Assembly (NCBI GenBank): GCA_032620915.1
Contig: CP136052.1
Span: 2,922,001 to 2,986,000 of the forward strand
Direction: 5' to 3'
Source: Oscillospiraceae bacterium NTUH-002-81
Lineage (GTDB): Bacteria > Bacillota > Clostridia > Lachnospirales > Lachnospiraceae
DNA length: 64,000 nucleotides
The position numbers and the translations under genes were made by a program. Shown here in pieces: positions 1 to 64,000 of the stretch. Below the pieces are notes generated by a model. The model ran no database searches. It was not told where the DNA came from and worked only from the letters and a program-made list of their open reading frames with translations. Each line of letters starts with the position of its first letter. Within the stretch, counting starts at the first letter, position 1.

Positions 1-742
1 CCAGTTCCACAATGGAGACGGATTTCTCATGTCCCGCCTCGGAAAAGGAATATTTTAACGGTGATCCGCAGTAGCGTACCGTCTCCCGCCCCACCTTCTG
101 CGGTCGGTGGATATGCCCCAGTGCCACATAATCAAAGCAGTCAAAAACCGCCCCGTCCACATTGTCTGTGCCGCCCACCGACACCTCCTCCGAATCGCTG
201 CGCACTGCCCCCGTGACAAACTGATGGGTCAGCAGCACATTGCGCCGGCTTTCGTCCACCTGCATATGGTCTATGGCAATCCGCAGGGCATCTGTATAAT
301 TCTCCGGATCCTCTTCATCAAAAAAACGCCGCACATGGGACGGTTTTAAAAAAGGGAGCAGATACAGATGTACCTCCCCCCAGGCATCCGGCAATGAAAT
401 CGGCGCCACATTCCCATCATAGACCGGTGAAACATGAATGCCGCTCTGTCCCATGAGCCGCCCGCCAAAAGCCACCCGTTCCGGGGAATCGTGATTGCCG
501 CTGATCAGGAATACCTGTCGCCCCCGACTGGCCAGCTGCCAGAGAAAATCATCCAGCAGCTGCACGGCCTCCGCCGGCGGTACCGGTTTATCATATACAT
601 CCCCGGCGATCAGCACCCCATCCGGCTGCTCCGCATCCACCACGTCTGTGATCTGTTTTAATATATACCGCTGGTCGTCCAGCATAGAAAACCCGTTCAC
701 CCGTTTTCCCAGATGAAGGTCTGATAAATGCATCAGCTTCAT
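1..742 (-). CDS. sbcD: SbcD exonuclease subunit, 3' part outside window
   Basis: Nuclease subunit of the SbcCD DNA-repair complex, which trims hairpins and blocked ends. The first 247 codons are visible and the rest lies beyond the left edge. Calcineurin-like phosphoesterase motifs occur in the expected order: DLHLG (residues 8-12), GDVYD (47-51), GNHDS (82-86), THQF (172) and GHIHR (209-213), the metal-binding set of SbcD/Mre11. The start at 742 is preceded by GAGGTGAG at a normal distance. In most Firmicutes the SbcC ATPase gene follows directly, which here would be off the window. Nothing visible is damaged. Confidence 0.93.
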   Translation of the reverse strand, partial: MKLMHLSDLHLGKRVNGFSMLDDQRYILKQITDVVDAEQPDGVLIAGDVYDKPVPPAEAVQLLDDFLWQLASRGRQVFLISGNHDSPERVAFGGRLMGQSGIHVSPVYDGNVAPISLPDAWGEVHLYLLPFLKPSHVRRFFDEEDPENYTDALRIAIDHMQVDESRRNVLLTHQFVTGAVRSDSEEVSVGGTDNVDGAVFDCFDYVALGHIHRPQKVGRETVRYCGSPLKYSFSEAGHEKSVSIVEL

Positions 743-777
743 ACTTCTCACCTCTGCATATATTTTACCATAAAATC

Positions 778-886
778 TACAGTTCCATCGCAAGTTTCTT
801 TTCCCGGGCCAATCTGGCAACGATTTCTATCAGCTGTTCGCGATCCAGCGGCTTTGCGATATGCTCATCCATGCCTGCAAAAACGG
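778..886 (-). pseudogene. C-terminal stub of a response-regulator receiver domain
   Basis: About 35 codons ending at a TAG read FAGMDEHIAKPLDREQL and onward. This is the end of a CheY-like receiver domain: the conserved Lys-Pro of K-P-L and the last helix are visible. The phosphoacceptor Asp and everything upstream are missing, because the upstream side runs straight into the end of the trkA-like gene. It is probably the tail of a lost hybrid histidine kinase or a stand-alone regulator. It has no start codon with a ribosome binding site and is unlikely to be translated. Confidence 0.6.
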
Positions 887-1579
887 TTAAACAGCTTTGG
901 TCTTTTGATAAATTGCCCATTCATTGATTTGGAGCAAGCCATCTTTACTGCCGGAAAGATACAGGATATCCTTTGCGCAGAACAAATAATCCGGCTGAAT
1001 ATTCTCCAGCACCCGTCCGTCACTTTCTATGGCAATAATATTCAACCCGAACCGCCCCCGCAAATTCGCATCGGCCACACTCTTGCCAATGAGTTGCATC
1101 GGCACTTGCATTTTGGAAATGTTAATCTGTTCACTCAGTTGGATAATATCCAGTTCTCTTGCCATTTCCAGACGGGCAGCCAGGCGAACCGCCATATCCC
1201 GCTCCGGATAGACGACCTCTGCGCCAAGTTTTTCCAAAATAACACCATGTTCCATACTTGTAGCTTTTGCCAGCACCTTTGGAATCCCCAGGGAAACCAG
1301 ATTCAGGGTCGTCAGGATCGAGGTATCCATCTGCTCTCCGATACAAACTACAGCAACATCGCAATTCTGAATCCCAGAAGCCTGCAATGTCTTTTTATCC
1401 AAACTTTTCACGACATACGCATTCTCCGTTAATTCCCTTATTTCAGACACCTTCTCCTCGTCACGATCCAAAACGATCAGTTCTGCACCGGATTCTGCCA
1501 ATTCCTGGGCAAGCGCCTGGCCGAAACGTCCAAGACCAACGATACCGTAAGTTGTCTTACTACTTTTATTTCTAAACAT
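887..1579 (-). CDS. trkA: TrkA/KtrA-type potassium uptake regulatory subunit
   Basis: Cytoplasmic gating ring subunit (230 aa) for the TrkH-type potassium channel encoded just upstream. The N-terminal RCK_N Rossmann domain carries GLGRFG at about residues 16-21 and an acidic residue at the end of strand 2 (VLDRDEE), as expected for NAD(H)/ATP binding. The RCK_C domain follows from about residue 145. In Gram-positive KtrA proteins RCK_C often binds cyclic-di-AMP; that is inferred from the family. The gene starts 12 bp after trkH with GGAGGAACACT before the ATG. The operon reads small peptide, DUF1003 protein, TrkH, TrkA. Confidence 0.92.
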   Translation of the reverse strand: MFRNKSSKTTYGIVGLGRFGQALAQELAESGAELIVLDRDEEKVSEIRELTENAYVVKSLDKKTLQASGIQNCDVAVVCIGEQMDTSILTTLNLVSLGIPKVLAKATSMEHGVILEKLGAEVVYPERDMAVRLAARLEMARELDIIQLSEQINISKMQVPMQLIGKSVADANLRGRFGLNIIAIESDGRVLENIQPDYLFCAKDILYLSGSKDGLLQINEWAIYQKTKAV

Positions 1580-1591
1580 AGTGTTCCTCCA

Positions 1592-2890
1592 TTATCCAAT
1601 TGAAATATTCCCAGCCGGATAGCTGATGCGTTCGCCTCTGCCAAAATACCAGAGTGAGGCCACCGTCAGAGGTCCCAGCCTTCCTATATACATGATAAGA
1701 ATAGACAGCAGCTTTGCCCCGATCCCCAGATCGGTTGTGATACCAGTCGAAAGACCAACTGTTCCAAAAGCACTCGTAACTTCAAAAAGCGCATCCATCA
1801 GCGAAACCTCCGGCTCCAGAATCACCATCAGCCAGGTACCTGCGGATACGACAGCTGCAGCCAACAAGGTTACGACAGATGCTTTCCGGAAAGCATCCTT
1901 CGGGATCGCATGATGGAAAGCTTTTTCGGATGTGTTGGTTGCCGCTGCTTTAACACCCTGCAGCAAAACGAAAAAGGTACTCGTTTTAATTCCGCCCCCG
2001 GTAGAGCCGGGAGAAGCACCAATAAACATCAATCCCGTCAATACCAGAAGGCCTGCAGGCGAAAACGATCTCAGCGGATAGGTTGAAAAACCTGCTGTTC
2101 TGGCTGAAATACTGTGAAACAGAGCACCGAGCCAGGTCACATTTTCCGTCAATTTGAGCAGCAGCGTACCCAAGACGATCAACGCGCCGCTGACTGAAAG
2201 CACAACTTTCGTGTGCATGGAGTATTTCTTCCATTTCAGCTTATACTGCCATATTTCCCGAATCACAAGAAAGCCGATTCCTCCAAAAAAGATTAACCCA
2301 CAGGTAACAAGATTCAGCATCACATTGTTTCGGTACGGAATCAGGTTTTGGAAATTTCCCAATATGTCAAAGCCTGAGTTGTTAAATGCTGCCACGGAAT
2401 GAAACACGCTGATCCAGAGTGCCTTTAAGGGCGGATAATCCTGTACAAAAACAAGAAAACTCAGCAACACCCCTACCAGTTCAAAAACCAGCGTGGTAAA
2501 CAGCACACTTCTGACAAACCGCACCGCTCCGCTGTTGGAATTCAAATTTGAGGCCTCCCGAATCAGATTTCGACTTTTTAGGTTTAGCTTTTTACCCATA
2601 GCCAGAATGATTCCAGCGCTGATGGATGTAACCCCAAGTCCTCCGACTTGTATCAGCAAAGCAAGAAAAAACTGACCTAGCGGTGTAAAGGTGTCACCGG
2701 CATCTACGGCGATCAGCCCTGTTACACAAACTGCGCTGGTAGAAGTATAGAGGGAATCGATATACTTTAGCTTAACTCCTTCCCGCACACTGCATGGAAG
2801 AAGCAGGAGTAAAGATCCAACAAAAATGACGGCAACAAAGCCTATTGCAATTACCCGTGCCGGTGATTGTGCATGAAATATTTTTTTCAT
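1592..2890 (-). CDS. trkH: TrkH/KtrB-type potassium uptake channel subunit
   Basis: Membrane pore subunit (432 aa) of a Trk/Ktr potassium uptake system. The four M1-P-M2 repeats can be followed by their P-loop signatures: TSTSAVCVTGL, FHSVAAFNNSGFDIL, SARTAGFSTYPL and TSAFGTVGLSTG. The Gly in each is the selectivity-filter residue. The start codon overlaps the stop of the DUF1003 gene (ATGA), indicating translational coupling, and the trkA-like partner follows after 12 bp. A second TrkH/TrkA pair lies at 58-60 kb beside KdpDE. The two TrkH proteins are clearly paralogous but not recent copies. Confidence 0.93.
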   Translation of the reverse strand: MKKIFHAQSPARVIAIGFVAVIFVGSLLLLLPCSVREGVKLKYIDSLYTSTSAVCVTGLIAVDAGDTFTPLGQFFLALLIQVGGLGVTSISAGIILAMGKKLNLKSRNLIREASNLNSNSGAVRFVRSVLFTTLVFELVGVLLSFLVFVQDYPPLKALWISVFHSVAAFNNSGFDILGNFQNLIPYRNNVMLNLVTCGLIFFGGIGFLVIREIWQYKLKWKKYSMHTKVVLSVSGALIVLGTLLLKLTENVTWLGALFHSISARTAGFSTYPLRSFSPAGLLVLTGLMFIGASPGSTGGGIKTSTFFVLLQGVKAAATNTSEKAFHHAIPKDAFRKASVVTLLAAAVVSAGTWLMVILEPEVSLMDALFEVTSAFGTVGLSTGITTDLGIGAKLLSILIMYIGRLGPLTVASLWYFGRGERISYPAGNISIG

Positions 2891-3399
2891 TTTCTTTCCT
2901 CTTTTACATTATGGTCTACCTGTAATCGCTTTTCCAGTGCCGACTGCTTTGCAAGAATCGCGTTCACCTTATCGTGCAGATCCTCAATCATGATCTCTGT
3001 CTTCAGATTAACTTTGTAGTCGTTTTCAGCCCTGCGGCGGTCCTTTTCCTCCTGACGGTTCTGGCTCATCATGATCAGCGGTGCCTGGATTGCCGCGATA
3101 CAGGACAGCACCAGATTCAGCAGAATGAAAGGATACGGATCAAACGCCCGCGCTGCCAACACCGTATTTATCATCATCCACAACACCAGGCCGCCGGTAA
3201 ACGAGAATATAAACGCCCAGCTCCCGGCAAATTTCGCAATAGCATCCGCCGCACGCTGTCCAAGCGTATACTTTTCTTTTCCGCTCTCCGGACTGACTGA
3301 AATCTTACTGTCTGCCAGCAGGTTCAGTACCTCCTCGTCAGTCATATCGTGACGGATATCCTTAAGTACCTCTTTTAGCAGTTTTCTGTTTTCTTTCAT
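2887..3399 (-). CDS. DUF1003 family membrane protein
   Basis: A 170-aa protein with two membrane segments in the middle (AGSWAFIFSFTGGLVLWMMI and the following AFDPYPFILLNLVLSCIAAI region). It then has MMSQNRQEEKDRRRAENDYKVN, the conserved charged stretch of DUF1003, and a C-terminal coiled coil. The biochemical function of DUF1003 is unknown. Its position, with a four-base stop/start overlap onto trkH, suggests a role in ion transport or assembly of the Trk system, which is inference. The start at 3399 is preferred over 3405 because AAGGAG then lies eight bases upstream. Confidence 0.85.
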   Translation of the reverse strand: MKENRKLLKEVLKDIRHDMTDEEVLNLLADSKISVSPESGKEKYTLGQRAADAIAKFAGSWAFIFSFTGGLVLWMMINTVLAARAFDPYPFILLNLVLSCIAAIQAPLIMMSQNRQEEKDRRRAENDYKVNLKTEIMIEDLHDKVNAILAKQSALEKRLQVDHNVKEERK

Positions 3400-3420
3400 G
3401 ATCATATCTCCTTGGTTTTA

Positions 3421-3519
3421 TCATATCAATACCGGTATCTGTGCCAAAACAGAGACAACCGCAACTGCAGCAAAAATGGCAGCGATGGCCAGCGCCGCAA
3501 TGATGATTTTTCTTTTCAT
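3421..3519 (-). CDS. Single-span 32-aa membrane peptide
   Basis: A short open frame beginning MKRKIIIAALAIAAIFAAVA. It has a Met-Lys-Arg-Lys cap followed by one hydrophobic helix covering nearly the whole peptide. AGAAGG precedes the ATG by about seven bases, and the frame ends 21 bp before the DUF1003 gene, so it is placed as the first cistron of the Trk operon. Small hydrophobic peptides such as KdpF stabilise K+ pumps; a similar role here is only a suggestion. An upstream in-frame extension to 3630 exists but lacks a ribosome binding site. Confidence 0.5.
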   Translation of the reverse strand: MKRKIIIAALAIAAIFAAVAVVSVLAQIPVLI

Positions 3520-3706
3520 AGACATACCTTCTTTTTTCTGCCCATCCTCTTTCAGGATTTCCTGCACAATTTTGACAATATAGTTCAGATTTATGGATTC
3601 TCTAAAGTATATCACACCATCATCTGACAAGCTATATCTTTGTATTCCATTTTGTCATGCGTTTTAAAGATTTATATGGCAACCGGCTATTATCCATCAT
3701 TTTATC

Positions 3707-4534
3707 CTAACGCAGTGCTTTCGTGGGGCAGGCCTTTGTGCATTCATAGCAGAGGATACACTCCGTTCCGTTCTTTCGTCTGCGGGACTCTTTACTGACC
3801 TCAACATTCATGGGGCAAACCTGCAGGCATTTCCCGCAGTGGACACATTTGCTCTCATCGCAGTGGACACGCAGAAGTGAAAAATAGCTCATGGGCTTGA
3901 GAAATACCGTAACAGGACACAGATATTTGCAGAACGCACGGTTATCCCTGAACACAAAGGCCAGCGCAATGCCCGTGATATAGTAAAGTGCGTTCCCCAC
4001 AAGGAACATCCGGAACATGATCTCCTCCAGATTTGCGACCCTCAGCAAAAACAGCCCGGAAACCAATGCCAGAGATAACGCAAACATCACATACCGCAGC
4101 ATCCCCAGCTTTTTCACTCGCGGTTTCTGCGGCTGCCTGTAAGGCAGAAAGTCCAGCACCATAGCTGTCCAACAGGCATAGCCGCACCAGCCGCGCCCGA
4201 AAAGCAACGGGCCAAATATCTTCGCTACTGCATAATGGATGGTTGCCGCCTCAAAAGCTCCCAAAAACAGATAGTACCAGAAGCCTTCGATCTGCATATT
4301 TTCACAGGAGATTATCCCCAGATATAACAGCATATAACTTCCCACCGCCAGCTGCACAAAATGTCGGGCATAACTTTTCCCCGCAGTAAAAAGTGCTGTT
4401 CCCAAAGCAATGCAGCCTCCGATGTAGCTGAAATTCAACAGATAAAACAGGTTATCCTTAACAAGCCACAGAGTAATCGCTACTGTCTCAAATAACAAAA
4501 ATAACAGAATTGACAACATATATTTGCGAAGCAT
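3707..4534 (-). CDS. Membrane-bound 4Fe-4S polyferredoxin (NapH/CcoG-like)
   Basis: A 275-aa integral membrane electron carrier. About five N-terminal spans are followed by GRGWCGYACW (near residue 120) and CKYLCPV, the Cys pairs typical of the NapH/NosR/YccM group. The C-terminus has two classical ferredoxin motifs, CVHCGKCLQVCP and CILCYECTKACP, each able to hold a 4Fe-4S cluster. The substrate is unknown; in the family these proteins pass electrons between membrane donors and extracytoplasmic or FMN-linked acceptors. The chosen start (MLRKYM) overlaps the leader-peptide stop; starts at 4549 or 4552 would add MMRKNS. Confidence 0.8.
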   Translation of the reverse strand: MLRKYMLSILLFLLFETVAITLWLVKDNLFYLLNFSYIGGCIALGTALFTAGKSYARHFVQLAVGSYMLLYLGIISCENMQIEGFWYYLFLGAFEAATIHYAVAKIFGPLLFGRGWCGYACWTAMVLDFLPYRQPQKPRVKKLGMLRYVMFALSLALVSGLFLLRVANLEEIMFRMFLVGNALYYITGIALAFVFRDNRAFCKYLCPVTVFLKPMSYFSLLRVHCDESKCVHCGKCLQVCPMNVEVSKESRRRKNGTECILCYECTKACPTKALR

Positions 4535-4535
4535 A

Positions 4536-4601
4536 CTATTCTTTCTCATCATTATCTTCGGTCTCCTCGGTTTTGTTCTGAATGCTTTTATCTTTACTCA
4601 T
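4536..4601 (-). CDS. 21-codon leader peptide before the polyferredoxin gene
   Basis: ATG-initiated frame of 21 codons (MSKDKSIQNKTEETEDNDEK plus Glu) with a strong CCTGAGGAGG ribosome binding site and a promoter just upstream. It ends one base before the ATG of the polyferredoxin gene, so ribosomes finishing it could re-initiate there. The peptide is extremely polar and acidic and has no Cys. It may be a coupling leader or a tiny protein. Nothing more can be concluded from sequence. Confidence 0.45.
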   Translation of the reverse strand: MSKDKSIQNKTEETEDNDEKE

Positions 4602-4643
4602 AAATGCCTCCTCAGGTATATACATCATAAAATATAAATGGGC

Positions 4644-4673
4644 ATTATAAAAGACACAATCTGCATATTGCAA
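4644..4673 (-). promoter_or_regulatory. Sigma-A-type promoter of leader peptide/polyferredoxin operon
   Basis: On the minus strand TTGCAA (4668-4673) and a perfect TATAAT (4644-4649) are separated by 18 bp and lie about 45 bp upstream of the leader ATG. No obvious operator palindrome accompanies it. Confidence 0.65.
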
Positions 4674-4735
4674 AATTATTGTAAAATTCTATGCTCTTTT
4701 ATACCGTCAATCCCATCAGGACTGGCAATTTTCAT

Positions 4736-4783
4736 GCAAAAAATTCCGGTGCAGTATGGGCATGACGCGCACACTGCACCGGA
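4736..4783 (-). terminator. Intrinsic terminator after the surface-protein chimera
   Basis: An 11-bp perfect stem TCCGGTGCAGT / ACTGCACCGGA (4745-4755 with 4773-4783) is followed on the minus strand by ATTTTTT. It lies 12 bp beyond the stop of the chimeric gene. Confidence 0.85.
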
Positions 4784-4794
4784 TATTTCATTAT

Positions 4795-6384
4795 CTATCT
4801 GATATTCTCTTTATTTTTTCCTTTCTGTCTTTTGCCATGCAGGACAATGCCGGTTACCCCGAAGCCGGAAGCAAGCAGCAGCGTAATCCAAAGCAGCCTC
4901 TGACTGCTGTCGCCTGTTTCGGGAGTACTGGTGTCCCCCACAAAGGTAACTTCAATGGTGTGGCCTTCGTTGTCTGGGTTCTTTTCACCATACTCCGCCT
5001 TGCATACCTCGCAGATGGCCTTCGCCGTGCAAGTCGCCGTGCCGCCTGTGCAATCCCCGGTCTCGGTGTGGCTCGCATCGCGCTTGCAGACGCGGGTATG
5101 GGTACCGTCACCGTTAGAGACCCAATCGCCATACATGTGCCCGAGCGCAGCGAGTGACACGTCTTTATATACATCTTCTGCCCAGTCCGCTTCAAAGGAA
5201 GCCTGATATTTACCAAGGCCGGTCGTAAGGCAGGTCGGTTCAGTGACGACAGAACAGGATGCCGTGACGGTCTCGGTCTCCACGTGCGTGTCGTCCTTCT
5301 TGCAGACGCGCTTCGCAGTGCAGCTGTAGCCATCTTTGGTTGACGTCCATGTGTATTCCGTTTTCCCCCAGTCATGGCCGGTGGCGGGAAGGGTAACGTC
5401 TTTGGTCTGCATGGGGAAACCAAAGGCAGTGGAGAACGTTGCGGTATACGTACCGGTGCCCTCCTGCAGGCAGGTCGGCTCCGTTGTCACGGCATAGGTC
5501 ACAGATGCAACATCGCTGACGTCTGTGTTGCAGTTCTTGCACTTGCTGTATGCTGCGCACATATAACCGTCCGGAACCACCGTCCACGTATAGTCCGGTT
5601 CGCTCCAGTCGTGGTCTAACAGGTCACCGGATACAAAGGTCGCCGCATCTGCTGTGCCCTCGGAACTCACGCCGCAGACGGTACAGGACTTGTAATAGAC
5701 CGCCTTTTCGGTACAGGTTGCCGCAGACTTCAGATACATCTCCTCCGCGTTTTCCGCCGTGAAGTCGTGGGTGGAAAAGACTGCCAGGATGGTCACATCA
5801 GCTGCGGGCATGGTAAACGTGAATCTGCCGTTTGCAGTCTCGTCGCGGACAAATTGGACGCCTGGCTGATCCGCTGTCAGGTTCTCGAAGTGATACCCCG
5901 TATCAGGCATGGCGGTCAGGACAATTTCGCTTCCTGCCCCCGCATCTGCGGATGTAGCGGTCGCCGTGCCGCCGCCCTGCGTCCGCACCGTGACGGTATA
6001 CCGCCGCGCCACGAGGTACAGCTTCTGGTCGCCGGTATTGTACTCCACCTGGGCGGCCGCATCGTCCGAAGAGAAGAAGCTCTCATAATTCGTGTCACAG
6101 ATACCCGAGAACGCAACCGGATAGGTCATGATTGGCACCTTTCGTCCATCATCACAGTCGATCTCCGACCGCACATAGATGACCTGCCCGATCAGCTCAC
6201 CGTTCAGCTCCATCACAAAATCCAGCTCCGGCACAAATGCCGGGTCATCCCGATAACAGTGCAGCACATAGTGCTCCATGCAGCCGGGCCGGTAAACATT
6301 CCAGAATGACTCGCGGGTCAGGTTTTCAACAACTTTGTAATCGTCTTTTGTTTCCGGGCGAATGATAATATTCTCTTCTGACAT
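4795..6384 (-). CDS. Chimeric ORF: acetyltransferase N-terminus fused to wall-anchored protein tail
   Basis: A 529-codon open frame made of two unrelated parts. Residues 1-88 (IIIRPETKDDYKVVENLTRE...VRSEIDCDDGRKVPIMTY) are the first half of a GNAT N-acetyltransferase; its acetyl-CoA-binding half is absent. From about residue 89 the sequence changes to a secreted surface protein: a divergent InlB-type repeat (YTVTVRTQGGGTATATSA), several repeats with Cys-x-x-Cys pairs and HDW motifs, then STPETGD, a hydrophobic span and KRQKGKNK, a sortase-type anchor. There is no signal peptide, so export is unlikely. The junction near 6120 keeps the frame, suggesting a deletion fusion. The start at 6384 has GGAG upstream and follows TetR by 19 bp. 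Confidence 0.75.
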   Translation of the reverse strand: MSEENIIIRPETKDDYKVVENLTRESFWNVYRPGCMEHYVLHCYRDDPAFVPELDFVMELNGELIGQVIYVRSEIDCDDGRKVPIMTYPVAFSGICDTNYESFFSSDDAAAQVEYNTGDQKLYLVARRYTVTVRTQGGGTATATSADAGAGSEIVLTAMPDTGYHFENLTADQPGVQFVRDETANGRFTFTMPAADVTILAVFSTHDFTAENAEEMYLKSAATCTEKAVYYKSCTVCGVSSEGTADAATFVSGDLLDHDWSEPDYTWTVVPDGYMCAAYSKCKNCNTDVSDVASVTYAVTTEPTCLQEGTGTYTATFSTAFGFPMQTKDVTLPATGHDWGKTEYTWTSTKDGYSCTAKRVCKKDDTHVETETVTASCSVVTEPTCLTTGLGKYQASFEADWAEDVYKDVSLAALGHMYGDWVSNGDGTHTRVCKRDASHTETGDCTGGTATCTAKAICEVCKAEYGEKNPDNEGHTIEVTFVGDTSTPETGDSSQRLLWITLLLASGFGVTGIVLHGKRQKGKNKENIR

Positions 6385-6403
6385 AACTTTTCTTCTCCAT
6401 CTT

Positions 6404-7033
6404 TCATGTTGTTCTTTCCTTCTTTCTGTAACCAGCCTCAACCTTGGCAATAAAGTGATCAATATGTGTCGCCAGCAAAGAAGAAAACGATTCTTTTTCC
6501 TCTGCACCGTCATAGACACTGTATAAAAGATACATCGGCCCATAGAACTCCAGCGCCAACTGCATAGCGTCCTCATCAGAATCTGCCAGCTTGCGGAAGA
6601 TGGCCGCCATGTACTCCAAAGGGCCGCCCGCCAGATAATCGTGATGGAGCTGTGCAAGCTTGGGATCACGATACTGCTCCAGCGTCAGCATTTTACGGAA
6701 ATTAGAAGAAAACGATTCCTTTGTCCAATGGTCAAACTGGGCAAGGCTGTATGTGCGAATTTTTTGAATTGGCGTATGCAGATATGCTTCCGCAAAGCCG
6801 TCCGGTTCCATTTCCGGCATTTCATACGCCTCAGCGCGCTCATAGTCCATCTTGTTCATCCGCTCCACGATCTTATCTAAGATTTCCTGTTTGCCGGCAT
6901 AGTGCTTATATAAGGCGGCTTTCGTAAATCCCAACTGCCCTGCAATATCATTCATAGATGTCCCCAGATAGCCGTTCTGCGCAAACAGTTCCAGCGCGAT
7001 TCTCAAAATCCGTTCCTTTGTACCCTCTGCCAT
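6404..7033 (-). CDS. TetR family transcriptional regulator
   Basis: A 209-aa repressor. The N-terminal helix-turn-helix is evident (RILRIALELFAQNGYLGTSM then FTKAALYKHYAGKQEIL, residues 10-50). The rest is an all-helical ligand-binding domain without recognisable specificity. The start at 7033 is chosen because AAGGAGATAGTT precedes it; an upstream in-frame start at 7060 sits inside the operator. A 41-bp perfect palindrome covers its own promoter, so autorepression is very likely. The intact form of the downstream acetyltransferase was probably the regulated partner. Confidence 0.93.
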   Translation of the reverse strand: MAEGTKERILRIALELFAQNGYLGTSMNDIAGQLGFTKAALYKHYAGKQEILDKIVERMNKMDYERAEAYEMPEMEPDGFAEAYLHTPIQKIRTYSLAQFDHWTKESFSSNFRKMLTLEQYRDPKLAQLHHDYLAGGPLEYMAAIFRKLADSDEDAMQLALEFYGPMYLLYSVYDGAEEKESFSSLLATHIDHFIAKVEAGYRKKERTT

Positions 7034-7052
7034 AACTATCTCCTTCTTCAAA

Positions 7053-7100
7053 GTAACCATTCGGTAACTCTATTATAGTTACCGAATGGTTACTTATCAA
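7053..7100 (-). promoter_or_regulatory. TetR promoter with perfect palindromic operator
   Basis: GTAACCATTCGGTAACT (7053-7069) and its exact reverse complement (7077-7093) flank a 7-bp spacer. The minus-strand promoter is embedded in it: TTGATA (7095-7100), 17 bp, TATAAT (7072-7077). Bound TetR would cover the -10 box and the start of transcription. Confidence 0.88.
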
Positions 7101-7127
7101 GAACTAATGAAAAAAATATACCCTTTG

Positions 7128-7247
7128 TTAAAGAGCTGAAAAATGGGCAGCGGTTTTCTCGCGCAGGGCGTTGTCGTTTGTAATCGTTGCGATTCTGGCA
7201 TCACACTTTTCGCAATCCAGTCCGCAACAGCCGATCAGCTTATTCAG
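7128..7247 (-). pseudogene. DUF3795 zinc-finger protein stub
   Basis: Forty codons read NKLIGCCGLDCEKCDARIAT and then NDNALREKTAAHFSAL before a TAA. The spacing C-C-x-x-x-C-x-x-C matches the N-terminus of DUF3795 proteins, whose function is unknown. Full-length members continue for another 60-70 residues with more Cys, so this copy is truncated. The codon where ATG is expected is CTG although AAGGAGGGG precedes it, which suggests the start has also mutated. Confidence 0.6.
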
Positions 7248-7320
7248 GTGCCCCTCCTTACATCTATCTGCATATATCTAATTTCTGTGCACATTCCAAT
7301 CGCTTTGATTTTCTTGAGAT

Positions 7321-7380
7321 GTTTTTCTTCAAGCGCATATACGATTCATATACTGGCGTTGTTCCCTCAAGGAAGCCGCC
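7321..7380 (-). repeat. 60-bp gene-fragment repeat, copy 1
   Basis: Matches 27589-27648 at 56 of 60 bases. On the minus strand both copies encode GFLEGTTP(A/V)(H/Y)E(A/S)YMRLKKN, apparently the C-terminal end of the same unknown protein. The surrounding sequence differs between the two loci, so this is a remnant of a duplicated or transposed gene, not an intact element. Confidence 0.7.
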
Positions 7381-7432
7381 CTGGTGGCCATGTAATGCTT
7401 GCAGATCGACAAAATACTTGTTTCAACACCTC

Positions 7433-7474
7433 TTGGCCTTTCTTTCTTTCTCTCGTATAATAAGAAAGAAAGAA
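7433..7474 (+). promoter_or_regulatory. Promoter inside an inverted repeat upstream of AlbA_2 protein
   Basis: TTGGCC (7433-7438), 17 bp, TATAAT (7456-7461). The -10 box sits in the 11-bp spacer of a perfect inverted repeat TTCTTTCTTTCT / AGAAAGAAAGAA (7440-7451 and 7463-7474). The layout is that of a repressor operator, and the downstream DNA-binding protein is the natural candidate. Confidence 0.6.
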
Positions 7475-7494
7475 CAAGAAAGGAAGCGTAGCTG

Positions 7495-8817
7495 ATGCTA
7501 ACATTCGACAACCAAAATATCGAATTCAAACAAGAATACGTCCCTGACATCCGCAAAGAGGTGATGGGATTTGCAAATGCAGATGGCGGTACCGTTTATG
7601 TCGGTATCCGTAAAGATGGAGTGGTTCTGGGTGTTTCTGATCCAGATGGTGTGATGCTTCAAATCGTGAATTCTTTAAAGGACTCCCTGGCACCGGACAT
7701 CATGCCGTTTGTCAGTGTCACTACGATTGAATTAGAAGAAAAAACAGTCATCGAAATTGATGTAACAACCGGAACAAATCGGCCGTACTATCTACGTGAA
7801 AAAGGGTTAAAGCCGAGTGGCGTTTATGTAAGAAAAGGAAGCTCTACACAGCCAATGACCGAAGAAGGCATTCGAGAGATGATTCTTCAAAACAGCGGCA
7901 GATCCTTTGAACAGTGTAGAAGTATGAATCAAGAACTGACTTTTCACACCCTCCAAACCGAGATACAGAGAAGATCCATCGAAATCGGAGCATCCCAAAT
8001 GCGGACACTCAAACTGATTGGTGAGGATGGTTTGTATACGAATCTTGCATTGCTGCTATCAGACCAGTGCGAAACCACAACAAAAGTCGCGCTATTTCAA
8101 GGGAAGGATAAGGAGCTATTCCGTGACAGAAAGGAATTTAAGGGCTCCATTTTGAAGCAACTTGAAGATGTCTATCAATTTATAGATTTGGTCAATAAAA
8201 CAAAAGCCACCTTTACCGGTCTGGATCGAACCGACAGAAGAGATTATCCAGAGGATGCAATCAGAGAATCTTTATTGAACAGCATGGTTCACCGTGATTA
8301 CTCCTTCAGCGGAAGCAATCTGATCAATGTCTATGAGGATAGAATCGAATTTGTCTCTCTTGGAGGTCTTGTATCCGGTCTGGAACTGGAATCCATTTTC
8401 TTAGGTGTTTCACAATCGAGAAATCCGAACCTTGCGGCTGTTTTCTACCGAATGAGATTGATTGAAAGTTATGGCACAGGAATTGGAAAAATTGAACGTG
8501 CATATAAGACTTGCCCATCCCAACCAGAGTTTGAAACGGCAAAAGGTGTTTTCCGCGTAACACTTCCCAATAGGAATGAGCAGCCGGAAATGGATGTCCG
8601 GGTATCTGATAAAGCGGACAAAGATGTATCACTAAATGAACAGAAGTCACTCATTCTTCAATATGCACGGGGAAACGGCAGTGTTACAAGAAAAGAAGTC
8701 GAGGATTTGATTAGCGCAGGAACAACAAAGGCTTTCCGGTTGCTTAAAGAACTTTGCGAAGATGGCAAACTTGAGCAAAAAGGAAGCGGCAAGTTGAGCA
8801 CCTATGTTGCCAAATAA
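7495..8817 (+). CDS. AlbA_2/ATP-binding transcriptional regulator (COG2865-like)
   Basis: A 440-aa protein with an N-terminal AlbA_2 (Schlafen-like) domain starting IEFKQEYVPDIRKEVMGFAN and containing GGTVYVGI. A central GHKL-type ATP-binding segment follows (DAIRESLLNSMVHRDY near residue 255 and YGTGIGKIERA near 325), and then a C-terminal winged helix (RKEVEDLISAGTTKAFRLLK). Members are described as putative transcriptional regulators or RecG-like proteins; some accompany mobile DNA, and substrates are unknown. GAAAGGAAG precedes the ATG. Tails of two further members of this family occur as stubs near 27.75 kb and 53.85 kb. Confidence 0.85.
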   Translation: MLTFDNQNIEFKQEYVPDIRKEVMGFANADGGTVYVGIRKDGVVLGVSDPDGVMLQIVNSLKDSLAPDIMPFVSVTTIELEEKTVIEIDVTTGTNRPYYLREKGLKPSGVYVRKGSSTQPMTEEGIREMILQNSGRSFEQCRSMNQELTFHTLQTEIQRRSIEIGASQMRTLKLIGEDGLYTNLALLLSDQCETTTKVALFQGKDKELFRDRKEFKGSILKQLEDVYQFIDLVNKTKATFTGLDRTDRRDYPEDAIRESLLNSMVHRDYSFSGSNLINVYEDRIEFVSLGGLVSGLELESIFLGVSQSRNPNLAAVFYRMRLIESYGTGIGKIERAYKTCPSQPEFETAKGVFRVTLPNRNEQPEMDVRVSDKADKDVSLNEQKSLILQYARGNGSVTRKEVEDLISAGTTKAFRLLKELCEDGKLEQKGSGKLSTYVAK

Positions 8818-9068
8818 AATCATTGCACAAAGGAATACCCCGGCAATGAAATCAGCTTCATAAGTTTAGTCAAAAAACAAAAGGTCTGAATTCTGTGCTG
8901 TGCACAGGACTCTGGTCTCTCCTACATTTTGTGTAAAGTCCAGACAGCTATAAAACAAGAGCAATTTTAATATGAGGCGGCAGACGGCGAAACCGGCTGT
9001 CGCCTTAACAACAACATAACGCCGGCAAGGGGGAATGTCAAGGGCGGCGAAGCCATTTATTTTACAAA

Positions 9069-9986
9069 TTATTTTTGGGGGTTGCGTCGCCCGCTGTTTT
9101 CCGAGCCACGCACTTCCTCATGGTAAAAGTAATCCACAATGACCGGGTGCCCAGGCTCTGCCCGGCCGTAGGGCAGCTCGTTGTCCACGAAGGGACAGTT
9201 GTTTTCTTTCGCCAGCCGTTCCGCTTGATCCTCCAAACCACGAAAGTAGCTTCTGTCTCCCTTGTTGTAGATAGCGTCGTACAGCGGAACCAAGTCAGGA
9301 TATTTTTTACGAATATAGTCCATGATGTCTTTTTTGAATCCGCCTCGCAGATTTAGATTTTCCAACCATATCAGGTCGCATTGATTTCTGACCTGATGGA
9401 AGATAGCCTCAAAATCCGTGATGCCCGGAAAGACAGGGGCAATAAAGCAGACGGTGCGAATGCCCGCATCATAGATCTGCTTCATGGCATCCAGCCGTCG
9501 CTTGATGCTGACGGCATCGTCCATATCATTTTTAAAGCCTTCGTCCAATGTATTGATCGACCAGGAGACCGTGACCTTTCCCAATTTTTTCAGAAGGTCA
9601 ATGTCACGGATTACCAAGTCTGACTTGGTACAGATGAGAATTTCTGCCTCACTGCCCCGGAGCTGTTCAAGAAGCTTACGGGTGTTCTGAAACTGAGCCT
9701 CCTGGGGCAGATAGCCATCGGTCACTGAACCGATGACTACGCGCTGCCCTTTGTATTTTTGCGGATTTTTGATTGCCGGCCAATGTTTCACATCCAGGAA
9801 TGTCCCCCACGGTTCGGTGTGCCCGGTAAATCGCTTCATAAACGAGGCGTAGCAGTATTTGCAGCCATGGGTACAGCCCACATAAGGATTGACGGAATAG
9901 CCTCCCACCGGCAGGGCGGATTTTGTCATAATATTTTTGGTTTCTACATCTTGAATCAGAATGCTGCTCTCTTTTACTTCCGCCAT
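9069..9986 (-). CDS. Radical SAM protein (SplB-like)
   Basis: A 305-aa radical SAM enzyme. The cluster motif CTHGCKYCYASF (C-x3-C-x2-C) is at about residues 32-39, preceded by NPYVG as in the SPL/Rv2578c-type group. VTDGYLPQEA and ILICTKSDLVIRD are typical strands of the partial TIM barrel. No C-terminal extra cluster is seen. The start at 9986 is chosen because GGAGG precedes it; the frame is open for another 47 codons but those overlap the short upstream ORFs. It ends the sirtuin operon, so it may act with the sirtuins, but its substrate is unknown. Confidence 0.85.
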   Translation of the reverse strand: MAEVKESSILIQDVETKNIMTKSALPVGGYSVNPYVGCTHGCKYCYASFMKRFTGHTEPWGTFLDVKHWPAIKNPQKYKGQRVVIGSVTDGYLPQEAQFQNTRKLLEQLRGSEAEILICTKSDLVIRDIDLLKKLGKVTVSWSINTLDEGFKNDMDDAVSIKRRLDAMKQIYDAGIRTVCFIAPVFPGITDFEAIFHQVRNQCDLIWLENLNLRGGFKKDIMDYIRKKYPDLVPLYDAIYNKGDRSYFRGLEDQAERLAKENNCPFVDNELPYGRAEPGHPVIVDYFYHEEVRGSENSGRRNPQK

Positions 9987-10155
9987 GTCTTCTGTTCCTC
10001 CAATACCCAGTAAAAAACCGGGGGAAATTCTTGTACCATCTGTGCCTCTCCCATGATAGGAAGCAGATCTTCCTTCATAAATACAGGGATGCCAAGCGCA
10101 TAACTCCCACCGCCTGCAAATAGGCATAGATGATTATGGTCCCCACAAACCTCAT
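9974..10155 (-). other. Two short overlapping ORFs or a degraded gene between sirtuin and radical SAM
   Basis: After the first sirtuin copy, an ATGA overlap starts a 26-codon frame (MRFVGTIIIYAYLQAVGVMR...). This ends in another ATGA overlap with a 34-codon frame (MKEDLLPIMGEAQMVQEF...), which itself runs 13 bases into the radical SAM gene. The chained overlaps look like translational coupling, but neither peptide resembles a known family. The alternative is one frameshifted small gene. It is not recognised. Confidence 0.35.
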
Positions 10156-10988
10156 GCCCCGCACGCCTCCCGGAGCGCAGGCAGCAGCTCATCCAGCCGC
10201 CCGTCCAGTCCGAAGGACTTCTCTTTGATATTGTCCGCAATGTAGATCTCCCCCAGATTGATGGTCACATAAGTGGCGTTTGGCTCACCGGCCACCAGGC
10301 GCATCATCGGAGCCTTGATCAGCTGATTGCGCCAGCCAATGCCCAGCTCCAGAACCACCAGTTTCTTTCCGTGGTAGGTTTTCAGAAAGTTTTGGAACCG
10401 TGCCTGGGCAGAGGTATCCGGAATCATTCTCTGTCCCGCGCCCATGTGGATGTCCATGGGACCTCCGCACTTGGGACAACGCGGCACCAACTCTGTGGGC
10501 ACATGGGCGCCCTGTTCAGCAGCCGATAATTTTTCGGCCACCTCTAAACTTGAATAGAGGGTGTCGTGGCAGGGGCGGGCACACTGCATCGTAAACCAGT
10601 TGCCCTCGATCTCATAGATTTTCGTCGGATCGAAGCCACACAGTTCAAAGTGACCTTCTCCGTTTGACGTGACGACAAAGTAATCTTTCTCTCCCACAAT
10701 GGCCTTCAAATCGTTCATCACCGGCGTAGGCTGGTACTGCCCACAGTAATGATGGACGAGCCGGGCCCAGAAGGCCCATTTTTCCTCCTCGCTGGGCCAT
10801 CCGGCCATCATGCCCTGCAAAATGCACCCAAGGCCGTACTTCCGTTTAAAATCCCCAAACAGTCTTTCAAAGGCCGCATTGTCCGCAAACAAATGCAGTC
10901 CTTCGGTGATGGACAGGCCGTTACTGGCCCCGATCAGGATAGCGTCCGCTTCTCTGAATTTTTCCGCAATAGGGTTCCAATCAATCAT
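10152..10988 (-). CDS. Class M-like sirtuin, copy 1
   Basis: A 278-aa Sir2-fold protein. It has AILIGASNGLSITEGL (residues 15-30) in place of the canonical GAG(I/A)S loop, VTSNGEGHF (about 108) where TQN-x-D is usual, and YEIEGNWFTMQC (about 125). A zinc site is formed by C-x3-C (CARPC) and CPKCGG. Where classical sirtuins have the catalytic His, class M enzymes (SirTM, protein ADP-ribosyltransferases) carry Gln; this copy has Glu. With the altered NAD loop it may have changed activity. The start at 10988 has GGAGCGAACGAAT before it and lies 17 bp after copy 2. Confidence 0.8.
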   Translation of the reverse strand: MIDWNPIAEKFREADAILIGASNGLSITEGLHLFADNAAFERLFGDFKRKYGLGCILQGMMAGWPSEEEKWAFWARLVHHYCGQYQPTPVMNDLKAIVGEKDYFVVTSNGEGHFELCGFDPTKIYEIEGNWFTMQCARPCHDTLYSSLEVAEKLSAAEQGAHVPTELVPRCPKCGGPMDIHMGAGQRMIPDTSAQARFQNFLKTYHGKKLVVLELGIGWRNQLIKAPMMRLVAGEPNATYVTINLGEIYIADNIKEKSFGLDGRLDELLPALREACGA

Positions 10989-11005
10989 ATTCGTTCGCTC
11001 CTTTT

Positions 11006-11887
11006 CTATTTTATGGTTGCTGCGATGGATCGCTCCTGCCGGAGGACGGCTAGAGTTTCCGACAAATCTCCTTGCAGATACAGGCTGCGTCCCCTCAGAT
11101 GCTCTGGCCTATGAGCTGCCTCTTGATTAAGACATGCATAAAAGACGTTTTCGTTTTTGGCAGTAAGTTCCCAGAAGGGTAGTTTGATGATACTAGGTGT
11201 CATCTCACCCACACCAAGTTCCAACAGCAGAATATTCTTTCCCGTCTGCTCTAGCAGCCAGCGCCGGAGGAAAGCATGGTAGCGGTGCAGACTATCCTGC
11301 CAGAAGGTTCCCTCCAGAAAGGTATCATCTCGTACCCAGGGCACCAGCACCCGCCCGCAATCCGGGCAACGAGGAACAGCCTCCTCCGGCAGGCGAACAC
11401 CTGCCAAGCAACCAGTCAGCTCCTTCACCAGCTCTCGGTTTTCCCAAATATCATCCCGGCAGGGCTGACTGCATTGGCAGTAACTAAAGTCTCCCTGAAA
11501 GGCGCAAATTTGTTTCTGGGGAAATACCCGAAAAAACTGCTGATCCACATTGGTGGTCAGAACAAAAGCAGGTTTGTCCGCAATAAGCGCTTGCAGGTCC
11601 AGATAGGGCTGCCCAGTAGGGGCTTCCCACAGGAAGCGGATATATTGACTGTAATATCCCCACTGCTCTCCATAGCTGGAAAAGCAATGGTAGAATCCAG
11701 CCAGCGGAGAGGTAAAGCCATACTGTTTGCGAAAGGGAGCCAATGCCTCCGAAAGTGCCGGGGACCAATGGTAGTGGTCGTATCCAGCCGCGCTTGACAG
11801 GCCGGAGCCGCCTCCGATCACAACAGCATCTGCTTGATCAATACGCTCGGCAAGTTCCTGAAGCACCGCTTGGTTTCCAACCCTCAT
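11006..11887 (-). CDS. Class M-like sirtuin, copy 2
   Basis: A 293-aa paralogue of the two flanking genes. VIGGGSGLSSAAGYDHYHW forms the NAD loop, LTTNVDQQFF retains the Asn-x-Asp motif, and AFQGDFSYCQCSQPC carries Gln where deacetylases have the catalytic His, followed by the zinc ligands CSQPC and CPDC. LLLELGVGEMTPSIIK is the late Rossmann strand typical of SirTM. In described systems such enzymes ADP-ribosylate a lipoylated GcvH-like protein; no GcvH-L, lipoate ligase or macrodomain gene is visible here. The start overlaps the stop of copy 3 (ATGA). Confidence 0.85.
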   Translation of the reverse strand: MRVGNQAVLQELAERIDQADAVVIGGGSGLSSAAGYDHYHWSPALSEALAPFRKQYGFTSPLAGFYHCFSSYGEQWGYYSQYIRFLWEAPTGQPYLDLQALIADKPAFVLTTNVDQQFFRVFPQKQICAFQGDFSYCQCSQPCRDDIWENRELVKELTGCLAGVRLPEEAVPRCPDCGRVLVPWVRDDTFLEGTFWQDSLHRYHAFLRRWLLEQTGKNILLLELGVGEMTPSIIKLPFWELTAKNENVFYACLNQEAAHRPEHLRGRSLYLQGDLSETLAVLRQERSIAATIK

Positions 11888-12865
11888 TGATTGTTATCTC
11901 CGCTGTCCATGGTATCCCGTGCATCCCGTAGCACTTGAGCAATGTCGGCCACAATGGTCATGCCCTTGTCCTCCAACTGCTTGGGCAGGAAGTCATACTT
12001 GTTGTTGATAGCAATATATCGAGCATGGGGAAAGCTAAGGGTCAGGTTCCAGAAAGGTTCTTGGATAAACATGGGAGTCATTCGGCCAACGCCCAACTCC
12101 AGGAACAGAATTTTGCTGTCTTTGTGTTCCAGTACGTAGCGAGAAATTTTTTTCGTACTGTTCTTCATATTTCTTTCCTTGCAGGAAATTCCCATATCCT
12201 CGCACCCAGGGGAATGCCTCACCGCCGCAGTGAGGGCACCGGGGAATGAGATCCGTAGGAATCTTCGTGCCATCCCCCATAGCGGCTACCATATCAGCCA
12301 CCGGCTTTACAGCATCCCAAGTGTCATCGGTACAACAGGCGGCACACTGGAAGAAACGGTGATCCCCCTGGATCTCTGCCACCTTCTCCTCCGGGTAGAG
12401 TTTGACAAACTGGGTATCCTGGTTCGTGGTGAGGATGAAGAAGTCCTTGCCTTTCAGCAAAGCGTCTAAATCCAAATAGGAATGACGCACAGGTGCGGTC
12501 TGGGTGGTGTGAAGGAAGGTTGCAAGATACCCCCAATACTCTTCCCTTGTCTTCCAGGGGTGCATCATCCCTGCAAAAGCACCTTTGAAGTGGTACTTCT
12601 CGGCAAAAGGGCGGAAATATTTGCGGTAGGAGTCGTTGTCCTCGTAGTAGAAATCTCCGCCACCGGCAGCGGACAGGCCGGAGGCCCCGCCCACTACCAC
12701 ACAGTCAGCTTCCTTTACCTCCTGTACCAAACAATGGATCTGTTCGCTATACGGCAGCGGCTTTTTGTCAGTTAGCTGATAAGGCGTACTGCCGGAAGCA
12801 TAGATAGGATAGTGCCTGGAATAATTCATCTGGGTCTGCATGACCAAATCATCATAGAAGTTCAT
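11884..12865 (-). pseudogene. Class M-like sirtuin, copy 3, one frameshift
   Basis: First cistron of the sirtuin operon. The 5' frame encodes VVVGGASGLSAAGGGDFY (NAD loop), LTTNQDTQFVKLY, AEIQGDHRFFQCAACC (Gln in place of His) and CPHCGG. After YEEQYEK the frame breaks, and the C-terminus continues in the +1 frame as ISRYVLEHKDSKILFLELG onward to DSGDNNQ. The break is a run of seven A (12147-12153), and six would restore a normal protein of about 326 aa. Everything else is well conserved, so an over-called base is more likely than decay. The start at 12865 is preferred to 12874 because AAAGGAATGG then has usual spacing. Confidence 0.78.
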
Positions 12866-12888
12866 TTTCACCATTCCTTTTGATTGGG

Positions 12889-12967
12889 TGTTATTTTTAT
12901 TTTTACTTCAAAACATTTTAGCATCCTCTTGCGTCACTGTCAATATGTTGTTATAATAAAAATAACA
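12889..12967. promoter_or_regulatory. Divergent promoters between sirtuin operon and Rrf2 gene
   Basis: Minus strand (sirtuins): TTGACA (12938-12943), 17 bp, TAAAAT (12915-12920). Plus strand (Rrf2): TTGCGT (12929-12934), 17 bp, TATAAT (12952-12957). The two promoters interleave. A 13-bp inverted repeat TGTTATTTTTATT / AATAAAAATAACA (12889-12901 and 12955-12967) flanks them and is a candidate Rrf2 site. Confidence 0.75.
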
Positions 12968-12992
12968 TCAAAACAAAAAAGGAGATCAGGCC

Positions 12993-13445
12993 ATGAAATA
13001 TTCTACCCGCCTTAGCGATGCTGTTCATATTCTGGCTTTTATCGCTCTGTACCCAGACTGCGACCTGACCAGTAACAAGCTGGCAGAGAGCATTCAGACG
13101 AATCCTGCCTATGTACGCCAGCTCATGTCCGCCCTGCGGAAGGGAGGACTGCTGGTCAGCGTGAAGGGACATCCCCGACCTGCTCTGGCTCGTGAGCCGG
13201 AGAAAATCACTCTGCTGGATGCCTATCGGGCAGTAGAGGGCAACAAGCCCCTGCTCCATCAGGACATCCACACCAATCCTGCCTGTGGCGTGGGTGTAAA
13301 TATCCAACTGGTGCTGCGGGATTTTTACTTGGACATTCAAAAAACAGCGGAACAAAGAATGCAAGAAATCACGCTGAAAGATGTGCTGGAACAATATCAC
13401 AAGAAATTAGAAGGGATGCTCTTGCAGCGTTCTTTCAAACCGTAG
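12993..13445 (+). CDS. Rrf2 family regulator, divergent from sirtuins
   Basis: A 150-aa winged-helix regulator. It has YSTRLSDAVHILAFIALYP (first helix), NKLAESIQTNPAYVRQLMSAL (recognition helix) and then the wing. Unlike IscR/NsrR types it has only one Cys (NPACGVG near residue 90) and so cannot hold a three-Cys iron-sulfur cluster; it may sense a small molecule or need another ligand. An AAAAAAGGAGAT site precedes the ATG. Its position opposite the sirtuin promoter makes it the likely local regulator, as inference. Its 3' end overlaps the ArsR frame. Confidence 0.88.
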   Translation: MKYSTRLSDAVHILAFIALYPDCDLTSNKLAESIQTNPAYVRQLMSALRKGGLLVSVKGHPRPALAREPEKITLLDAYRAVEGNKPLLHQDIHTNPACGVGVNIQLVLRDFYLDIQKTAEQRMQEITLKDVLEQYHKKLEGMLLQRSFKP

Positions 13446-13741
13446 CTGATATTTTCAAGCAGCTGGGGGATGGCAGCCGTATTCGCATTTTGGGGTTGCT
13501 TTGCCACTGTGAGGAATGTGTTATCAATCTTTCAGCCATGGTAGATATGAGCGGTCCTGCAGTTTCTCACCATCTCAAGCAGTTGAAATCAGCAGGTCTG
13601 ATCGTTAGCCGCCGGGACGGAAAAGAGGTCTATTATAAAGCGGCTGATACCGAGCAGGCCCGAAATTTTCATCACATGATTGAGTCGCTTGTAAAAATCG
13701 CCTGTCCGTCGCAAGTAGAAAAACAAAAAGGAACGCCATGA
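13406..13741 (+). CDS. ArsR family metalloregulator-like protein, start unclear
   Basis: Winged-helix repressor with VADIFKQLGDGSRIRILGLL, then CHCEECVINL, where the Cys cluster sits at the ArsR/SmtB metal-site position (C-x-C-x2-C), and GPAVSHHLKQLKSAGLIVSR as the recognition helix. The family segment begins before any ATG: the frame upstream is open but offers only ATT (13406) or an internal TTG (13490), and it overlaps the Rrf2 3' end. Either a rare start, coupling from rrf2 or a 5' deletion is possible. The stop overlaps the next ATG (13738). Confidence 0.72.
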   Translation: MRRDALAAFFQTVADIFKQLGDGSRIRILGLLCHCEECVINLSAMVDMSGPAVSHHLKQLKSAGLIVSRRDGKEVYYKAADTEQARNFHHMIESLVKIACPSQVEKQKGTP

Positions 13742-14374
13742 AAAAAGAAGAATCCAAAGTTATCGCTCAAAAACTTCAAAAGATTCCAAACGGCACCCTC
13801 GCCTTGAAGCATTGCCGGGCTGGTGGAACGGGTAGCACACTCTTTGGAGAACAGTTTCGAGCGGTTACCGCTGGAAAAGGGTGCATGGAGGCATATGAAG
13901 CTTTTCCTGGAATAGAGGTATCCTTCAATGTTTTTCTTGCTTCAGAGGTCAAGTTTCGGCATGATGCTTCGGATTCTGTTTTAGAAATTTACTATTGTCG
14001 CAGTGGCCGCGTGGGTTGGAATATGCAAAGCGGTACTGCCGTCTATTTAGGTACAGGTGATGTGACTGCACACAGTATAGCCTGCTGCGCGGATTCCGCC
14101 ATGATGTTTCCCCTAGGATATTCAGAGGGAATTTCCATTTCTGTGGATCTGACACAGCTCTCTTCCATTTACCCGGAAGTTTTAAAGAATGCCGGTGTGG
14201 AGGCAGACCAGTTACGGGATCGATTTTGCTCTGGAAAGCCATCCGCAATCCCGACCTGTTCCGATTTAGAGCATATTTTTGCTCCACTCTTTTCTGCTCC
14301 TGCGTCCGTTCGAATTTCCCTCTTGAAATTGAAGGTGCTGGAAATTTTGATTTATTTGAGCAACATGAAAGTAC
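13738..14374 (+). pseudogene. AraC family regulator, 5' part (split by mobile element)
   Basis: N-terminal sensing half of an AraC-type regulator: a beta-rich domain with YYCRSGRVGWNMQSG and LGTGDVTAHSIACC, and then a helical linker ending YLSNMKV. The HTH half is found 8.7 kb away at 23098-23450. Joining the halves at the AC core (14373-14374 with 23096-23097) restores the frame exactly: ATG AAA GTA CCT AAA TCG GAG. The element adds a few foreign codons and a TAG at 14398, so a protein lacking its DNA-binding domain could still be made. Confidence 0.85.
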
Positions 14375-14393
14375 AGTTTACAAGGGACTACAC
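14373..14393 (+). repeat. attL core and element end (left)
   Basis: Core AC followed by AGTTTACAAGGGACTACAC. The reverse complement of the right end differs at one base, so the circular form would have a near-perfect palindromic attP, as expected for large serine recombinases. Confidence 0.8.
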
Positions 14394-14426
14394 AGAGTAG
14401 GTATCTGACGGGAGGGGTTCCGCCCG

Positions 14427-15938
14427 TCAGATTTTCCATGTGATGTTCAAGCTGTCGCTTGTAGCGGCTATGGTGGTAATCATTAAATCCACCACCCGCC
14501 GCTTGTCGTCAAAGGATACATTCTCCCAAGTGTCGAGGTAGCCGGAAATCTGACTGACTTGTTCCGGGCTAATGGCTTCCACCGTCAGTTCCGCTATCCT
14601 CGCCAGAAGTTCCTGCTTGCGTCCGTCCAGTTCCGCTATCTTCACATTCACATAGGAGAGCAGCACATTGTTTGCGCCCGTCAGACTGTCCACCAGCTTT
14701 TCAATCTCGCCGTCCACATGGGCAAGCTCCACTTGCAGGGCGGCAATTTTAGGGTTTGCCTTTGCCGCTTTCTTTCTGCCTGTCAGCGTCTTGTAGCTTG
14801 CCAGTTTCTTTACCATCTGCTGATAAACAACCGTTTCCAGTTCCGAAGTGATGATTTTCCCGCACCCGGCACAGCTTTTATTGTCCAGCCGTTTTGTGCA
14901 GCGGAGATATTGCTTCCTCACAGGATTGTTAATGCTCATAAGGGCATACCCGCAGTTCCCGCACTTGATTTTTCCCGCCAGCCATGTGTGGGTGGCTTTC
15001 CGGGCAGACTGGATTTTCATGTTGTTCATCAGCTTCTTACGACAGGTCAGCCAGATGTCGGAGGGGACAATGCCCTCATGGGGAGCCAGTACCAGCATTT
15101 GGCCTTTCAAGTCGTTCTTCTTGCTGGGCTTCACATCCCGCCCTTGATACAGATAGCAGCTGTTCATGCCAGTAAAATCGGCAGCGTCATTGACAATGAC
15201 CGTCCCTTGACTTTTGAAAAATTCGTACACATCAAGGTCTGCCTGCACATAGACAGGATTGCGTAACATCTGCGCCAGCGTGGGGCGTATCAGCTCTTTG
15301 CCATGGAACAAAATCCCCTGTTCCGCAAAGTACCGGGTAATGTCCCCGTAGGAGGTTGTGGGCTGGGCATACATCTCAAACATCAGCCGGATATTTGCTG
15401 CTTCGTCCGGGTTTACCACCAGCTTCTTTGTGTTGATACCGTCCATCTTAATCGGCTCTGTATGGAAGCCGTAAGGGGCTTTCCCGCCCATCTTGAAGCC
15501 CCGCTGACTGCGGGAGTAGTAAGCGTCCGTCACCCGCTTCTGTATCGTTTCCCGTTCAAGCTGGGCGAACACGATACAGATATTCAGCATAGCCCGCCCC
15601 ATCGGGGTGGAGGTGTCAAACTTCTCCGTAGAGGACACAAACTCCACTTCGTACTTTTGGAAGAAGTCCATCATCTTCGCAAAGTCGAGAATGGAACGGC
15701 TGATGCGGTCGAGCTTGTAAACCACCACTTTCCGCACAAGGCCGCTTTCAATATCCCGCATAAGCTGTTGGAATTGTGGACGCTCCGTATTTTTCCCGGA
15801 ATACCCTTTGTCCTTGTACTCTTTGCAGTTCCCGCCTTTCAATTCGTATTTGCAAAACTCAATCTGGCTTTCAATGGAAATGCTGTCCTTTTTGTCTACC
15901 GATTGTCTTGCATAGATTGCGTCTATTCGATTGTTCAT
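14427..15938 (-). CDS. Large serine recombinase
   Basis: A 503-aa site-specific recombinase. The resolvase-like catalytic domain begins IDAIYARQSVDKKDSISIES, with the nucleophilic Ser in ARQS and arginines in YKLDRISRS. The recombinase domain follows (YGFHTEPIKMDG...LMFEMYAQP), then a zinc ribbon (KCGNCGYA ... CTKR ... CAGCGK) and a C-terminal coiled coil. It lies 34 bp from attL, facing outward to it, as is typical. Integration into the AraC gene is attributed to this enzyme by position and by the structure of the ends. Confidence 0.93.
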   Translation of the reverse strand: MNNRIDAIYARQSVDKKDSISIESQIEFCKYELKGGNCKEYKDKGYSGKNTERPQFQQLMRDIESGLVRKVVVYKLDRISRSILDFAKMMDFFQKYEVEFVSSTEKFDTSTPMGRAMLNICIVFAQLERETIQKRVTDAYYSRSQRGFKMGGKAPYGFHTEPIKMDGINTKKLVVNPDEAANIRLMFEMYAQPTTSYGDITRYFAEQGILFHGKELIRPTLAQMLRNPVYVQADLDVYEFFKSQGTVIVNDAADFTGMNSCYLYQGRDVKPSKKNDLKGQMLVLAPHEGIVPSDIWLTCRKKLMNNMKIQSARKATHTWLAGKIKCGNCGYALMSINNPVRKQYLRCTKRLDNKSCAGCGKIITSELETVVYQQMVKKLASYKTLTGRKKAAKANPKIAALQVELAHVDGEIEKLVDSLTGANNVLLSYVNVKIAELDGRKQELLARIAELTVEAISPEQVSQISGYLDTWENVSFDDKRRVVDLMITTIAATSDSLNITWKI

Positions 15939-16032
15939 ATTGTCGCTCCTTTTCTTAAAAAAGAAACGGAGCTGCTGACACCTTTATTATACCGCCAGCA
16001 GCCCCGCAAATCAATGATGGCTTCGGAAAACC

Positions 16033-16224
16033 TTATGCCCCGGCTTCCTCACTCTGCCGTTTGTCGGCATACTTGCGGAATACCTCATAAAGCTGCTGTT
16101 CCAGCTCCCGGCGTTTTGCCGCTTCCTGCTCCGGCGTGAACACCGGGGAGAGATTTTCCAGCGTGATTTCCTTTCCTTGAAAAGTCACGACTTCGGTTTC
16201 TTTCTTGTATCTGATATGCTCCAT
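16033..16224 (-). CDS. Small hypothetical protein of the mobilizable element
   Basis: A 63-aa acidic/basic protein (MEHIRYKKETEVVTFQGKEI...) with a Glu/Lys-rich C-terminal helix. The start at 16224 is chosen because ACGGAGGTACT precedes it. It sits between the relaxase and recombinase genes, a place where such elements commonly carry small conserved proteins of unknown role. No motif is recognised. Confidence 0.6.
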   Translation of the reverse strand: MEHIRYKKETEVVTFQGKEITLENLSPVFTPEQEAAKRRELEQQLYEVFRKYADKRQSEEAGA

Positions 16225-16237
16225 AGTACCTCCGTAT

Positions 16238-16291
16238 TTAATTTTCAAAGTGCAGTGCCGCCATGCTGCGGCGTGAAATGTTTTCTGTCAT
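16238..16291 (-). CDS. 17-codon ORF between relaxase and small protein
   Basis: MTENISRRSMAALHFEN with AAAGGAGAGGTGATTG before the ATG, starting immediately after the relaxase stop. The good ribosome binding site is the only support. It may be a coupling leader for the 63-aa protein. Confidence 0.35.
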   Translation of the reverse strand: MTENISRRSMAALHFEN

Positions 16292-16294
16292 CAA

Positions 16295-17236
16295 TCACCT
16301 CTCCTTTGTGTGCTGCTGCTGCCGTTTCAGTTCTGCCAGCACCTCCGGCGGGATACGGTCTACCAGCCGCTGAATGTCTTTCAGCTCGCTTTCCAGCTTT
16401 GCCCGTTCCATCGTATCTTTCATCTTGCCTTTTTCACTGGCTTTTGCTCTGGCTTCCAACTGTTCATTTTCTGCTAAAAGGTCGTTTATTGTGACCTTGT
16501 ATTTTTTGAGCTGACCGGAGAAATTCTCCATCTGCGGAAACCACTTTTTCAGCAGGGAGAGGGCTTCCTCTTTCTTCTTTCCGGCGTTGAACGGGGTAAT
16601 ACCGTCCAGCGTGGCTTCAATGGCTCTTGCCTGTTTGGAGAGATTGACCGCCTGCTTGAACAAACGGGTGGGGATATGCTTCCTGCCTGTCTTGCTGGCA
16701 CTTTCCCCACGCTCCAAGTCGGGATATTTCTCCACCATGTAGGCGTGAAAATCGTCCTGCCATTTTGTGAGGCTGGCTCTGTTCCCAATAATCTCCTTTG
16801 CACACAGGCGGTTGTCCTCTGTCAGCGGGACAAAGACCAAATGCAGGTGGGGCGTTTTCTCGTCCATGTGTACCACCGCCGACACGATATTTTCTTTCCC
16901 TACCCGCCCGATTAAGAAATCAGCCGCCCTCTGGAAAAACGCCTGTATCTCCTTTGGGGATTTTTTCTTGAAAAACTCCGGGCTGGCGGTTATCAGCGTA
17001 TCGACAAAGCGTGTGCTATCCTTGCGGGTGCGGCATCCGGCTTGTTCAATGCGGCTCTGAATGAAATGGTAATAGCGGCTCTCCGGCTTGACGATATGGA
17101 AATTGTACTTGCTCCGGCTGGTGTCAATGTCGGGGTTGCTGGCATATTGCTCTTTCTGCCGTTCGTGATGGGCTTCCAGCGGTCTTGCCGGATTGCCCTT
17201 GTGCTTTTCAAATCGCAAAATTGCGTGTTGTGCCAT
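16295..17236 (-). CDS. MobV family relaxase
   Basis: A 313-aa plasmid-type mobilization protein (Mob/Pre). The conserved N-terminus is AILRFEKHKGN. The His-rich metal motif HLHLVFVPL follows HMDEKTP near residue 125, the HxH signature of MobV relaxases. The C-terminal third is coiled coil. It would nick the oriT found directly upstream and lead single-strand transfer with help from a conjugative element. It is shorter than many MobV proteins (usually 350-500 aa) but has the whole catalytic part. Confidence 0.88.
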   Translation of the reverse strand: MAQHAILRFEKHKGNPARPLEAHHERQKEQYASNPDIDTSRSKYNFHIVKPESRYYHFIQSRIEQAGCRTRKDSTRFVDTLITASPEFFKKKSPKEIQAFFQRAADFLIGRVGKENIVSAVVHMDEKTPHLHLVFVPLTEDNRLCAKEIIGNRASLTKWQDDFHAYMVEKYPDLERGESASKTGRKHIPTRLFKQAVNLSKQARAIEATLDGITPFNAGKKKEEALSLLKKWFPQMENFSGQLKKYKVTINDLLAENEQLEARAKASEKGKMKDTMERAKLESELKDIQRLVDRIPPEVLAELKRQQQHTKER

Positions 17237-17248
17237 TCTGCTCCTTTC

Positions 17249-17316
17249 CCAATCCCTTTCCTATCCGGGGTTTTCCACAGGGAAAATCTCACAGGAATTA
17301 GCTCGGATAGGATTGG
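17249..17316. other. Candidate oriT
   Basis: Directly upstream of mobV. Nested inverted repeats occur: CCAATCC / GGATTGG (17249-17255 and 17310-17316), TCCTATCCG / CGGATAGGA (17259-17267 and 17304-17312) and an inner TTTTCC / GGAAAA hairpin (17271-17276 and 17281-17286). Placement and structure fit a MobV-type origin of transfer; the nick site was not identified. Confidence 0.55.
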
Positions 17317-17419
17317 ACTGGATAGAATATAAATCAATCTTTTTATCTTTGTATTTCTATATACCGTCCGGTTTTCGTACTTCAAGAGGATTGATTATCG
17401 TACTTGTGGAGTGCGGTTT

Positions 17420-17815
17420 TCAGTCCGACCGCGTTCCATAACCGGATTTCTTGAAGTCGGTGTTTGGAACCGCTTCGTAGGATTTTGGGTAAATGCGGTT
17501 GGGTTTTCCACAGCCCTGCTTCTGGATCTCCACCAGTCCCGCATACTGCAATTCCCGTAGGGTATTGACCGCCTTCTGCCGCCCGCAGTGGAGCAGCTCC
17601 ACTACCTCGTTGATGGGATAGTAGAGGTAAATGCGCCCATATTCATCTGCCCAGCCGTTTTTCCGGGACAGGTCTGTCCGGCGCAGGACAAAGGCATACA
17701 GTACCTTTGCTTCGTTGGACAAGGGCGTGAATGTGGGGGCTTCAAAAAGGAAATTAGGAAGCCGGGTAAAGCTGACCGCCTTTTCCGGCTGATGGATATA
17801 AATGGTGTTTGTCAT
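17420..17815 (-). CDS. RepA N-terminal domain protein
   Basis: A 131-aa protein corresponding to the N-terminal DNA-binding domain of RepA_N replication initiators: FTRLPNFLFEAPTFTPLSNE, then ALVLRRTDLS-like (AFVLRRTDLSRKNGWADE) and YPINEVVELLHCGRQKAVNTL as a winged helix. Mobilizable elements often carry only this domain. It might support replication of the circular form or regulate mobilization. The start has no strong ribosome binding site. It lies upstream of oriT and mobV in the same direction. Confidence 0.78.
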   Translation of the reverse strand: MTNTIYIHQPEKAVSFTRLPNFLFEAPTFTPLSNEAKVLYAFVLRRTDLSRKNGWADEYGRIYLYYPINEVVELLHCGRQKAVNTLRELQYAGLVEIQKQGCGKPNRIYPKSYEAVPNTDFKKSGYGTRSD

Positions 17816-17925
17816 ATCGTGTTTGTGGACGGTTAGAAGCCTGTTTCCGGGGGCAGACGGTAGTTTCTATTGCCTGCCCCTGTTCTGTGCTTGCAAAGCC
17901 TTGAAAATCAAGGACTTTTCAGCCC

Positions 17926-18339
17926 CTAACTGTCCACACAAGACCTCCTTTTCCGTTCACTTTCTGTTTTCTGCCGCCTGTGAACTCTGGCGGCACAGTC
18001 GGGACAGTATTTCGCCCGGTTGGACTTGGGGACGAACACTCTGCCGCAGACCGCACAGCGTTTTAGCTCCTTATCCCGGAAAATCTCTGCTTCCAGCGTC
18101 CTGTCCAGCGGCAAAACCGCCCAGCGGAACCACTTACAGCAGACTGAGAAAGAAACCGTCTGCGGGCAGGTGCAGGTGTCCCCATCGTCAAGGAGCATAC
18201 AGTTCCCGTCCTCATAGTTGCAGCACTCCCGGCGGATCAGGGCGTTTGCCTGCTTCCTCTGTGCCGGGGTCATGCGGCAGAGGGTACCGTCCGGCTTGCG
18301 CTCCAACGGTGGTAGGCGTTTATATGGATTATCTTTCAT
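17926..18339 (-). CDS. Cysteine-rich VLP-domain protein
   Basis: A 137-aa protein with many paired Cys: ECCNYEDGNCMLLDDGDTCTC, CCKWF, CAVCGRVF and CPDC. The last group forms a treble-clef-like zinc finger (CGRVFVPKSNRAKYCPDCA). The arrangement matches the Cys_rich_VLP family found with RepA-N and MobV genes on mobilizable elements; its role is unknown. The start at 18339 follows YKRLPPLERKPDG-type conserved sequence. Confidence 0.72.
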   Translation of the reverse strand: MKDNPYKRLPPLERKPDGTLCRMTPAQRKQANALIRRECCNYEDGNCMLLDDGDTCTCPQTVSFSVCCKWFRWAVLPLDRTLEAEIFRDKELKRCAVCGRVFVPKSNRAKYCPDCAARVHRRQKTESERKRRSCVDS

Positions 18340-18533
18340 GCGTCCCTCCGTTTTTCACTTTTGCCGTTCTCCCCGAAAAGGCTTCCTGCCCCATTCCTGC
18401 GGCGTGTTCCGGCGTTGGCACGCTCCCCACAGCTTCGGGACAAGTTGTCCCGAAGTGACTTCTGGACAAAGTGTCCAGAAGTTGGCTCCTTGCGGTGCTT
18501 CCCCTGCCGGGGTATTCCTTTTCGGACGGTCAT
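18336..18533 (-). CDS. Doubtful 65-aa ORF over palindromic repeats
   Basis: Basic open frame (MTVRKGIPRQGKHRKEPTSG...) overlapping the start of the Cys-rich gene by a few bases. It runs through two palindromes that look like protein-binding sites, and no good ribosome binding site precedes it. The coding call is weak; the DNA may mainly be regulatory. Confidence 0.3.
   Translation of the reverse strand: MTVRKGIPRQGKHRKEPTSGHFVQKSLRDNLSRSCGERANAGTRRRNGAGSLFGENGKSEKRRDA
18433..18481. repeat. Twin 23-bp palindromes, core GGACA-N3-TGTCC
   Basis: CTTCGGGACA-AGT-TGTCCCGAAG... at 18433-18455 and CTTCTGGACA-AAG-TGTCCAGAAG at 18459-18481, with centres 26 bp apart. A third site with the same core, CGGGACA-TTT-TGTCCCG, is at 22729-22745. 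The spacing fits operators or short iterons of the element. Confidence 0.75.
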
Positions 18534-18702
18534 TCGGTTTTCAAGGTGCGGCTCATCGATGAACTACCCTAAGTCTACACCTAAAAGACCGCCCGTCCCG
18601 TATATCCATAAGGTCGGAAATCAGCCTGGAAAACAGCCTATTTCCACGCTCTCGGAATTGTGGTAGAATGATAAATAACGAAGAATTGCGGAGGTTAGGA
18701 GT

Positions 18703-19146
18703 ATGATATACGGAGCAATCAATGAAAAAGGCGAGCGTTGGTATACGCAGATGGGAAGGGTTTTTGACGCAATTAGGAACAAACAAACAGAATATAACTG
18801 GCTGATTACAGATATTGACTGCGTACCTCAAAAAATTGAAGAACTTTGTGATGGCAAAGATTATTGCTGGATTACAGGAGAAGAACTAAGCAGAATTGTT
18901 GAGGAAGATGATTGGCAATGGGTGTGGGCCGTTCTTTCCGGTTTTAATAAGAACATTACTTTAGCAGAAGTCATGCAATATCCAAAACCATATGCAGATG
19001 GCTATGAAGGTTTTTGGAGAAACCCTCTTTCAATACAACACCCATTAGCTACTATTGAGATTGTGCCGTGGGATAGTTCCCTAACTTTGTTTTTCAGTAA
19101 GAAGGAAGATTTAGTCAATGATTTTTTTGAGGTTTTTCCCTTTTAG
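18703..19146 (+). CDS. Hypothetical protein (DUF2691-like)
   Basis: A 147-aa cytoplasmic protein rich in Trp: YNWLITDIDCVPQKIEEL, YCWITGEELSRIV and DDWQWVWAVLSGF. The Y-N-W-L strand and overall size recall the DUF2691 family, but the match is from memory and not certain. TTAGGAGT precedes the ATG. Its lower GC than the flanking mobilization genes suggests cargo acquired separately by the element. The function is unknown. Confidence 0.6.
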   Translation: MIYGAINEKGERWYTQMGRVFDAIRNKQTEYNWLITDIDCVPQKIEELCDGKDYCWITGEELSRIVEEDDWQWVWAVLSGFNKNITLAEVMQYPKPYADGYEGFWRNPLSIQHPLATIEIVPWDSSLTLFFSKKEDLVNDFFEVFPF

Positions 19147-19230
19147 TGAAGACCTTGCGATCTACAATTCACGACAATAACTATTTATAGGCCGGTAATA
19201 AATATGATTTAGCAGACAAGGAGGTATTGC

Positions 19231-20031
19231 ATGGAACTATCCATACAAGAACGATTGAAAGACCTGCGTGTGGCGCGTGGGCTGACGCTGGAACAGCTTG
19301 CGGAGGAAATCAATCTCTCCAAGTCTGCGTTGGGCAGTTATGAGGGGGACAAACTCAAAGACATCAGTCACTATGCCATTATCAAGCTGGCGAAGTTTTA
19401 CGGCGTGACCGCCGATTATCTGCTGGGGCTGTCCCAAACAAAAAATCACCCAAACGCCGATCTTGCAGACCTGCGTTTGAGTAATGATATGATTGAACTA
19501 TTGAAAAGCGGGCGGGTGGATAATTCCCTCTTGTGTGAGCTGGCGGCGCACCCGGACTTCCCCCGGCTCATGGCTGACCTTGAAATCTATGTGAACGGTG
19601 TGGCGGTGAAGCAGGTGCAGGCCGCAAACGCCATAGTGGATACCATGAGCGCAACGATTATGAAGCGGTACAATCCCGGCCTGACCGACCCGCAGCTACG
19701 GCAGCTTGTCACCGCCCATATTGACGATGACAGCTTTTGCCGCTATGTGATACAGCAGGACATAAACAAGATAGCCTTCGACCTGCGGGAAATACATAAG
19801 GATGATTTTTTCAGCGTCCCGGAGGATAACCCACTGGAAGATTTTTTGCAGACCGCCGAGGAAACCGCCAAAGAGGGCAGCGACCCGGAACAGGTAGCTT
19901 TGGCATTTATCTGCAAGCGGCTCAAATTGAATTTGAAGAAGCTGTCCGAAGAAGAAAAGAAGTGGCTGAAAAAGATTGCACAGAAGTCGGACTTGCTGAA
20001 AAATCCAAACCCACAGCGGGGGAGGAAATAA
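19231..20031 (+). CDS. XRE family regulator of the mobilizable element
   Basis: A 266-aa protein with an N-terminal Cro/C1 helix-turn-helix (LKDLRVARGLTLEQLAEEIN then LSKSALGSYEGDKLKDISHY, residues 8-50) and a long C-terminal domain of unknown fold without a protease motif. ACAAGGAGGTATTGC precedes the ATG. In such elements an XRE protein commonly controls excision or mobilization genes. The GGACA-N3-TGTCC palindromes at 18.4 kb and 22.7 kb are possible targets, which is a guess. Confidence 0.85.
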   Translation: MELSIQERLKDLRVARGLTLEQLAEEINLSKSALGSYEGDKLKDISHYAIIKLAKFYGVTADYLLGLSQTKNHPNADLADLRLSNDMIELLKSGRVDNSLLCELAAHPDFPRLMADLEIYVNGVAVKQVQAANAIVDTMSATIMKRYNPGLTDPQLRQLVTAHIDDDSFCRYVIQQDINKIAFDLREIHKDDFFSVPEDNPLEDFLQTAEETAKEGSDPEQVALAFICKRLKLNLKKLSEEEKKWLKKIAQKSDLLKNPNPQRGRK

Positions 20032-20069
20032 GAGAGCGATAAATAAGAAATCTGAAAGGAGTTATCAAT

Positions 20070-20110
20070 ATGAGTTATGATTTGATGGTTTTTGAGAGAA
20101 CAAAGCCATT
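20070..20110 (+). pseudogene. 5' stub of a gene split by a nested insertion
   Basis: AAAGGAGTTATCAAT then MSYDLMVFERTKP, after which the sequence becomes unrelated. The rest of the same gene (MEMKEKFPPMNGEYAPNDD onward) reappears at 21950. About 1.84 kb of foreign DNA separates the parts. Confidence 0.6.
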
Positions 20111-20173
20111 GTGGATAAAACTGCGGAAACTCAAGAGGCTTTGGGTCTTGTCAACCCCCATGAATCATGCTAA

Positions 20174-20398
20174 AATAGGCGGGTATTTAAATACCGTGCG
20201 GACAGGAACCGCAATGTGCTGAAGACTGTTCTGGAGGATGCCAAGGGCAGCCGACTGGAGGGCATCAGCTTCGGCGATGTGAAAGCCGATCTGCATTATA
20301 CAGAAAGCAAAGATACCGTCTGCCTGCTTTACTACCCGGAAATCAACGAATTCCAGGGGCGGAGAACCGTGCAGGCGGTCATTGAAAGCTGGAGATAG
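20174..20398 (+). pseudogene. RecJ exonuclease C-terminal stub
   Basis: An open stretch after a TAA, with FKYRADRNRNVLKTVLEDA, LEGISFGDVKADL and CLLYYPEINEFQGRRTVQAV then IESWR and a stop. This is the OB-fold end of the single-strand exonuclease RecJ (the P-E-I-N-E-F/Y-x-G-R-R motif). The catalytic DHH/DHHA1 domains are absent. It probably arrived with the next gene as captured chromosomal DNA. Confidence 0.6.
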
Positions 20399-20436
20399 GA
20401 AAAATACAAAAAAAAGACATAAGAGGAGAGAATGTT

Positions 20437-21386
20437 ATGACAGCAAACAGAAGGTAACAGCCCGTTATGCGGAGATTGCCCGGTTTCTGGGCCTGCATTT
20501 TAACGAGGAATTCTGTGTGGCTTATGGAGAAAAAGACGGATTTACATTGCGCGTCAGCGGTCTTGATACTGGCAGGGGTATCGAGTACGGTATGGTCTGC
20601 ATATCAGTCGGTGTGGCTGAGAACGGCGTGAAGTTTGAACCGGATAAACAGTTCCGCAAGGAACATAAGGGTATCATGGGCGTGGTGCAGGAGAAGCATA
20701 CGGTCCGGATGACCCTGAAGCGGTATACCAGGGTAGAGAAGATCAAAGACATCCTGCAGGAGTCCCTTCCGGCATTTCTGAATATGCTGAGAATGGAAGG
20801 CTTCACCAATGGATGCGAGCTCTGCGGCGAAATGAAGGAGACCGGCGCAGCTTACGTGGCAGGCAATGCGATCTGTCTCTGTGATGAGTGTTACGACAAG
20901 GCAACCCAGAATGCGGCGGCTTACACTGCCAACGAGAAGAATAAGAAGGAAAACCTGGTGGGTGGCGTCGTAGGCGCTCTCATAGGCTCCCTGCTCGGCG
21001 CAGCCAGCATCATTCTGCTGAGCCAGCTGGGCTATGTGGCGGCTATTTCCGGCGTCATCATGGCAGTCTGCGCCCTGAAGGGCTATGAGCTGCTGGGCGG
21101 CAAGCTGACGAAAAAGGGCATCATCATCAGCGTCGTGATAATGATCGTCATGACCTACGTGGGCGACCGTGTGGACTGGGCCATCATGATTGCCAGAGAA
21201 CTGGAGACCGACGTCTTCTACGGCTACCGCCTGGTACCGCTCCTGCTTTCCGAGGAAGTCATCGACATGACCAGCTACGTGCTGGGTCTGGTACTGCTAT
21301 ATGCCTTTCTGCTGGTGGGAGCTATCCCGACTATATCCAACGCCATGCGCAAAGACAAGGTGGCAGGAACCATCTGTAAACTGTAA
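20437..21386 (+). CDS. Membrane protein with N-terminal cytosolic domain, start frameshifted
   Basis: About 316 aa. A soluble N-terminal half (ARYAEIARFLGLHFNEEFCV...) is followed by a Cys4 motif (CELCGEM...CLCDEC, a zinc ribbon) and then about five membrane spans from LVGGVVGALIGSLLGAASII. The well-placed ATG at 20437 (GAGGAGAG nine bases before) reads MTANRR and then a stop; one additional base in AACAG would join it to KVTARYAEI. Otherwise only a remote TTG at 20382 starts this frame. A terminator follows. The function is unknown. Confidence 0.6.
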
Positions 21387-21400
21387 AAAGAAAGACGAGA

Positions 21401-21437
21401 ACGGCCCGGGCTGCGAACCATGCAGCCGGGCCGTTTT
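21401..21437 (+). terminator. Intrinsic terminator after the membrane protein gene
   Basis: ACGGCCCGGGCTGC pairs with GCAGCCGGGCCGT (one bulged G) and is followed by TTTT. It lies 15 bp after the stop codon. Confidence 0.85.
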
Positions 21438-21645
21438 GCAACAGTCGGAGTTAATGTCCGGAAACCCCGCCATCCTCGCCCCTCCCCTTGAGTTTCCGCA
21501 AAATGTAATTTAAAAATAAATAACTTCTTCTAAAGCACCAATCTGCCAGCTTTTAATGAATCAAAAACGGCAGTATTCCAGATTAGAGGCACTTTAATAA
21601 GCCCCGTCGTGAACCGGACTTTAGAAGACTTATTCTTTTATCTAT

Positions 21646-21950
21646 TTAAGCGACCAGCTTAAGGCAGATCTGACGGTATGCCGGACGTTTTGTCCGAAAC
21701 CAGAGCCGGACGCCTTCTTTTGCATACGATAGTATGCCACGGATGCCTTTTGCCAGTCGGTAATAGCAGAAATATACCTTTCTCTTTACAGGATCTGCTG
21801 ATTTTATAATTGAAACCTTTACTGCACTTGTTTCGGATTCCATTGAAATCATTGCCAGAAATGCCATACATAAGGTGATATAAAAATTAAGTGCATTGAT
21901 TGCACGAAGCTTCCGTACACGGAAGTTTTCAAATTGAAACATCTGCTTTA
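21646..21950 (-). pseudogene. C-terminal stub of an IS4-type transposase
   Basis: About 100 codons: FENFRVRKLRAINALNFYIT, then FCYYRLAKGIRGILSYAKEG and VRLWFRTKRPAYRQICLKLV before the stop. The Y-R-L-A-K-G-I motif after the third catalytic acidic residue is typical of IS4-family DDE transposases. The catalytic core is missing. The upstream edge abuts the 3' part of the split gene. Confidence 0.65.
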
Positions 21951-22213
21951 TGGAAATGAAAGAAAAATTCCCGCCCATGAATGGGGAATATGCACCAAAT
22001 GACGATGCTCTTGATGACGATGAAAATTTGGAGTTGCATATGGTTGATTACAGTATTGGATATAATGTAATTTACGCTGTGTTTTCTTGGTCGGTAGCAG
22101 ACGAGGCGTATGAACTTATGCGTAGTTTAGCTCAAAAACACAAGGTTGGATTTTTTGATGTGAGTGGAGATGATGGCGATATTATTTTGCCAGATGGGAT
22201 TATGATAAAATAA
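21950..22213 (+). pseudogene. 3' part of the split gene (SMI1-like small protein)
   Basis: Continues the MSYDLMVFERTKP gene: MEMKEKFPPMNGEYAPNDDA, then DYSIGYNVIYAVFSWSVADE and KHKVGFFDVSGDDGDIILPD. Relatives of about 130-150 aa of this kind occur as immunity-like or accessory proteins of unknown function. The missing middle covers about 40 residues. Confidence 0.6.
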
Positions 22214-22253
22214 TATGATACATACCTATTCCCATTCTCACTTACCGGGAAAA

Positions 22254-22338
22254 TAGCAAAGCCAGCCGAGCCAGTCAACGGTCAAGATGAACGGCGTATT
22301 TCATGCGCCGCCGTTGACAGTCCTGCCCGACTTTGCTA
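22254..22338. repeat. 85-bp nested inverted repeat
   Basis: Outer arms TAGCAAAG / CTTTGCTA (22254-22261 and 22331-22338) enclose GTCAACGG / CCGTTGAC (22274-22281 and 22311-22318) and a further GGCG...CGCC core. There is no T-run, so it is not a simple terminator. It could be a replication origin structure or a structured RNA of the element. Confidence 0.55.
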
Positions 22339-22401
22339 ATGGGCAATCAATGCGGGAAAGCCCTAAAACGGCTTCCCGCCCATTTCAAAATTTAGAAAAA
22401 T

Positions 22402-22701
22402 TTGGTTATGGAGGGAGTTGCAATATGTGACTACTGTCATAATATTCAGGAATGGAAGAAATTTAACGCACCGAAAGATTATCTGGCGTGTATCGAATAC
22501 ATCCAACAGCTTGTGACAAATGGCGGTTTTGAACTGCTTGAGGAAGAATCCACTTGCCCGTTGAATCAGGTAGAGACCGAAGATGGATGGGCGGATGAAA
22601 TTATGGTTCACATGGTACGGTGCAAACACTGTGGACAAGTCTTTACCTGTGTTGTCAACACTTATCGTGGTAGTGGTTCTTTCAAAAAGGGTAAAGGTTG
22701 A
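22402..22701 (+). CDS. Small Cys-containing hypothetical protein
   Basis: A frame of up to 99 aa with an N-terminal CDYC and a C-terminal CKHCGQVFTCVV, likely one zinc knuckle, separated by an acidic middle (LLEEESTCPLNQVETEDGW). The start is uncertain: GGAGGG lies inside the first codons (ATG GAG GGA), and the ATG that would be correctly spaced behind it is followed at once by TGA. Either a non-ATG start or a small deletion is possible. It may be an immunity-type protein; it is not recognised. Confidence 0.5.
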   Translation: MVMEGVAICDYCHNIQEWKKFNAPKDYLACIEYIQQLVTNGGFELLEEESTCPLNQVETEDGWADEIMVHMVRCKHCGQVFTCVVNTYRGSGSFKKGKG

Positions 22702-22996
22702 CAAGTACGCTTGCTTATCAAAATGGTTCGGGACATTTTGTCCCGTAGTCCGGCGTGGGACGAGGGACGGGGGCTTTCATATCCGCCCTGTCTGCTGATG
22801 AAACCAGTCCTGCGCTTGCAGCTCCACGCCACGCAATCACAGAGCCCTGTTTTCCTGCCGTTTCAAATGCCCTTGCCCTCCCCGGCGGCAACGGCATTTT
22901 CGCAGCAACGCCGACAGAGCGTATAACACACTACACTTTGCAAGCAAAGTCGTGTGCCAAAGGGAAAGCCCCTTTGGAAACCCCGGACAACAAAAC
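22702..22996. other. Non-coding right end of the element
   Basis: No convincing gene. It contains the third GGACA-N3-TGTCC palindrome (22729-22745) and a G+C-rich stretch of unknown purpose leading to the terminator before attR. Confidence 0.5.
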
Positions 22997-23045
22997 AGGC
23001 TGAATATCTCGCACTTCCCCGGTGCTTGATATTCAGCCTTTATTT
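22997..23045 (+). terminator. Terminator at the right end of the element
   Basis: A 12-bp perfect stem AGGCTGAATATC / GATATTCAGCCT (22997-23008 and 23028-23039) with an inner GCAC/GTGC, followed by TTATTTGTT. It would insulate the element from host transcription. Confidence 0.8.
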
Positions 23046-23075
23046 GTTGTCAGCAGCCCCCGTTTCGTGGTCTGC

Positions 23076-23097
23076 GTGTAGTTCCTTGTAAACTGAC
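23076..23097 (-). repeat. attR: element end and core (right)
   Basis: GTGTAGTTCCTTGTAAACT then G and the core AC. It is the reverse complement of the left end with a single difference. Host AraC codons resume with CCTAAATCGGAG. Confidence 0.8.
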
Positions 23098-23450
23098 CTA
23101 AATCGGAGCATAAAGAATTGACTCAATACTTCTCCCAGCAAACCGAATTGATAAAAGAAATTCATCAACAGCTGACAGAGCACTTGGATCAACGATTTAC
23201 GATTGCAGAACTTTCCAAACAGTATTTGATAAATACCTCCACTCTAAAGGAGATATTCAAGGCAGTCTACGGTCAGCCTATCGCCACCTATATGAAGGAA
23301 TTTCGAGTGCGTCAGGCTATGAAATTATTACGGGAAACAAATGACACTATCGCGGATATTGCTTCCCAGGTAGGCTACCAAACCCAGGGAAAGTTTTCAA
23401 GCGCTTTTCAGTCTATCGTCAAAATGTCACTTTCCCCGGAAGCTTTGTAA
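23098..23450 (+). pseudogene. AraC family regulator, 3' part (HTH domain)
   Basis: The DNA-binding half separated from 13738-14374. It has FTIAELSKQYLINTSTLKEI (first HTH) and TIADIASQVGYQTQGKFSSA (second HTH). A TTG at 23118 could start translation, but no ribosome binding site is clear. The last residues (VKMSLSPEAL) deviate from the usual S-P-x-x-Y-R ending because the sequence runs into the truncated LysR gene, so the 3' end is also damaged. Confidence 0.82.
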
Positions 23451-23697
23451 CATACCGATCCTCCAGCAGTTCCATCTGCTGTATCACCTGACGAGCATAA
23501 CCGAGAAATTCAGCACCATCTTTTGCCAGCGTAATTCCGGTCCTACTGCGGAGAAAAATGGTGATACCAGCCTCTTTTTCCGTTTCTTTGATGGAATTGG
23601 ACAGACTTGGCTGTGATATAAAAAGCAGTTTTGCCGCTTCGGTAATAGAGCCAACTTCTGCTACCTTCAAAATATATTTTAATTGTTGAACCGTCAT
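23419..23697 (-). pseudogene. LysR family regulator, N-terminal stub
   Basis: A 92-codon frame holding only the winged-helix part: LKYILKVAEVGSITEAAKLL and ISQPSLSNSIKETEKEAGIT, then the linker helix (GYARQVIQQMELLEDRYV). LysR proteins normally have about 300 aa; the effector domain is gone. Its 3' end meets the 3' end of the AraC gene tail-to-tail near 23430, so a deletion removed the sequence between two convergent genes. Confidence 0.8.
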
Positions 23698-23812
23698 TTC
23701 TTCATCCTTTTTATTCTTCCGACTTCCCGATTTATCTCATAGTACCATTGTCAGCGTACCTGCACCGATCAGTACAGTTCATATAATCAGCATAAACGTA
23801 AAGCTCATGCTG

Positions 23813-24208
23813 TTAAGCTTTCGATCTTGATTTGGCTGTGAACTCTGAGATAACAACTTTGATGACCTCTACTGTCGATGCCATCTCTTCATTGATATTG
23901 AATTCACGACCCGTCTGACTTTTCATAAAGAGCGAAAGGCCTCGTATTTTCTCCTGCACATCCTCTGTTAATTCTGCACGGCCACGCCCAATCACAGATG
24001 CAAATGATGCTCCGTATTTGCAAGCTACATCTCCGCCGGATATAAGCTCAACATCACTTTCTACCTCAATGCACACATTTGGATTACTTCTGATCAGATC
24101 CAGCTTATGCCCTTCTTTTGCGCAGTGCATGTAGAAAATCAAGATACCCTCTGTATATTCGTATCCGTAGTGAAGTGGAACGATGTAGGGATAATCAGCA
24201 TCAAACAA
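23813..24208 (-). pseudogene. Nitroimidazole-reductase-like (PNPOx fold) protein, 5'-truncated
   Basis: Encodes FDADYPYIVPLHYGYEYTEG, HCAKEGHKLDLIRSNPNVCI and VIGRGRAELTE, the FMN-binding split barrel of NimA/PNPOx-type proteins. Relatives begin about 25 residues earlier with a helix that completes the barrel; here a TAG lies a few codons upstream and no ribosome binding site precedes the first ATG. The gene is probably inactive or makes a shortened protein. It ends 115 bp from the LysR stub. Confidence 0.65.
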
Positions 24209-24285
24209 AGCAAGATAGATAAATACCTAAAGAATCGTACACGATTCCTTTTTTCAAATTTTAAAATTATACAATCTGGAAGTTG

Positions 24286-24624
24286 TCACTCTGTCAGTCG
24301 ATTCTCCTCGCCCCAGACACAGAGCTGATCCAGCACAGTCATCAGCGTTTTTCCTCGTTCCGAAAGCGTATATTCCACCTTCGGCGGGATCTGCGGATAC
24401 TCGGTGCGGACGATCAGTTTATCCGCTTCCAGCTCCTTGAGATTCGTGCTGAGAGTTTTGTCGGAAATGGTTTTCAGATACCGTTTCAACTCATTGAATC
24501 GCACCGTCTCAAATTCCATCAGGCAGTAAAGAATGACCATCTTGTGCTTGCCGGAGATCAGCGACAACGTATAGGCAAAGCCGGTATCTTCGAAATTGGC
24601 GTTCTCAATATAGTTCTGTATCAT
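24286..24624 (-). CDS. HxlR family regulator
   Basis: A 112-aa winged-helix regulator: FAYTLSLISGKHKMVILYCL, RFNELKRYLKTISDKTLSTN and LKELEADKLIVRTEYPQIPP are the family signatures. It has two Cys (residues near 33 and 103), and some HxlR proteins sense electrophiles or oxidants through Cys, so redox control is possible. It is divergent from a flavin reductase gene with a shared regulatory region, the classic arrangement for this pair. Confidence 0.92.
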   Translation of the reverse strand: MIQNYIENANFEDTGFAYTLSLISGKHKMVILYCLMEFETVRFNELKRYLKTISDKTLSTNLKELEADKLIVRTEYPQIPPKVEYTLSERGKTLMTVLDQLCVWGEENRLTE

Positions 24625-24641
24625 TCACTTTCTCCTAAGAT

Positions 24642-24693
24642 AGTACCTGTCATAATTACCAGTACTTGAATTTACAATTCGCGTGGATATAAT
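24642..24693. promoter_or_regulatory. HxlR operator and flavin-reductase promoter
   Basis: Imperfect palindrome AGTACCTGT-N7-ACCAGTACT (24642-24650, 24658-24666). The plus-strand promoter TTGAAT (24666-24671), 16 bp, TATAAT (24688-24693) begins at its edge, so bound HxlR would touch the -35 box. Confidence 0.65.
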
Positions 24694-24743
24694 TATAAGC
24701 AGGATGAACAGTCCTGTCAATATGATCACAAGGAGGAGTTATC

Positions 24744-25310
24744 ATGAGAACAAAACTGAAAATTACCGAAGGCATTTTCCCCATGCCGGTTCTGATGGTT
24801 GCAACTTACAACGAGGACGGCAGCGTCAATGTCATGAACGCCGCATGGGGCACCATGCAGGAGCGGGACTCCGTTGTTCTGAACCTCACCGAGACACACA
24901 AGACCGTACAGAACATCAAGGCACGGGGAGCATTCACCGTCAGCATTGCCGATGCTGCCCACATAGTGGAAGCAGACTATTTCGGCGTAGAGTCCGGCAA
25001 TAAAGTTGCCGATAAATTTGCCCGCAGTGGTCTGACCGCCAGCAAAGCAGAAACAGTAGATGCCCCTGTCATCAACGAGTTCCCGATCTGCCTGGAGTGC
25101 AGGTTCATCGAGTATCAGAACAATGCATACGGATGCGGCGTCATCGGCAAGGTGATCAATGTCACTGCCGATGAGAGCGTTATGGTGGATGGAAAAATTG
25201 ATATGTCTAAGGTCAACGCCATCGCATTTGACCCCTACACCCACGGCTATTATAAAGTCACCGAGCGTGTGGGCGAAGCATTCCGAGATGGCTTAAAGCT
25301 GAAAAAGTAA
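24744..25310 (+). CDS. Flavin reductase-like FMN-binding protein
   Basis: A 188-aa protein of the DIM6/NTAB flavin reductase family: PMPVLMVATYNEDGSVNVMN, TETHKTVQNIKARGAFTVSI and FARSGLTASKAETVDAPVIN are the FMN-binding elements. Likely a cytosolic NAD(P)H:flavin reductase or flavin-dependent detoxification enzyme; the substrate cannot be told. AAGGAGGAG precedes the ATG. Regulation by the divergent HxlR protein is very likely. A weak hairpin (GGCTGTCGC / GCGGCAGCC) follows the stop. Confidence 0.9.
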   Translation: MRTKLKITEGIFPMPVLMVATYNEDGSVNVMNAAWGTMQERDSVVLNLTETHKTVQNIKARGAFTVSIADAAHIVEADYFGVESGNKVADKFARSGLTASKAETVDAPVINEFPICLECRFIEYQNNAYGCGVIGKVINVTADESVMVDGKIDMSKVNAIAFDPYTHGYYKVTERVGEAFRDGLKLKK

Positions 25311-25376
25311 GGTGCGCAGAAAATGGGCTGTCGCAAAATCATCAACAATAGATGATTAAGCGGCAGCCTCTCATCG

Positions 25377-26588
25377 TTAGTATTCAGTGCTCAATAGAAA
25401 ATCTGCAATGTGCATACTTTTGATTCCCTGGTAATTGCCTCCGGCAAATTCATCGGTTCTTAAAACATACTTCGGATAGTTATCCCGGATTTCCAGCAGC
25501 CGTTCATATTCGCGCTTTTCTGTTTTTTCGGATTTAATCTCCTGTGTGACCTGCACATACAACCGGTCATTCTGCTTCTGCGCCACAAAATCGACCTCAC
25601 CATCCGGCGTTTTTCCAATCGTCACGGTATATCCTCGTCTGCAAAGTTCCAGATACACCACATTTTCCAGACTGGAAGCGACGCTGTCCGGTGTGTAGCC
25701 CAGCACGCTGTAACGCAAAGCGGTATCGGCAAGATAAAACTTCTCCTGCGTTTTCAGAATCTCCTTTCCGCGCAGATCGTATCGAGAACAGCGATGAAGG
25801 AGATATGCTTTCTCCAGCTTTTCCAGATAGCTGTACACCGTTTCATTGTCGATAGAACGATGCTCTGATTTCAGATAATCAGAAATTGATTTTGCCGAGA
25901 ATGAATTTCCCACATTCGCAAATGTGTACCGAACCACTCGTTCCAGCTGGTCGATCTTGCGAATCTGGTTTCTCTTAACAATATCCGAGAAAATCGTGGA
26001 ATTATAGATATCCCGGACAATCGTATAAACCTCATCCTGTGAATACTCTCGCAGGTGCGTTGCAGGGAAGCCGCCCAAGCGGATGTAGTCTGCCAGTTCA
26101 GCATGGATATCCTTTACCTGTGTATACTGCTTTTTGAATTCCAGATATTCCTGAAACGAAAGCGTATAGATACGGAAGGAAACATATCGTCCGGTCAGGT
26201 AAGTCGCTATTTCTGAAGACATCATTCTGGAATTGGAGCCTGTCACATAAAGGTCAACATCATAATCCGTTGCCAAAGTGTTTACTACTTTCTCCCAGCC
26301 TTCAATTTCCTGAACCTCATCCAGAAAGAGATACGTTCTTCCCGTTGGACTGAGCTTTTCTTTGACAGTCTTGAACATATCCTTCGCTGTCATATCCTCA
26401 TAATCCATGGAATCGAAACGCATGCTGACAATCCTCTCAGACGGAACACCATGCTCCTGTTGCAGCTTCTCCATGATCATTTTAAGGACTGTGGATTTTC
26501 CGCAACGGCGAACACCCGTCAACACTTTTACAAAAGGTGTGTCGGTGTATGCCATAATCTTATCAACGTAGAGCGGTCTGTTTATCAT
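25377..26588 (-). CDS. DUF4143-type AAA ATPase
   Basis: A 403-aa ATPase of the AAA_14/DUF4143 family. It has Walker A GVRRCGKST (about residue 25), Walker B TYLFLDEVQEIEGW, and the sensor segment YVTGSNSRMMSSEIATYLTG. The C-terminal DUF4143 domain has GEVDFVAQK, a nuclease-like E-V-D-F motif. These proteins are widespread in gut anaerobes and their role is unsettled; links to toxin-like or mobile modules have been proposed. The start at 26588 follows GGAGGTGGTTCCT; further upstream starts in frame lack one. It stands alone. Confidence 0.9.
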   Translation of the reverse strand: MINRPLYVDKIMAYTDTPFVKVLTGVRRCGKSTVLKMIMEKLQQEHGVPSERIVSMRFDSMDYEDMTAKDMFKTVKEKLSPTGRTYLFLDEVQEIEGWEKVVNTLATDYDVDLYVTGSNSRMMSSEIATYLTGRYVSFRIYTLSFQEYLEFKKQYTQVKDIHAELADYIRLGGFPATHLREYSQDEVYTIVRDIYNSTIFSDIVKRNQIRKIDQLERVVRYTFANVGNSFSAKSISDYLKSEHRSIDNETVYSYLEKLEKAYLLHRCSRYDLRGKEILKTQEKFYLADTALRYSVLGYTPDSVASSLENVVYLELCRRGYTVTIGKTPDGEVDFVAQKQNDRLYVQVTQEIKSEKTEKREYERLLEIRDNYPKYVLRTDEFAGGNYQGIKSMHIADFLLSTEY

Positions 26589-26734
26589 AGGAACCACCTC
26601 CATGATTCCATAATACCGCAAACGCATCAAAAAATCAATAGAAGTTGCGATTACAAACCGCAACTCCTGCTGATTTTCATTGATTTTTTAGGTTGTGTCG
26701 AATTCTGTCCTTCTCTGCTTCAGAATACCGTCGT

Positions 26735-26832
26735 TTACCCGAAAAGCCCAGAAAGCAACGGCACCAGAGTCGTGCCGATCAGTGCCACACCGCCGCCAGC
26801 CATCAGCTGTTTCATGCCCTGAGACTTTGTAC
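26735..26832 (-). pseudogene. Maff2-type conjugative-element membrane protein, C-terminal stub
   Basis: KSQGMKQLMAGGGVALIGTT then LVPLLSGLFG and TAA. This is the last third of the small Maff2 membrane protein found next to transfer genes in Firmicute conjugative elements. The 5' part is replaced by the end of a group II intron, so the stub marks a lost conjugative element. Confidence 0.7.
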
Positions 26833-26921
26833 CAAATAGCGATAGGTAATCCTTTGATATAATCTCCGGATTTTTCCCCGCTCCACACCGTGCATGCAGC
26901 TTTCACCGTACACGGCGTTCC
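26833..26921 (-). mobile_element. 3' end of a group II intron (domains V-VI)
   Basis: On the minus strand GCCGTGTACGGTGAAAGCTG and CATGCACGGTGTGGAGC form the domain V hairpin (AGC..CGT-type stem with GAAA loop). GGATTATATC-type domain VI sequence follows and ends ...CTATCGCTAT next to the Maff2 codons. The reverse transcriptase and domains I-IV are absent. Confidence 0.65.
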
Positions 26922-27065
26922 ATCGAATTCAACAGCCAGGGTTTTTCATATACGATTTACACACTTCGTAACAGCATATTTATCAAAGAATGATTACAGG
27001 CATTTCTGTCATAGTTCGAAGTTTGTTAAGCTTTGCAAGTTTAGAATCATCTAATTGCAGTGGGT

Positions 27066-27555
27066 TCATCTCAGCAAATCAGACAAGCTGTATTCTCCTT
27101 TGGGGATATTTGCTGTTCTGCGATACTCTTTTATGGCTTTCACCAAGAGCTGAGGGTTACTGAAATACTGCTTCACAAAATCATACGACTTCACATCATG
27201 CATCCGAAGATTTGTTTTACAAAATTCGCTTGGTTTTTTTTCAGAACGCTTAAATTGATCATATGCTCCTTCCGCATGAATAATCAGCATTTCAATTTCT
27301 GGCGCAGTAATGACATTTACCACATCAATTTTCTGCTCATATGCTTTACTCAATCGAAATTCCTCTCTGCGAGAATCCAAAATTTTTCCGTAGGTATCGC
27401 TCCTCGAATCGTTTAGCACTTCTGCAACGGATAACACGTTCTTCCAACATTTCTTCTCTGTTGAAAATCAGAAGATCATTATCAACCAGTATGTCGATAA
27501 TAGCTTCTTCGGCAGAGCCTTCACATATACACGCCTTGTATTTTGCTAATTTCAT
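27066..27555 (-). pseudogene. Broken hypothetical protein, TOPRIM-like start
   Basis: The 5' frame gives MKLAKYKACICEGSAEEAII then VIRCRSAKRFEERYLRK. The 3' part continues in another frame as ILDSRREEFRLSKAYEQKID, VVNVITAPEIEMLIIHAEGA and TANIPKGEYSLSDLLR. CEG-x2-E and a later D-x-R recall TOPRIM-type metal motifs, but this is tentative. The break is at a T-run on the plus strand (27383-27387). One base fewer restores a continuous frame, although a few residues may also be missing. AAGGAGGCGG precedes the ATG. Confidence 0.55.
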
Positions 27556-27561
27556 TCTGCC

Positions 27562-27680
27562 GCCTCCTTAATTGATCGAAGCAGCCAGGTTTTTCTTCAA
27601 GCGCATATACGCTTCATGTGCTGGCGTTGTTCCCTCAAGGAAGCCGCTCTGATAAGCATCACTCTTTTTAATATCATTAC
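27562..27680 (-). pseudogene. C-terminal stub with 60-bp repeat, copy 2
   Basis: SDAYQSGFLEGTTPAHEAYM then RLKKNLAASIN and TAA, seven bases before the ribosome binding site of the broken gene above. It was therefore the upstream partner of a two-gene operon. Bases 27589-27648 match 7321-7380 at 56 of 60 positions. The family is not recognised. Confidence 0.5.
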
Positions 27681-28084
27681 GTTTCAATATATCACTTATC
27701 CTCCAAGGGTTGCTCCATCTTCTTTCAATTCTCGCATACAAACCCATGATAACTTAGATGGTGACACCCACCAAGCTATCCACCAAGTTAGCCACCAAGA
27801 TTCAACGCCGTCAGCAGTTATATTGCACCTAATCCCCCCCATTTCCAACTCGTTCAAAAGCGAATCCTGCGGAAGCGAGGCAAACACATCATTCTCGACC
27901 GCACAGCGTAAAGAGTCTGTATTTCGTTTCAGTACATCCGATGCAGAAACAGCAGAAACCTGATATACGCCTTCCTCCAGATGTTTACGCAAAAACACAT
28001 AACTATGCTTTGGCAGGTTCAAATCCAGCATATCTGTATCCCGTGCTGTACACAGGGCTCAGACCGTTTCGCTTTCCTTCTCTG
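27681..28084. other. Mosaic of gene debris
   Basis: No intact gene. Plus-strand codons near 27757-27815 (GDTHQAIHQVSHQDSTPSAV) resemble the His/Gln-rich linker before the C-terminal winged helix of AlbA_2-type regulators. A minus-strand open frame (27696-28031) contains SAVSASDVLKRNTDSLRCAV, which is not recognised. Both look like leftovers between the conjugative-element debris and the ABC operon. Confidence 0.4.
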
Positions 28085-29821
28085 TTATGCCTTAACCAAC
28101 GACCAGCCTTGGCTCTTAGTCTGGAGCTGTACCATGTGGGCAAAAATGCCGCCCTTATGCAGCAACTGTGCAGGCGATCCCTGTTCTGCTACTGCTCCAT
28201 CTTTGAGCACCACAATCTTATCTGCACTGGAAACAGTGCGCATTCGGTGAGCAATAATGAGAACCGTTTTATCCTTGATAAGTCGTGACAGTGCTTCCTG
28301 AATGGCAGTTTCGTTTTCCACATCCAAGCTGGCGGTGGCCTCGTCCAGCAGGATGATGGGCGCATCCTTCAGGAAGGCGCGTGCAATGGAAATACGCTGG
28401 CGTTCTCCGCCGGAAAGGGCGCAGCCGTTCTCGCCGATGTTGGTGTTCCACTTGTCCGGCAGCTTCTCGGCAAATTCCTCGCAGTTTGCCAGCTTTGCTG
28501 CCGCAAGGGCTTCCTCGTCGGTGGCACCTTTGCGCCCCAGACGGATGTTTTCGAGGATCGTGTTGTCAAACAGGGTCACATCCTGAAACACAATGGAATA
28601 AAGGCTCATCAGTTTTTCCGGGTCGATTCGGGAAACCTCCATACCTCCTACGGTGATGTGTCCCTTCTGGTAATCCCAGAACCGTGCCGCCAGCCGGGAA
28701 ACAGTGGTCTTGCCGCCGCCGGAGGGGCCTACCAGTGCCGTGACCTCCCCCTGCTTTGCGGTAAAGGAAACATCCCGCAGCACCGTCTCGCCGGAGTTGT
28801 AGGCAAAGCCCACATGGTCGAACACGATATCACAGCCCTGATTGGTCAGCTGCTCGCTGCCGGTCTGCAGGGGAGCGTCCAGAATCTCGTTCATCCGCCC
28901 CACATTGGTGCGCATGGCGATGACCGCCGCCAGATTCTGCAACGCGCCCTGCATAGGGTCGTACATCCGGGATGCCGCCATCAGGAACAGAAACAGAGTC
29001 AGCACGTCGATGCCACCCTGCACCAGCAGCACCGAACCGGTGAGCGCCACCGACGCAATACCCAGCTTGAGCACCATGCCGGCGGAGGACACAAACAGCG
29101 CTGTTTCCAGCTCTGCCGTGATGGACTGCTTTTCCACTGCTCGAATTTTGTCGGAAAGGCCAGACAGATACCGCTGCTCCGCATTGCTGGCTTTCAGGTC
29201 CCGGAGAGTCTCGATGTACTCCTGAATGCCGTCCGCACAGGCCATTTTCGCAGCCATGGTCCTGGCCTGCACCTTATCCTGTACCCGATAGCTGCCCACC
29301 ACGATGGCAGCGGATACCGGAATGACCCACAGAGCCGCCAGTGCCATCCGCCACTCAAAGGCGAACAGGCTCAGGGCAATGAGCACGGTGGAGATGAGGG
29401 AGCCGAACAGACCTGGGATGAAGTGGGAGCAGTCCTTTTCCAGTACCTCGCAGTCCGCCATGATGGTGCTGGTCAGGTCGGCAAGGTCTCGCTTGCCGAA
29501 AAAGGACAGAGGCAGCTTCCGCAGCCGCTCCGCAAGGGTCAGGCGGCGGGTGCCGCTCTCTTTATAAGTGGTAAAATAGGTGCCGTTGTACTGGAACCAT
29601 GTGGTCAGCAAAATCAGCACAAAGCAGGCAACGCATCCCAGCAGATAAAAGGTGCTTCTCCCGCTCGTAGAGCCTGCCAGCAGGTCTTTTACCAGAAGAT
29701 ACAGCAGCCCGGTGGGCAGCATGAACGCCATGTTCTGGAACGCACAGGCCAGAACGCCCTTTACAAGCCCCTTTGCGCCCTCCGGGGAGCTGGCTGTGGC
29801 GTGTTGAATTTTTTCGATCAT
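28085..29821 (-). CDS. ABC transporter half-unit (TMD-NBD), second of a pair
   Basis: A 578-aa half transporter: six membrane spans in the first 320 residues, then an ATPase domain with Walker A LVGPSGGGKTTVSRLA (about 370), Q-loop VFQDVTLFDN, signature LSGGERQRISIARA, Walker B PIILLDEATASLD and the switch His in IIAHRMRTV. With the preceding half it would form a heterodimer of the kind that exports drugs or peptides or, as in YbtPQ/IrtAB, imports metallophores. Direction cannot be told. It starts three bases after the partner gene and is the last cistron of a long minus-strand operon. Confidence 0.92.
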   Translation of the reverse strand: MIEKIQHATASSPEGAKGLVKGVLACAFQNMAFMLPTGLLYLLVKDLLAGSTSGRSTFYLLGCVACFVLILLTTWFQYNGTYFTTYKESGTRRLTLAERLRKLPLSFFGKRDLADLTSTIMADCEVLEKDCSHFIPGLFGSLISTVLIALSLFAFEWRMALAALWVIPVSAAIVVGSYRVQDKVQARTMAAKMACADGIQEYIETLRDLKASNAEQRYLSGLSDKIRAVEKQSITAELETALFVSSAGMVLKLGIASVALTGSVLLVQGGIDVLTLFLFLMAASRMYDPMQGALQNLAAVIAMRTNVGRMNEILDAPLQTGSEQLTNQGCDIVFDHVGFAYNSGETVLRDVSFTAKQGEVTALVGPSGGGKTTVSRLAARFWDYQKGHITVGGMEVSRIDPEKLMSLYSIVFQDVTLFDNTILENIRLGRKGATDEEALAAAKLANCEEFAEKLPDKWNTNIGENGCALSGGERQRISIARAFLKDAPIILLDEATASLDVENETAIQEALSRLIKDKTVLIIAHRMRTVSSADKIVVLKDGAVAEQGSPAQLLHKGGIFAHMVQLQTKSQGWSLVKA

Positions 29822-29824
29822 TCC

Positions 29825-31597
29825 TTACCCCTCCTTTGCGACCTTCCACTGCACCGACGCCTGATACTCCTGCCACATCTGGGCAAACAGGCCGTTCTGC
29901 GCGCACAGTTCGTCCTTTGTGCCGGATTCCACAATCTGCCCATCCTGCACCACATAGATGCAGTCGGCGTTGGCGACGGTGGACAGGCGGTGTGCGATCA
30001 TCAGCACCGTTTTGCCCCTTGGCAAGCTGGGCAAAAGCGGCCAGCACCTTAGCTTCATTGTCCGGGTCAGCAAAAGCGGTGGCCTCGTCCAGGATCAGGA
30101 TGGGCGCATTTTTCAGCATGGCGCGTGCAATGGCAATGCGCTGCTGCTCGCCGCCGGAAAGATACACGCCCTTGGTGCCGATAACGGTATGGATGCCCTC
30201 CGGGAACTTTTCGATAATATCCATGCACTGCGCTGCTTTCAACGCTGCCAGCACCTCGGCTTCGGTGGCCTGCGGTCTGCCAAGACGGACATTATCCAGA
30301 ATGCTGCCCTTGAGCAGGCGGCTGTTCTGGAACACAAAGGAGATGGTATCCATCAGCTCTTCCTTGGGGATTGCCCGCACATCCGATCCGCCCACCCGGA
30401 CGCTGCCGCTCTGCACATCAAAGAACCGGCAGACAAGGTTTGCCAGCGTGGATTTTCCGCCGCCGGAAGGGCCTACAAAAAGCCACGGTCCGTCCCGGCT
30501 GGATCTCCAGCGAAACGCCCTTGATGACCTCGGTTTTTCCGTCATAGCTGAAACGCACGTTCTGCAGCGCGACGGAAGCATCCTGCGGGTGCTGCGGAAC
30601 AACCTGCACCTGCATGGGTGCTGCCTCCAGCACCGAGTCGATGCGTGCCAGCGCATCCGCTACCACCATCTTGTTCTCGCTCATGTACATTATGCGGGTC
30701 AAAGTCAGGGAGATCACCGGCGTGATGATGATATAGAACAGCAGGTTCAGCAGAAATTCCGGGGTCACGCCGTGAGCCGTGAACAGCAGCCCACCTGCAA
30801 TCAAAAAGGCGAACACGCCGTTGACGGCGGCGGTGTAGAACATCATGGGCAGGCGCAGTTCTTTGGTGTAGGAGATGACCCACTTTTCGTAGTCATCAAT
30901 GGCGGCCTTGAATTTTTTGAAGGAAAATATACTCTGCCCGAAGGTCTTGACCACCGGAATGCCCCGGACGTATTCCACTGCCTCATTGGACATGGCCTCC
31001 AAGGCGTTTCCGTACTGCCGCATTTTTTTCGACCATCCGCTTGCCGGTCATGGTCGCCATAATGAGGAAAGCCAGCACCACCGGCGCAAGGCTCAGCAGC
31101 CCCAACCTCCAGTCGAACGCCAACAGCAGCACCAGCAGCCCCACCGGGGTGGCAATGGCGTTGTACTGGTCGGGCAGCTGGTGGGCAAGATAGGTCTCGG
31201 CGGCTCCGGTGCTCTCGTGGATGATCTTGCGCAGCTTACCGCTGCCGAAATTCTCGGCAAAGCCCAGTGGGAGCACCGCCAGATGCTCCGACACTGCCAG
31301 CCGCAGATTCGTCGCCACCCGGAACGCCGACAGATGGGAGCACATCAGCGCCGCAATGTAAATAAGGTAAGACAGTACTGCGAATAACACTGCCATCCAG
31401 CCGTAATGAGGGATGTTCACCGCCTGCGCATAGTCAGGTGCGACAGCCAGCACATCCCGCAGGATCTTCCAGATGTACACAAAGGGCACCAGTGCCACCA
31501 GTGCGCTGACCGCAGACAGCACCCACGAGGCATAGGTAAAATATCGGTAGTTCCCGGCATAACCCATCAACCGGGAAAGATCGGACTGTTTTTTCAC
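29825..31597 (-). pseudogene. ABC transporter half-unit (TMD-NBD), three single-base frameshifts
   Basis: The partner half transporter, about 590 codons if read through. TMD: MKKQSDLSRLMGYAGNYRYF onward. [58 protein letters not shown] and [15 protein letters not shown], all well preserved. The frame breaks at an A7 run (31023-31029), a T5 run (30477-30481) and a G4 run (30015-30018, minus-strand bases). In each case removing one base restores the family sequence. Three independent hits of the same type in an otherwise perfect gene argue for sequence error; otherwise it is a recent pseudogene. Confidence 0.82.
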
Positions 31598-31639
31598 GAA
31601 AGAACCTCCTTCAAAAAAAATTATGCAAAAATCGCAGCG

Positions 31640-31953
31640 TTACCCTTTCTTTTTGTACCCGCAGTCGCAGTAGGGTCCGCCGGAGGCAAGGGTGTACTGC
31701 CGCACAAATTCGGTCACACCGCCCGCTTCGCTCATGGTGTAGTCCAGATGGCACAGGGCAGGGGGCAGGTCGTACAGACCCAGCTCCTCCATCAGCACAC
31801 AGATGCCGCATTTAGTAAAGCGTCCCTCGTAGCCGCTGCCATCCGGGTATTCGTAAAACTCCATGTTCCACGAATAGGGGTTGCGGTCGGCTGCTTTTGA
31901 AAGGAACCGGCAAACAGCGCCCACATCCCAAAGGGCATTCCAGCGTATTTCAT
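31640..31953 (-). pseudogene. ATC hydrolase family protein with internal deletion
   Basis: Starts MKYAGMPFGMWALFAGSFQK (coupled by ATGA to the preceding gene) but soon shifts frame into NPYSWNMEFYEYPDGSGYEG, then TKCGICVLMEELGLYDL, ALCHLDYTMSEAGG and GGPYCDCGYKKKG. These are the first and last parts of an L-2-amino-thiazoline-4-carboxylate hydrolase-like protein (normally 200-230 aa) with the middle missing. The deletion removed roughly 100 codons and broke the frame, so this one is a true pseudogene. Confidence 0.7.
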
Positions 31954-32876
31954 TGCAGATACCTCCCGGCTTCCGCTTCCAGTGCCTGCCATACCGGGTA
32001 GACTGTGCCATGTTCATCGAAAAATTTCTTAAGATCCCGGTTCAGCGCACTCATTTCGTCGATGGCGTTCATGGCATGGTCGGAGGCGCAGAGCTTGCCC
32101 AGCGAGGTGGCACACATCAGCTTGAAAAAGCGCAGGCAGGTCTTGCGGTATTTCTCCCCTTCAAAGTCTGCATCCTCCTTGGGCAGAATGGTGTGCCCGG
32201 CATCTCGGATGGCGCGATATCCCTCGATGTTGGCATCCAGCACACGGTTCAGGTACGCGGTATCTCCCCTGAGCTTTTTCAGGTCGCCATCTGTCTTATA
32301 GCAGGCGAAGGCCGCAGGCATCACAAACGCGGCATGGCAGAGCAGATAGTCCTCCATGTTCGGCTCGTAAACAACCTTATATTTTGTGCCGTGGAAGATG
32401 CGCCCGATCAACTGTTTATTGGAGGTTGCACCCGTCAGCTGCCCGATGGTGATCTTCTTCAGGTCGATGGAGACCACCCGGTCAGCCTCCCGATGCCCCG
32501 CAGAAAGCGCAAAGGCAAACAGGACATTCTTCCCCGGCAGCGCCGCCGCCAGCGCCCTCGCCTGCACATTGTTCCCCACAAAAACGATGTTCTTCGTCCG
32601 GTTCGCCCGCAGCGTGTCCAGAACGGAATCCAGCTGTGTATAGCGCAGGACCACAAAGATCACATCGTACATTGCATCCGGTGCAAGTTCAGTCACCACC
32701 GGAATGCGGCTGACCGAGGTGCGGAGCGAAAATTTGTCCTTGATCCGCAGGCCGTTCTGCTTGATCTCCGCAGCCCAGTTTCCCCGCGCAAGCAGAGTGA
32801 CATCCTTTCCGGCGCGCAGCAGATTTCTTGCCAGATTGCACCCCAGAACGCCTGCACCATATACCAGAATTTTCAT
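31950..32876 (-). CDS. Ketopantoate reductase-like oxidoreductase (ApbA/PanE fold)
   Basis: A 308-aa NAD(P)-dependent reductase. The N-terminal Rossmann motif is ILVYGAGVLGCNLARNLLRA (G-x-G-x2-G), followed by LARG and a C-terminal helical domain. In classic PanE a conserved Lys and Glu act on 2-dehydropantoate; this protein belongs to a divergent branch common in gut Clostridia, so pantothenate synthesis should not be assumed. It overlaps the methyltransferase upstream and the ATC hydrolase stub downstream, showing tight coupling within the operon. Confidence 0.82.
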   Translation of the reverse strand: MKILVYGAGVLGCNLARNLLRAGKDVTLLARGNWAAEIKQNGLRIKDKFSLRTSVSRIPVVTELAPDAMYDVIFVVLRYTQLDSVLDTLRANRTKNIVFVGNNVQARALAAALPGKNVLFAFALSAGHREADRVVSIDLKKITIGQLTGATSNKQLIGRIFHGTKYKVVYEPNMEDYLLCHAAFVMPAAFACYKTDGDLKKLRGDTAYLNRVLDANIEGYRAIRDAGHTILPKEDADFEGEKYRKTCLRFFKLMCATSLGKLCASDHAMNAIDEMSALNRDLKKFFDEHGTVYPVWQALEAEAGRYLQ

Positions 32877-33715
32877 AGCTTACCTCCAAATCCGATCTTC
32901 ACGATCTGCATTTTCATCCCGTTGTCCCCGACCTTGGCGAGAAATCGGAAAAAGCCGCTGACGGAAGGGTCTTTCAGGTCGTTGTAGCCCATCATATAGC
33001 CCCTGCTGGATACCCGTAACCGGCTGTCCCACTCGCCAATCTCCTTGGGAGCATCCGAAACCGCGAAATATGCCCCTACATCCTTGATTTTCGCCGTCCT
33101 GAGCCACGTTTTGGCGATCATCTTCACCGCCGTACGGTTGGCAGCATCAAAGACCAGCACTCCGCCGGGGAAAGCGTCCGCCATCCACTGCACCAGTTCC
33201 CGAACCTGCTCCGTCAGGAAGTAATAGAACACCCCGGAGGCAAAGAACACCGCCCCGCCGGAGGCATCGATCTTGTCAAACCATGCGAGGTCTTTCAGGT
33301 TGCAGGGGATATTTTGCTCCCGCTCCCCGGCGGGCAGCAGCTGCTGCCGCAGGGCAATCACATCCGAGAAATCCAGATTGTAGATTTTACAGCTGCCGTT
33401 GTCGCAGGCTTTGCCGGTGTTATCCAGCCCACAGCCCAGATTGACCACTGCCGCGCAGGGGTGGTTTTTCAGGTACGCCTGCACTTCAAAGGCAAGGTCA
33501 TTCTGCCGCATGGCGACCTCCAGCGCCCCGAAACGCTGCATCAGGCTGCGGGAATTTTTCTCTGCCTCTGAAAAGTCGTAGTCGATCTGGTCGATCAGAC
33601 GCACCGCCGTTTCGTCCCGGTAAAGGTTCGGATACAACTCCGTACACAGCTTCCGGGAATACAGCGGGAGGATCAATGTCTCCTGCACGGTGTTTTTCTC
33701 GATTTTGTATTTCAT
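32873..33715 (-). CDS. Class I SAM methyltransferase, LCM/Tcmp type
   Basis: A 280-aa methyltransferase of the leucine carboxyl methyltransferase/PKS O-methyltransferase group. YPNLYRDETAVRLIDQIDYD is the conserved N-terminus, AVVNLGCGLDNTGKAC is the SAM-binding glycine motif (near residue 95), and VFFASGVFYYFLTEQVREL follows. The substrate is unknown; the group usually methylates small hydroxy or carboxyl compounds. The start at 33715 follows GGAGGAACAACCT; a longer in-frame start upstream overlaps the neighbouring gene and was rejected. Confidence 0.88.
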   Translation of the reverse strand: MKYKIEKNTVQETLILPLYSRKLCTELYPNLYRDETAVRLIDQIDYDFSEAEKNSRSLMQRFGALEVAMRQNDLAFEVQAYLKNHPCAAVVNLGCGLDNTGKACDNGSCKIYNLDFSDVIALRQQLLPAGEREQNIPCNLKDLAWFDKIDASGGAVFFASGVFYYFLTEQVRELVQWMADAFPGGVLVFDAANRTAVKMIAKTWLRTAKIKDVGAYFAVSDAPKEIGEWDSRLRVSSRGYMMGYNDLKDPSVSGFFRFLAKVGDNGMKMQIVKIGFGGKL

Positions 33716-33729
33716 AGGTTGTTCCTCCC

Positions 33730-34222
33730 TCAGTGAGTAAAAATAGTCATCATTACCGCCAGCACCATCGCTATGACTGCCATGCCCACCGTGCCGAATG
33801 GCCACTTTTTCTGCTTGTTTTTGGCAGTAATGTAGGGCTTCAGATCCTCTGTTCCGGGGATCGTCCATGCGTTCGTGTGCCCCACCCAGTAACCATCGAT
33901 CAAAAAACGGTCAATGAGATTCATAACGGATAAGATGACCAGCAGCTGCCAGAAGCCCGCCGCAAAGCTGCGCGCACCGTTTATCCCATAGACACAGACC
34001 AACACATAGCTGATATAGCCGGGGACGCAGACGGCTTTGAACAGCAGGCTGTTGCGTCGGATGCGTTCCGGGCTTGTAAGCCCCAGTTTTACGCACCGCT
34101 GCTGCACCGCCGGGCTGTAAAGATGCACCATCCCAACAACCCCCCTTACGGATGCCCGCAGCGCAGATCAGAACCAGCAGAACTCCCAACCCAAGACCTT
34201 CCAGAATCACCTGTAAGAGCAT
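33730..34222 (-). pseudogene. Small membrane protein, one homopolymer frameshift
   Basis: Begins MLLQVILEGLGLGVLLVLIC then AAGIRKG, and continues one frame over as VVGMVHLYSPAVQQRCVKLG through GYWVGHTNAWTIPGTEDLKP to a C-terminal span. Read through it is about 163 aa with four membrane spans. The break is a run of six G (34140-34145); five would keep the frame. The function is unknown; its position among methyltransferase genes is the only clue. Confidence 0.68.
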
Positions 34223-34289
34223 TCCCTGTTCCTCCTGTATCCGTTTTCGTCCCGGTATTCGGGATGCTCCCTTGCATACGGGTCTTGAT

Positions 34290-34388
34290 CTCCTCTGCTA
34301 TGGGTATTGCCCCGCGATAGCATACGCCGCCTCCGGGCAGCATGACCATCAGTTCTGGATTTTCTTGCCCAAATTCAAAGTATTTCAT
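34290..34388 (-). pseudogene. Alpha/beta hydrolase, N-terminal stub
   Basis: MKYFEFGQENPELMVMLPGG then GVCYRGAIPIAEEIK. This is the first strand and oxyanion-loop region of an alpha/beta hydrolase (the family usually has L-H-G-G here; this copy has L-P-G-G). Homology stops near 34296 where the frame runs into the next gene's leader. The nucleophile Ser and the rest are lost. Confidence 0.55.
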
Positions 34389-34523
34389 CTGCATATCCCC
34401 CACGGCAGTAAGTATCCGGCAGCAGCAAAAGCATCGGAACTGTTCTGAAATTCACAGCCTTTTTATCTTCCCACACCTTTCAAGTACCCGCTCTTTGCTT
34501 TTTCTTCGGTATCGTCAGATTCA

Positions 34524-34793
34524 TCATAGGCATCGTAAAGCGCATTGGGGGTGTGGGCTCTTTTTTGAAAGGCGAGCACAGCTCATTTTCTCCGCCAGAC
34601 GGTCATAGTTGTATCCGGCATCAATCATAATGGTGGTATCGCCCTTGCGGTAGAAGAAGATATTTGCCACCCACTCTCGCACACAAGCGACATTTTCATC
34701 GATCCAGCCGGTGTTCAAAGGCTTAAAGATCTCCCTGACCCGGTACATCCGGCTCATTGCTTTTCTTTGAAATTCCGTTGCTTTTTTCGACAT
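34524..34793 (-). pseudogene. Metallo-beta-lactamase-fold protein, N-terminal stub
   Basis: An 89-codon frame whose first 70 residues (FKPLNTGWIDENVACVREWV, then GDTTIMIDAGYNYDRLAEKM) are the start of an MBL-fold hydrolase. The zinc-binding HxHxDH segment that should follow is missing and the remaining codons are unrelated. Minus-strand codons at 34468-34545 (ALYDAYDESDDTEEKAKSGY) may be the tail of another lost gene. GAGGTGCAATC precedes the ATG, so a short peptide may be made. Confidence 0.6.
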
Positions 34794-34802
34794 GATTGCA
34801 CC

Positions 34803-35411
34803 TCATTTCTGTGCTGTGACGCACAGCCAGCCCTTTTTATTTTTGTGACTCTGAACCCTGCCAAAGTCTGCTTGCTCCAGATACACTTTCAGATCAGCAT
34901 CCGTATAGATGGTCATACCGTTAATGATTCGCGTCCATTTGTCGTCTTTTGCTGTTTCGCCGTTTGCTTCGTTACAGATGAAAAAAGTCCCGCCGGGCTT
35001 CAGCACCCGATAGACCTCTCTGAAATTTTGCGCAAGCTCCGGCCAGAAATAGACCGTTTCAAATGCGGTCACTACATCAAACTGCTCCGCTTCAAACGGC
35101 AACTCTGCTACACTTGCCTGCTGCACAGTACACTGCCCTGCTGCAATGGCACCTGCATTGACCTTTCGCGCTTTTTCTACACTGACTGCCGAATAGTCGA
35201 TGCCCTGCACCTTGCCCTTGGGACACAGCTTCAGCAGCGTTTTGATGTTCGCTCCACCGCCGCAGCCGCAGTCCAGCACCATGGCATCCGGGGCAGGCTG
35301 CAAAAAATGCAATCCCCACGCTGCCATTGCGCTGTGCCCAAAGTTCATCATAGCAACCATGATCTTCCCGCTAAAGCCTACGGGCTTGCGGGTGTTTTCA
35401 AAGAAGGACAT
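34803..35411 (-). CDS. Class I SAM-dependent methyltransferase
   Basis: A 202-aa methyltransferase (Methyltransf_11/25 type). The SAM-binding motif AMVLDCGCGGGANIKTLLKL is near residue 42, then GIDYSAVSVEKARK and FDVVTAFETVYFWPE (motif for the acceptor region), and VLKPGGTFFICNEANG. The substrate is unknown. It begins only one base after the stop of the upstream methyltransferase, so the two are co-translated. It may modify the same substrate handled by the ABC pair downstream, which is inference only. Confidence 0.88.
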   Translation of the reverse strand: MSFFENTRKPVGFSGKIMVAMMNFGHSAMAAWGLHFLQPAPDAMVLDCGCGGGANIKTLLKLCPKGKVQGIDYSAVSVEKARKVNAGAIAAGQCTVQQASVAELPFEAEQFDVVTAFETVYFWPELAQNFREVYRVLKPGGTFFICNEANGETAKDDKWTRIINGMTIYTDADLKVYLEQADFGRVQSHKNKKGWLCVTAQK

Positions 35412-35412
35412 A

Positions 35413-36027
35413 TCACACCTCCGATTTCACACATTCCGTATAGGTCAGCGGAAAAGAGGCCTTTAGAACAACACTTTTTCGCACTGTCCAATCATTCTGT
35501 TGCAGAAATTTTAGGTATTCTTCACTCGTCCACTTGCTGTGGAGAGGAAAGCCTGCCAGATTCATGAAAAAGGCTTTGACCTTGCCGGGAAACGAGTTCC
35601 CCGCGTGGGTGAAGGTCGGCGCGATGAGCACGCCGTCCTCTTTCAGCACCCGCTTGATTTCTTGCAGGGCTTTTTCCGGCTGCGGCACGATGTGCAGCGC
35701 ATTGGACACGATCACCACATCAAAGGACTTATCCGCATAGGGCAGGCGGAACATATCCTGCACGGAAAAGTGCAGCTTGGCAGAGCGGTTATCACGCTTG
35801 GCCTCGGCAATCATCTCCGCGGAGGCATCCGTCGCCTCGATGTGCGTTGCCGCGTTCACAATGTGCTTTGCAATCAGTCCCGTGCCGGTCGCCAGCTCCA
35901 GCACCGTTTTGGCTTTCACCACCGGCCGGATCAGCTTATACATCTCTTCGTATGCCGCCCGATCCTTTCGCATAAAGCGGTCGTAACGACCGGCATTTTT
36001 GTCCCAGAAGGTCTTTCGTTCTTTCAT
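35413..36027 (-). CDS. Class I SAM-dependent methyltransferase (UbiE/COQ5-like)
   Basis: A 204-aa methyltransferase: AKTVLELATGTGLIAKHIVN (SAM site, near residue 38), ATDASAEMIAEAKRDNRSAK, FDVVIVSNALHIVPQPEKAL and LKEDGVLIAPTFTHAGNSFP. It heads the minus-strand operon that runs to 28085. The substrate cannot be inferred. An upstream promoter is not obvious because the preceding DNA is a truncated YgbA-type gene, so the operon's original promoter may have been lost or replaced. Confidence 0.88.
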   Translation of the reverse strand: MKERKTFWDKNAGRYDRFMRKDRAAYEEMYKLIRPVVKAKTVLELATGTGLIAKHIVNAATHIEATDASAEMIAEAKRDNRSAKLHFSVQDMFRLPYADKSFDVVIVSNALHIVPQPEKALQEIKRVLKEDGVLIAPTFTHAGNSFPGKVKAFFMNLAGFPLHSKWTSEEYLKFLQQNDWTVRKSVVLKASFPLTYTECVKSEV

Positions 36028-36095
36028 AGCCGTTGCCCTTATCTCTTCTTTATTTTTTGCCGCATTGTGCCTCTCGGAAAGGATTCAAAGTGCCG

Positions 36096-36254
36096 CTAAA
36101 TTTTCCCGTGCAGGCATCTGTCCCGCCGCTCTCTGGCGTATTCCAGCAGTGCATTGCACGCCGGACAAAGCGCCTCGCCCCTTGTCCCATGCACGCCACA
36201 ACAATACCGGCGCACCATGAGGGTAACGGTTTCGATCCCCTTTTCCTTGTTCAA
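36096..36254 (-). pseudogene. YgbA/nitrous-oxide-stimulated-promoter family stub
   Basis: GIETVTLMVRRYCCGVHGTR then LCPACNALLEYARERRDRCL and HGKI, stop. The Cys pattern C-C-x-V-H and C-P-x-C matches the N-terminal half of PF11756 proteins (about 110 aa, linked to nitrosative stress). The C-terminal Cys/His half is missing. A TTG at 36254 with AAAGGACTTCAGAAC upstream is the likeliest start. It lies just before the methyltransferase operon. Confidence 0.6.
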
Positions 36255-36312
36255 GTTCTGAAGTCCTTTCTGTTTTATACGCAGTTAGTCTCCTATAACC
36301 ATCTGGTGGAAG

Positions 36313-36346
36313 AAAAGGCAGGCCACCTGTATGCAGTCTGCCTTTT
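36313..36346 (-). terminator. Intrinsic terminator after ferritin
   Basis: AAAAGGCAG / CTGCCTTTT, a 9-bp perfect stem with A/T runs on both sides. It can work in both directions and lies 33 bp after the ferritin stop. Confidence 0.75.
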
Positions 36347-36378
36347 GCCTGATGCGAAAGCCCGCAGACGCGCGGGGC

Positions 36379-36888
36379 TTACAGCACCAGCGAGGGCGCG
36401 GTGTAGACCCGTGCCTTCAGCTCGCTGTTTAGCATATACAGCCCCTTGCTGTCACCGCCGAACAGCTCCATCTTGGTAATGAGGTCGGCGGCGTTCTTCT
36501 CCTCCTCGCCCTGTTCCTTGATGAACCAGTCCAGCATCTGCATGGTGCGGAAGTCCCTGACCTCGTATGCGGCGGCGTAGATGGCATCGATGCTGGCGGT
36601 GACCAGCTTCTCGTGCTCCAGTGCCTTTTTCAGCGGGGCCATGTGGTCGACTCGTTCCCACTCCGGCTTTGCGATAGCCTCAAAGGTGACGCCCTCGCCG
36701 TTATTCTGTAAATACTGATAAAACAGTATGGCGTGATCCCGTTCCTCCTGCGCCTGTACCCGGTACCAGTTCTCAAAGCCGTCCAGTCCGACGGCGGCGT
36801 AGTAGTTGGCAAAGTCCAGATACAGATAGGCGGAGTAGAACTCCTTATTGATCTGCTCGTTGAGCAGCTTAGATACGTTAGCGTTCAT
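36379..36888 (-). CDS. ftn: Ferritin
   Basis: A 169-aa bacterial-type ferritin: a four-helix iron storage protein that oxidises Fe2+ and keeps it in a mineral core, limiting Fenton chemistry. Ferroxidase ligands are visible: Glu in LNEQINKEFYSAYLYLDFAN (residue about 17), E-x2-H in QAQEERDHAILFYQYLQ (50 and 53), Glu near 94 and IKEQGEEEKNA (about 127-130). The start at 36888 follows GGAGGAGAAGTATC and overlaps the Fur stub stop by four bases. It forms part of the oxygen and peroxide stress island that follows. Confidence 0.93.
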   Translation of the reverse strand: MNANVSKLLNEQINKEFYSAYLYLDFANYYAAVGLDGFENWYRVQAQEERDHAILFYQYLQNNGEGVTFEAIAKPEWERVDHMAPLKKALEHEKLVTASIDAIYAAAYEVRDFRTMQMLDWFIKEQGEEEKNAADLITKMELFGGDSKGLYMLNSELKARVYTAPSLVL

Positions 36889-37064
36889 GATACTTCTCCT
36901 CCATAAGATTGTCTTTTTCCTGCTCCCGGCAGGCGGGGCAGATATACCGTACCCAGAGCGATGCTGGGATGCTCCCTTTTCATCTCCAGGAACACCTGCT
37001 CCGCCGTGGGATGCTGTTGCAGCTCCGTTACGGCGGCCAATATCTCCTCTGCGTATTTTGGCAT
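36885..37064 (-). pseudogene. Fur/PerR regulator, N-terminal stub coupled to ferritin
   Basis: A 59-codon frame: MPKYAEEILAAVTELQQHPT, then AEQVFLEMKREHPSIALGTV followed by unrelated codons. The HTH of a Fur/PerR repressor is recognisable, but the usual Y-R-N-L continuation and the whole metal-binding domain are gone. The frame ends in ATGA with the ferritin start, and a strong GGAGGGTTGG site and promoter precede it, so it probably still serves as a translated leader for ferritin. Confidence 0.68.
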
Positions 37065-37084
37065 ACCGCCAACCCTCCAAATGC

Positions 37085-37139
37085 AAGAATGAGCCTTATT
37101 CTTTTGCTTTTATTATATCTATATTTTTTTCTCTGTCAA
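37085..37139 (-). promoter_or_regulatory. Ferritin promoter with Fur-like palindrome
   Basis: TTGACA (37134-37139), 16 bp, TATAAT (37112-37117). Just downstream AAGAATGAGCCTTATTCTT (37085-37103) is a 19-bp near-palindrome with one mismatched pair, placed over the start of transcription like a Fur/PerR operator. Confidence 0.65.
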
Positions 37140-37182
37140 CAACCACAAAGGGCTTGTGCTCCAAAAGCTGCCTCGAAGTACC

Positions 37183-37211
37183 TTGACAGTTTTAACTGTA
37201 TCTGTTATATT
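37183..37211 (+). promoter_or_regulatory. Promoter of rhodanese-Rrf2-thioredoxin operon
   Basis: TTGACA (37183-37188), 17 bp, TATATT (37206-37211). A perfect palindrome ACAGTT-TT-AACTGT (37186-37199) overlaps the -35 box, a probable site for the Rrf2 protein encoded in the operon. Confidence 0.7.
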
Positions 37212-37260
37212 TCAGTATAAACTGTATCAGCAGCAAACACAGTTGCATTGGAGGTTGATT

Positions 37261-37689
37261 ATGCGTCAGATATTGCTTTTCGCGGCACTTGCCGCCGTGC
37301 TTGCACTGCTTCTGGTGAGCTGCGGGGGAACCAAGGACAAGCCGGTGCCGACAGAAGAGGACGCTCCCGGCAAGGCGGCGTATCATAAGATCAGCGCCGA
37401 GAAAGCCTATGAGATGATGGTCTCGCAGGAGGTCGTGGTGGTGGATGTCCGCACCCGGGAGGAATACGATGGCGGGCATATTGAAAACGCCGTCCTTGTG
37501 CCCAACGAGAGCATCGGGAGCGAAATGCCCGAGACGCTGCCCGATAAGGAGGCGACGCTGCTGATCTACTGCCGCAGCGGCCGCCGCAGCAAGGATGCTG
37601 CACAAAAGCTGCTGGCGCTGGGGTATCAGAGCGTCTACGACTTCGGCGGCGTCATCGACTGGCCCTACGAGCTTGTGAAGGAGGGATGA
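37261..37689 (+). CDS. Rhodanese-like lipoprotein
   Basis: A 142-aa sulfur-carrier protein. The N-terminal signal ends in a lipobox (LLLVSC, Cys at about residue 21), so the protein is anchored outside the membrane. The rhodanese domain has VVVDVRTREEYDGGHI and the active-site loop YCRSGRRSKDA with catalytic Cys. A likely role is persulfide or thiosulfate sulfur transfer, or polysulfide detoxification at the cell surface. GGAGG precedes the ATG at 37261. The stop overlaps the Rrf2 start by four bases. Confidence 0.88.
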   Translation: MRQILLFAALAAVLALLLVSCGGTKDKPVPTEEDAPGKAAYHKISAEKAYEMMVSQEVVVVDVRTREEYDGGHIENAVLVPNESIGSEMPETLPDKEATLLIYCRSGRRSKDAAQKLLALGYQSVYDFGGVIDWPYELVKEG

Positions 37690-38108
37690 TTGTGGACGGT
37701 TCTTTTAATCTGGCCGTCCATGCGCTGGTCTGCCTGAGCCACAGTGGACGCTCCCTCAGCAGCGAAGCGCTGGCGGAGAACATCTGCACCAATCCCACCC
37801 GCGTCCGCCGGGTGATGGCGGGGCTGAAAAAGGCGGGAATGGTGGAGACCCGGGAGGGCTTGGACGGCGGCTACCGCCTGACGGCAGACCCCGCAACCCT
37901 TTCTCTCCGGCAGGTGGCAGAGGCGGTGAATACCCGCTTTGTGGACTGCGCGTGGCACAGCGGCGACATTGACCGGGACTGCGCCATCTGCTCCGGCATG
38001 GCGGGCGTGATGGATGCGCTGTACTGGAGCATGAATGAGGAATGCGCCGCCTATCTCTCGCACATTACGATCACGGATATTGAAAGACAGCTTTTCACGC
38101 AGAAATAG
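37686..38108 (+). CDS. Rrf2 family regulator with three-Cys motif
   Basis: A 140-aa regulator: SFNLAVHALVCLSHSGRSLS, ENICTNPTRVRRVMAGLKKA (recognition helix) and GLDGGYRLTADPATLSL. Near residue 97 the motif C-x8-9-C-x2-C (CAWHSGDIDRDCAIC) resembles the Fe-S-binding loop of IscR/NsrR proteins, so it may sense Fe-S status, NO or oxidants. It is coupled to the rhodanese gene and followed by thioredoxin. The palindrome over the operon -35 box suggests autoregulation. Confidence 0.9.
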   Translation: MIVDGSFNLAVHALVCLSHSGRSLSSEALAENICTNPTRVRRVMAGLKKAGMVETREGLDGGYRLTADPATLSLRQVAEAVNTRFVDCAWHSGDIDRDCAICSGMAGVMDALYWSMNEECAAYLSHITITDIERQLFTQK

Positions 38109-38120
38109 AAGGATTTTACG

Positions 38121-38441
38121 ATGCTTACCATTACGACCAACAGCTTTGAAAATGACGTCCTGCACGCGGACAAGCCCGTGCTGGTGGATTTCTGGGCCCA
38201 GTGGTGCCCCTACTGCCGCCGTATTGCCCCGGCCTTCGACAAGGTGGGGGAGCAGTACGCCGACACGCTCATCGCCGGCAAGATCAACTACGACGAGGAG
38301 CCGCAGCTCATCGAGCGTTTCGGCATAGACACCATCCCCACGCTGATGCTCTTTAAGAGCGGCGAGGTGATCGGCTCTGTGGTAGCGCCCGGCTCCAAAG
38401 CCGCCATTGAGACATTTATCCGGGAAACGCTGGCGCAGTGA
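38121..38441 (+). CDS. trxA: Thioredoxin (WCPYC)
   Basis: A 106-aa thioredoxin: VLVDFWAQWCPYCRRIAPAF with active site C-P-Y-C (atypical, as classical thioredoxins have C-G-P-C), the cis-Pro in DTIPTLMLFKSGE, and ETFIRETLAQ at the end. The C-P-Y-C motif is glutaredoxin-like and may shift redox potential or partner choice. It is the third gene of the rhodanese operon. A second thioredoxin with C-G-Y-C is at 44.4 kb beside thioredoxin reductase. Confidence 0.93.
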   Translation: MLTITTNSFENDVLHADKPVLVDFWAQWCPYCRRIAPAFDKVGEQYADTLIAGKINYDEEPQLIERFGIDTIPTLMLFKSGEVIGSVVAPGSKAAIETFIRETLAQ

Positions 38442-38451
38442 GGGCGTGGCT

Positions 38452-38475
38452 ATGGAGCAGATCTATGATACGCTT
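38452..38475 (+). pseudogene. Possible 5' stub of a thioredoxin reductase gene
   Basis: ATG followed by EQIYDTL, the usual first residues of thioredoxin reductases, then unrelated codons. It is only eight residues, so the call is weak, but it sits where trxB would follow trxA. Confidence 0.25.
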
Positions 38476-38551
38476 CCATGTAGCACACTTCGTGTCTCCT
38501 TAGAAACCGAGGGCAACGGTCAAAGCCATCCGTTTGCACCATGGTCAAAAT

Positions 38552-38591
38552 GCAAAAAGTGCAGCCGCAGATATTCTCTGCGGCTGCACTT
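38552..38591 (-). terminator. Intrinsic terminator after the first FprA gene
   Basis: A 15-bp perfect stem AAGTGCAGCCGCAGA / TCTGCGGCTGCACTT with a 5-base loop, followed on the minus strand by TTTTTGCATTTT. Confidence 0.88.
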
Positions 38592-38705
38592 CGATCCATT
38601 TTCAAAGCTTCGGCATCACTCAACGCCATATTGTTGTCTAAATAAATCAGCGACGATGTTTTGCTTTTGAGGCATCGGGCGGCCGGACGAAGCCAGACTC
38701 GCCGC

Positions 38706-39887
38706 CTACTCCGCGCAGAGCTCCGCCACCAGAGCGTCCATCTGCGCTTCGCTGGTTTGGTTCAGTGCGCCGCGCAGCAATACCTCTGTTTCACACAGTC
38801 GGAGTTCCTTCATCTTTTCCAACTCGGCACGCATCAGCCGCGCGGCAGCAGGGGCCCATGAGCCGTTTTCCATGAGGCCGATCCGGCGGTTTCGGAATCC
38901 CTTTGTCTGTAAATGATCCAAAAAGGCCTTCATAGGCGGGAACAGTCCTCCGTCATAGGTGGAGCAGGCCAACACCAGTTTCCCACAGTAGAATGCGCTG
39001 GTCACGGCATAGGAAAGGTCTGTTGCCGTCAGATCGCACATGGTGACTTGCGCACCTTTTCCCTCCAGCTTGCTCTTGAGGGCCTCCGATGCATATGCGG
39101 TATTTCCATGGATGGACGCGTGGACGATCAGGATGCCCTCCGGTTCTTCCGGTTTCCATTGTGACCAGAGATCATAGAGCCGCAGATACTCCCCCAAGTC
39201 TTCTGTGAGCATGGGGCCATGGAGCAGGCAGATCGTTTTGATCTCCAGCGCGGAGATTTTTTTCAGCAGCACCTGCACCTGTGCGCCATACTTTCCGACG
39301 ATGTTGTAATAATACCGCCGGGCCTGCGGCGCCCAGGGGGCACGGGCAGTCCGTTCCAGTGAACCGAAGCGGCCAAAGGCATCCGCCGAGAACAGGATTT
39401 TTTCCTCCTCTTCATATGCTGCCATCACCTCCGGCCAGTGTACCATCGGCGCCAGCAGAAAGCACAGCCGGTGCAAACCCAAGGAAAGCGTATCTCTTTC
39501 GCCAACCTCCAGCATACGGTCTTCCGACAATGCACCTGTGCCGAAGAACTGCTTGATCAGGGTAAATGTTTTCGCGTTTCCCACGATCTTCATCTCCGGG
39601 TACTTTTGTGCCAGCCGCATGAGGCTGCCGGAATGATCCGGCTCCATGTGTGTGACCACAAGATAGTCGGGGCTGCGCCCCTCCAACACCCGCGCCACAT
39701 TGGAAAGCCATTCTTCCGCCGCCCGTGCGTCCACGCTGTCCATCACGGCGATTTTCTCGTCCAGAATGACATAGGAGTTGTAGCTCACTCCCATAGGCTG
39801 GACGGGGTACTGGTTTTCAAAGAGTGCCAATGTGTTATCATCCACCCCTACATAGCGGATGGCATCTGTTACCGTTTGAATGTTCAT
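38706..39887 (-). CDS. FprA-type flavo-diiron protein, copy 1
   Basis: A 393-aa A-type flavoprotein: an N-terminal metallo-beta-lactamase-like diiron domain (VVTHMEPDHSGSL gives H-x-E-x-D-H) and a C-terminal flavodoxin domain (IVHASIHGNTAYASEAL as FMN phosphate loop). In anaerobes these reduce O2 to water or NO to N2O with electrons from rubredoxin. The MNIQTVTD start at 39887 is favoured over a TTG at 39899. The first 160 bp are identical to copy 2 at 44.9 kb, indicating recent duplication or conversion. The rubredoxin gene nearby is the likely donor. Confidence 0.93.
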   Translation of the reverse strand: MNIQTVTDAIRYVGVDDNTLALFENQYPVQPMGVSYNSYVILDEKIAVMDSVDARAAEEWLSNVARVLEGRSPDYLVVTHMEPDHSGSLMRLAQKYPEMKIVGNAKTFTLIKQFFGTGALSEDRMLEVGERDTLSLGLHRLCFLLAPMVHWPEVMAAYEEEEKILFSADAFGRFGSLERTARAPWAPQARRYYYNIVGKYGAQVQVLLKKISALEIKTICLLHGPMLTEDLGEYLRLYDLWSQWKPEEPEGILIVHASIHGNTAYASEALKSKLEGKGAQVTMCDLTATDLSYAVTSAFYCGKLVLACSTYDGGLFPPMKAFLDHLQTKGFRNRRIGLMENGSWAPAAARLMRAELEKMKELRLCETEVLLRGALNQTSEAQMDALVAELCAE

Positions 39888-39906
39888 AATACAAAACAAC
39901 TCCTTA

Positions 39907-40599
39907 TCATCTGTTCAGGACCTGCATCTCTGGGTTCTTCTCCCCGAATTTCTCGCGCAGCGCACTGCAGATATCCTCCCGGGACTTGCCCTGCTTCTCA
40001 CCGTTTTTAATGAGCTTGTACGCCTGAAACAGCGCCGAGGGGCCGATCTCGCTGCTGAAAAAGCCGATGCCCTGATTCCATGCCAGCAGCTCGAACACAT
40101 CGTCCAACGCGGCGCTCTCCACACCGTGGATATATGCCTTTACCAGCTCCCGCGCCGCCTGCCTCATCCGGCCCGCACCGACAGCGTTGGTCAGGGACAG
40201 CAGCAGCCGCGTTTCGTAGGGCAGTACGCGCTTCTCGCTCTGCCATGTGGTCTCCCAAAAATCCACGGCGATCTGCCCCAGCTTTTCATCGATCATGGGA
40301 TAGTTCAAAAGAGCCAGCGGCTTGAAGGGAGCGGAGCTGTCGCCTTCCTTCTTCTCTGTGCGGCAGAACCAGACATGGAACTCCGCCTCACTCCGCTGCT
40401 CGGTGTGGTGCTCGTAGCCCAAGCCCTCCATGACAGCGTACAGTGGATGCGGCTCAAAGGTCTGGATGATGTGCAATCCTTCGCCCACCTCCAACGCCTC
40501 GGCTCTTTTCTTCAGCCCTTCAAAGAAGCTGCCCTGTATATGGCGCACATCCACCGTCTGAAACCCCTGCGCCTTATTCTTCCAGTTTTCGTAGCTCAT
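39907..40599 (-). CDS. DUF2249 domain fused to AhpD/CMD-like domain
   Basis: A 230-aa two-domain protein. Residues 1-85 are a DUF2249 (TusA-like fold) unit with VDVRHIQGSFFEGLKKRAEA and LHIIQTFEPHPLYAVMEGLG. From about 125 a helical domain follows (LLSLTNAVGAGRMRQAAREL, VKAYIHGVESAALDDVFELL) that resembles carboxymuconolactone-decarboxylase/AhpD proteins but lacks the C-x2-C peroxidase motif. The stand-alone DUF2249 protein next door is its paralogue. A role in sulfur or thiol redox chemistry is plausible from context only. Confidence 0.75.
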   Translation of the reverse strand: MSYENWKNKAQGFQTVDVRHIQGSFFEGLKKRAEALEVGEGLHIIQTFEPHPLYAVMEGLGYEHHTEQRSEAEFHVWFCRTEKKEGDSSAPFKPLALLNYPMIDEKLGQIAVDFWETTWQSEKRVLPYETRLLLSLTNAVGAGRMRQAARELVKAYIHGVESAALDDVFELLAWNQGIGFFSSEIGPSALFQAYKLIKNGEKQGKSREDICSALREKFGEKNPEMQVLNR

Positions 40600-40603
40600 G
40601 CGG

Positions 40604-40861
40604 TTATTCTCCTTTCTTCACTCGATAAAACCAAATATGATATTCGCTGCCGCTCACCTTCTCCGTGTGATGCGCAAAGCCCATAAGGGCCAGCACCGGG
40701 TACAGGGGGACAGGCTCGAAGGTCTGGATGATATGCAGTCCTTCGCCGTTTTTCAGCGCGGCAGCCTTTGCCTTCAATGCGGGGAAGAAGTCCATCTTTT
40801 TGCCCCGCACGTCCATCACTTCAAATGTGCCGATTTTGTCCTTCCAGTTTTCATAACTCAT
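40604..40861 (-). CDS. DUF2249 protein
   Basis: An 85-aa single-domain paralogue of the N-terminal part of the adjacent fusion (FEVMDVRGKKMDFFPALKAK, LHIIQTFEPVPLYPVLALMG, EYHIWFYRVKKGE). DUF2249 has a TusA-like fold; its function is unknown. The start at 40861 is chosen because the family alignment begins MSYENW; the frame is open further upstream only as a shadow of rubredoxin. It lies 4 bp from the fusion gene and 25 bp from rubredoxin. Confidence 0.8.
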   Translation of the reverse strand: MSYENWKDKIGTFEVMDVRGKKMDFFPALKAKAAALKNGEGLHIIQTFEPVPLYPVLALMGFAHHTEKVSGSEYHIWFYRVKKGE

Positions 40862-40886
40862 AGTCTTTGCCTCTCTTGCAGAAAGC

Positions 40887-41042
40887 TCACGCCTCTTCAA
40901 AGGAATCCTTACCCACGCCGCACAGGGGGCATTCAAAATCCTCCGGCACCTCGCTCCATGGCGTTCCCGGCGCGATGCCGCCCTCGGGATACCCCACGCC
41001 CTCGTCGTACTCCCAACCGCAAACGGTGCATACATACTTCAT
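40887..41042 (-). CDS. Rubredoxin
   Basis: A 51-aa rubredoxin, too short for many gene finders. [20 protein letters not shown] and [17 protein letters not shown] give the two C-x2-C knuckles that bind one iron; GIAPGTPW is the conserved loop. It is the expected electron donor to the FprA flavo-diiron proteins encoded on both sides. GAAAGAAGGAAG precedes the ATG. Confidence 0.95.
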
Positions 41043-41075
41043 TGTGCTTCTTCCTTTCTTTTTCTAATGATTTTG

Positions 41076-41467
41076 TTATTCTTCCACCAGCCGGCCGTCC
41101 ACCGTCACGGTGACCACCTGCCACGGGATGAACTTCCCGCTCTGCTGGAGTGCCTTTTTCGCCGCCAGCTCCAGCCCGCAGCAGCAGGGTACCTCCATGC
41201 GGACGACGGTAACGCTCTTGATGTCGTTTTCCCGGATGATCTCCGTCAGCTTTTCGGCATAGTCCACGCTGTCCAGCTTGGGACAGCCCACCAGCGTGAT
41301 GTGTCCCTTGATGAACCGCTCGTGGAAGGCGGCGTAAGCGTAGGCGGTGCAGTCGGCGGCGATCAGCAGCCGCGCCCCGTCAAAATACGGGGCGTTTACC
41401 GGCACCAGCTTGATCTGCACCGGCCACTGGGAAAGGCGGCTCGTCTGCTGGGCTTGCGGCGTTTCAT
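41076..41467 (-). pseudogene. Iron-sulfur protein lacking its ferredoxin domain
   Basis: The C-terminal 115 residues of a common anaerobe protein: SQWPVQIKLVPVNAPYFDGA, LLIAADCTAYAYAAFHERFI, GHITLVGCPKLDSVDYAEKL and VVRMEVPCCCGLELAAKKAL. Intact relatives start with a two-cluster ferredoxin domain. Here AGGAGGACCGAAC and an ATG encode only MKR before a jump directly to the C-terminal part in another frame. An internal deletion removed the ferredoxin domain, so the leftover is probably not made or is inactive. Confidence 0.72.
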
Positions 41468-41481
41468 GTTCGGTCCTCCTG

Positions 41482-41539
41482 TTGCTTTTGTGCGCTCATT
41501 GTACTATACTAAAAGCAACAAGTCGGTTGAATTTTCAAC
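41482..41539 (+). promoter_or_regulatory. Promoter and Fnr-type site of the Crp/Fnr gene
   Basis: TTGCTT (41482-41487), 17 bp, TATACT (41505-41510). Downstream GTTGAA-TT-TTCAAC (41526-41539) is a perfect palindrome of the TTGA-N4-TCAA type bound by Crp/Fnr proteins, positioned for autorepression. Confidence 0.65.
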
Positions 41540-41554
41540 GAAAGAGGCCTTTTT

Positions 41555-42250
41555 ATGAAAGAATTTTTTCCGGTGCTCCATACGGCGGTGCTTTTCTCCG
41601 GCATTTCCGATGAGGAGCTTGCCGCTATGCTCTCCTGCCTTGGGGCGAGGATCGGCACCTTTCCCAAAGGCTCCCGCCTGCTCCGCGCCGGGGAGTCGGT
41701 GGAGGAGGTGGGTCTCGTGCTGGCGGGCAGCGCCCTCATCGTGCAGGAGGATATCTGGGGAAACCGCAACATCCTCTCCAAGACCGGGCCGGGGCAGACC
41801 TTCGCGGAGGTGTTCGCCTGTGCGCCGGGAGCGGTGCTGAACGTGAGCGTAGAGGCGGAGAGCGCGATGACGGTGATGTTTCTACACATAAGGCGTGTTT
41901 TGAGCGTGTGCCCCTCCGCCTGCTCCCACCATAGCCAGATCATTCACAACCTGCTGGGCGAGTTAGCGGAGAAAAACCTGCGGCTCAACGAAAAACTCAC
42001 CCACATGGGCCAGCGCACGACACGGGCCAAGCTGCTGTCCTATTTTTCCGGTGAGGCGCAGCGCCGGGGCGGCTATGAATTCGACATTCCGTTCTCCCGC
42101 CAGCAGCTTGCGGATTATCTCGGCGTAGAGCGCAGCGGGCTGTCGCTGGAACTTGGAAAAATGCGGGATGAGGGCCTGCTCGACTTTCACAAAAGCCATT
42201 TCCTTCTCAAAACGCCGGAAACTGACCGTCCCTTTCCTTCTGCGCGTTAA
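41555..42250 (+). CDS. Crp/Fnr family regulator
   Basis: A 231-aa regulator with an N-terminal cyclic-nucleotide-binding-like beta-barrel (VLFSGISDEELAAMLSCLGA, FPKGSRLLRAGESVEEVGLV) and a C-terminal HTH (FSRQQLADYLGVERSGLSLE). It has no N-terminal Cys cluster for an Fe-S centre. Such proteins in anaerobes often control hybrid-cluster, flavo-diiron or nitrosative-stress genes. A TTGA-N4-TCAA palindrome is present in its own leader. It is divergent from the damaged iron-sulfur protein gene. Confidence 0.92.
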   Translation: MKEFFPVLHTAVLFSGISDEELAAMLSCLGARIGTFPKGSRLLRAGESVEEVGLVLAGSALIVQEDIWGNRNILSKTGPGQTFAEVFACAPGAVLNVSVEAESAMTVMFLHIRRVLSVCPSACSHHSQIIHNLLGELAEKNLRLNEKLTHMGQRTTRAKLLSYFSGEAQRRGGYEFDIPFSRQQLADYLGVERSGLSLELGKMRDEGLLDFHKSHFLLKTPETDRPFPSAR

Positions 42251-42284
42251 GGAGTCCTCTTTGGGCGTATTGGCAAGTGCGGAT

Positions 42285-42316
42285 AACCCCCGTCAGCCAC
42301 GGAGCGTCGGGGTTTT
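42285..42316 (+). terminator. Terminator after the Crp/Fnr gene
   Basis: AACCCC / GGGGTT with extra CG pairing, followed by TTTT, 35 bp after the stop. The stem is moderately strong. Confidence 0.55.
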
Positions 42317-42363
42317 GCAGATGGAAGAAGCAGCTACGGTCTGTAGAGATCGGCAGGACAGCG

Positions 42364-42984
42364 TCAGCGCGTACAATCTGATTTGATCATACCCACAGCC
42401 GCTTTGGCTGTGGGTATTTTCTGTTTGAACTCCAAAAGCTTTGCAGAGCTCAAGGAGCCTAAGCCTTCACCGCGTCCAGGTATCTTTTCTTTTTGCGGTG
42501 TGTATTCGTAATACTGGAAAGTGATCTGCCGTTTTTCCTGAATGGCGTTATGGATCTCATCCACGCTGTAATAAATACACTCATTCTCCGGTTTGGCGGT
42601 ACCTTCCATATAGATATGCCGATCCAACTGGCGGGCATGAGATTCACTGGTGAGCTTACCCAGCTTTTCAATAAGCCGTTCGCTTTTCTTGGCCGTAATG
42701 AAGCGGGAGGATTCCACCGCGTCCACCAGCAATTTTAACTCCGGCAGTTCAAATAACCGTTCTCCTACGAAGTATCGGTTCTGGGTGCTTTTGACACAGA
42801 CGATGTCCATGCCGTTGCTTTGCAAGACTTCAATAGCGGAATATACGCTCTTGCGCCCTGCCTGAATGCCATGTTCCCGCCAGTAGGCAAGAATATCCGC
42901 TACGGAAGGCGGATGCTGATCATCCGTATGCTCATACAGATACTGCTGTAAGAGCAGCAGACCGTATTGGAATTCATTTTTCAT
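42364..42984 (-). pseudogene. WYL-domain regulator, 3'-truncated
   Basis: A 206-codon frame. The N-terminal winged helix (QYGLLLLQQYLYEHTDDQHP, YSAIEVLQSNGMDIVCV) and the start of the WYL domain (EIHNAIQEKRQITFQYYEYT) are normal. After residue about 170 the sequence is unrelated and runs through a rho-independent terminator hairpin, so the true C-terminus (about 110 more residues, including the W-Y-L motif) has been lost. The start at 42984 follows AAAGGAAAGCGGT. Confidence 0.72.
42389..42421 (+). terminator. Intrinsic terminator inside the truncated WYL frame
   Basis: A 12-bp perfect stem ATACCCACAGCC / GGCTGTGGGTAT (42389-42400 and 42406-42417) followed by TTTTC on the plus strand. Confidence 0.75.
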
Positions 42985-43191
42985 ACCGCTTTCCTTTTCT
43001 ATTTCCACATTTTTAGGAACAATTCGTTACAGTACTTCTTTATAGCTATCCCTTTCGGGTGATATACAAGCCCTCGCGGTGATTAAGTCATGACTTTTTT
43101 CTGCTCACATTTTCGCGGCAAATCTCCAAGGCAGGGAGCGGCAATCATAATCGTACAACCGGAGCAGCGCCGCGCCGATTTTCTCAAATCA

Positions 43192-43233
43192 TGTGACGTC
43201 GTCACAGTAAAACCGCTTGTCACGCGGTATACT
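43192..43233 (+). promoter_or_regulatory. Orphan Crp/Fnr-class promoter
   Basis: TGTGACG-T-CGTCACA (43192-43206) is a perfect 15-bp palindrome. A TATACT box at 43228-43233 with no -35 element places the palindrome centre about 41 bp before the expected start, the class II activator position. Confidence 0.5.
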
Positions 43234-43237
43234 ATGC

Positions 43238-43277
43238 ATAAAAACACAGCCGCAGAGTACATCTGTGGCTGTGTTTT
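43238..43277 (-). terminator. Hairpin terminator downstream of trxB
   Basis: AAAACACAGCC(G)CAGA / TCTG(T)GGCTGTGTTTT with a short loop; T-rich on both strands. It lies 177 bp beyond the trxB stop and directly after the orphan promoter. Confidence 0.65.
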
Positions 43278-43453
43278 GTGTTCAGTTGCTCACTGTTGCG
43301 TGGACTGGATATGGAGAGACAACATATCTCCCGATCTTACATGGGTTATCTTATCTACCATCACTCTGGCAGTTTGCCTTGCAGATATGTCGGCATCCCC
43401 ACTGCAGTCGTATCCGGCCTGACCTTAAACATGGCTTTTTCAATCTACCTCCC

Positions 43454-44383
43454 TTATCGGTTTTCCGCGATATATTTCTCCGCCATGTGAACTGCCATCG
43501 CGCCGTCCGCCACGGCGGTGACCACCTGACGGAGGGGCTTCGTCCGCACGTCGCCCACGGCGTAAACGCCGGGAATACTGGTTTCCGTGGTCTCTCCGGC
43601 CACGATATAGCCGCCGCCGTCCAGCGCCAGTTGACCCACCGCCAACGCCGTGGCGGGCTGTCGGCCCACGCTGACAAATACGCCGTCGCAGTCCACCACG
43701 CTTTCCTCACCGGTGACGGTGTCCCGCAGGCGTACGCCGGTCAGCCTGTCCCCGGAAAGCAGCGCGGAAACGGTGCTGTTCCAGCGGAATTCCACATTTT
43801 CGGCCTGTTCCAGTGGCTCGTGATAGATCTTGGTGGCCCGCAGGGTGTCTCTGCGGTGGACGAGGATCACCTTTTTCGCCACGCGGCTGAGAAGGAGGGC
43901 ATCTGCCGCGGCGGAATTGCCGCCGCCCACCACGACCACCGTTTTGTCCTTGTAAAACATCCCATCGCAGGCGGCGCAGTAGGCCACGCCCCGGCCCAAC
44001 AGCTCCGTCTCTCCGGCAACGCCCAGCGTTCTGGGGTCTGCGCCGGTGGCCAGCACCACGGTTTTCCCCCGGAAGATCCCCTCGCTGGTCTCCACGAGCT
44101 TGGGAACCGCCGTCAGATCCATGCAGAGAACTTCCGCGTATTCGCTGCGTGCCCCAAAACGCTCCGCCTGCTTTTGCATCTTCTCCGCCAGAGAGAAGCC
44201 GTCGATCCCGTTCTCAAAGCCGGGGTAGTTGTCGATCTGCTCGGTCAGGGCCATCTGCCCGCCAGCAGACAGCTTTTCCAGCACGACGATGTCCAGCCCC
44301 GCCCGTGCCGCGTACAGGGCGGCGGTGTAGCCGCCCGGGCCGCCGCCCACCACGAGCATATCATAAACATGATTGTTGTTCAT
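43454..44383 (-). CDS. trxB: Thioredoxin reductase
   Basis: A 309-aa flavoenzyme: FAD site VVGGGPGGYTAALYAARAGL, redox-active CAACDG (Cys residues about 134 and 137), NADPH site VVVVGGGNSAAADALLLSRV, and SIPGVYAVGDVRTKPLRQVV at the end. It reduces thioredoxin with NADPH. It lies 14 bp after its thioredoxin gene. Together with two thioredoxins it supplies electrons to ribonucleotide reductase NrdAB, methionine sulfoxide or peroxide repair; the nrdAB genes follow within 3 kb. Confidence 0.95.
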   Translation of the reverse strand: MNNNHVYDMLVVGGGPGGYTAALYAARAGLDIVVLEKLSAGGQMALTEQIDNYPGFENGIDGFSLAEKMQKQAERFGARSEYAEVLCMDLTAVPKLVETSEGIFRGKTVVLATGADPRTLGVAGETELLGRGVAYCAACDGMFYKDKTVVVVGGGNSAAADALLLSRVAKKVILVHRRDTLRATKIYHEPLEQAENVEFRWNSTVSALLSGDRLTGVRLRDTVTGEESVVDCDGVFVSVGRQPATALAVGQLALDGGGYIVAGETTETSIPGVYAVGDVRTKPLRQVVTAVADGAMAVHMAEKYIAENR

Positions 44384-44397
44384 ATCTGAACCCTCCG

Positions 44398-44721
44398 TTA
44401 TTTCGCCAAGGCTTTCTGAATGAAGCGGTCGATCTCTGCCTTTGAGCCGGGCGCGGTGATGGAATCCACGGCCTTTCCGTTCCGGTACAGCACCAGAGTT
44501 GGGATGACCTCGATCCCCTCGGCCCCCGCCAGCCGCGGCTCCTCGTCAATATTGATCTTGCCGACGGCAAGGCTGTCCGCGTATTCCTCTCCAATCTTCT
44601 CATACGCAGGGCCGATCCTCCGGCAATAGCCGCACCAGGGCGCCCAGAAATCCACCAAAACAGGCTTTTCCTCCCGGATCAACTGCTTAAACTGCTCCTG
44701 ATTCATGTTCATAGCTGCCAT
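44398..44721 (-). CDS. trxA: Thioredoxin (WCGYC)
   Basis: A 107-aa thioredoxin: VLVDFWAPWCGYCRRIGPAY with C-G-Y-C, cis-Pro at EVIPTLVLYRNGK and the C-terminal helix. It is the direct partner of trxB downstream. GGAGCTGACAGAT precedes the ATG at 44721. The 60-70% similar thioredoxin at 38.1 kb and the paired FprA copies suggest that a trx-fprA block was duplicated. Confidence 0.94.
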   Translation of the reverse strand: MAAMNMNQEQFKQLIREEKPVLVDFWAPWCGYCRRIGPAYEKIGEEYADSLAVGKINIDEEPRLAGAEGIEVIPTLVLYRNGKAVDSITAPGSKAEIDRFIQKALAK

Positions 44722-44882
44722 ATCTGTCAGCTCCTTTCCTTTGTTTGGGTATTCTCAAGACTCCGGTCTCGCCCCACACCACATCGTGACTTCAACCTGA
44801 GATGACGGTACTCTGCCCTTGGGACATAAAGCAGATGAGTAAGACCCTCATCTGTACGAGAATAGCTGCGGTTTGTTGCAGC

Positions 44883-46064
44883 TTATTCCGCGCAGAGCTC
44901 AGCCACCAGAGCGTCCATCTGCGCTTCGCTGGTTTGGTTCAATGCACCACGCAGAGACACTACCGTTTCGTAAAGGTGGATATCCTTCATCTCCTCCAAT
45001 TTGGTGCGCATCAGCCGCGCGGCAGCAGGTGCCCAAGAGCCGTTTTCAATAAGGCCAACCCGGCGGTTTCGGAATCCCTTTGTCTGTAAATGTTCCAAAA
45101 ACTCCTTCATGGGCGGAAACAGTCCTCCGTCATAGGTGGAGCTGGCTAAAACCAACTTCCCGCAGTAGAACGCACTGGCAACAGCGTAGGAAGAATCTGT
45201 CACAGCGAGATCACATATGTTGACCTGCACGCCTTTTTTCTCTAATTTACCCTTGAGGGTCTTCGCCGCATGGGCAGTATTTCCATGGATGGATGCGTGG
45301 GCAATCAGTATGCTCTCCGATTCTTCTGGTTCCCATTGTGACCAGAGATCATAGAGCCGCAGACACTCCTCCAGCCCTTCTGTAAGCACGGGACCATGGA
45401 GCGGGCAGATCGTTTGGATCTCCAGCGCGGCGGTCTTTTTCAGCAGAGCCTGCACCTGTGCGCCATATTTCCCGATAATATTGTAATAATACCGCCGGGC
45501 CTGCGGCACCCAGGGGGCACGGGCAGTCCGTTCCAGTGAGCCAAAGCGTCCGAAGGCATCCGCCGAGAACAGGATTTTTTCCTCCTCTTCATACGCTGCC
45601 ATCACCTCCGGCCAGTGTACCATCGGTGCCAGCAGGAAGCGCAGCCGGTGTGAGCCCAGAGAGATCGTGCTGCCCTCGCCAACCTCCAGCATACGCTCTT
45701 CCGACAATGCACCTGTGCCGAAGAACTGCTTGATCAGGGTAAATGTTTTTGCGTTTCCCACGATCTTCATCTCCGGGTACTCTTGCGCTACCCGCATGAG
45801 GCTGCCGGAATGATCCGGCTCCATGTGTGTGACCACAAGATAGTCGGGGTTGCGCCCCTCCAACACCTGTGCTACATTGGAAAGCCATTCCTCCGCCGCC
45901 CGTGCGTCCACGCTGTCCATCACGGCGATTTTCTCGTCCAGAATGACATAGGAGTTGTAGCTCACTCCCATAGGCTGGACGGGGTACTGGTTTTCAAAGA
46001 GTGCCAATGTGTTATCATCCACCCCTACATAGCGGATGGCATCTGTTACCGTTCGGATATCCAT
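44883..46064 (-). CDS. FprA-type flavo-diiron protein, copy 2
   Basis: A 393-aa close paralogue of copy 1 (same length, nearly identical first 90 residues). H-x-E-x-D-H in VVTHMEPDHSGSL, HWPEVMAAYEEEEK, SADAFGRFGSL, and flavodoxin loop ASIHGNTAHAAKTL. Predicted O2 or NO reductase taking electrons from rubredoxin. Differences from copy 1 accumulate in the flavodoxin half, which may indicate different donors. It lies between trxA and nrdB on the same strand. Confidence 0.93.
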   Translation of the reverse strand: MDIRTVTDAIRYVGVDDNTLALFENQYPVQPMGVSYNSYVILDEKIAVMDSVDARAAEEWLSNVAQVLEGRNPDYLVVTHMEPDHSGSLMRVAQEYPEMKIVGNAKTFTLIKQFFGTGALSEERMLEVGEGSTISLGSHRLRFLLAPMVHWPEVMAAYEEEEKILFSADAFGRFGSLERTARAPWVPQARRYYYNIIGKYGAQVQALLKKTAALEIQTICPLHGPVLTEGLEECLRLYDLWSQWEPEESESILIAHASIHGNTAHAAKTLKGKLEKKGVQVNICDLAVTDSSYAVASAFYCGKLVLASSTYDGGLFPPMKEFLEHLQTKGFRNRRVGLIENGSWAPAAARLMRTKLEEMKDIHLYETVVSLRGALNQTSEAQMDALVAELCAE

Positions 46065-46101
46065 ATAAAAAATACCTCCTATTCTGATGTCTTTGGTTTT
46101 C

Positions 46102-47145
46102 TTATAAATCGTCTATCAGTGCGGTGCTCTTGGCGTAGGCGGTACTGCGTGCCTCAAAGAAATCGGTCTTGACCATATTGGCGTCAGCGTACTGGCTGAC
46201 CCATTCCATGCTCTCCGGTTCGCTCTCAAAGCCCGGATACAATGCCGGATAGCCAAGGCTCGTCCAGCGAAGATTGCCGAGATAGCGGATGTAATCGCTA
46301 ATCATCTGCCGGTTCAACCCCGGGATGTCGTCGCCGATCACATAATGCCCCCATGCGATCTCCTGCTCCACGCCCTCACGCATCATCTCGCGCAGCGCTT
46401 GTACGCTCTCGGCGGTGAACAACTCCGGCTGCTCCTTTTGCAGCTCCGTGATGATATTGCGGAACAGCCACAAGTGCGTGTTCTCGTCGCGGTTTATATA
46501 GCGGATCTCCTGCGCCGAGCCGGGCATCTTCCCGTTTCGGGAGAGATTGTAGAAGAACATAAAGCCGCTGTAAAAATAGATGCCCTCCAAAATATAGTTC
46601 GCCATCATCACGCGCAGCAGCGTGGGAGCGCCCTTCCGCTCCTGAAACTCGTTGTAGCAGTCCCCAATGAAGGTGTTGCGGCGCAGCAGATGCTCGTCCG
46701 TTTTCCATTGGTAGAGGATGTCATTGCGCTCCACGGGGGAACAGATGGTGTCGAGCATATAGCTGTAGCTCTGTGAGTGGACACACTCCTGAAACGCCTG
46801 AATGGACAGGCAGAGATTGACCTCGTTGGCTGTAATGTAGGCGCCGATATTAGGCAGGTTCGCTGTCTGAATGGAATCCAAAAAGACAAGAAAACTCAGA
46901 ATTTTATCGTAGGCGCTGCGCTCGGCTGACAGCAGGCGGGGATAGTCCTTCACATCCTGCGAGAGATTGATCTCCTCAGGGATCCAAAAGTTGTTCATGG
47001 CCTGCCGGTACCAGTCGCTGACCCAAGCGTACTTCATATTGTTGAAGTCGTTGAGGTTGGTGGTATTGCCGCCGATCATGCGCCGCAGGCGCACATCAGG
47101 GTCGCCCTCCGGGTTAAAGAGGGGCTTTTTCTTCAGTTCCATCAT
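46102..47145 (-). CDS. nrdB: Ribonucleoside-diphosphate reductase beta subunit (class I)
   Basis: A 347-aa R2-type radical subunit. LSAERSAYDKILSFLVFLDS (Asp/Glu ligand), NEVNLCLSIQAFQECVHSQS with Y following (Glu, His and radical Tyr) and GIYFYSGFMFFYNLSRNGK / RDENTHLWLF (second Glu-x2-His) give the dimetal site. It forms the active enzyme with NrdA and makes deoxyribonucleotides under oxic or micro-oxic conditions, unusual next to strictly anaerobic genes but fitting the oxidative island. The start at 47145 follows AAGGAGGATAGC. Confidence 0.94.
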   Translation of the reverse strand: MMELKKKPLFNPEGDPDVRLRRMIGGNTTNLNDFNNMKYAWVSDWYRQAMNNFWIPEEINLSQDVKDYPRLLSAERSAYDKILSFLVFLDSIQTANLPNIGAYITANEVNLCLSIQAFQECVHSQSYSYMLDTICSPVERNDILYQWKTDEHLLRRNTFIGDCYNEFQERKGAPTLLRVMMANYILEGIYFYSGFMFFYNLSRNGKMPGSAQEIRYINRDENTHLWLFRNIITELQKEQPELFTAESVQALREMMREGVEQEIAWGHYVIGDDIPGLNRQMISDYIRYLGNLRWTSLGYPALYPGFESEPESMEWVSQYADANMVKTDFFEARSTAYAKSTALIDDL

Positions 47146-47155
47146 GCTATCCTCC

Positions 47156-49673
47156 TTATGACGAGCAGCTTTCACAGGCCTCGACCTCAAGGGCCTTGCT
47201 GCGGACATAATAAATGGTCTTGACGCCGGCCCTCCACGCCTCCAAATACAGTCTGAGCACCTGACGCATGGAATAGTCGTTGGTGATATAGAGATTCATG
47301 CTCTGCGCCTGGTCAATATGTCTCTGGCGAAAGCCCGCGGCGCGTACCGACCAGCTTTGGTCGATCAGATGCGCCGCCTTATAGTACCACCATGTATCCA
47401 TAGAAAGCTCCGGAGCAACGCGGGGCAGCATGCTGCCCTTTTTTTTCCTCTAAAAAGAATTTCTTCATAATTGGATCGATGCCCGCCGACGTGCCGGAGA
47501 GGATAGATGTGCTGGAGGTGGGTGCGACAGCCAGCAGATAGGCGTTGCGCATTCCCTGCACCGCCACCGTTTCCGCAAGCGCCCGCCACTTTTCTGAGGT
47601 ATAACCTCGCTTTTCAAAATACGCGCCTGTCTGCCAGTCGCTGCCCTCAAAGAGCGCATAGCGGCCCTTTTCCCGTGCCAGTGCTGTGTCCGCCTTGACG
47701 GCGGCGTAGTTGATATGCTCGAATACCGCATCGGTGAAGGCAAGGTGCTCATCGCTCTCCCATCGGATGCCGCGCTTTGCCAGCATGTGGTGGTAGCCGC
47801 TGACGCCCAGGCCGATGCTGCGGTACTTCTGATTGGTAAGCCGCGCGTATTCCAACGGGTAGAAGTTGAGGTCGATCACATTATCCAGTGCGCGGATGGC
47901 CGTTTCCACCGTGCGTTCCATATAGGCCTCGTCCTCCACCGCCAGATTACCGAGAGACAGACTCGCCAGGTTGCAGACCACAAACTCACCGGGGCGTGTG
48001 GCCGTCACCACCACTGTGTCGCCGTTCTCCGTGTGCACCTCAGTGCTGATATGCTCGATGGGCGCCATGTTCTGTGCGATCTCCGTGCAGAGATTGGAGC
48101 AATAGATCATTCCCGTGTGGCCGTTTGGGTTCATACGATTTACGCTGTCGCGGTTGAAGGCGAAGGGCGTGCCGGTCTCCACTGCCGAGCGAAGCACCAG
48201 CCGCACGATGTCCTTGACGGTGACGCTGCGCTTTTCGATGCGCGGGTCATTGACGCAGTCCAGATACCGCTTCTCCCATTCCGTACCCCAGTAATCCTCC
48301 AGTGCGTAGCCCTTGACCGTGAGGATCTCATGCGGACACATGAGATGCCACGGCGCGTCTATGTTCTCCTCCGCCAGTCGCCAGAAGAGATCCGGATAGC
48401 ACACGGCGGGGAACACATCATGCGCCTTCATGCGGTCGTCGCCGTTGTTGGTGCGCAGTTGAAGGAATTCAGGCAGATCCCGGTGCCATGCGTCTAAGTA
48501 AACCGCCGCAGCGCCCTGCCGCATCCCCAACTGATCCACCGCCACGGCGGTGTCGTTGACCAACCGGATCCAGCGGATAACACCGCCCGCCGCCCCTTGA
48601 AAGCCGCGGATGGTGCTGCCTGCAGCGCGCACCTTACCGAAGTACATCCCCATTCCACCGCCAAATTTAGAGACTTTTGCGAAGTTGTCCAGCGAGCGGT
48701 AGATGCCGTCCAGACTGTCCGGCACAGTGTCCACAAAGCAGCTTGAAAGCTGATGGTAGGGCTTTCGTGCGTTGGACATGGTAGGTGTCGCCATCGTGAC
48801 CTCCATACGGCTGAGCATATCGTAAAAGCGTTTTACCCACCCCATGCGGTCAGAGCCTTCGTTCATAGCAAGATGCAGCGCGATACCCAAAAACATCTCC
48901 TGCGGTGTTTCCAGCGGCACGCGGCTGCGTGACTGGATCACATAGCGTTTGAGCAGCAGGTCAAGGCCGGAGTAGGTGAACAACTCGTCCCGTTCCGGGC
49001 AGAGAAAGTCCTCCGCCATAGCGATCTCCTCGTGGGTATAGTGGGCAAGAATATAGTCACCGTAGAGTCCCTTATCCGTCAGATAGCGAAGCCTGCCATA
49101 GAGGTCGCCGACGCCGCGCCCCTCCCATTCCTGTGCGTTGCGACAGCGAAAGGAGTGGTTCAGAAGCCGCGCCGCGATGAACTCCCACTTGGGTGCCTCT
49201 GCCGTAGTCAGCTCTACCGCTGCCTTGGTCAGTGCCTCAGCCCTCTCATCCTCCGTCATGCCCGGGCGACAGAAGCTCTCAAACTTCATTTGAAGCGCCG
49301 CGAGGGAGTAGATTTCCTCGGTAAAATCCATCTGGATACGGCGCAGCACCTCGTCAAGCGAGTTATCCCCCACCGTCTGCGCGATGGTATGCCGGACGCG
49401 GCGCAGCGCAGACCGCTTTTCGCGATAGAGGATGTACGCCTTGGCCACCTCATAGTGTCCGCGCTCCATGAGCGTCCGCTCCACCTCGTCCTGCACACGT
49501 TCCACGGTGAGCGGTACTGTGACGGAGAGATTGTCGAGAACGGCGGCGAGGATCTCCTCCAGTTCTCCGCCCCCAATCTCCCTTCCCTGTCCATCAAACG
49601 CCTTTTTCATGGCGTTGAAAATTTTCTCCTGTTGAAAAGGAACAGACTTCCCGTTTCGTTTTCTGATCTCCAT
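47156..49673 (-). pseudogene. nrdA: Ribonucleoside-diphosphate reductase alpha subunit, one frameshift near 3' end
   Basis: The catalytic subunit, about 840 codons when read through. N-terminal ATP cone (MEIRKRNGKSVPFQQEKIFN), active-site Cys in YHQLSSCFVDT, finger-loop motif IYCSNLCTEIAQNM, and ATSS-type APTSSTSILSGTSAGIDPIM. After KKFFLEEKKG the frame breaks at a run of eight A (47439-47446); seven would continue into MLPRVAPELSMDTWWYYKAA and the C-terminal redox pair CESCSS. Because everything else is intact, this is probably functional with an over-called base. It lies 10 bp before nrdB. Confidence 0.9.
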
Positions 49674-49721
49674 TTCGATCCTCTCATCTTCTCCGGTCAC
49701 TTCTCATGTCCTTTTGGGCAA

Positions 49722-49763
49722 AGAGCGGGCAAGCGCAGTATCACGCTTGCCCGCTCTGTTTTT
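49722..49763. terminator. Terminator between nrdA and third FprA gene
   Basis: A 14-bp perfect stem AGAGCGGGCAAGCG / CGCTTGCCCGCTCT (49722-49735, 49744-49757). Plus-strand T-run GTTTTTG follows; the minus-strand side has TTTG. It ends transcription from the FprA/dehydrogenase side. Confidence 0.8.
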
Positions 49764-49838
49764 GAAAGCCGGTTTTTCTGCAGCCGACACGGCGGGGCTG
49801 TTTGTTGTCTGTTGTCTTGGTTTTGTCTTCCCTGCCAG

Positions 49839-51050
49839 TTACTTCATAGATTCCAGAATGGCGTCCGCCAGTGCTTCCAGCTCAGTGCGCTTGTCCGTGC
49901 CCATGGACGAGGCGAGGCTGAGCCGCTCGTTGAGCACCGTCATGTTCTTAAGCTCATCGTTGACGAATTTCTGCATGAGGTCACCGGACTTCACCGCCCA
50001 TGAGCCGTTTTCAATGATGGCAAAGGTGCGGTTTTGCAGATTCAGTGCCTTCATATCCATGAGGAAGTCATGCATGGCGGGGTAGATGCCGAGATTGTAG
50101 GTCACAGAGGCCAGGACAATGTGACTGTACTTAAACGCCTCGGAGATCAGCTGGGAGACATGAGTGGAGGACACATCGTACATCGCCACCTTGCTCATGC
50201 CCTTATCGCAGAGCGACGCCGCCAGCGCCTGCGCCGCGTTCTCCGTGTTGCCGTACATGGAGGCGTAGACGATGAGCACGCCCTGGGTCTCAGGGGCATA
50301 GCGGCTCCATGTGTCGTACTTTTCGATGAACCAGCCCAGATCCTTGCGCCACACGGGGCCGTGGAGCGGGCAGATGTACTTGATCTGATCCAAAACGCCG
50401 CCGGCCTTTTTCAGCAGGAGCTGGATGTGGGGGCCGTACTTGCCCACGATGTTGGTGAGATAGCGGCGGGCGTCGTCCAGCCAGTCCCGCTCGAAGTCCA
50501 CCTCGTCGGCGAACAGCTTGCCGTCCAGCGCGCCGAAGGTGCCGAAGGCGTCGGCGGAAAAGAGGACGCCGTCGGTGACGTCGAGGGTCACCATGGCCTC
50601 CGGCCAGTGAACCATAGGCGCGCCCACAAAGGTGACGGTGTGCTTGCCAAAGGAGAAGGTGTCGCCCTCCTTCACCTCGATGCACTCATGTCCGTCCACA
50701 TGGAAGCCGAACTGCCGCATGAGCATGAATGCCTTCTCGTTGGAGATCAGCTTCACCTTGGGATGGCGCAGCAGGACCTCCTCGATGCAGGCGGCGTGAT
50801 CCGGCTCCAGATGGTTGACCAGCAGGTAGTCCAGCTCGCGGCCATCCAGCACATACGCCAGATTTTCCAAAAGCTGGCGGCAGGCAGACCAGTCCACCGT
50901 GTCAAAGAGCACCGTCTTTTCATCCAGCAGGCAGTAGGCGTTGTAGCTTACGCCCCGGGGAATGGGAAAGCAGTTTTCAAACAGGGCCAGGCGATGGTCG
51001 TTGGCGCCCACCCAGTAGAGATCGTTCGTTACTTTACGCACGCAATACAT
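49839..51050 (-). CDS. FprA-type flavo-diiron protein, copy 3
   Basis: A 403-aa A-type flavoprotein, clearly more distant from copies 1 and 2. LLVNHLEPDHAACIEEVL (H-x-E-x-D-H), APMVHWPEAMVTLD and SADAFGTFGALDG supply diiron ligands, and IVYASMYGNTENAAQAL is the FMN loop. It follows the acyl-CoA dehydrogenase-EtfA-rubredoxin fusion by 22 bp. The rubredoxin domain of that fusion is therefore a likely electron donor, coupling substrate oxidation to O2 reduction; this is inference from order and domains. Confidence 0.93.
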   Translation of the reverse strand: MYCVRKVTNDLYWVGANDHRLALFENCFPIPRGVSYNAYCLLDEKTVLFDTVDWSACRQLLENLAYVLDGRELDYLLVNHLEPDHAACIEEVLLRHPKVKLISNEKAFMLMRQFGFHVDGHECIEVKEGDTFSFGKHTVTFVGAPMVHWPEAMVTLDVTDGVLFSADAFGTFGALDGKLFADEVDFERDWLDDARRYLTNIVGKYGPHIQLLLKKAGGVLDQIKYICPLHGPVWRKDLGWFIEKYDTWSRYAPETQGVLIVYASMYGNTENAAQALAASLCDKGMSKVAMYDVSSTHVSQLISEAFKYSHIVLASVTYNLGIYPAMHDFLMDMKALNLQNRTFAIIENGSWAVKSGDLMQKFVNDELKNMTVLNERLSLASSMGTDKRTELEALADAILESMK

Positions 51051-51072
51051 CTTATCTTACCTCCTTCACGGC

Positions 51073-52986
51073 TCAAGCCTTTACAAATTGATCCTTCGTC
51101 TCCGCGCACTCGGGACACACCCACTCGGCGGGAAGCTGCTCAAAGAGCGTACCGGGTGCGATCTCGCCGTCCTCGTCGCCCAACTCCGGCACATACTCGT
51201 AGCCGCAGCCGCTGCAGACGTAGCGGTCGCCGATGGGGGTGGGCTTCGGCGGCGTGGGCCGCTTCATCTTTACCATGGGCGGCGCGGGCAGCTTTTCGCC
51301 GCTATCCAGCGCAGCAGTGAGCAGGGGCAGGATCTCCTCCACATCGCCCACGATGCCGTAGTCGCAGTTCTTGAAGATAGGCGCGTTACCGTTCTTATTG
51401 ATGGCCACGATGGTGGAGGCGTCCTTGATGCCCTTAAGGTGCTGGGATGCGCCGGAGATGCCGCAGGCGATGTACAGATTGCCGGTGAACTTCTGCCCGG
51501 ACATACCCACATAGCGGTTCAGCGGCAGATATTTGAGAGTCTCCGCCACAGGGCGGGAAGAACCGATGGCCGCGCCGGCGGCCTTGGCCAGCGACTCTAC
51601 CAGTTTCATGTTCTTTTTCTCCCCGATGCCCTTGCCCGCGGAGACCACCCGCTCCGCCTGCGGGATGGGCGTATCCATAGGGATGCCCACGGAGAAGTCG
51701 TGACCATCCTTCTTCAGCGCCGCTACAAGGTCGGCCACCTGCTGGGCAGCATCCCCTTCCCGGAAGATGGTCTTTTTGCGAATGCCGGTGATGGGCGCGG
51801 GTTTCTTGGCCGCCGAACGGCTCTCGCCGCCGGAGCTCTTGCCCAGCCTGCCCACCAGATGAGAGGCGATGACCACCCGCTGGATCTCGTTAGTGCCCTC
51901 GTAGATGGTGGTGATCTTGGCGTCGCGGTAGGCCCGTTCCACCTCCATGCCCTTGAGGAAGCCACTGCCGCCGTGGATCTGCAAGGCATCGTTGGTGACC
52001 TCCAGCGCGATGTCCGAGGCGTACATCTTCGCCATGGCGGACTCCATGCCGTAAGGCGCGTGCTGCTCCTTCAGCTCCGCCGCGGAGTAGATGAGGAACC
52101 GGGCGCAGCGCAGCTTGGTGGCCATATCCGCCAGCTTGAAGGCGATGCTCTGCTGGGCCGCGATGGGCTTGCCGAACTGGACGCGCTCCTTGGAATAGCT
52201 CAACGCGTGCTCAAACGCGCCTTGGGCGATGCCCAGCGCCTGCGCGGCGATGCCGATGCGTCCGCCGTCCAGCGTGGACATGGCAATCTTGAAGCCCTCG
52301 CCCTCCTTGCCCAATAGGTTTTCCTTGGGAACCTTCACGTCGTTGAAGATCAGCTCCGCCGTGGAGGAGGAGCGAATGCCCATCTTGTCATAGTGGTCGC
52401 CGAACTCAAAGCCCTTCCAGCCCTTCTCCACGATGAAAGCGGAGATGCCCCGGGTGCCGATGTCCGGCGTGGTGACGGCGAAAACCACATAGGTGTCCGC
52501 CTTAGGGGCGTTGGTAATGAAGATCTTGCCGCCGTTGAGGAGGTAGTAGTCCCCCTTATCCAGCGCCGTGGTCTCCGTGCCGCCGGCGTCGGATCCAGCG
52601 TTGGACTCCGTGAGGCCGAAGGCGCCGATCTTCTCGCCCTTGGCCAGCGGAACCAGATATTTCTTCTTCTGCTCCTCGGTGCCATAGGCGAAAATGGGCC
52701 ATGAGCCGAGGGAGACGTGGGCGGAGAGGATTACGCCCGCGCCGCCGTCCACACGGGCCAGCTCCTCCACCGCGATGGCGTAGCTCAGGGCATCAAGACC
52801 GGCACCGCCGTACTCCTTGGGGTAGGGAATGCCCATCCAGCCCAGCTTACCCAGCTTCTTGACAGCCTCCTCGGGAAACTCATTGTTCTGATCCATTAAA
52901 AATGCGAGGGGCTTGATCTCCTCCTCCGCAAAACTCCGGATCTTCGCGCGCAGCTCTTCGTGCGCCGCCGTGGTTTGAAACAGCAT
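51073..52986 (-). CDS. Acyl-CoA dehydrogenase-EtfA-rubredoxin fusion protein
   Basis: A 637-aa protein holding a whole electron relay. Residues 1-380 are an acyl-CoA dehydrogenase ([45 protein letters not shown] then [16 protein letters not shown] with the catalytic Glu). Residues about 400-560 are an EtfA C-terminal FAD domain ([54 protein letters not shown]). Residues about 585-637 are a rubredoxin ([10 protein letters not shown] and [13 protein letters not shown]). Electrons would flow from acyl-CoA via two flavins to iron and then probably to FprA copy 3, next downstream. The EtfB-like half is absent. Confidence 0.92.
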
Positions 52987-53008
52987 ACGGGTACCTCCTC
53001 TTAAAATT

Positions 53009-53440
53009 TTACAGCTCGCTTGTATCTTGGGGATCGGATCCGCCGGTCAGCAGCCTGCGCAGGCTCACGGCGCGGAACGCCTCGTCCTGCTCTCGCTGCA
53101 AGGCCGCCAGCTGACAGTGGATGGCGCACCGCCCATGCTTGTCCTGCCAGCGGCATTCATATCCCGGCTCCATGCAGGCGCACAGGATGCCCCGCTCCCC
53201 CATGACCTCCATGAGATCGTAGAGGGAGGTCGCGCCCAGATCACAGGACAGCGCGCAGCCGCCGAGGGCGCCGCGGCTCACCCGCACCAAATTGCCGGCG
53301 GAGAGCTTGCGCAGGATCTGGTAGGCAAACTGATTGGGGATCAATTCCGTTTCCGACATCTCGGCCACCGAATGCTTCTCCCCGTCCAGCAGCACCCGCA
53401 AAATGCGCAGCGCGTAGTCCGTCTCTTTTGTGATGATCAT
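53009..53440 (-). CDS. Rrf2 family regulator with four-Cys loop
   Basis: A 143-aa regulator heading the fusion/FprA operon. TKETDYALRILRVLLDGEKH, PNQFAYQILRKLSAGNLVRV (recognition helix) and SRGALGGCALSC (wing). The loop CACMEPGYECRWQDKHGRC then AIHC contains several Cys able to bind an Fe-S cluster, so it may sense O2 or Fe-S supply. It lies 22 bp upstream of the fusion gene on the same strand and probably autoregulates the operon. Confidence 0.9.
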   Translation of the reverse strand: MIITKETDYALRILRVLLDGEKHSVAEMSETELIPNQFAYQILRKLSAGNLVRVSRGALGGCALSCDLGATSLYDLMEVMGERGILCACMEPGYECRWQDKHGRCAIHCQLAALQREQDEAFRAVSLRRLLTGGSDPQDTSEL

Positions 53441-53652
53441 GCTCCGAATCCTCTTTTCGCTTGCTTGTTAATGCCATCATATCAATCTTGATAAATTTTG
53501 TCAAGATAATTTTCAAAAAAAAATATCGCTTTAACACAGACCGCCCCAGCCCGGGTCAGCTTCGCTTTCCATTCAGCGAAAAGCCATGTTCCTTACAATT
53601 ATAGAAGCCGAAAAAGCTGTGCCGTGGCAGTCCGCCGAAAGCAGAAAAGACT

Positions 53653-53766
53653 ATGACTGAAAACCAGAAAGCGGAGAAATTGGTTGGGGCTCGCAGGGGT
53701 CGCCCACCCAAGGCGGATGAGGCGATCCCTGACAAGCCTAAGCCATCCAACCGAAACAAGCAATAA
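53653..53766 (+). CDS. 37-aa basic peptide with AT-hook-like motif
   Basis: MTENQKAEKLVGARRGRPPK then ADEAIPDKPKPSNRNKQ. The R-G-R-P core is that of AT-hook peptides. The ATG overlaps the end of another short frame (ATGACTGA), as in densely packed mobile-element operons. The ribosome binding site is weak. Probably a remnant or a tiny mobile-element protein. Confidence 0.4.
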   Translation: MTENQKAEKLVGARRGRPPKADEAIPDKPKPSNRNKQ

Positions 53767-53788
53767 AGTGCGTGCTTTTCATTTTATA

Positions 53789-53981
53789 TTCGACACATTA
53801 TGTTATGATAGGAAAGGTCAAGCTCCGTCAGTTCCAAAGCTGTCATTTTTGCGCGAATGGCCGTTGCCAGTACATCAATGCGCTTGTCAAGCCTTTATTA
53901 TCTTCTGGTAAACTTGAAATGATGTTTCCAGACAAACCCAAAAGCAAAAACCAGAAATACACTACCGTTCATTCCAAATAA
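53789..53981 (+). pseudogene. C-terminal stub of an AlbA_2-type regulator
   Basis: CANGRCQYINALVKPLLSSG then KLEMMFPDKPKSKNQKYTTV, the end of the winged helix typical of AlbA_2/ATPase regulators (P-x-K-P-x-S-x-x-Q-K-Y). Everything upstream is missing. It is followed by a strong terminator. Confidence 0.55.
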
Positions 53982-53983
53982 CC

Positions 53984-54029
53984 AAGAAGCAGGGCATTGG
54001 GTCTCATTTCCCATTGTCCTGCTTCTTTT
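53984..54029. terminator. Strong intrinsic terminator
   Basis: AAGAAGCAGG(G)CATTGGG / CCCATTG(T)CCTGCTTCTT with a TCTCATTT loop, followed by TTTT on the plus strand. Confidence 0.85.
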
Positions 54030-54053
54030 CATTCCAGATTATATTCGCATCAT

Positions 54054-54155
54054 TTACCCATACATCCAATAAATGTCCATGGTAATCTTGCTGCTTTCAT
54101 GGCCTGCCAGGTATTGAACCGTTTTGGGATCTAGAGAACACTGGCCGTCCTCATA
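54054..54155 (-). pseudogene. Tyrosine integrase, C-terminal stub
   Basis: SLDPKTVQYLAGHESSKITM then DIYWMYG and TAA. LAGHESS-x-x-T-x-D-I-Y is the C-terminal box (with His and the catalytic Tyr) of Tn916-type integrases. The body of the gene is missing. It begins right after the kdpE stop, marking the scar of a lost element. Confidence 0.7.
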
Positions 54156-54158
54156 GCG

Positions 54159-54860
54159 TTATTCTATTTTCATCATGCGGTAGCCCACACCAATATGTGT
54201 TTGAATATATTGTGGAGACTCCTCTGTTGGCTCCAGTTTTTTTCGCAATGTTGCCATAAATACCCGCAGCGAAGCCACATCGTTATCCCAACTGCGGCCC
54301 CAGATATTTTGTGTGATAAAGGTATGGGTCAGTACCTTGCCGACATTCTTGGACAGCAGACACAACAGCTTATACTCAATGGGTGTCAGGTGAAGTTCGT
54401 TTTCATCCAGATAAGCGCATCCCCCGGCATAATCCACTTTCAACTTACCATTCACAAATACAGAACTGGCAGTAAACATCTCTGCCGTCATCAGAGAAAG
54501 TCTTCGCTGCGTCACCCGAAGTCGTGCCAGCAGTTCTTCTACCGAAAAGGGCTTTGTCAAATAATCGTCCGCTCCGGCATCCAGCGCCTTGATTTTATCG
54601 TTATCCTCGCTTCGGGCGCTGATTACAATAATCGGAACATTGGACCAGGAGCGAACCGTTTGAATGACTTGAACGCCATCCATATCCGGCAAGCCCAAAT
54701 CCAGTAAGATGATTTCAGGATTGTGCGATGTGGCCTCCATAATGGCTGCCGAGCCATTGGGCGCTACCACATAACGATAATCATTTGTTTTCAATGTGGT
54801 TGTAATGAGATTTCGTACAGACGGATCATCCTCAACCACTAATATCAAAGGTTTATTCAT
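54159..54860 (-). CDS. kdpE: KdpE response regulator
   Basis: A 233-aa OmpR-type regulator. The receiver domain has the phosphoacceptor Asp in IILLDLGLPDMDGVQVI (near residue 52) and Lys in DYLTKPFS. The C-terminal winged helix begins at about 130 (HLTPIEYKLLCLLSKNVGKV ... GRSWDNDVASLR). It is controlled by KdpD, whose gene overlaps it by 8 bp, and normally activates the kdpFABC potassium ATPase operon. Only a kdpC stub remains near 60.5 kb, so its present targets may be the adjacent trk genes. Confidence 0.95.
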   Translation of the reverse strand: MNKPLILVVEDDPSVRNLITTTLKTNDYRYVVAPNGSAAIMEATSHNPEIILLDLGLPDMDGVQVIQTVRSWSNVPIIVISARSEDNDKIKALDAGADDYLTKPFSVEELLARLRVTQRRLSLMTAEMFTASSVFVNGKLKVDYAGGCAYLDENELHLTPIEYKLLCLLSKNVGKVLTHTFITQNIWGRSWDNDVASLRVFMATLRKKLEPTEESPQYIQTHIGVGYRMMKIE

Positions 54861-57546
54861 GAAGTTCTACCTCCCCTGCAGGTAATGTAAATTTAAAAGC
54901 AGTGCCATTTGGCTGATTGTCTGATACGGAAATCGTGCCGCCGTGGGCGGTCACAATGGACTTACAGAGGGACAGCCCCAATCCAAGGCTTCTGCGGCTG
55001 TCGACCACTTTATTGGCCCCACTATAAAACATATCGAAAATACGGGGTTTCTGCTCATCGGGAATCCCAGGGCCGTTGTCGGAAACGGAAACCGTGACCC
55101 ATTGCTCTTTTTGATCGGTATGTATTTCAATTACTGAACCGACAGGGGTATATTTGATGGCGTTGTCAACCAAATTGATAATCACCTGAACGATCAGCTT
55201 CGCGTCAATGTGGGCAAGGATAAAGTCTTTACCGCTGGTCACACGAATGGTGTGTTCTTTACTCTTTCTGTTGATGTGCTTCAGTGCTTCAGAAACGACC
55301 TCATCCATGAGTTCGATACTCCGAGTCAGATTGACCTGTCCGCCCTCAATTCGTGTGACTGCCAACAGGTTTTCAACGAGATTAATCAGCCACATGGAAT
55401 CGTCATAAATATCGGTAAAGGTCTGCTCCCGCAATGCATCGTCCATCTTTTTATAATTTGCAAGCAAATTGCCTGCGCTGCCGGAAATCGCTGTCAAAGG
55501 GGTTCGAAGATCATGAGAGATTGCCCGCAGCAGGTTAGCACGAAGCTGTTCATTTTGCGCCAGAACAGCCGCTTCCTCTTTTTCTTTGGCGTTTTTGATG
55601 TTTTCAAGTGCCAAAGCGCACTCGCCCAGAATAGAGAGGAGTACGCTGTTTTCGAAAGAGTCCAGCGGAATACCGTTCACCGCAATACCAGCCACTCCAT
55701 ATACATGCTGGTTGACCCGAATCGCAAGGTATAAACACTTTGCACTGGATAATGTATCTGTTGTGGCACCGGCGTGTTTATTGTTTCGGAAGACCCAATC
55801 GGCGACTGCTTTCTCGTTCTCAGAAATTAAATCTTCCTGAATGCTATTAACAGCACGAAAAACGTTAGGGGTGGCAAGTTCTTTACCATCAGACAGGTAG
55901 ACGACAATATCTTTTTTCAGCAGCTTCATGAGCTGCCCTGCCGTAGCGGTGATTACCGCATTCTCATCCTGCTCTTTTTGCAGAAGCTGGTTGGTTTCAA
56001 AAAGAATCTTTGTACGGTAAGCTGTATGGGCAGATTGTTTCGCATTTTCTTTCAGCCGGGTAGCGAGAGATCCGGAAAGCAGTGTTACTATAAACATAAT
56101 GGTAAAGGTAACAATATAGTTCGGATTGTCAAAATGGAATGTCAGTCTCGGAGTGGTAAAAAAGAAATTGAAAACCAGCACACTGACAACCGAGGTCAGA
56201 ATTCCGCACAGTCGGTTGGTTGTGATTACAGCGGTCACAAGTACGCCTAATATGTAAACTGCGATAATATTACTCTCCGTGAACCCAAGAGCGTCAAAGC
56301 CACAGCCAATTAGTGTAGCTACCAGCAATACGACGATACTCTTCAGAACATCACGCAGGGGCATCGCATCTACCTGCGCCTTTCTCTTTTTTTCCTGATA
56401 GCTGGTTCCTGTGCTGGCATCCGGTATCACATGAATATCCAGATTAGGTACGCTGGAAATCAGGCGTTCCGTCAAGGTGGGCTTGCTGAAAATATTCTTT
56501 CGTGCAATGGTACTTCGTCCAATTACGATTTTTGAGATGCCGGAAAGACGGGCAAATTCCGCAATCTGATAAGGCACGTCATCGCCATAACTTGTCTCAA
56601 TCGCAGCGCCAAGTTGCTGGGCCAGACGCTTATTATCCTGCAAACGCTTTTTATCATCGTCACTCATCGCCGCTATATTTGGCGTTTCCACATAAAGAGC
56701 GGTAAATGTCCCCCGAAAGGCTCTTGCCATCCTTGCAGCAGTCCGAATGATTTTTGCGTTGGATGGCGACGAGGAAAGACATGCCAGAATGCGCTCGTCT
56801 GTATGGTAATCGCCTCGGCTCTGTACTCTGGCGCTTTCCGTCAGCAAGTTCACCCGGTCAGCGCACCGACGGAGGGCGATTTCCCGCAATGCGGTGAGAT
56901 TTTCCAGCGTGAAAAAATTAACTGTTGCCCGCTGCGCCTGATCTTCCCGGTACACATTTCCACTTGCCAGTCGTTCCAGCAACTCCGCAGGCTCAATATC
57001 CACCAGTTCTACCTGATCTGCTTGATCAAAGGTGGAATCCGGAATGCGCTCCCGCACAAGAATTCCGGTGATAGAGGCTACTGTATCGTTGAGACTCTCG
57101 ATATGTTGGACATTTACAGTCGTATAGACATCAATTCCAGTATTTAGCAGTTCCTGAACATCCTGATACCGCTTCGTGTGCCGACTGCTTTCGGCGTTGG
57201 TATGGGCCAACTCATCCACCAGTATGAGCTGGGGATTTCGCTTGAGCGCAGCATCAATATCAAATTCACGAAGGGCCATTCCTTCGTAAGCAACTTGTTT
57301 CACAGGAAGCTGCTCCAAGCCGTCCAGAAGTGCCATCGTCTGGGGTCGGGCATGGGGTTCTATGTATCCAGCAACCACATCGATGCCACGCTCCTTAGCC
57401 TGATGAGCCGCCTGAAGCATGGCATAGGTCTTTCCGACACCTGCGGCATAACCGAAAAAGATTTTGAGTTTTCCGCTTTTCTTAGTGGATGTATCGTTAC
57501 GGATCGCACGAAGAAGCTGATCCGGATCTTGTCTTGGCAGTTCCAT
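54853..57546 (-). CDS. kdpD: KdpD sensor histidine kinase
   Basis: An 897-aa sensor of K+ limitation. KdpD domain with Walker A GYAAGVGKTYAML and Walker B ILVDELAHTNAESS, then a USP-like domain. Four membrane spans follow at about 400-490 (IIAVYILGVLVTAVITTNRL ...), a GAF-like domain, HisKA (RAISHDLRTPLTAISG with the phospho-His) and HATPase (NLVDNAIKYTPVGSV, DNGPGIP, GLGLSLCKSIV). The start at 57546 follows ATAGGAGGGTTAAA. It is complete and co-transcribed with kdpE, yet the kdpFAB genes are absent from the window. Confidence 0.95.
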   Translation of the reverse strand: MELPRQDPDQLLRAIRNDTSTKKSGKLKIFFGYAAGVGKTYAMLQAAHQAKERGIDVVAGYIEPHARPQTMALLDGLEQLPVKQVAYEGMALREFDIDAALKRNPQLILVDELAHTNAESSRHTKRYQDVQELLNTGIDVYTTVNVQHIESLNDTVASITGILVRERIPDSTFDQADQVELVDIEPAELLERLASGNVYREDQAQRATVNFFTLENLTALREIALRRCADRVNLLTESARVQSRGDYHTDERILACLSSSPSNAKIIRTAARMARAFRGTFTALYVETPNIAAMSDDDKKRLQDNKRLAQQLGAAIETSYGDDVPYQIAEFARLSGISKIVIGRSTIARKNIFSKPTLTERLISSVPNLDIHVIPDASTGTSYQEKKRKAQVDAMPLRDVLKSIVVLLVATLIGCGFDALGFTESNIIAVYILGVLVTAVITTNRLCGILTSVVSVLVFNFFFTTPRLTFHFDNPNYIVTFTIMFIVTLLSGSLATRLKENAKQSAHTAYRTKILFETNQLLQKEQDENAVITATAGQLMKLLKKDIVVYLSDGKELATPNVFRAVNSIQEDLISENEKAVADWVFRNNKHAGATTDTLSSAKCLYLAIRVNQHVYGVAGIAVNGIPLDSFENSVLLSILGECALALENIKNAKEKEEAAVLAQNEQLRANLLRAISHDLRTPLTAISGSAGNLLANYKKMDDALREQTFTDIYDDSMWLINLVENLLAVTRIEGGQVNLTRSIELMDEVVSEALKHINRKSKEHTIRVTSGKDFILAHIDAKLIVQVIINLVDNAIKYTPVGSVIEIHTDQKEQWVTVSVSDNGPGIPDEQKPRIFDMFYSGANKVVDSRRSLGLGLSLCKSIVTAHGGTISVSDNQPNGTAFKFTLPAGEVELHE

Positions 57547-57595
57547 TTTAACCCTCCTATCTGTCACTCAAGTAAAAGCGATTCCCTTTTTCAAT

Positions 57596-57601
57596 ATTAT
57601 A
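57596..57601 (-). promoter_or_regulatory. Extended -10 promoter of kdpDE
   Basis: Minus-strand TGT-TATAAT (-10 at 57596-57601), 50 bp before the kdpD ATG. No good -35 is seen, and the TG extension may compensate. Confidence 0.5.
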
Positions 57602-57618
57602 ACACACAACGTCAAAAC

Positions 57619-58137
57619 CTACATCTGCGACTGATCCACGGCAAATTTGTTCAGGCATCCAATGGAAAAATCGACGACAGGTGATTTTTTGGAATCCCTC
57701 CATAGTGCTATTTGTGTGATTTGATTCTGGGTAATCGGCTCAATGGGCAAGTCAGCATGTTCCATCACAACTGGGGCGCAACGAAGAAGCACCATCCGTG
57801 CATTATAATGAGTTTTTTTTGATATGTCTGTATTCTCTGGTAAAAAAATTATGTCCAATTTGTGTGTTTCCAGTTCTCTGCACAATTCACTTTCTTCTCC
57901 GCTGAAAATATGGATAGAGATATCCGGATGCTGCTTTCCGTAAGTCTCGAAAGCATCTGCGAGACCGCCTGCCATTAATGGGTTGGAAAAACCAATTCGC
58001 AAGCTGTTTTCGCCGTAAGTCAGAGCAGTTTCTTGTCTATTCCAATTGTTTTCCAGAAAAACATCCAGTTTATTCATCAGAAAATACCCAAAAATAAATA
58101 TAGCTGATGTACTTACAAGTAAAATAACATCCTGCAT
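57619..58137 (-). CDS. Membrane-tethered LysR-type ligand-binding domain protein
   Basis: A 172-aa protein with one N-terminal span (DVILLVSTSAIFIFGYFLMN) followed by a LysR-substrate-binding-like domain: NSLRIGFSNPLMAGGLADAF, QHPDISIHIFSGEESELCRE and ETHKLDIIFLPENTDI. There is no HTH, so it is not a LysR regulator. It is a periplasmic-binding-type sensor held at the membrane, lying between trkA and kdpD on the same strand. It may report a solute or signal to the K+ transporter or KdpD. The start at 58137 is the Met before the span. Confidence 0.72.
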   Translation of the reverse strand: MQDVILLVSTSAIFIFGYFLMNKLDVFLENNWNRQETALTYGENSLRIGFSNPLMAGGLADAFETYGKQHPDISIHIFSGEESELCRELETHKLDIIFLPENTDISKKTHYNARMVLLRCAPVVMEHADLPIEPITQNQITQIALWRDSKKSPVVDFSIGCLNKFAVDQSQM

Positions 58138-58173
58138 GGATTCACCCCCCAATTCCTTTGATTTTTCTTGAAA

Positions 58174-58821
58174 TCAAGTATGAAAGCACTTTTGCAAATT
58201 TCTGTTACTTCCCAACGCCAACATGGTATCTCCTGCTTTCAGCACTGTGTCTGAAGAAATAGATAACTCCAGCTTGCCGCTTTTCTTGATTCCCATAATG
58301 TTAATATTGAATTTTTTACGAATATCAAGCTCTCCAATCGAATGGTCCGCCCAATCTTTGGGAATGGGAATCTCAAACATGGCATGATTTTCATCCAGTT
58401 CTATGTAATCGAGAATGTGATCCGCACTGTAACGGATTGCTGTCCACTTTGCGAGCTGTTTTTCCGGGTAGACTACTTCATTTGCACCGTTACGCAGCAA
58501 AAATTTTTCCTGAACATCAGTTGCAGCTCTGGAAACTACAAACCTCGCTCCTAATTCACTGAGCAGAGAAGTTGTTTCCAATGAACTTTGAAAGTTGTTG
58601 CCGATGGCCACAATGCATACATCATAGTTGCGAACACCGAGAGATTCCAAGAAATCGGCATTCGTACTGTCTCCAATCTGTGCATTGGTAACAAGGGGCA
58701 GAACAGCCTCTACACGTTCCTCCGAAGTATCTACCGCCATCACTTGATGACCCAAATGATTTAAGTGCAGGGCAATATGCTTTCCAAATCGCCCCAGACC
58801 AATTAGAAGAATTGATTTCAT
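58174..58821 (-). CDS. trkA: TrkA/KtrA-type potassium uptake regulatory subunit, second copy
   Basis: A 215-aa RCK protein: LLIGLGRFGKHIALHLNHLG (dinucleotide site), VDTSEERVE, then an RCK_C domain from about residue 135 (HSIGELDIRKKFNINIMGIK). Partner of the TrkH 10 bp upstream. Compared with the 1-kb copy it is shorter and clearly divergent, so the two systems are not recent duplicates. Its position next to KdpDE suggests the sensor now governs a Trk-type system. Confidence 0.93.
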   Translation of the reverse strand: MKSILLIGLGRFGKHIALHLNHLGHQVMAVDTSEERVEAVLPLVTNAQIGDSTNADFLESLGVRNYDVCIVAIGNNFQSSLETTSLLSELGARFVVSRAATDVQEKFLLRNGANEVVYPEKQLAKWTAIRYSADHILDYIELDENHAMFEIPIPKDWADHSIGELDIRKKFNINIMGIKKSGKLELSISSDTVLKAGDTMLALGSNRNLQKCFHT

Positions 58822-58831
58822 AATGTCTCCT

Positions 58832-60163
58832 TTATCCTACTGTTATTTTTTCCTTTGGTAGTTTTGAAACTTTCTTTTGTGCACTGGACAAGGCCGCAAA
58901 AATTAATGTAAGGCCACCGACTCGTCCAAAAAACATCAGCAGAATCAAAACACTCCGTGAGAGCAGATTCAGTTCCGGCGTAATTCCCAGGGACAGGCCG
59001 ACTGTACCAACAGCTGAGGCAGTTTCAAAAAGGCAGGTAAGCATGGGAAGTCCTTCGGAAACGCTGATGATAAGGCCACCGGTACAACATAGCGTGATAT
59101 ACATTAGCGAAATTGTCGCTGCGTTTTTTACGACATCATCATCGATGCGACGTCCAAAGAGGTGTGCATTTTCTCTGCGCCGAAAGGTGGAAATTGCAGT
59201 AGTCAGCAAAACAGCAATGGTTGTTGTTTTCAAACCGCCTGCGGTAGACCCGGGACTACCGCCGATCAGCATCAGCGCAATGGTGATAAATTGTCCGGCC
59301 TCACTCAAATCGGTTAAATCCACTGTATTAAAACCCGCCGTTCGCGGTGTCACAGCTTGAAAAAGAGAAGATAAAAGCCGTTCCTTTTGGGTGAGATCAG
59401 CAAACTCAAAAAAATAAAAGTACATTGCCGGAACGATCAATAAAACCGCTGTGGTACAAAGAATCACCTTGCTCTGCATCCGATATTTGTGCAAATGCAA
59501 TCGATTTGTCCGAATATCATCCCAAGTCAGAAAGCCAATGCCGCCAAACACAATCAAGAACATAATCGTAAAGTTTACGACTGGATTCGCTGCATAGCTG
59601 GTCAGGGAGGAAAAGGGAGTGCGCACACCCAACAGATCAAAGCCTGCGTTGCAAAAAGCAGACACGGAATGAAACAGTGCCATCCAAAGGCCAATTTTCC
59701 CGAAATCACGGCAAAACACCGGTGCCATCACGGCTGCACACAGCAGTTCCATCACCAATGTCACCCTGACGATAAAGCCAGTCAGGCGAACGATTCCTCC
59801 TACCTTTGGCGCTGAAATCGCCTCCTGCATGGTACTGCGCTGCATCAAAGAAATCTTCCGCCCGGAAAGCATTGCAAAGGATGCGGCTACGGTAATAACC
59901 CCCATGCCTCCAATCTGAATCAGCAGTAAAATGACAAGCTGGCCGAAGGCCGACCAGTATGTTGCCGTATCATGTACAATGAGTCCGGTTACACAGACTG
60001 CTGAAGTAGAAGTAAACAATGCCTCCGAGAAAGGCGTTGCCAGTCCGCTGCGGCTGGAAAACGGTAACATTAAAAGGAAAGTGCCGAAAAGGATCACACC
60101 GAAAAAACCGAGAATGATAATTTGAAACGAAGTCAACTTCCTTTTTAACAACACTACCCTCAT
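58832..60163 (-). CDS. trkH: TrkH/KtrB-type potassium uptake channel, second copy
   Basis: A 443-aa membrane pore subunit. P-loop signatures TSTSAVCVTGLIVHD, FHSVSAFCNAGFDLL, TPRTAGFNTVDLTDL and ASAVGTVGLSLGITP are all present. GGAGGATTGCAGTT precedes the ATG. It starts an operon TrkH-TrkA-LysR-like sensor-KdpD-KdpE on the minus strand. In relatives with this gene order Trk and Kdp components lie together; here the ATPase genes are missing apart from the kdpC end. Confidence 0.93.
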   Translation of the reverse strand: MRVVLLKRKLTSFQIIILGFFGVILFGTFLLMLPFSSRSGLATPFSEALFTSTSAVCVTGLIVHDTATYWSAFGQLVILLLIQIGGMGVITVAASFAMLSGRKISLMQRSTMQEAISAPKVGGIVRLTGFIVRVTLVMELLCAAVMAPVFCRDFGKIGLWMALFHSVSAFCNAGFDLLGVRTPFSSLTSYAANPVVNFTIMFLIVFGGIGFLTWDDIRTNRLHLHKYRMQSKVILCTTAVLLIVPAMYFYFFEFADLTQKERLLSSLFQAVTPRTAGFNTVDLTDLSEAGQFITIALMLIGGSPGSTAGGLKTTTIAVLLTTAISTFRRRENAHLFGRRIDDDVVKNAATISLMYITLCCTGGLIISVSEGLPMLTCLFETASAVGTVGLSLGITPELNLLSRSVLILLMFFGRVGGLTLIFAALSSAQKKVSKLPKEKITVG

Positions 60164-60369
60164 AACTGCAATCCTCCTTTATGCCCCTTTACGTGTTCTT
60201 AATCATAAATCAAATGGAGTAAAGAAGGTAAAAGAGAATGCGTATCTGTATTAAGGCCGTCTAAAGATGCAGAACTTATTCTTTTTATCACGAGCTTGCG
60301 CCAGAAATTCAATCAGCCGTTTCCTTGTCAGAATCCTGCATAAGACATCACAATTTTTGCTATGTTCAT

Positions 60370-60711
60370 TTATTCATCCAGGATACCATCCAGCATCAGA
60401 TTGACCTCCAACACATTAACGGTTTCTTCGCCAAAGATGCCAAGGAATCGACCGTCGGTGCATTTTCGGATGATCTTGCGTACTTCATCATCGGTCATAT
60501 CATTCGCTTTCGCAATACGTGCTACCTGATACTCCGCTGCCGCCGGGGAAATATGGGGATCAAGCCCACTGCCGGAACAAGTAACAAGATCCACCGGAAC
60601 AGCTGTTTCATCCATATCCGGGTCGGCAGCCCGGAGCTTTTCCACCCGCTCTGCCACGAGCTGTGCATACTCCTCGCTTGCCGGAGAGATGTACGCCGTA
60701 TTTTTGTGGCT
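60370..60711 (-). pseudogene. kdpC: KdpC, C-terminal stub
   Basis: After a TAA the frame reads NTAYISPASEEYAQLVAERV, VDLVTCSGSGLDPHISPAAA, EYQVARIAKANDMTDDEVRK and IFGEETVNVLEVNLMLDGIL. The S-G-S-G-L-D-P-H-I-S-P-x-A-A motif is diagnostic of KdpC of the K+-transporting ATPase. The N-terminal membrane anchor and the kdpFAB genes are gone. It is a deletion scar directly upstream of the trkH-kdpE operon. Confidence 0.88.
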
Positions 60712-61058
60712 TTAATTACAGAGGATTTTACAGGTAACAGAACAAGGAAAAAGCTTACCAGTCAGCGAATGCTATTAACATTATTCCATACGTCCATAGA
60801 TAGAGGGGCATATTGAATATTGGGGCATCAGGAAATTCAAGAATTTAGGACATAAGATATTATGAAACAAAATGCAGGGATTTAAATTACAAAGATATAG
60901 ATCCCTGCATCTGTTTTGAGAGATAATCACCAAACCGAAATCTATTTATCCATACATCTTATAATATGATTGCGTGTAACACTTTCTGTTTTCACACATT
61001 CATTGTAATCTAATTCTGTTAAATTACTTATTATATTAATAACGCAGTTTTTAAATTT
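60712..61058. other. A+T-rich gene-free stretch
   Basis: No coding sequence recognised. It holds the terminator at 60872-60910 and a border between the kdpC scar and the lower-GC region to the right. Confidence 0.5.
60872..60910 (-). terminator. Terminator downstream of cyclophilin
   Basis: A 10-bp perfect stem ATGCAGGGAT / ATCCCTGCAT followed on the minus strand by TTTGTTTC and on the plus strand by CTGTTTT. Confidence 0.65.
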
Positions 61059-61640
61059 TTAAGGAGAGACACAAGGCCAGAAAAGTGGTTTTGCAATGCC
61101 AGTCAGGCGAGTTGGTTCTCCATAAGATACGCCAAAGGTTTCAATCTGAATCTGTTCGATGAAGACAGGATAAACAGGGGTGTTGATCTTAACATTCGGT
61201 TCACCTGGATATGGAACAGGATAAGTTTCCAATTGTTCAAGACGTCGAATCTCTTCCATGCCATTTACAATTTTTCCGAAAATAGGATAAACGCCAGTGA
61301 TTGCCGGGCAATCCGCAAGTGGAAAGAAAAATTCTCCGCCTGCAATCTCTGGTGCGCCATAACCGCCAAGCCCAATTGTACCTGGAACAGCTTCCAGATA
61401 TTTTCCGGATTTTACATCATTGGGAATGAAATAGCAGGCTTTGGGATTATGAAAAGCATGGTAACTCATATCAAGAACCCAGCCTGGGACGATTCTCTCA
61501 ATTGGGTAATGATCATAGACACCTTGTTTTGCAAGATATATAAAACTGGTAACTGCATTGGGGGCAATATCGGGGTAAAGCTCAATCTGAATAACACTGC
61601 CGTTTGAAAAAGTTATTGTGGCAACTGGATTTTGTTTCAT
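61059..61640 (-). CDS. Cyclophilin-type peptidyl-prolyl isomerase
   Basis: A 193-aa cytoplasmic PPIase (no signal peptide). VTSFIYLAKQGVYDHYPIER with IVPGWVLDMSY, then GEFFFPLADCPAITGVYPIF and GKIVNGMEEIRRLEQLETYP follow the cyclophilin fold. The catalytic Arg and Phe region is recognisable, although the usual F-H-R is changed to I-E-R and the QGGD motif is replaced, so activity may be weak or the protein may act on a special partner. The start at 61640 follows AGAAAGGC. It is divergent from the hydantoinase operon. Confidence 0.85.
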   Translation of the reverse strand: MKQNPVATITFSNGSVIQIELYPDIAPNAVTSFIYLAKQGVYDHYPIERIVPGWVLDMSYHAFHNPKACYFIPNDVKSGKYLEAVPGTIGLGGYGAPEIAGGEFFFPLADCPAITGVYPIFGKIVNGMEEIRRLEQLETYPVPYPGEPNVKINTPVYPVFIEQIQIETFGVSYGEPTRLTGIAKPLFWPCVSP

Positions 61641-61762
61641 TTTTTTGCCTTTCTGTAAATAGAAGATATCATTTATTGTCTGTTTTGCTTCATAGTAACA
61701 CATTTCTTTTTCCAAATCTATATAGACTCAATAGATATTCTGCACTTCATTACCATAACAGA

Positions 61763-61791
61763 TTGCTTTGGTAAAGTATATATGATACACT
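61763..61791 (+). promoter_or_regulatory. Candidate promoter of the hydantoinase operon
   Basis: TTGCTT (61763-61768), 17 bp, TACACT (61786-61791), 75 bp before the ATG. The -10 box is only moderately close to consensus. Confidence 0.4.
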
Positions 61792-61865
61792 GATACGCAA
61801 GAATGGAAAAAATTGCAGTAGTGGATTTTGTACATTTGACAATAACATACGAGGAGGAACCTAAT

Positions 61866-63911
61866 ATGAAAGTTGCAACTGACATTGGCGGCACCTTTAC
61901 TGATCTGGTAGCGATTGATGAAAATGGATCGCTGATTCTGGAAAAGGCACATACCACACCGCCGAATTTTGATCAGGGTGTTATGGACGTTCTGAAAAAA
62001 AGTGGTGTAGATATGAAAAGCATTGAGGCTTTTTTCCATGGAACCACAACGATCATTAATGCACTGACAGAAAGAAAAGGTGCAAAAACAGCCTTGATCA
62101 CAACAAAGGGTTTCCGGGATATTCTGGAACTGGCGAGAGGTAATCGTCCGGATTTGTTTAACATGGTATTTGAAAAACCAACACCGTTTGTTCCGCGTTA
62201 TTTACGCCGTGAAGTGACAGAACGTATCAGCTATAAAGGTGAAATTCTGACACCATTAAGTGAAGAAGATATTCGCACGGCAGTGGAATATCTGAAAAAG
62301 GAACAGGTGGAGGCTATTGCTGTCTGCTACATCAATTCTTATGCAAATGAAGAACATGAACGTAAAACAGTTGAAAAAATCAAAGAATTATGGCCGGAAG
62401 TATATGTATGCCCGTCTGTTGATATCACGAGAGAATGGCGTGAATATGAAAGAACCTCAACAGCTGTTCTGAATGCATACGTTATGCCGGTGGCATCCTC
62501 TTATCTGAATCGTCTGGGACAGAGACTTACAGATGCCGGAATGCCGGAAAACCGTTACATCATGCAGAGTAATGGCGGAACTACAACATTTGAACAGGCA
62601 AAACTGACTCCTGTTAATATTGTAGAATCAGGTCCTGTAGCCGGTGTGTTTGGTGCTTCTATTCTTGGAAAAATCATTGGCGAACCGAATATTATCGCAT
62701 TTGATGTGGGTGGAACAACAGCGAAATGTTCTCTGATCGATCAGGGAGCAATAAAAGTAACTACTTCTTACTATATCGAAAAAGACGAAAGACATGCAGG
62801 CTATCCGATCATGGCACCTGTTATCGATATTGTAGAGATCGGAAATGGTGGAGGATCCATCGCATGGATCGATGAAGGAGGATCTCTGAAAGTTGGACCA
62901 AAGAGTGCAGGTGCGCTTCCGGGACCTGTTGCTTATGGAAAGAACGGAACAGAACCCACCACCACAGATGCCAATCTGATTGCAGGACGTCTTTCTGCGA
63001 AGAATTTCGACATGGAAGTCTCTCTTGACAATGTGAAGAATGCTTTGGTGGAAAAAGTCGGAAAACATTTTAATATTTCTGCGGAAGAATCAGCAGAGAG
63101 CATTATTCGTGTGGCAGATTCTAATATGAATAATGCGTTAAAGCTGATTTCTGTACGGCGTGGATATGACCCTCGTGATTTTGCGATGGTTGCATTTGGA
63201 GGAGGAGGCCCGATGCATGGACCGACACTCGCCAAAGAACTGAATATTCGTAAGGTCATTATTCCGGTAGCAGCTTCTGTATTTTCAGCATGGGGTATGC
63301 TGATGAGTGATATTCGTCATGACTTTATTCAGACAAAGATTCTTTCATTCCAGAATGCTTCTATGGATGAACTGAATGCGATGTGGAAATCACAGATTGA
63401 TGAGGCACATAAGATACTGGCATCTGAGGGACTTAAGGAAGATCAGGCTGTATTTACTTTTATTGCAGATATGCGTTATGCGGGACAGGAACATACGGTA
63501 CAGGTACAGGCTCCGGCTTATCCATGGAAAGAGGAAGATCGTGCTGAAATCATGAATCGTTTCCACAAAACACATGAGCATTTCTATACCTTCTCATTGC
63601 CAGATACACCGGCAGAGATTGTAAATCTTCATCTTGTGGCATATGGTCAGTTGAACAAACCTGCATTACAGAAGATTGCACCTCAAAAAGATGATATTTC
63701 CAGCGCATTGAAGGAAACACGTCCTGTATTCTTTAACGGTGATGGCTGGCTGGATACACCAATCTATGATCGGAGCAAGCTTGGATTCGGTGCAAAAGCA
63801 CAGGGTCCATTGGTTGTAGAAGAGCCTACTACCGCAACTGTAGTTTGCCCGGGACAAAGCTTAAGTGTAGATGAATACGGTAACCTGATCGTAGAAATGG
63901 AGATGGAATAA
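61866..63911 (+). CDS. hyuA: Hydantoinase/oxoprolinase subunit A
   Basis: A 681-aa ATP-dependent amidohydrolase or carboxylase subunit. The N-terminal actin-like ATPase motif is ATDIGGTFTDLVAIDENG, then FFHGTTTIINALTERKGAKT, IVESGPVAGVFGASILGKII, and FDVGGTTAKCSLIDQG as the second phosphate loop. The C-terminal third is a beta-rich domain (AQGPLVVEEPTTATVVCPGQ). The family covers 5-oxoprolinase, N-methylhydantoinase and acetone carboxylase; the substrate here cannot be fixed. The start at 61866 follows GAGGAGGAACC. The stop overlaps the next ATG by one base. Confidence 0.93.
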   Translation: MKVATDIGGTFTDLVAIDENGSLILEKAHTTPPNFDQGVMDVLKKSGVDMKSIEAFFHGTTTIINALTERKGAKTALITTKGFRDILELARGNRPDLFNMVFEKPTPFVPRYLRREVTERISYKGEILTPLSEEDIRTAVEYLKKEQVEAIAVCYINSYANEEHERKTVEKIKELWPEVYVCPSVDITREWREYERTSTAVLNAYVMPVASSYLNRLGQRLTDAGMPENRYIMQSNGGTTTFEQAKLTPVNIVESGPVAGVFGASILGKIIGEPNIIAFDVGGTTAKCSLIDQGAIKVTTSYYIEKDERHAGYPIMAPVIDIVEIGNGGGSIAWIDEGGSLKVGPKSAGALPGPVAYGKNGTEPTTTDANLIAGRLSAKNFDMEVSLDNVKNALVEKVGKHFNISAEESAESIIRVADSNMNNALKLISVRRGYDPRDFAMVAFGGGGPMHGPTLAKELNIRKVIIPVAASVFSAWGMLMSDIRHDFIQTKILSFQNASMDELNAMWKSQIDEAHKILASEGLKEDQAVFTFIADMRYAGQEHTVQVQAPAYPWKEEDRAEIMNRFHKTHEHFYTFSLPDTPAEIVNLHLVAYGQLNKPALQKIAPQKDDISSALKETRPVFFNGDGWLDTPIYDRSKLGFGAKAQGPLVVEEPTTATVVCPGQSLSVDEYGNLIVEMEME

Positions 63912-64000
63912 TGGCTGAGAAAGAAAAGATTAATCCGGTCACACTGGATATTGTAAAAGACTCTTTGATTGCAGTAAGTAACGAAATTTTCTATGCATTT
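63911..64000 (+). CDS. hyuB: Hydantoinase/oxoprolinase subunit B, 5' end
   Basis: The first 30 codons: MAEKEKINPVTLDIVKDSLI then AVSNEIFYAF. DPVTLEIV-like sequence followed by I-x-x-E-M/I is the standard N-terminus of HyuB, the partner subunit of HyuA. The rest is beyond the right edge. The TAATG overlap shows translational coupling. Confidence 0.85.
   Translation, partial: MAEKEKINPVTLDIVKDSLIAVSNEIFYAF

Follow-up and report, generated by a model that had tools for sequence, protein, structure and literature searches.

A butyryl-CoA oxygen oxidoreductase-type operon with a candidate Rrf2 operator on DNA shared between Lachnospiraceae and Oscillospirales

The butyryl-CoA oxygen oxidoreductase (BOOR) of Fusobacterium nucleatum was reportedly described by Bystrom & Wolthers in 2024 in Biochemistry 63:2352. 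In the accessible text of later sources, BOOR is the pair of BCR and a flavodiiron protein (FDP) encoded by FN1424-FN1423 (PMC12288474, PMC12630350, PMC13404960). Electrons are described there as passing from butyryl-CoA to O2 in the order acyl-CoA, FAD, EtfA-FAD, rubredoxin and FDP (PMC12288474, PMC13404960), within an a4b4 complex (PMC12288474). According to the available text of a July 2026 preprint, an Rrf2-family regulator (UniRef50_C0FN14) is encoded beside BOOR pairs in gut Clostridia, and ribonucleotide reductase (RNR), thioredoxin and rubrerythrin genes occur near these Rrf2-BOOR loci, especially in F. prausnitzii (PMC13404960).

The window, meaning the whole stretch of 64,000 nucleotides analysed here, carries a locus of this type (Table 1). 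Its fusion protein has the same three domains in the same order as the F. nucleatum protein and an adjacent flavodiiron gene, and the host likewise carries Bcd-Etf and rnfC. On the basis of domain order and partner gene, the fusion is by analogy the BCR subunit of a BOOR-type enzyme, a kind of enzyme that has already been published. With an Rrf2 regulator bearing D8 and cysteines next to the BCR-FDP pair, and RNR and thioredoxin close by, the window is an instance of the Rrf2-BOOR neighbourhoods described in the available part of PMC13404960. Set against the description of the F. nucleatum system, the pair here is preceded by Rrf2 and followed by genes for a class I RNR, another FDP and thioredoxin, and the operon sits on DNA common to other families. 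We consider it very probable that BCR and FDP3 together burn O2 with butyryl-CoA, that Bcd-Etf recycles the product, that Rrf2 represses the operon and that the operon was acquired horizontally.

Table 1. Features of the BOOR-type locus and its surroundings, in window positions.
Feature	Position	Strand	Basis or remark
Rrf2-family regulator, D8 and Cys 87, 89, 96, 105, 109	53009..53440	-	ORF, Pfam, inspection
Candidate Rrf2 operator: palindrome TTGACAAAATTTATCAA overlapping a promoter TTGACA-17-TATGAT whose -10 box is preceded by TG	53476..53504	-	
BCR, acyl-CoA dehydrogenase (~1-378), EtfA FAD domain and rubredoxin (588-634)	51073..52986	-	ORF, Pfam
FDP3, class A flavodiiron protein of two domains; presumed to reduce O2 as the partner of BCR	49839..51050	-	ORF, Pfam
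NrdA, ribonucleotide reductase large chain	47379..49700	-	ORF; ends early, 773 aa vs 847 in C. fessum
NrdB, ribonucleotide reductase small chain	46102..47208	-	ORF; start codon as listed by ORF finder
FDP2, flavodiiron protein, 41% identical to FDP3 and 86% to FDP1	44883..46064	-	
Thioredoxin	44398..44721	-	
FDP1, flavodiiron protein	38706..39899	-	
GC-rich stretch matching Faecalibacterium, Oscillibacter and C. fessum, probably composite	28206..53810	.	

The BCR gene is a single intact frame of 637 aa. Pfam models place Acyl-CoA_dh_N at 6-118, Acyl-CoA_dh_M at 122-217, Acyl-CoA_dh_1 at 229-377, the FAD domain of EtfA (ETF_alpha) at 441-521 and Rubredoxin at 588-634, all well over their cut-offs, and longer models extend the EtfA domain to about 560. 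The first-pass annotation had described three domains in one polypeptide; its coordinates were exact and Pfam confirms the domains, while the minus strand had been left unstated. Read on the plus strand, the frame given by 51,073-52,986 is closed by stops. The absence of EtfB and of the EtfA N-terminal half, also noted in that annotation, is borne out as well, with neither model among the seven families matched. A plain bifurcating Bcd-Etf was ruled out as the identity of BCR because EtfB is missing. The acyl-CoA dehydrogenase (ACAD) domain and the EtfA C-terminal domain are homologous to those of bifurcating Bcd-EtfAB (5ol2) and of caffeyl-CoA reductase CarCDE (6fah); unlike these systems, BCR has neither EtfB nor the EtfA N-terminal half and carries a rubredoxin domain, and bifurcation by BCR would not be expected.

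Full-length fusions, with C-terminal parts up to 100% identical, are present in other genomes and in metagenomes, so the fusion is not due to chance. E363 (in the motif YEGT) and C591, C594, C624 and C627 are invariant in 25 aligned BCR rows; by motif role, E363 is the base of the ACAD and the four cysteines are those of the rubredoxin. No solved structure spanning all three domains was found among the best 60 of 203 matches for the whole protein. Two database relatives (P0032 and P0037) show an internal duplication inside the EtfA domain, either real or an assembly error.

For the ACAD domain, the closest solved structure is 5ol2_C (490 bits), a chain of what we take to be the Bcd-Etf complex of C. 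difficile. The best NCBIfam match is the acryloyl-CoA reductase AcrC with 490 bits against a cut-off of 640, so no equivalog cut-off is reached, and the identity to the host's own Bcd is about 59%. Both values would suit the same chemistry on another substrate, in which the ACAD domain couples a different short- or branched-chain acyl-CoA to O2. This is improbable, since among solved structures the acyl-CoA dehydrogenase chain of 5ol2 comes closest, the accessible text has the homolog of F. nucleatum reportedly acting on butyryl-CoA (PMC12288474) and the genes of the butyrate pathway are present in the host. Butyryl-CoA is the predicted substrate. The host has genes for thiolase, crotonase and 3-hydroxyacyl-CoA dehydrogenase (named from their translations), two bcd-etfBA sets and rnfC, the sole rnf gene sought. 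The bcd-etfB-etfA set is apparently duplicated, with the copies 13.9 kb apart (G000:C1:1,104,000-1,121,000; L179, L180), and the frame of the first of the two etfA genes is broken, giving 155 aa compared to 353 aa. We take the long frames between the two sets to resemble 4-hydroxybutyryl-CoA dehydratase and CoA-transferase.

By analogy with the homologs, E363 would act as the base while the FAD of the ACAD domain takes up the electrons of butyryl-CoA, leaving crotonyl-CoA. The tethered EtfA domain would accept these electrons on its own FAD and hand them to the rubredoxin iron, from which they would reach FMN and the diiron site in FDP3, where O2 would be reduced to water. Crotonyl-CoA would be converted to butyryl-CoA again by the bifurcating Bcd-Etf, and through this recycling the removal of O2 could feed Rnf-driven energy conservation. 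The earlier proposal of an acyl-CoA-to-O2 route via rubredoxin and FprA is supported, as it is the same as the route reported for BCR-FDP of F. nucleatum. The description of the fusion as a self-contained conduit had to be given up, because the adjacent flavodiiron protein is needed. The internal flavin route had also been called unusual. It is the C-terminal domain of EtfA, however, that holds the FAD docking onto the acyl-CoA dehydrogenase in Bcd-Etf complexes (5ol2, for example), which makes the loss of EtfB and of the EtfA N-terminal half less odd.

The next gene, termed FprA copy 3 in the first-pass annotation, is indeed a two-domain flavodiiron gene, starting 22 bp downstream of BCR on the same strand. 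FDP3 has only a beta-lactamase-like and a flavodoxin domain, which makes it a class A flavodiiron protein by Pfam. Its candidate diiron ligands H80, E82, D84 and H85 (HxExDH, 80-85), H148, D167 and H230 lie in the usual motifs, which are those of the diiron ligands. The window has two further flavodiiron genes, FDP1 and FDP2, and the whole genome has four that exceed the ODP cut-off, FDP3 among them.

The pairing of the two genes was surveyed in the best 80 loci of at least 527 relatives, a set that is biased towards close relatives and in which a few loci share one genome. An FDP is encoded 17-571 nt downstream of the BCR homologue on the same strand in all 76 testable loci, leaving out four of the 80 with less than 400 nt of downstream sequence. 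In a second sample of genomes, some of which overlap the 80-locus set, an FDP adjoins 20 of the 21 full fusions, that of the window included. The refuting outcome set beforehand, a fusion that is never found beside FprA, therefore did not occur, and an acyl-CoA dehydrogenase with chance neighbours was rejected as an explanation on the same counts. The sole exception is a full fusion with no neighbouring FDP (L211/L212, 7,877-9,823 of L212; G717).

Two partial variants were observed in relatives. At 7,538-9,675 of L213 (L210/L213; G623), a protein with the EtfA FAD domain and rubredoxin but no acyl-CoA dehydrogenase domain is encoded directly before an FDP, and no match to the acyl-CoA dehydrogenase domain of BCR was found within 14 kb. 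It may represent an unfused BOOR-like variant. At 5,386-7,071 of L214 (L046/L214; G287), an acyl-CoA dehydrogenase-EtfA fusion occurs with neither rubredoxin nor FDP.

The best NCBIfam matches of FDP3, below cut-off, are flavorubredoxin NO reductases, and the regulator has the Asp8 that is given as NsrR-like in the available text of PMC13404960. These two features could point to a NO detoxification module, with FDP3 mainly reducing NO and Rrf2 serving as an NsrR-like NO sensor. Such a role is quite unlikely here: the accessible text on the BCR-FDP complex of F. nucleatum reports no NO reductase activity (PMC12288474), and the adjacent class I RNR is taken as an oxygen-resistance gene in the available text of PMC13404960. 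Of the O2/NO reductase function first assigned to FDP3, reduction of O2 is retained by homology and reduction of NO is dropped, as the homolog is reported to have no such activity. FDP3 is accordingly named in Table 1 as the presumed O2-reducing partner of BCR, with which it may form a complex like that of its homolog.

The Rrf2 gene lies upstream of BCR, as had been noted before, and this order was found in 41 of 66 loci, the other 14 of the 80 having too little upstream sequence to be counted. By inspection of the window protein alone, it has the Asp8 and the three cluster cysteines (C87/C89, C96, C105) of the C0FN14-type Rrf2. The promoter upstream of Rrf2 is near-perfect with 11 of 12 matching positions and is the top-scoring of five promoter-like sites in 10.4 kb, compared to 4.2 in shuffles. 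A palindrome of the form TTGAYAAANTTTRTC overlaps its -35 box.

The pattern TTGAC-N7-RTCNA occurs in 39 of the 42 sequences with Rrf2 upstream, that of the window included, and in none of the 32 loci without it, three of which (L097, L131 and L138) have a diverged Rrf2 match upstream. Single-base shuffles of the 42 sequences gave a mean of 0.04 and at most two occurrences. A variant of the pattern was found in 38/42 sequences with Rrf2 and 0/32 without, and after thinning of similar upstream stretches the counts were 28/30 and 0/24; all of these patterns were written after viewing the same sequences, and the promoter itself is part of the signal. The stricter full dyad TTGA-N9..11-TCAA is present in only 14 of the 42 sequences with Rrf2. 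Genome-wide, TTGAYAAANTTTRTCNA has one exact site, at the Rrf2 promoter, where it reads on both strands; allowing one mismatch adds three more sites, compared to two for a reversed control. The single exact site suggests that Rrf2 is a dedicated autoregulator of the BOOR operon. Bound at the palindrome over the -35 box, Rrf2 would probably repress its own operon and release the operator when O2 or reactive species damage its cluster. A literature search found no earlier report of a conserved Rrf2 site at the BOOR operon, and the main text of PMC13404960 mentions no motif, operator, binding site, palindrome or promoter; the conserved site is added here.

On the minus strand, the gene order is Rrf2, BCR, FDP3, NrdA, NrdB, FDP2 and thioredoxin. 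NrdA was found near BCR in eight of the 53 loci with at least 5,500 nt of downstream sequence (L071-L076, L087 and L101), all of them close relatives of the window copy. The NrdA frame of the window breaks near a T run (plus strand) at 47,156-47,450, and the remainder continues in another frame; this early end is either a true frameshift or a sequencing error. Further genes of redox or stress type lie at 36,379-42,250, encoding a ferritin-like protein, a thioredoxin, FDP1, a DUF2249 protein, a rubredoxin and a Crp-type regulator.

The GC content is 0.52-0.61 at about 28,000-54,000, compared to 0.40-0.53 on either side within the window. The DNA of BCR, FDP and Rrf2 is 99.1% identical in C. fessum, which is placed in Clostridiaceae by NCBI, 98.2-98.4% in three Faecalibacterium genomes and 93.6-97.9% in four Oscillibacter records. 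For the rpoB region, the best match is 78% in C. fessum and 66-73% in the other seven, these values being identities of the best matching piece of 988 to 3,171 bases. An operon this similar (93.6-99.1%) beside rpoB regions that reach 66-78% at best indicates that it came to its Lachnospiraceae host by horizontal transfer. In a quick FastTree of 93 BCR genes, in which many rows are flagged for base make-up, the window and C. fessum nest in an otherwise Oscillospiraceae set, with starred support for the seven-row set; it is the DNA identity, more than this tree, that carries the case for transfer. A transfer from the Oscillospirales (the Faecalibacterium and Oscillibacter side) to the Lachnospiraceae is the likelier direction, not a proven one. 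A genome of the same genus (G597) carries a different BCR version, 83% identical to that of the window. The host is assigned to the Lachnospiraceae because the BCR loci of G653, from its family, and of G597 coincide in position with L094 and L116, which bear the label Lachnospiraceae, and have identical BCR genes; G813 corresponds in the same manner to L071 of C. fessum. No earlier report of a transfer of the BOOR operon was found in a literature search. In the main text of PMC13404960, the lone occurrence of 'horizontal' refers to Bacteroidia regulators, and transfer of the operon is added here.

Long stretches that are 97-98% identical at the DNA level to Faecalibacterium, a member of another order, could also arise from an assembly artefact in which Faecalibacterium DNA was misjoined to the chromosome, and the contamination estimate of the genome is 2.74%. 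An artefact is nevertheless very improbable: the genome is a single contig of 3,622,424 bases, C. fessum has the same 10.6 kb at 98% within a contig of 884,797 bases, where the right flank is a different one, and the BCR gene of the window differs from all other rows of the tree.

The transferred island is probably composite, since 28.2-34.9 kb and 35.4-53.8 kb of the window match different contigs in Faecalibacterium assemblies, with gaps and rearrangements. C. fessum matches 43.2-53.8 kb and shorter pieces left of 27.7 kb. Beyond the edge at 53,810, C. fessum, F. longum, Oscillibacter MSJ-31 and ER4 have a further 4-6 kb in common, which argues that the window copy is trimmed. No empty island site with the right flank was found across 41 related genomes, and no integrase or other transfer agent was identified in the island (28.2-53.8 kb). 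Elsewhere in the window, an 8.7-kb stretch at 14,371-23,099 encodes a Mob_Pre relaxase along with a large serine recombinase. In C. fessum the same flanks are joined without the stretch and so show the empty site, which makes an integrated mobilizable element the probable reading. A group II intron match lies at 26,836-26,920, and about 100 bases beside it were found again in at least six of nine genomes.

A BCR match was found in 16 of 299 sampled genomes of the host family, the window's own included, 15 of which are full fusions, and in 3 of 196 sampled genomes of the host's order. This patchy distribution indicates that BCR is not needed for butyrate metabolism. The kind of enzyme itself is ordinary; the interest that remains lies in the mobility of the operon, in its candidate operator and in the partial variants of relatives.

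With BOOR, a weak reductant would be enough for fermenters to remove O2, and the product would be recycled through the energy-conserving Bcd-Etf. It seems likely that BOOR and its one-site Rrf2 switch form a mobile aerotolerance module, linked to the aerobic RNR, which has recently moved between Oscillospirales (Faecalibacterium and Oscillibacter) and Lachnospiraceae. Butyrate producers would then gain or lose O2 tolerance, at the cost of butyrate, by transfer and not by lineage. If the operon travels between gut orders together with a dedicated regulator and its predicted operator, this would help to explain the patchy oxygen tolerance of butyrate producers.
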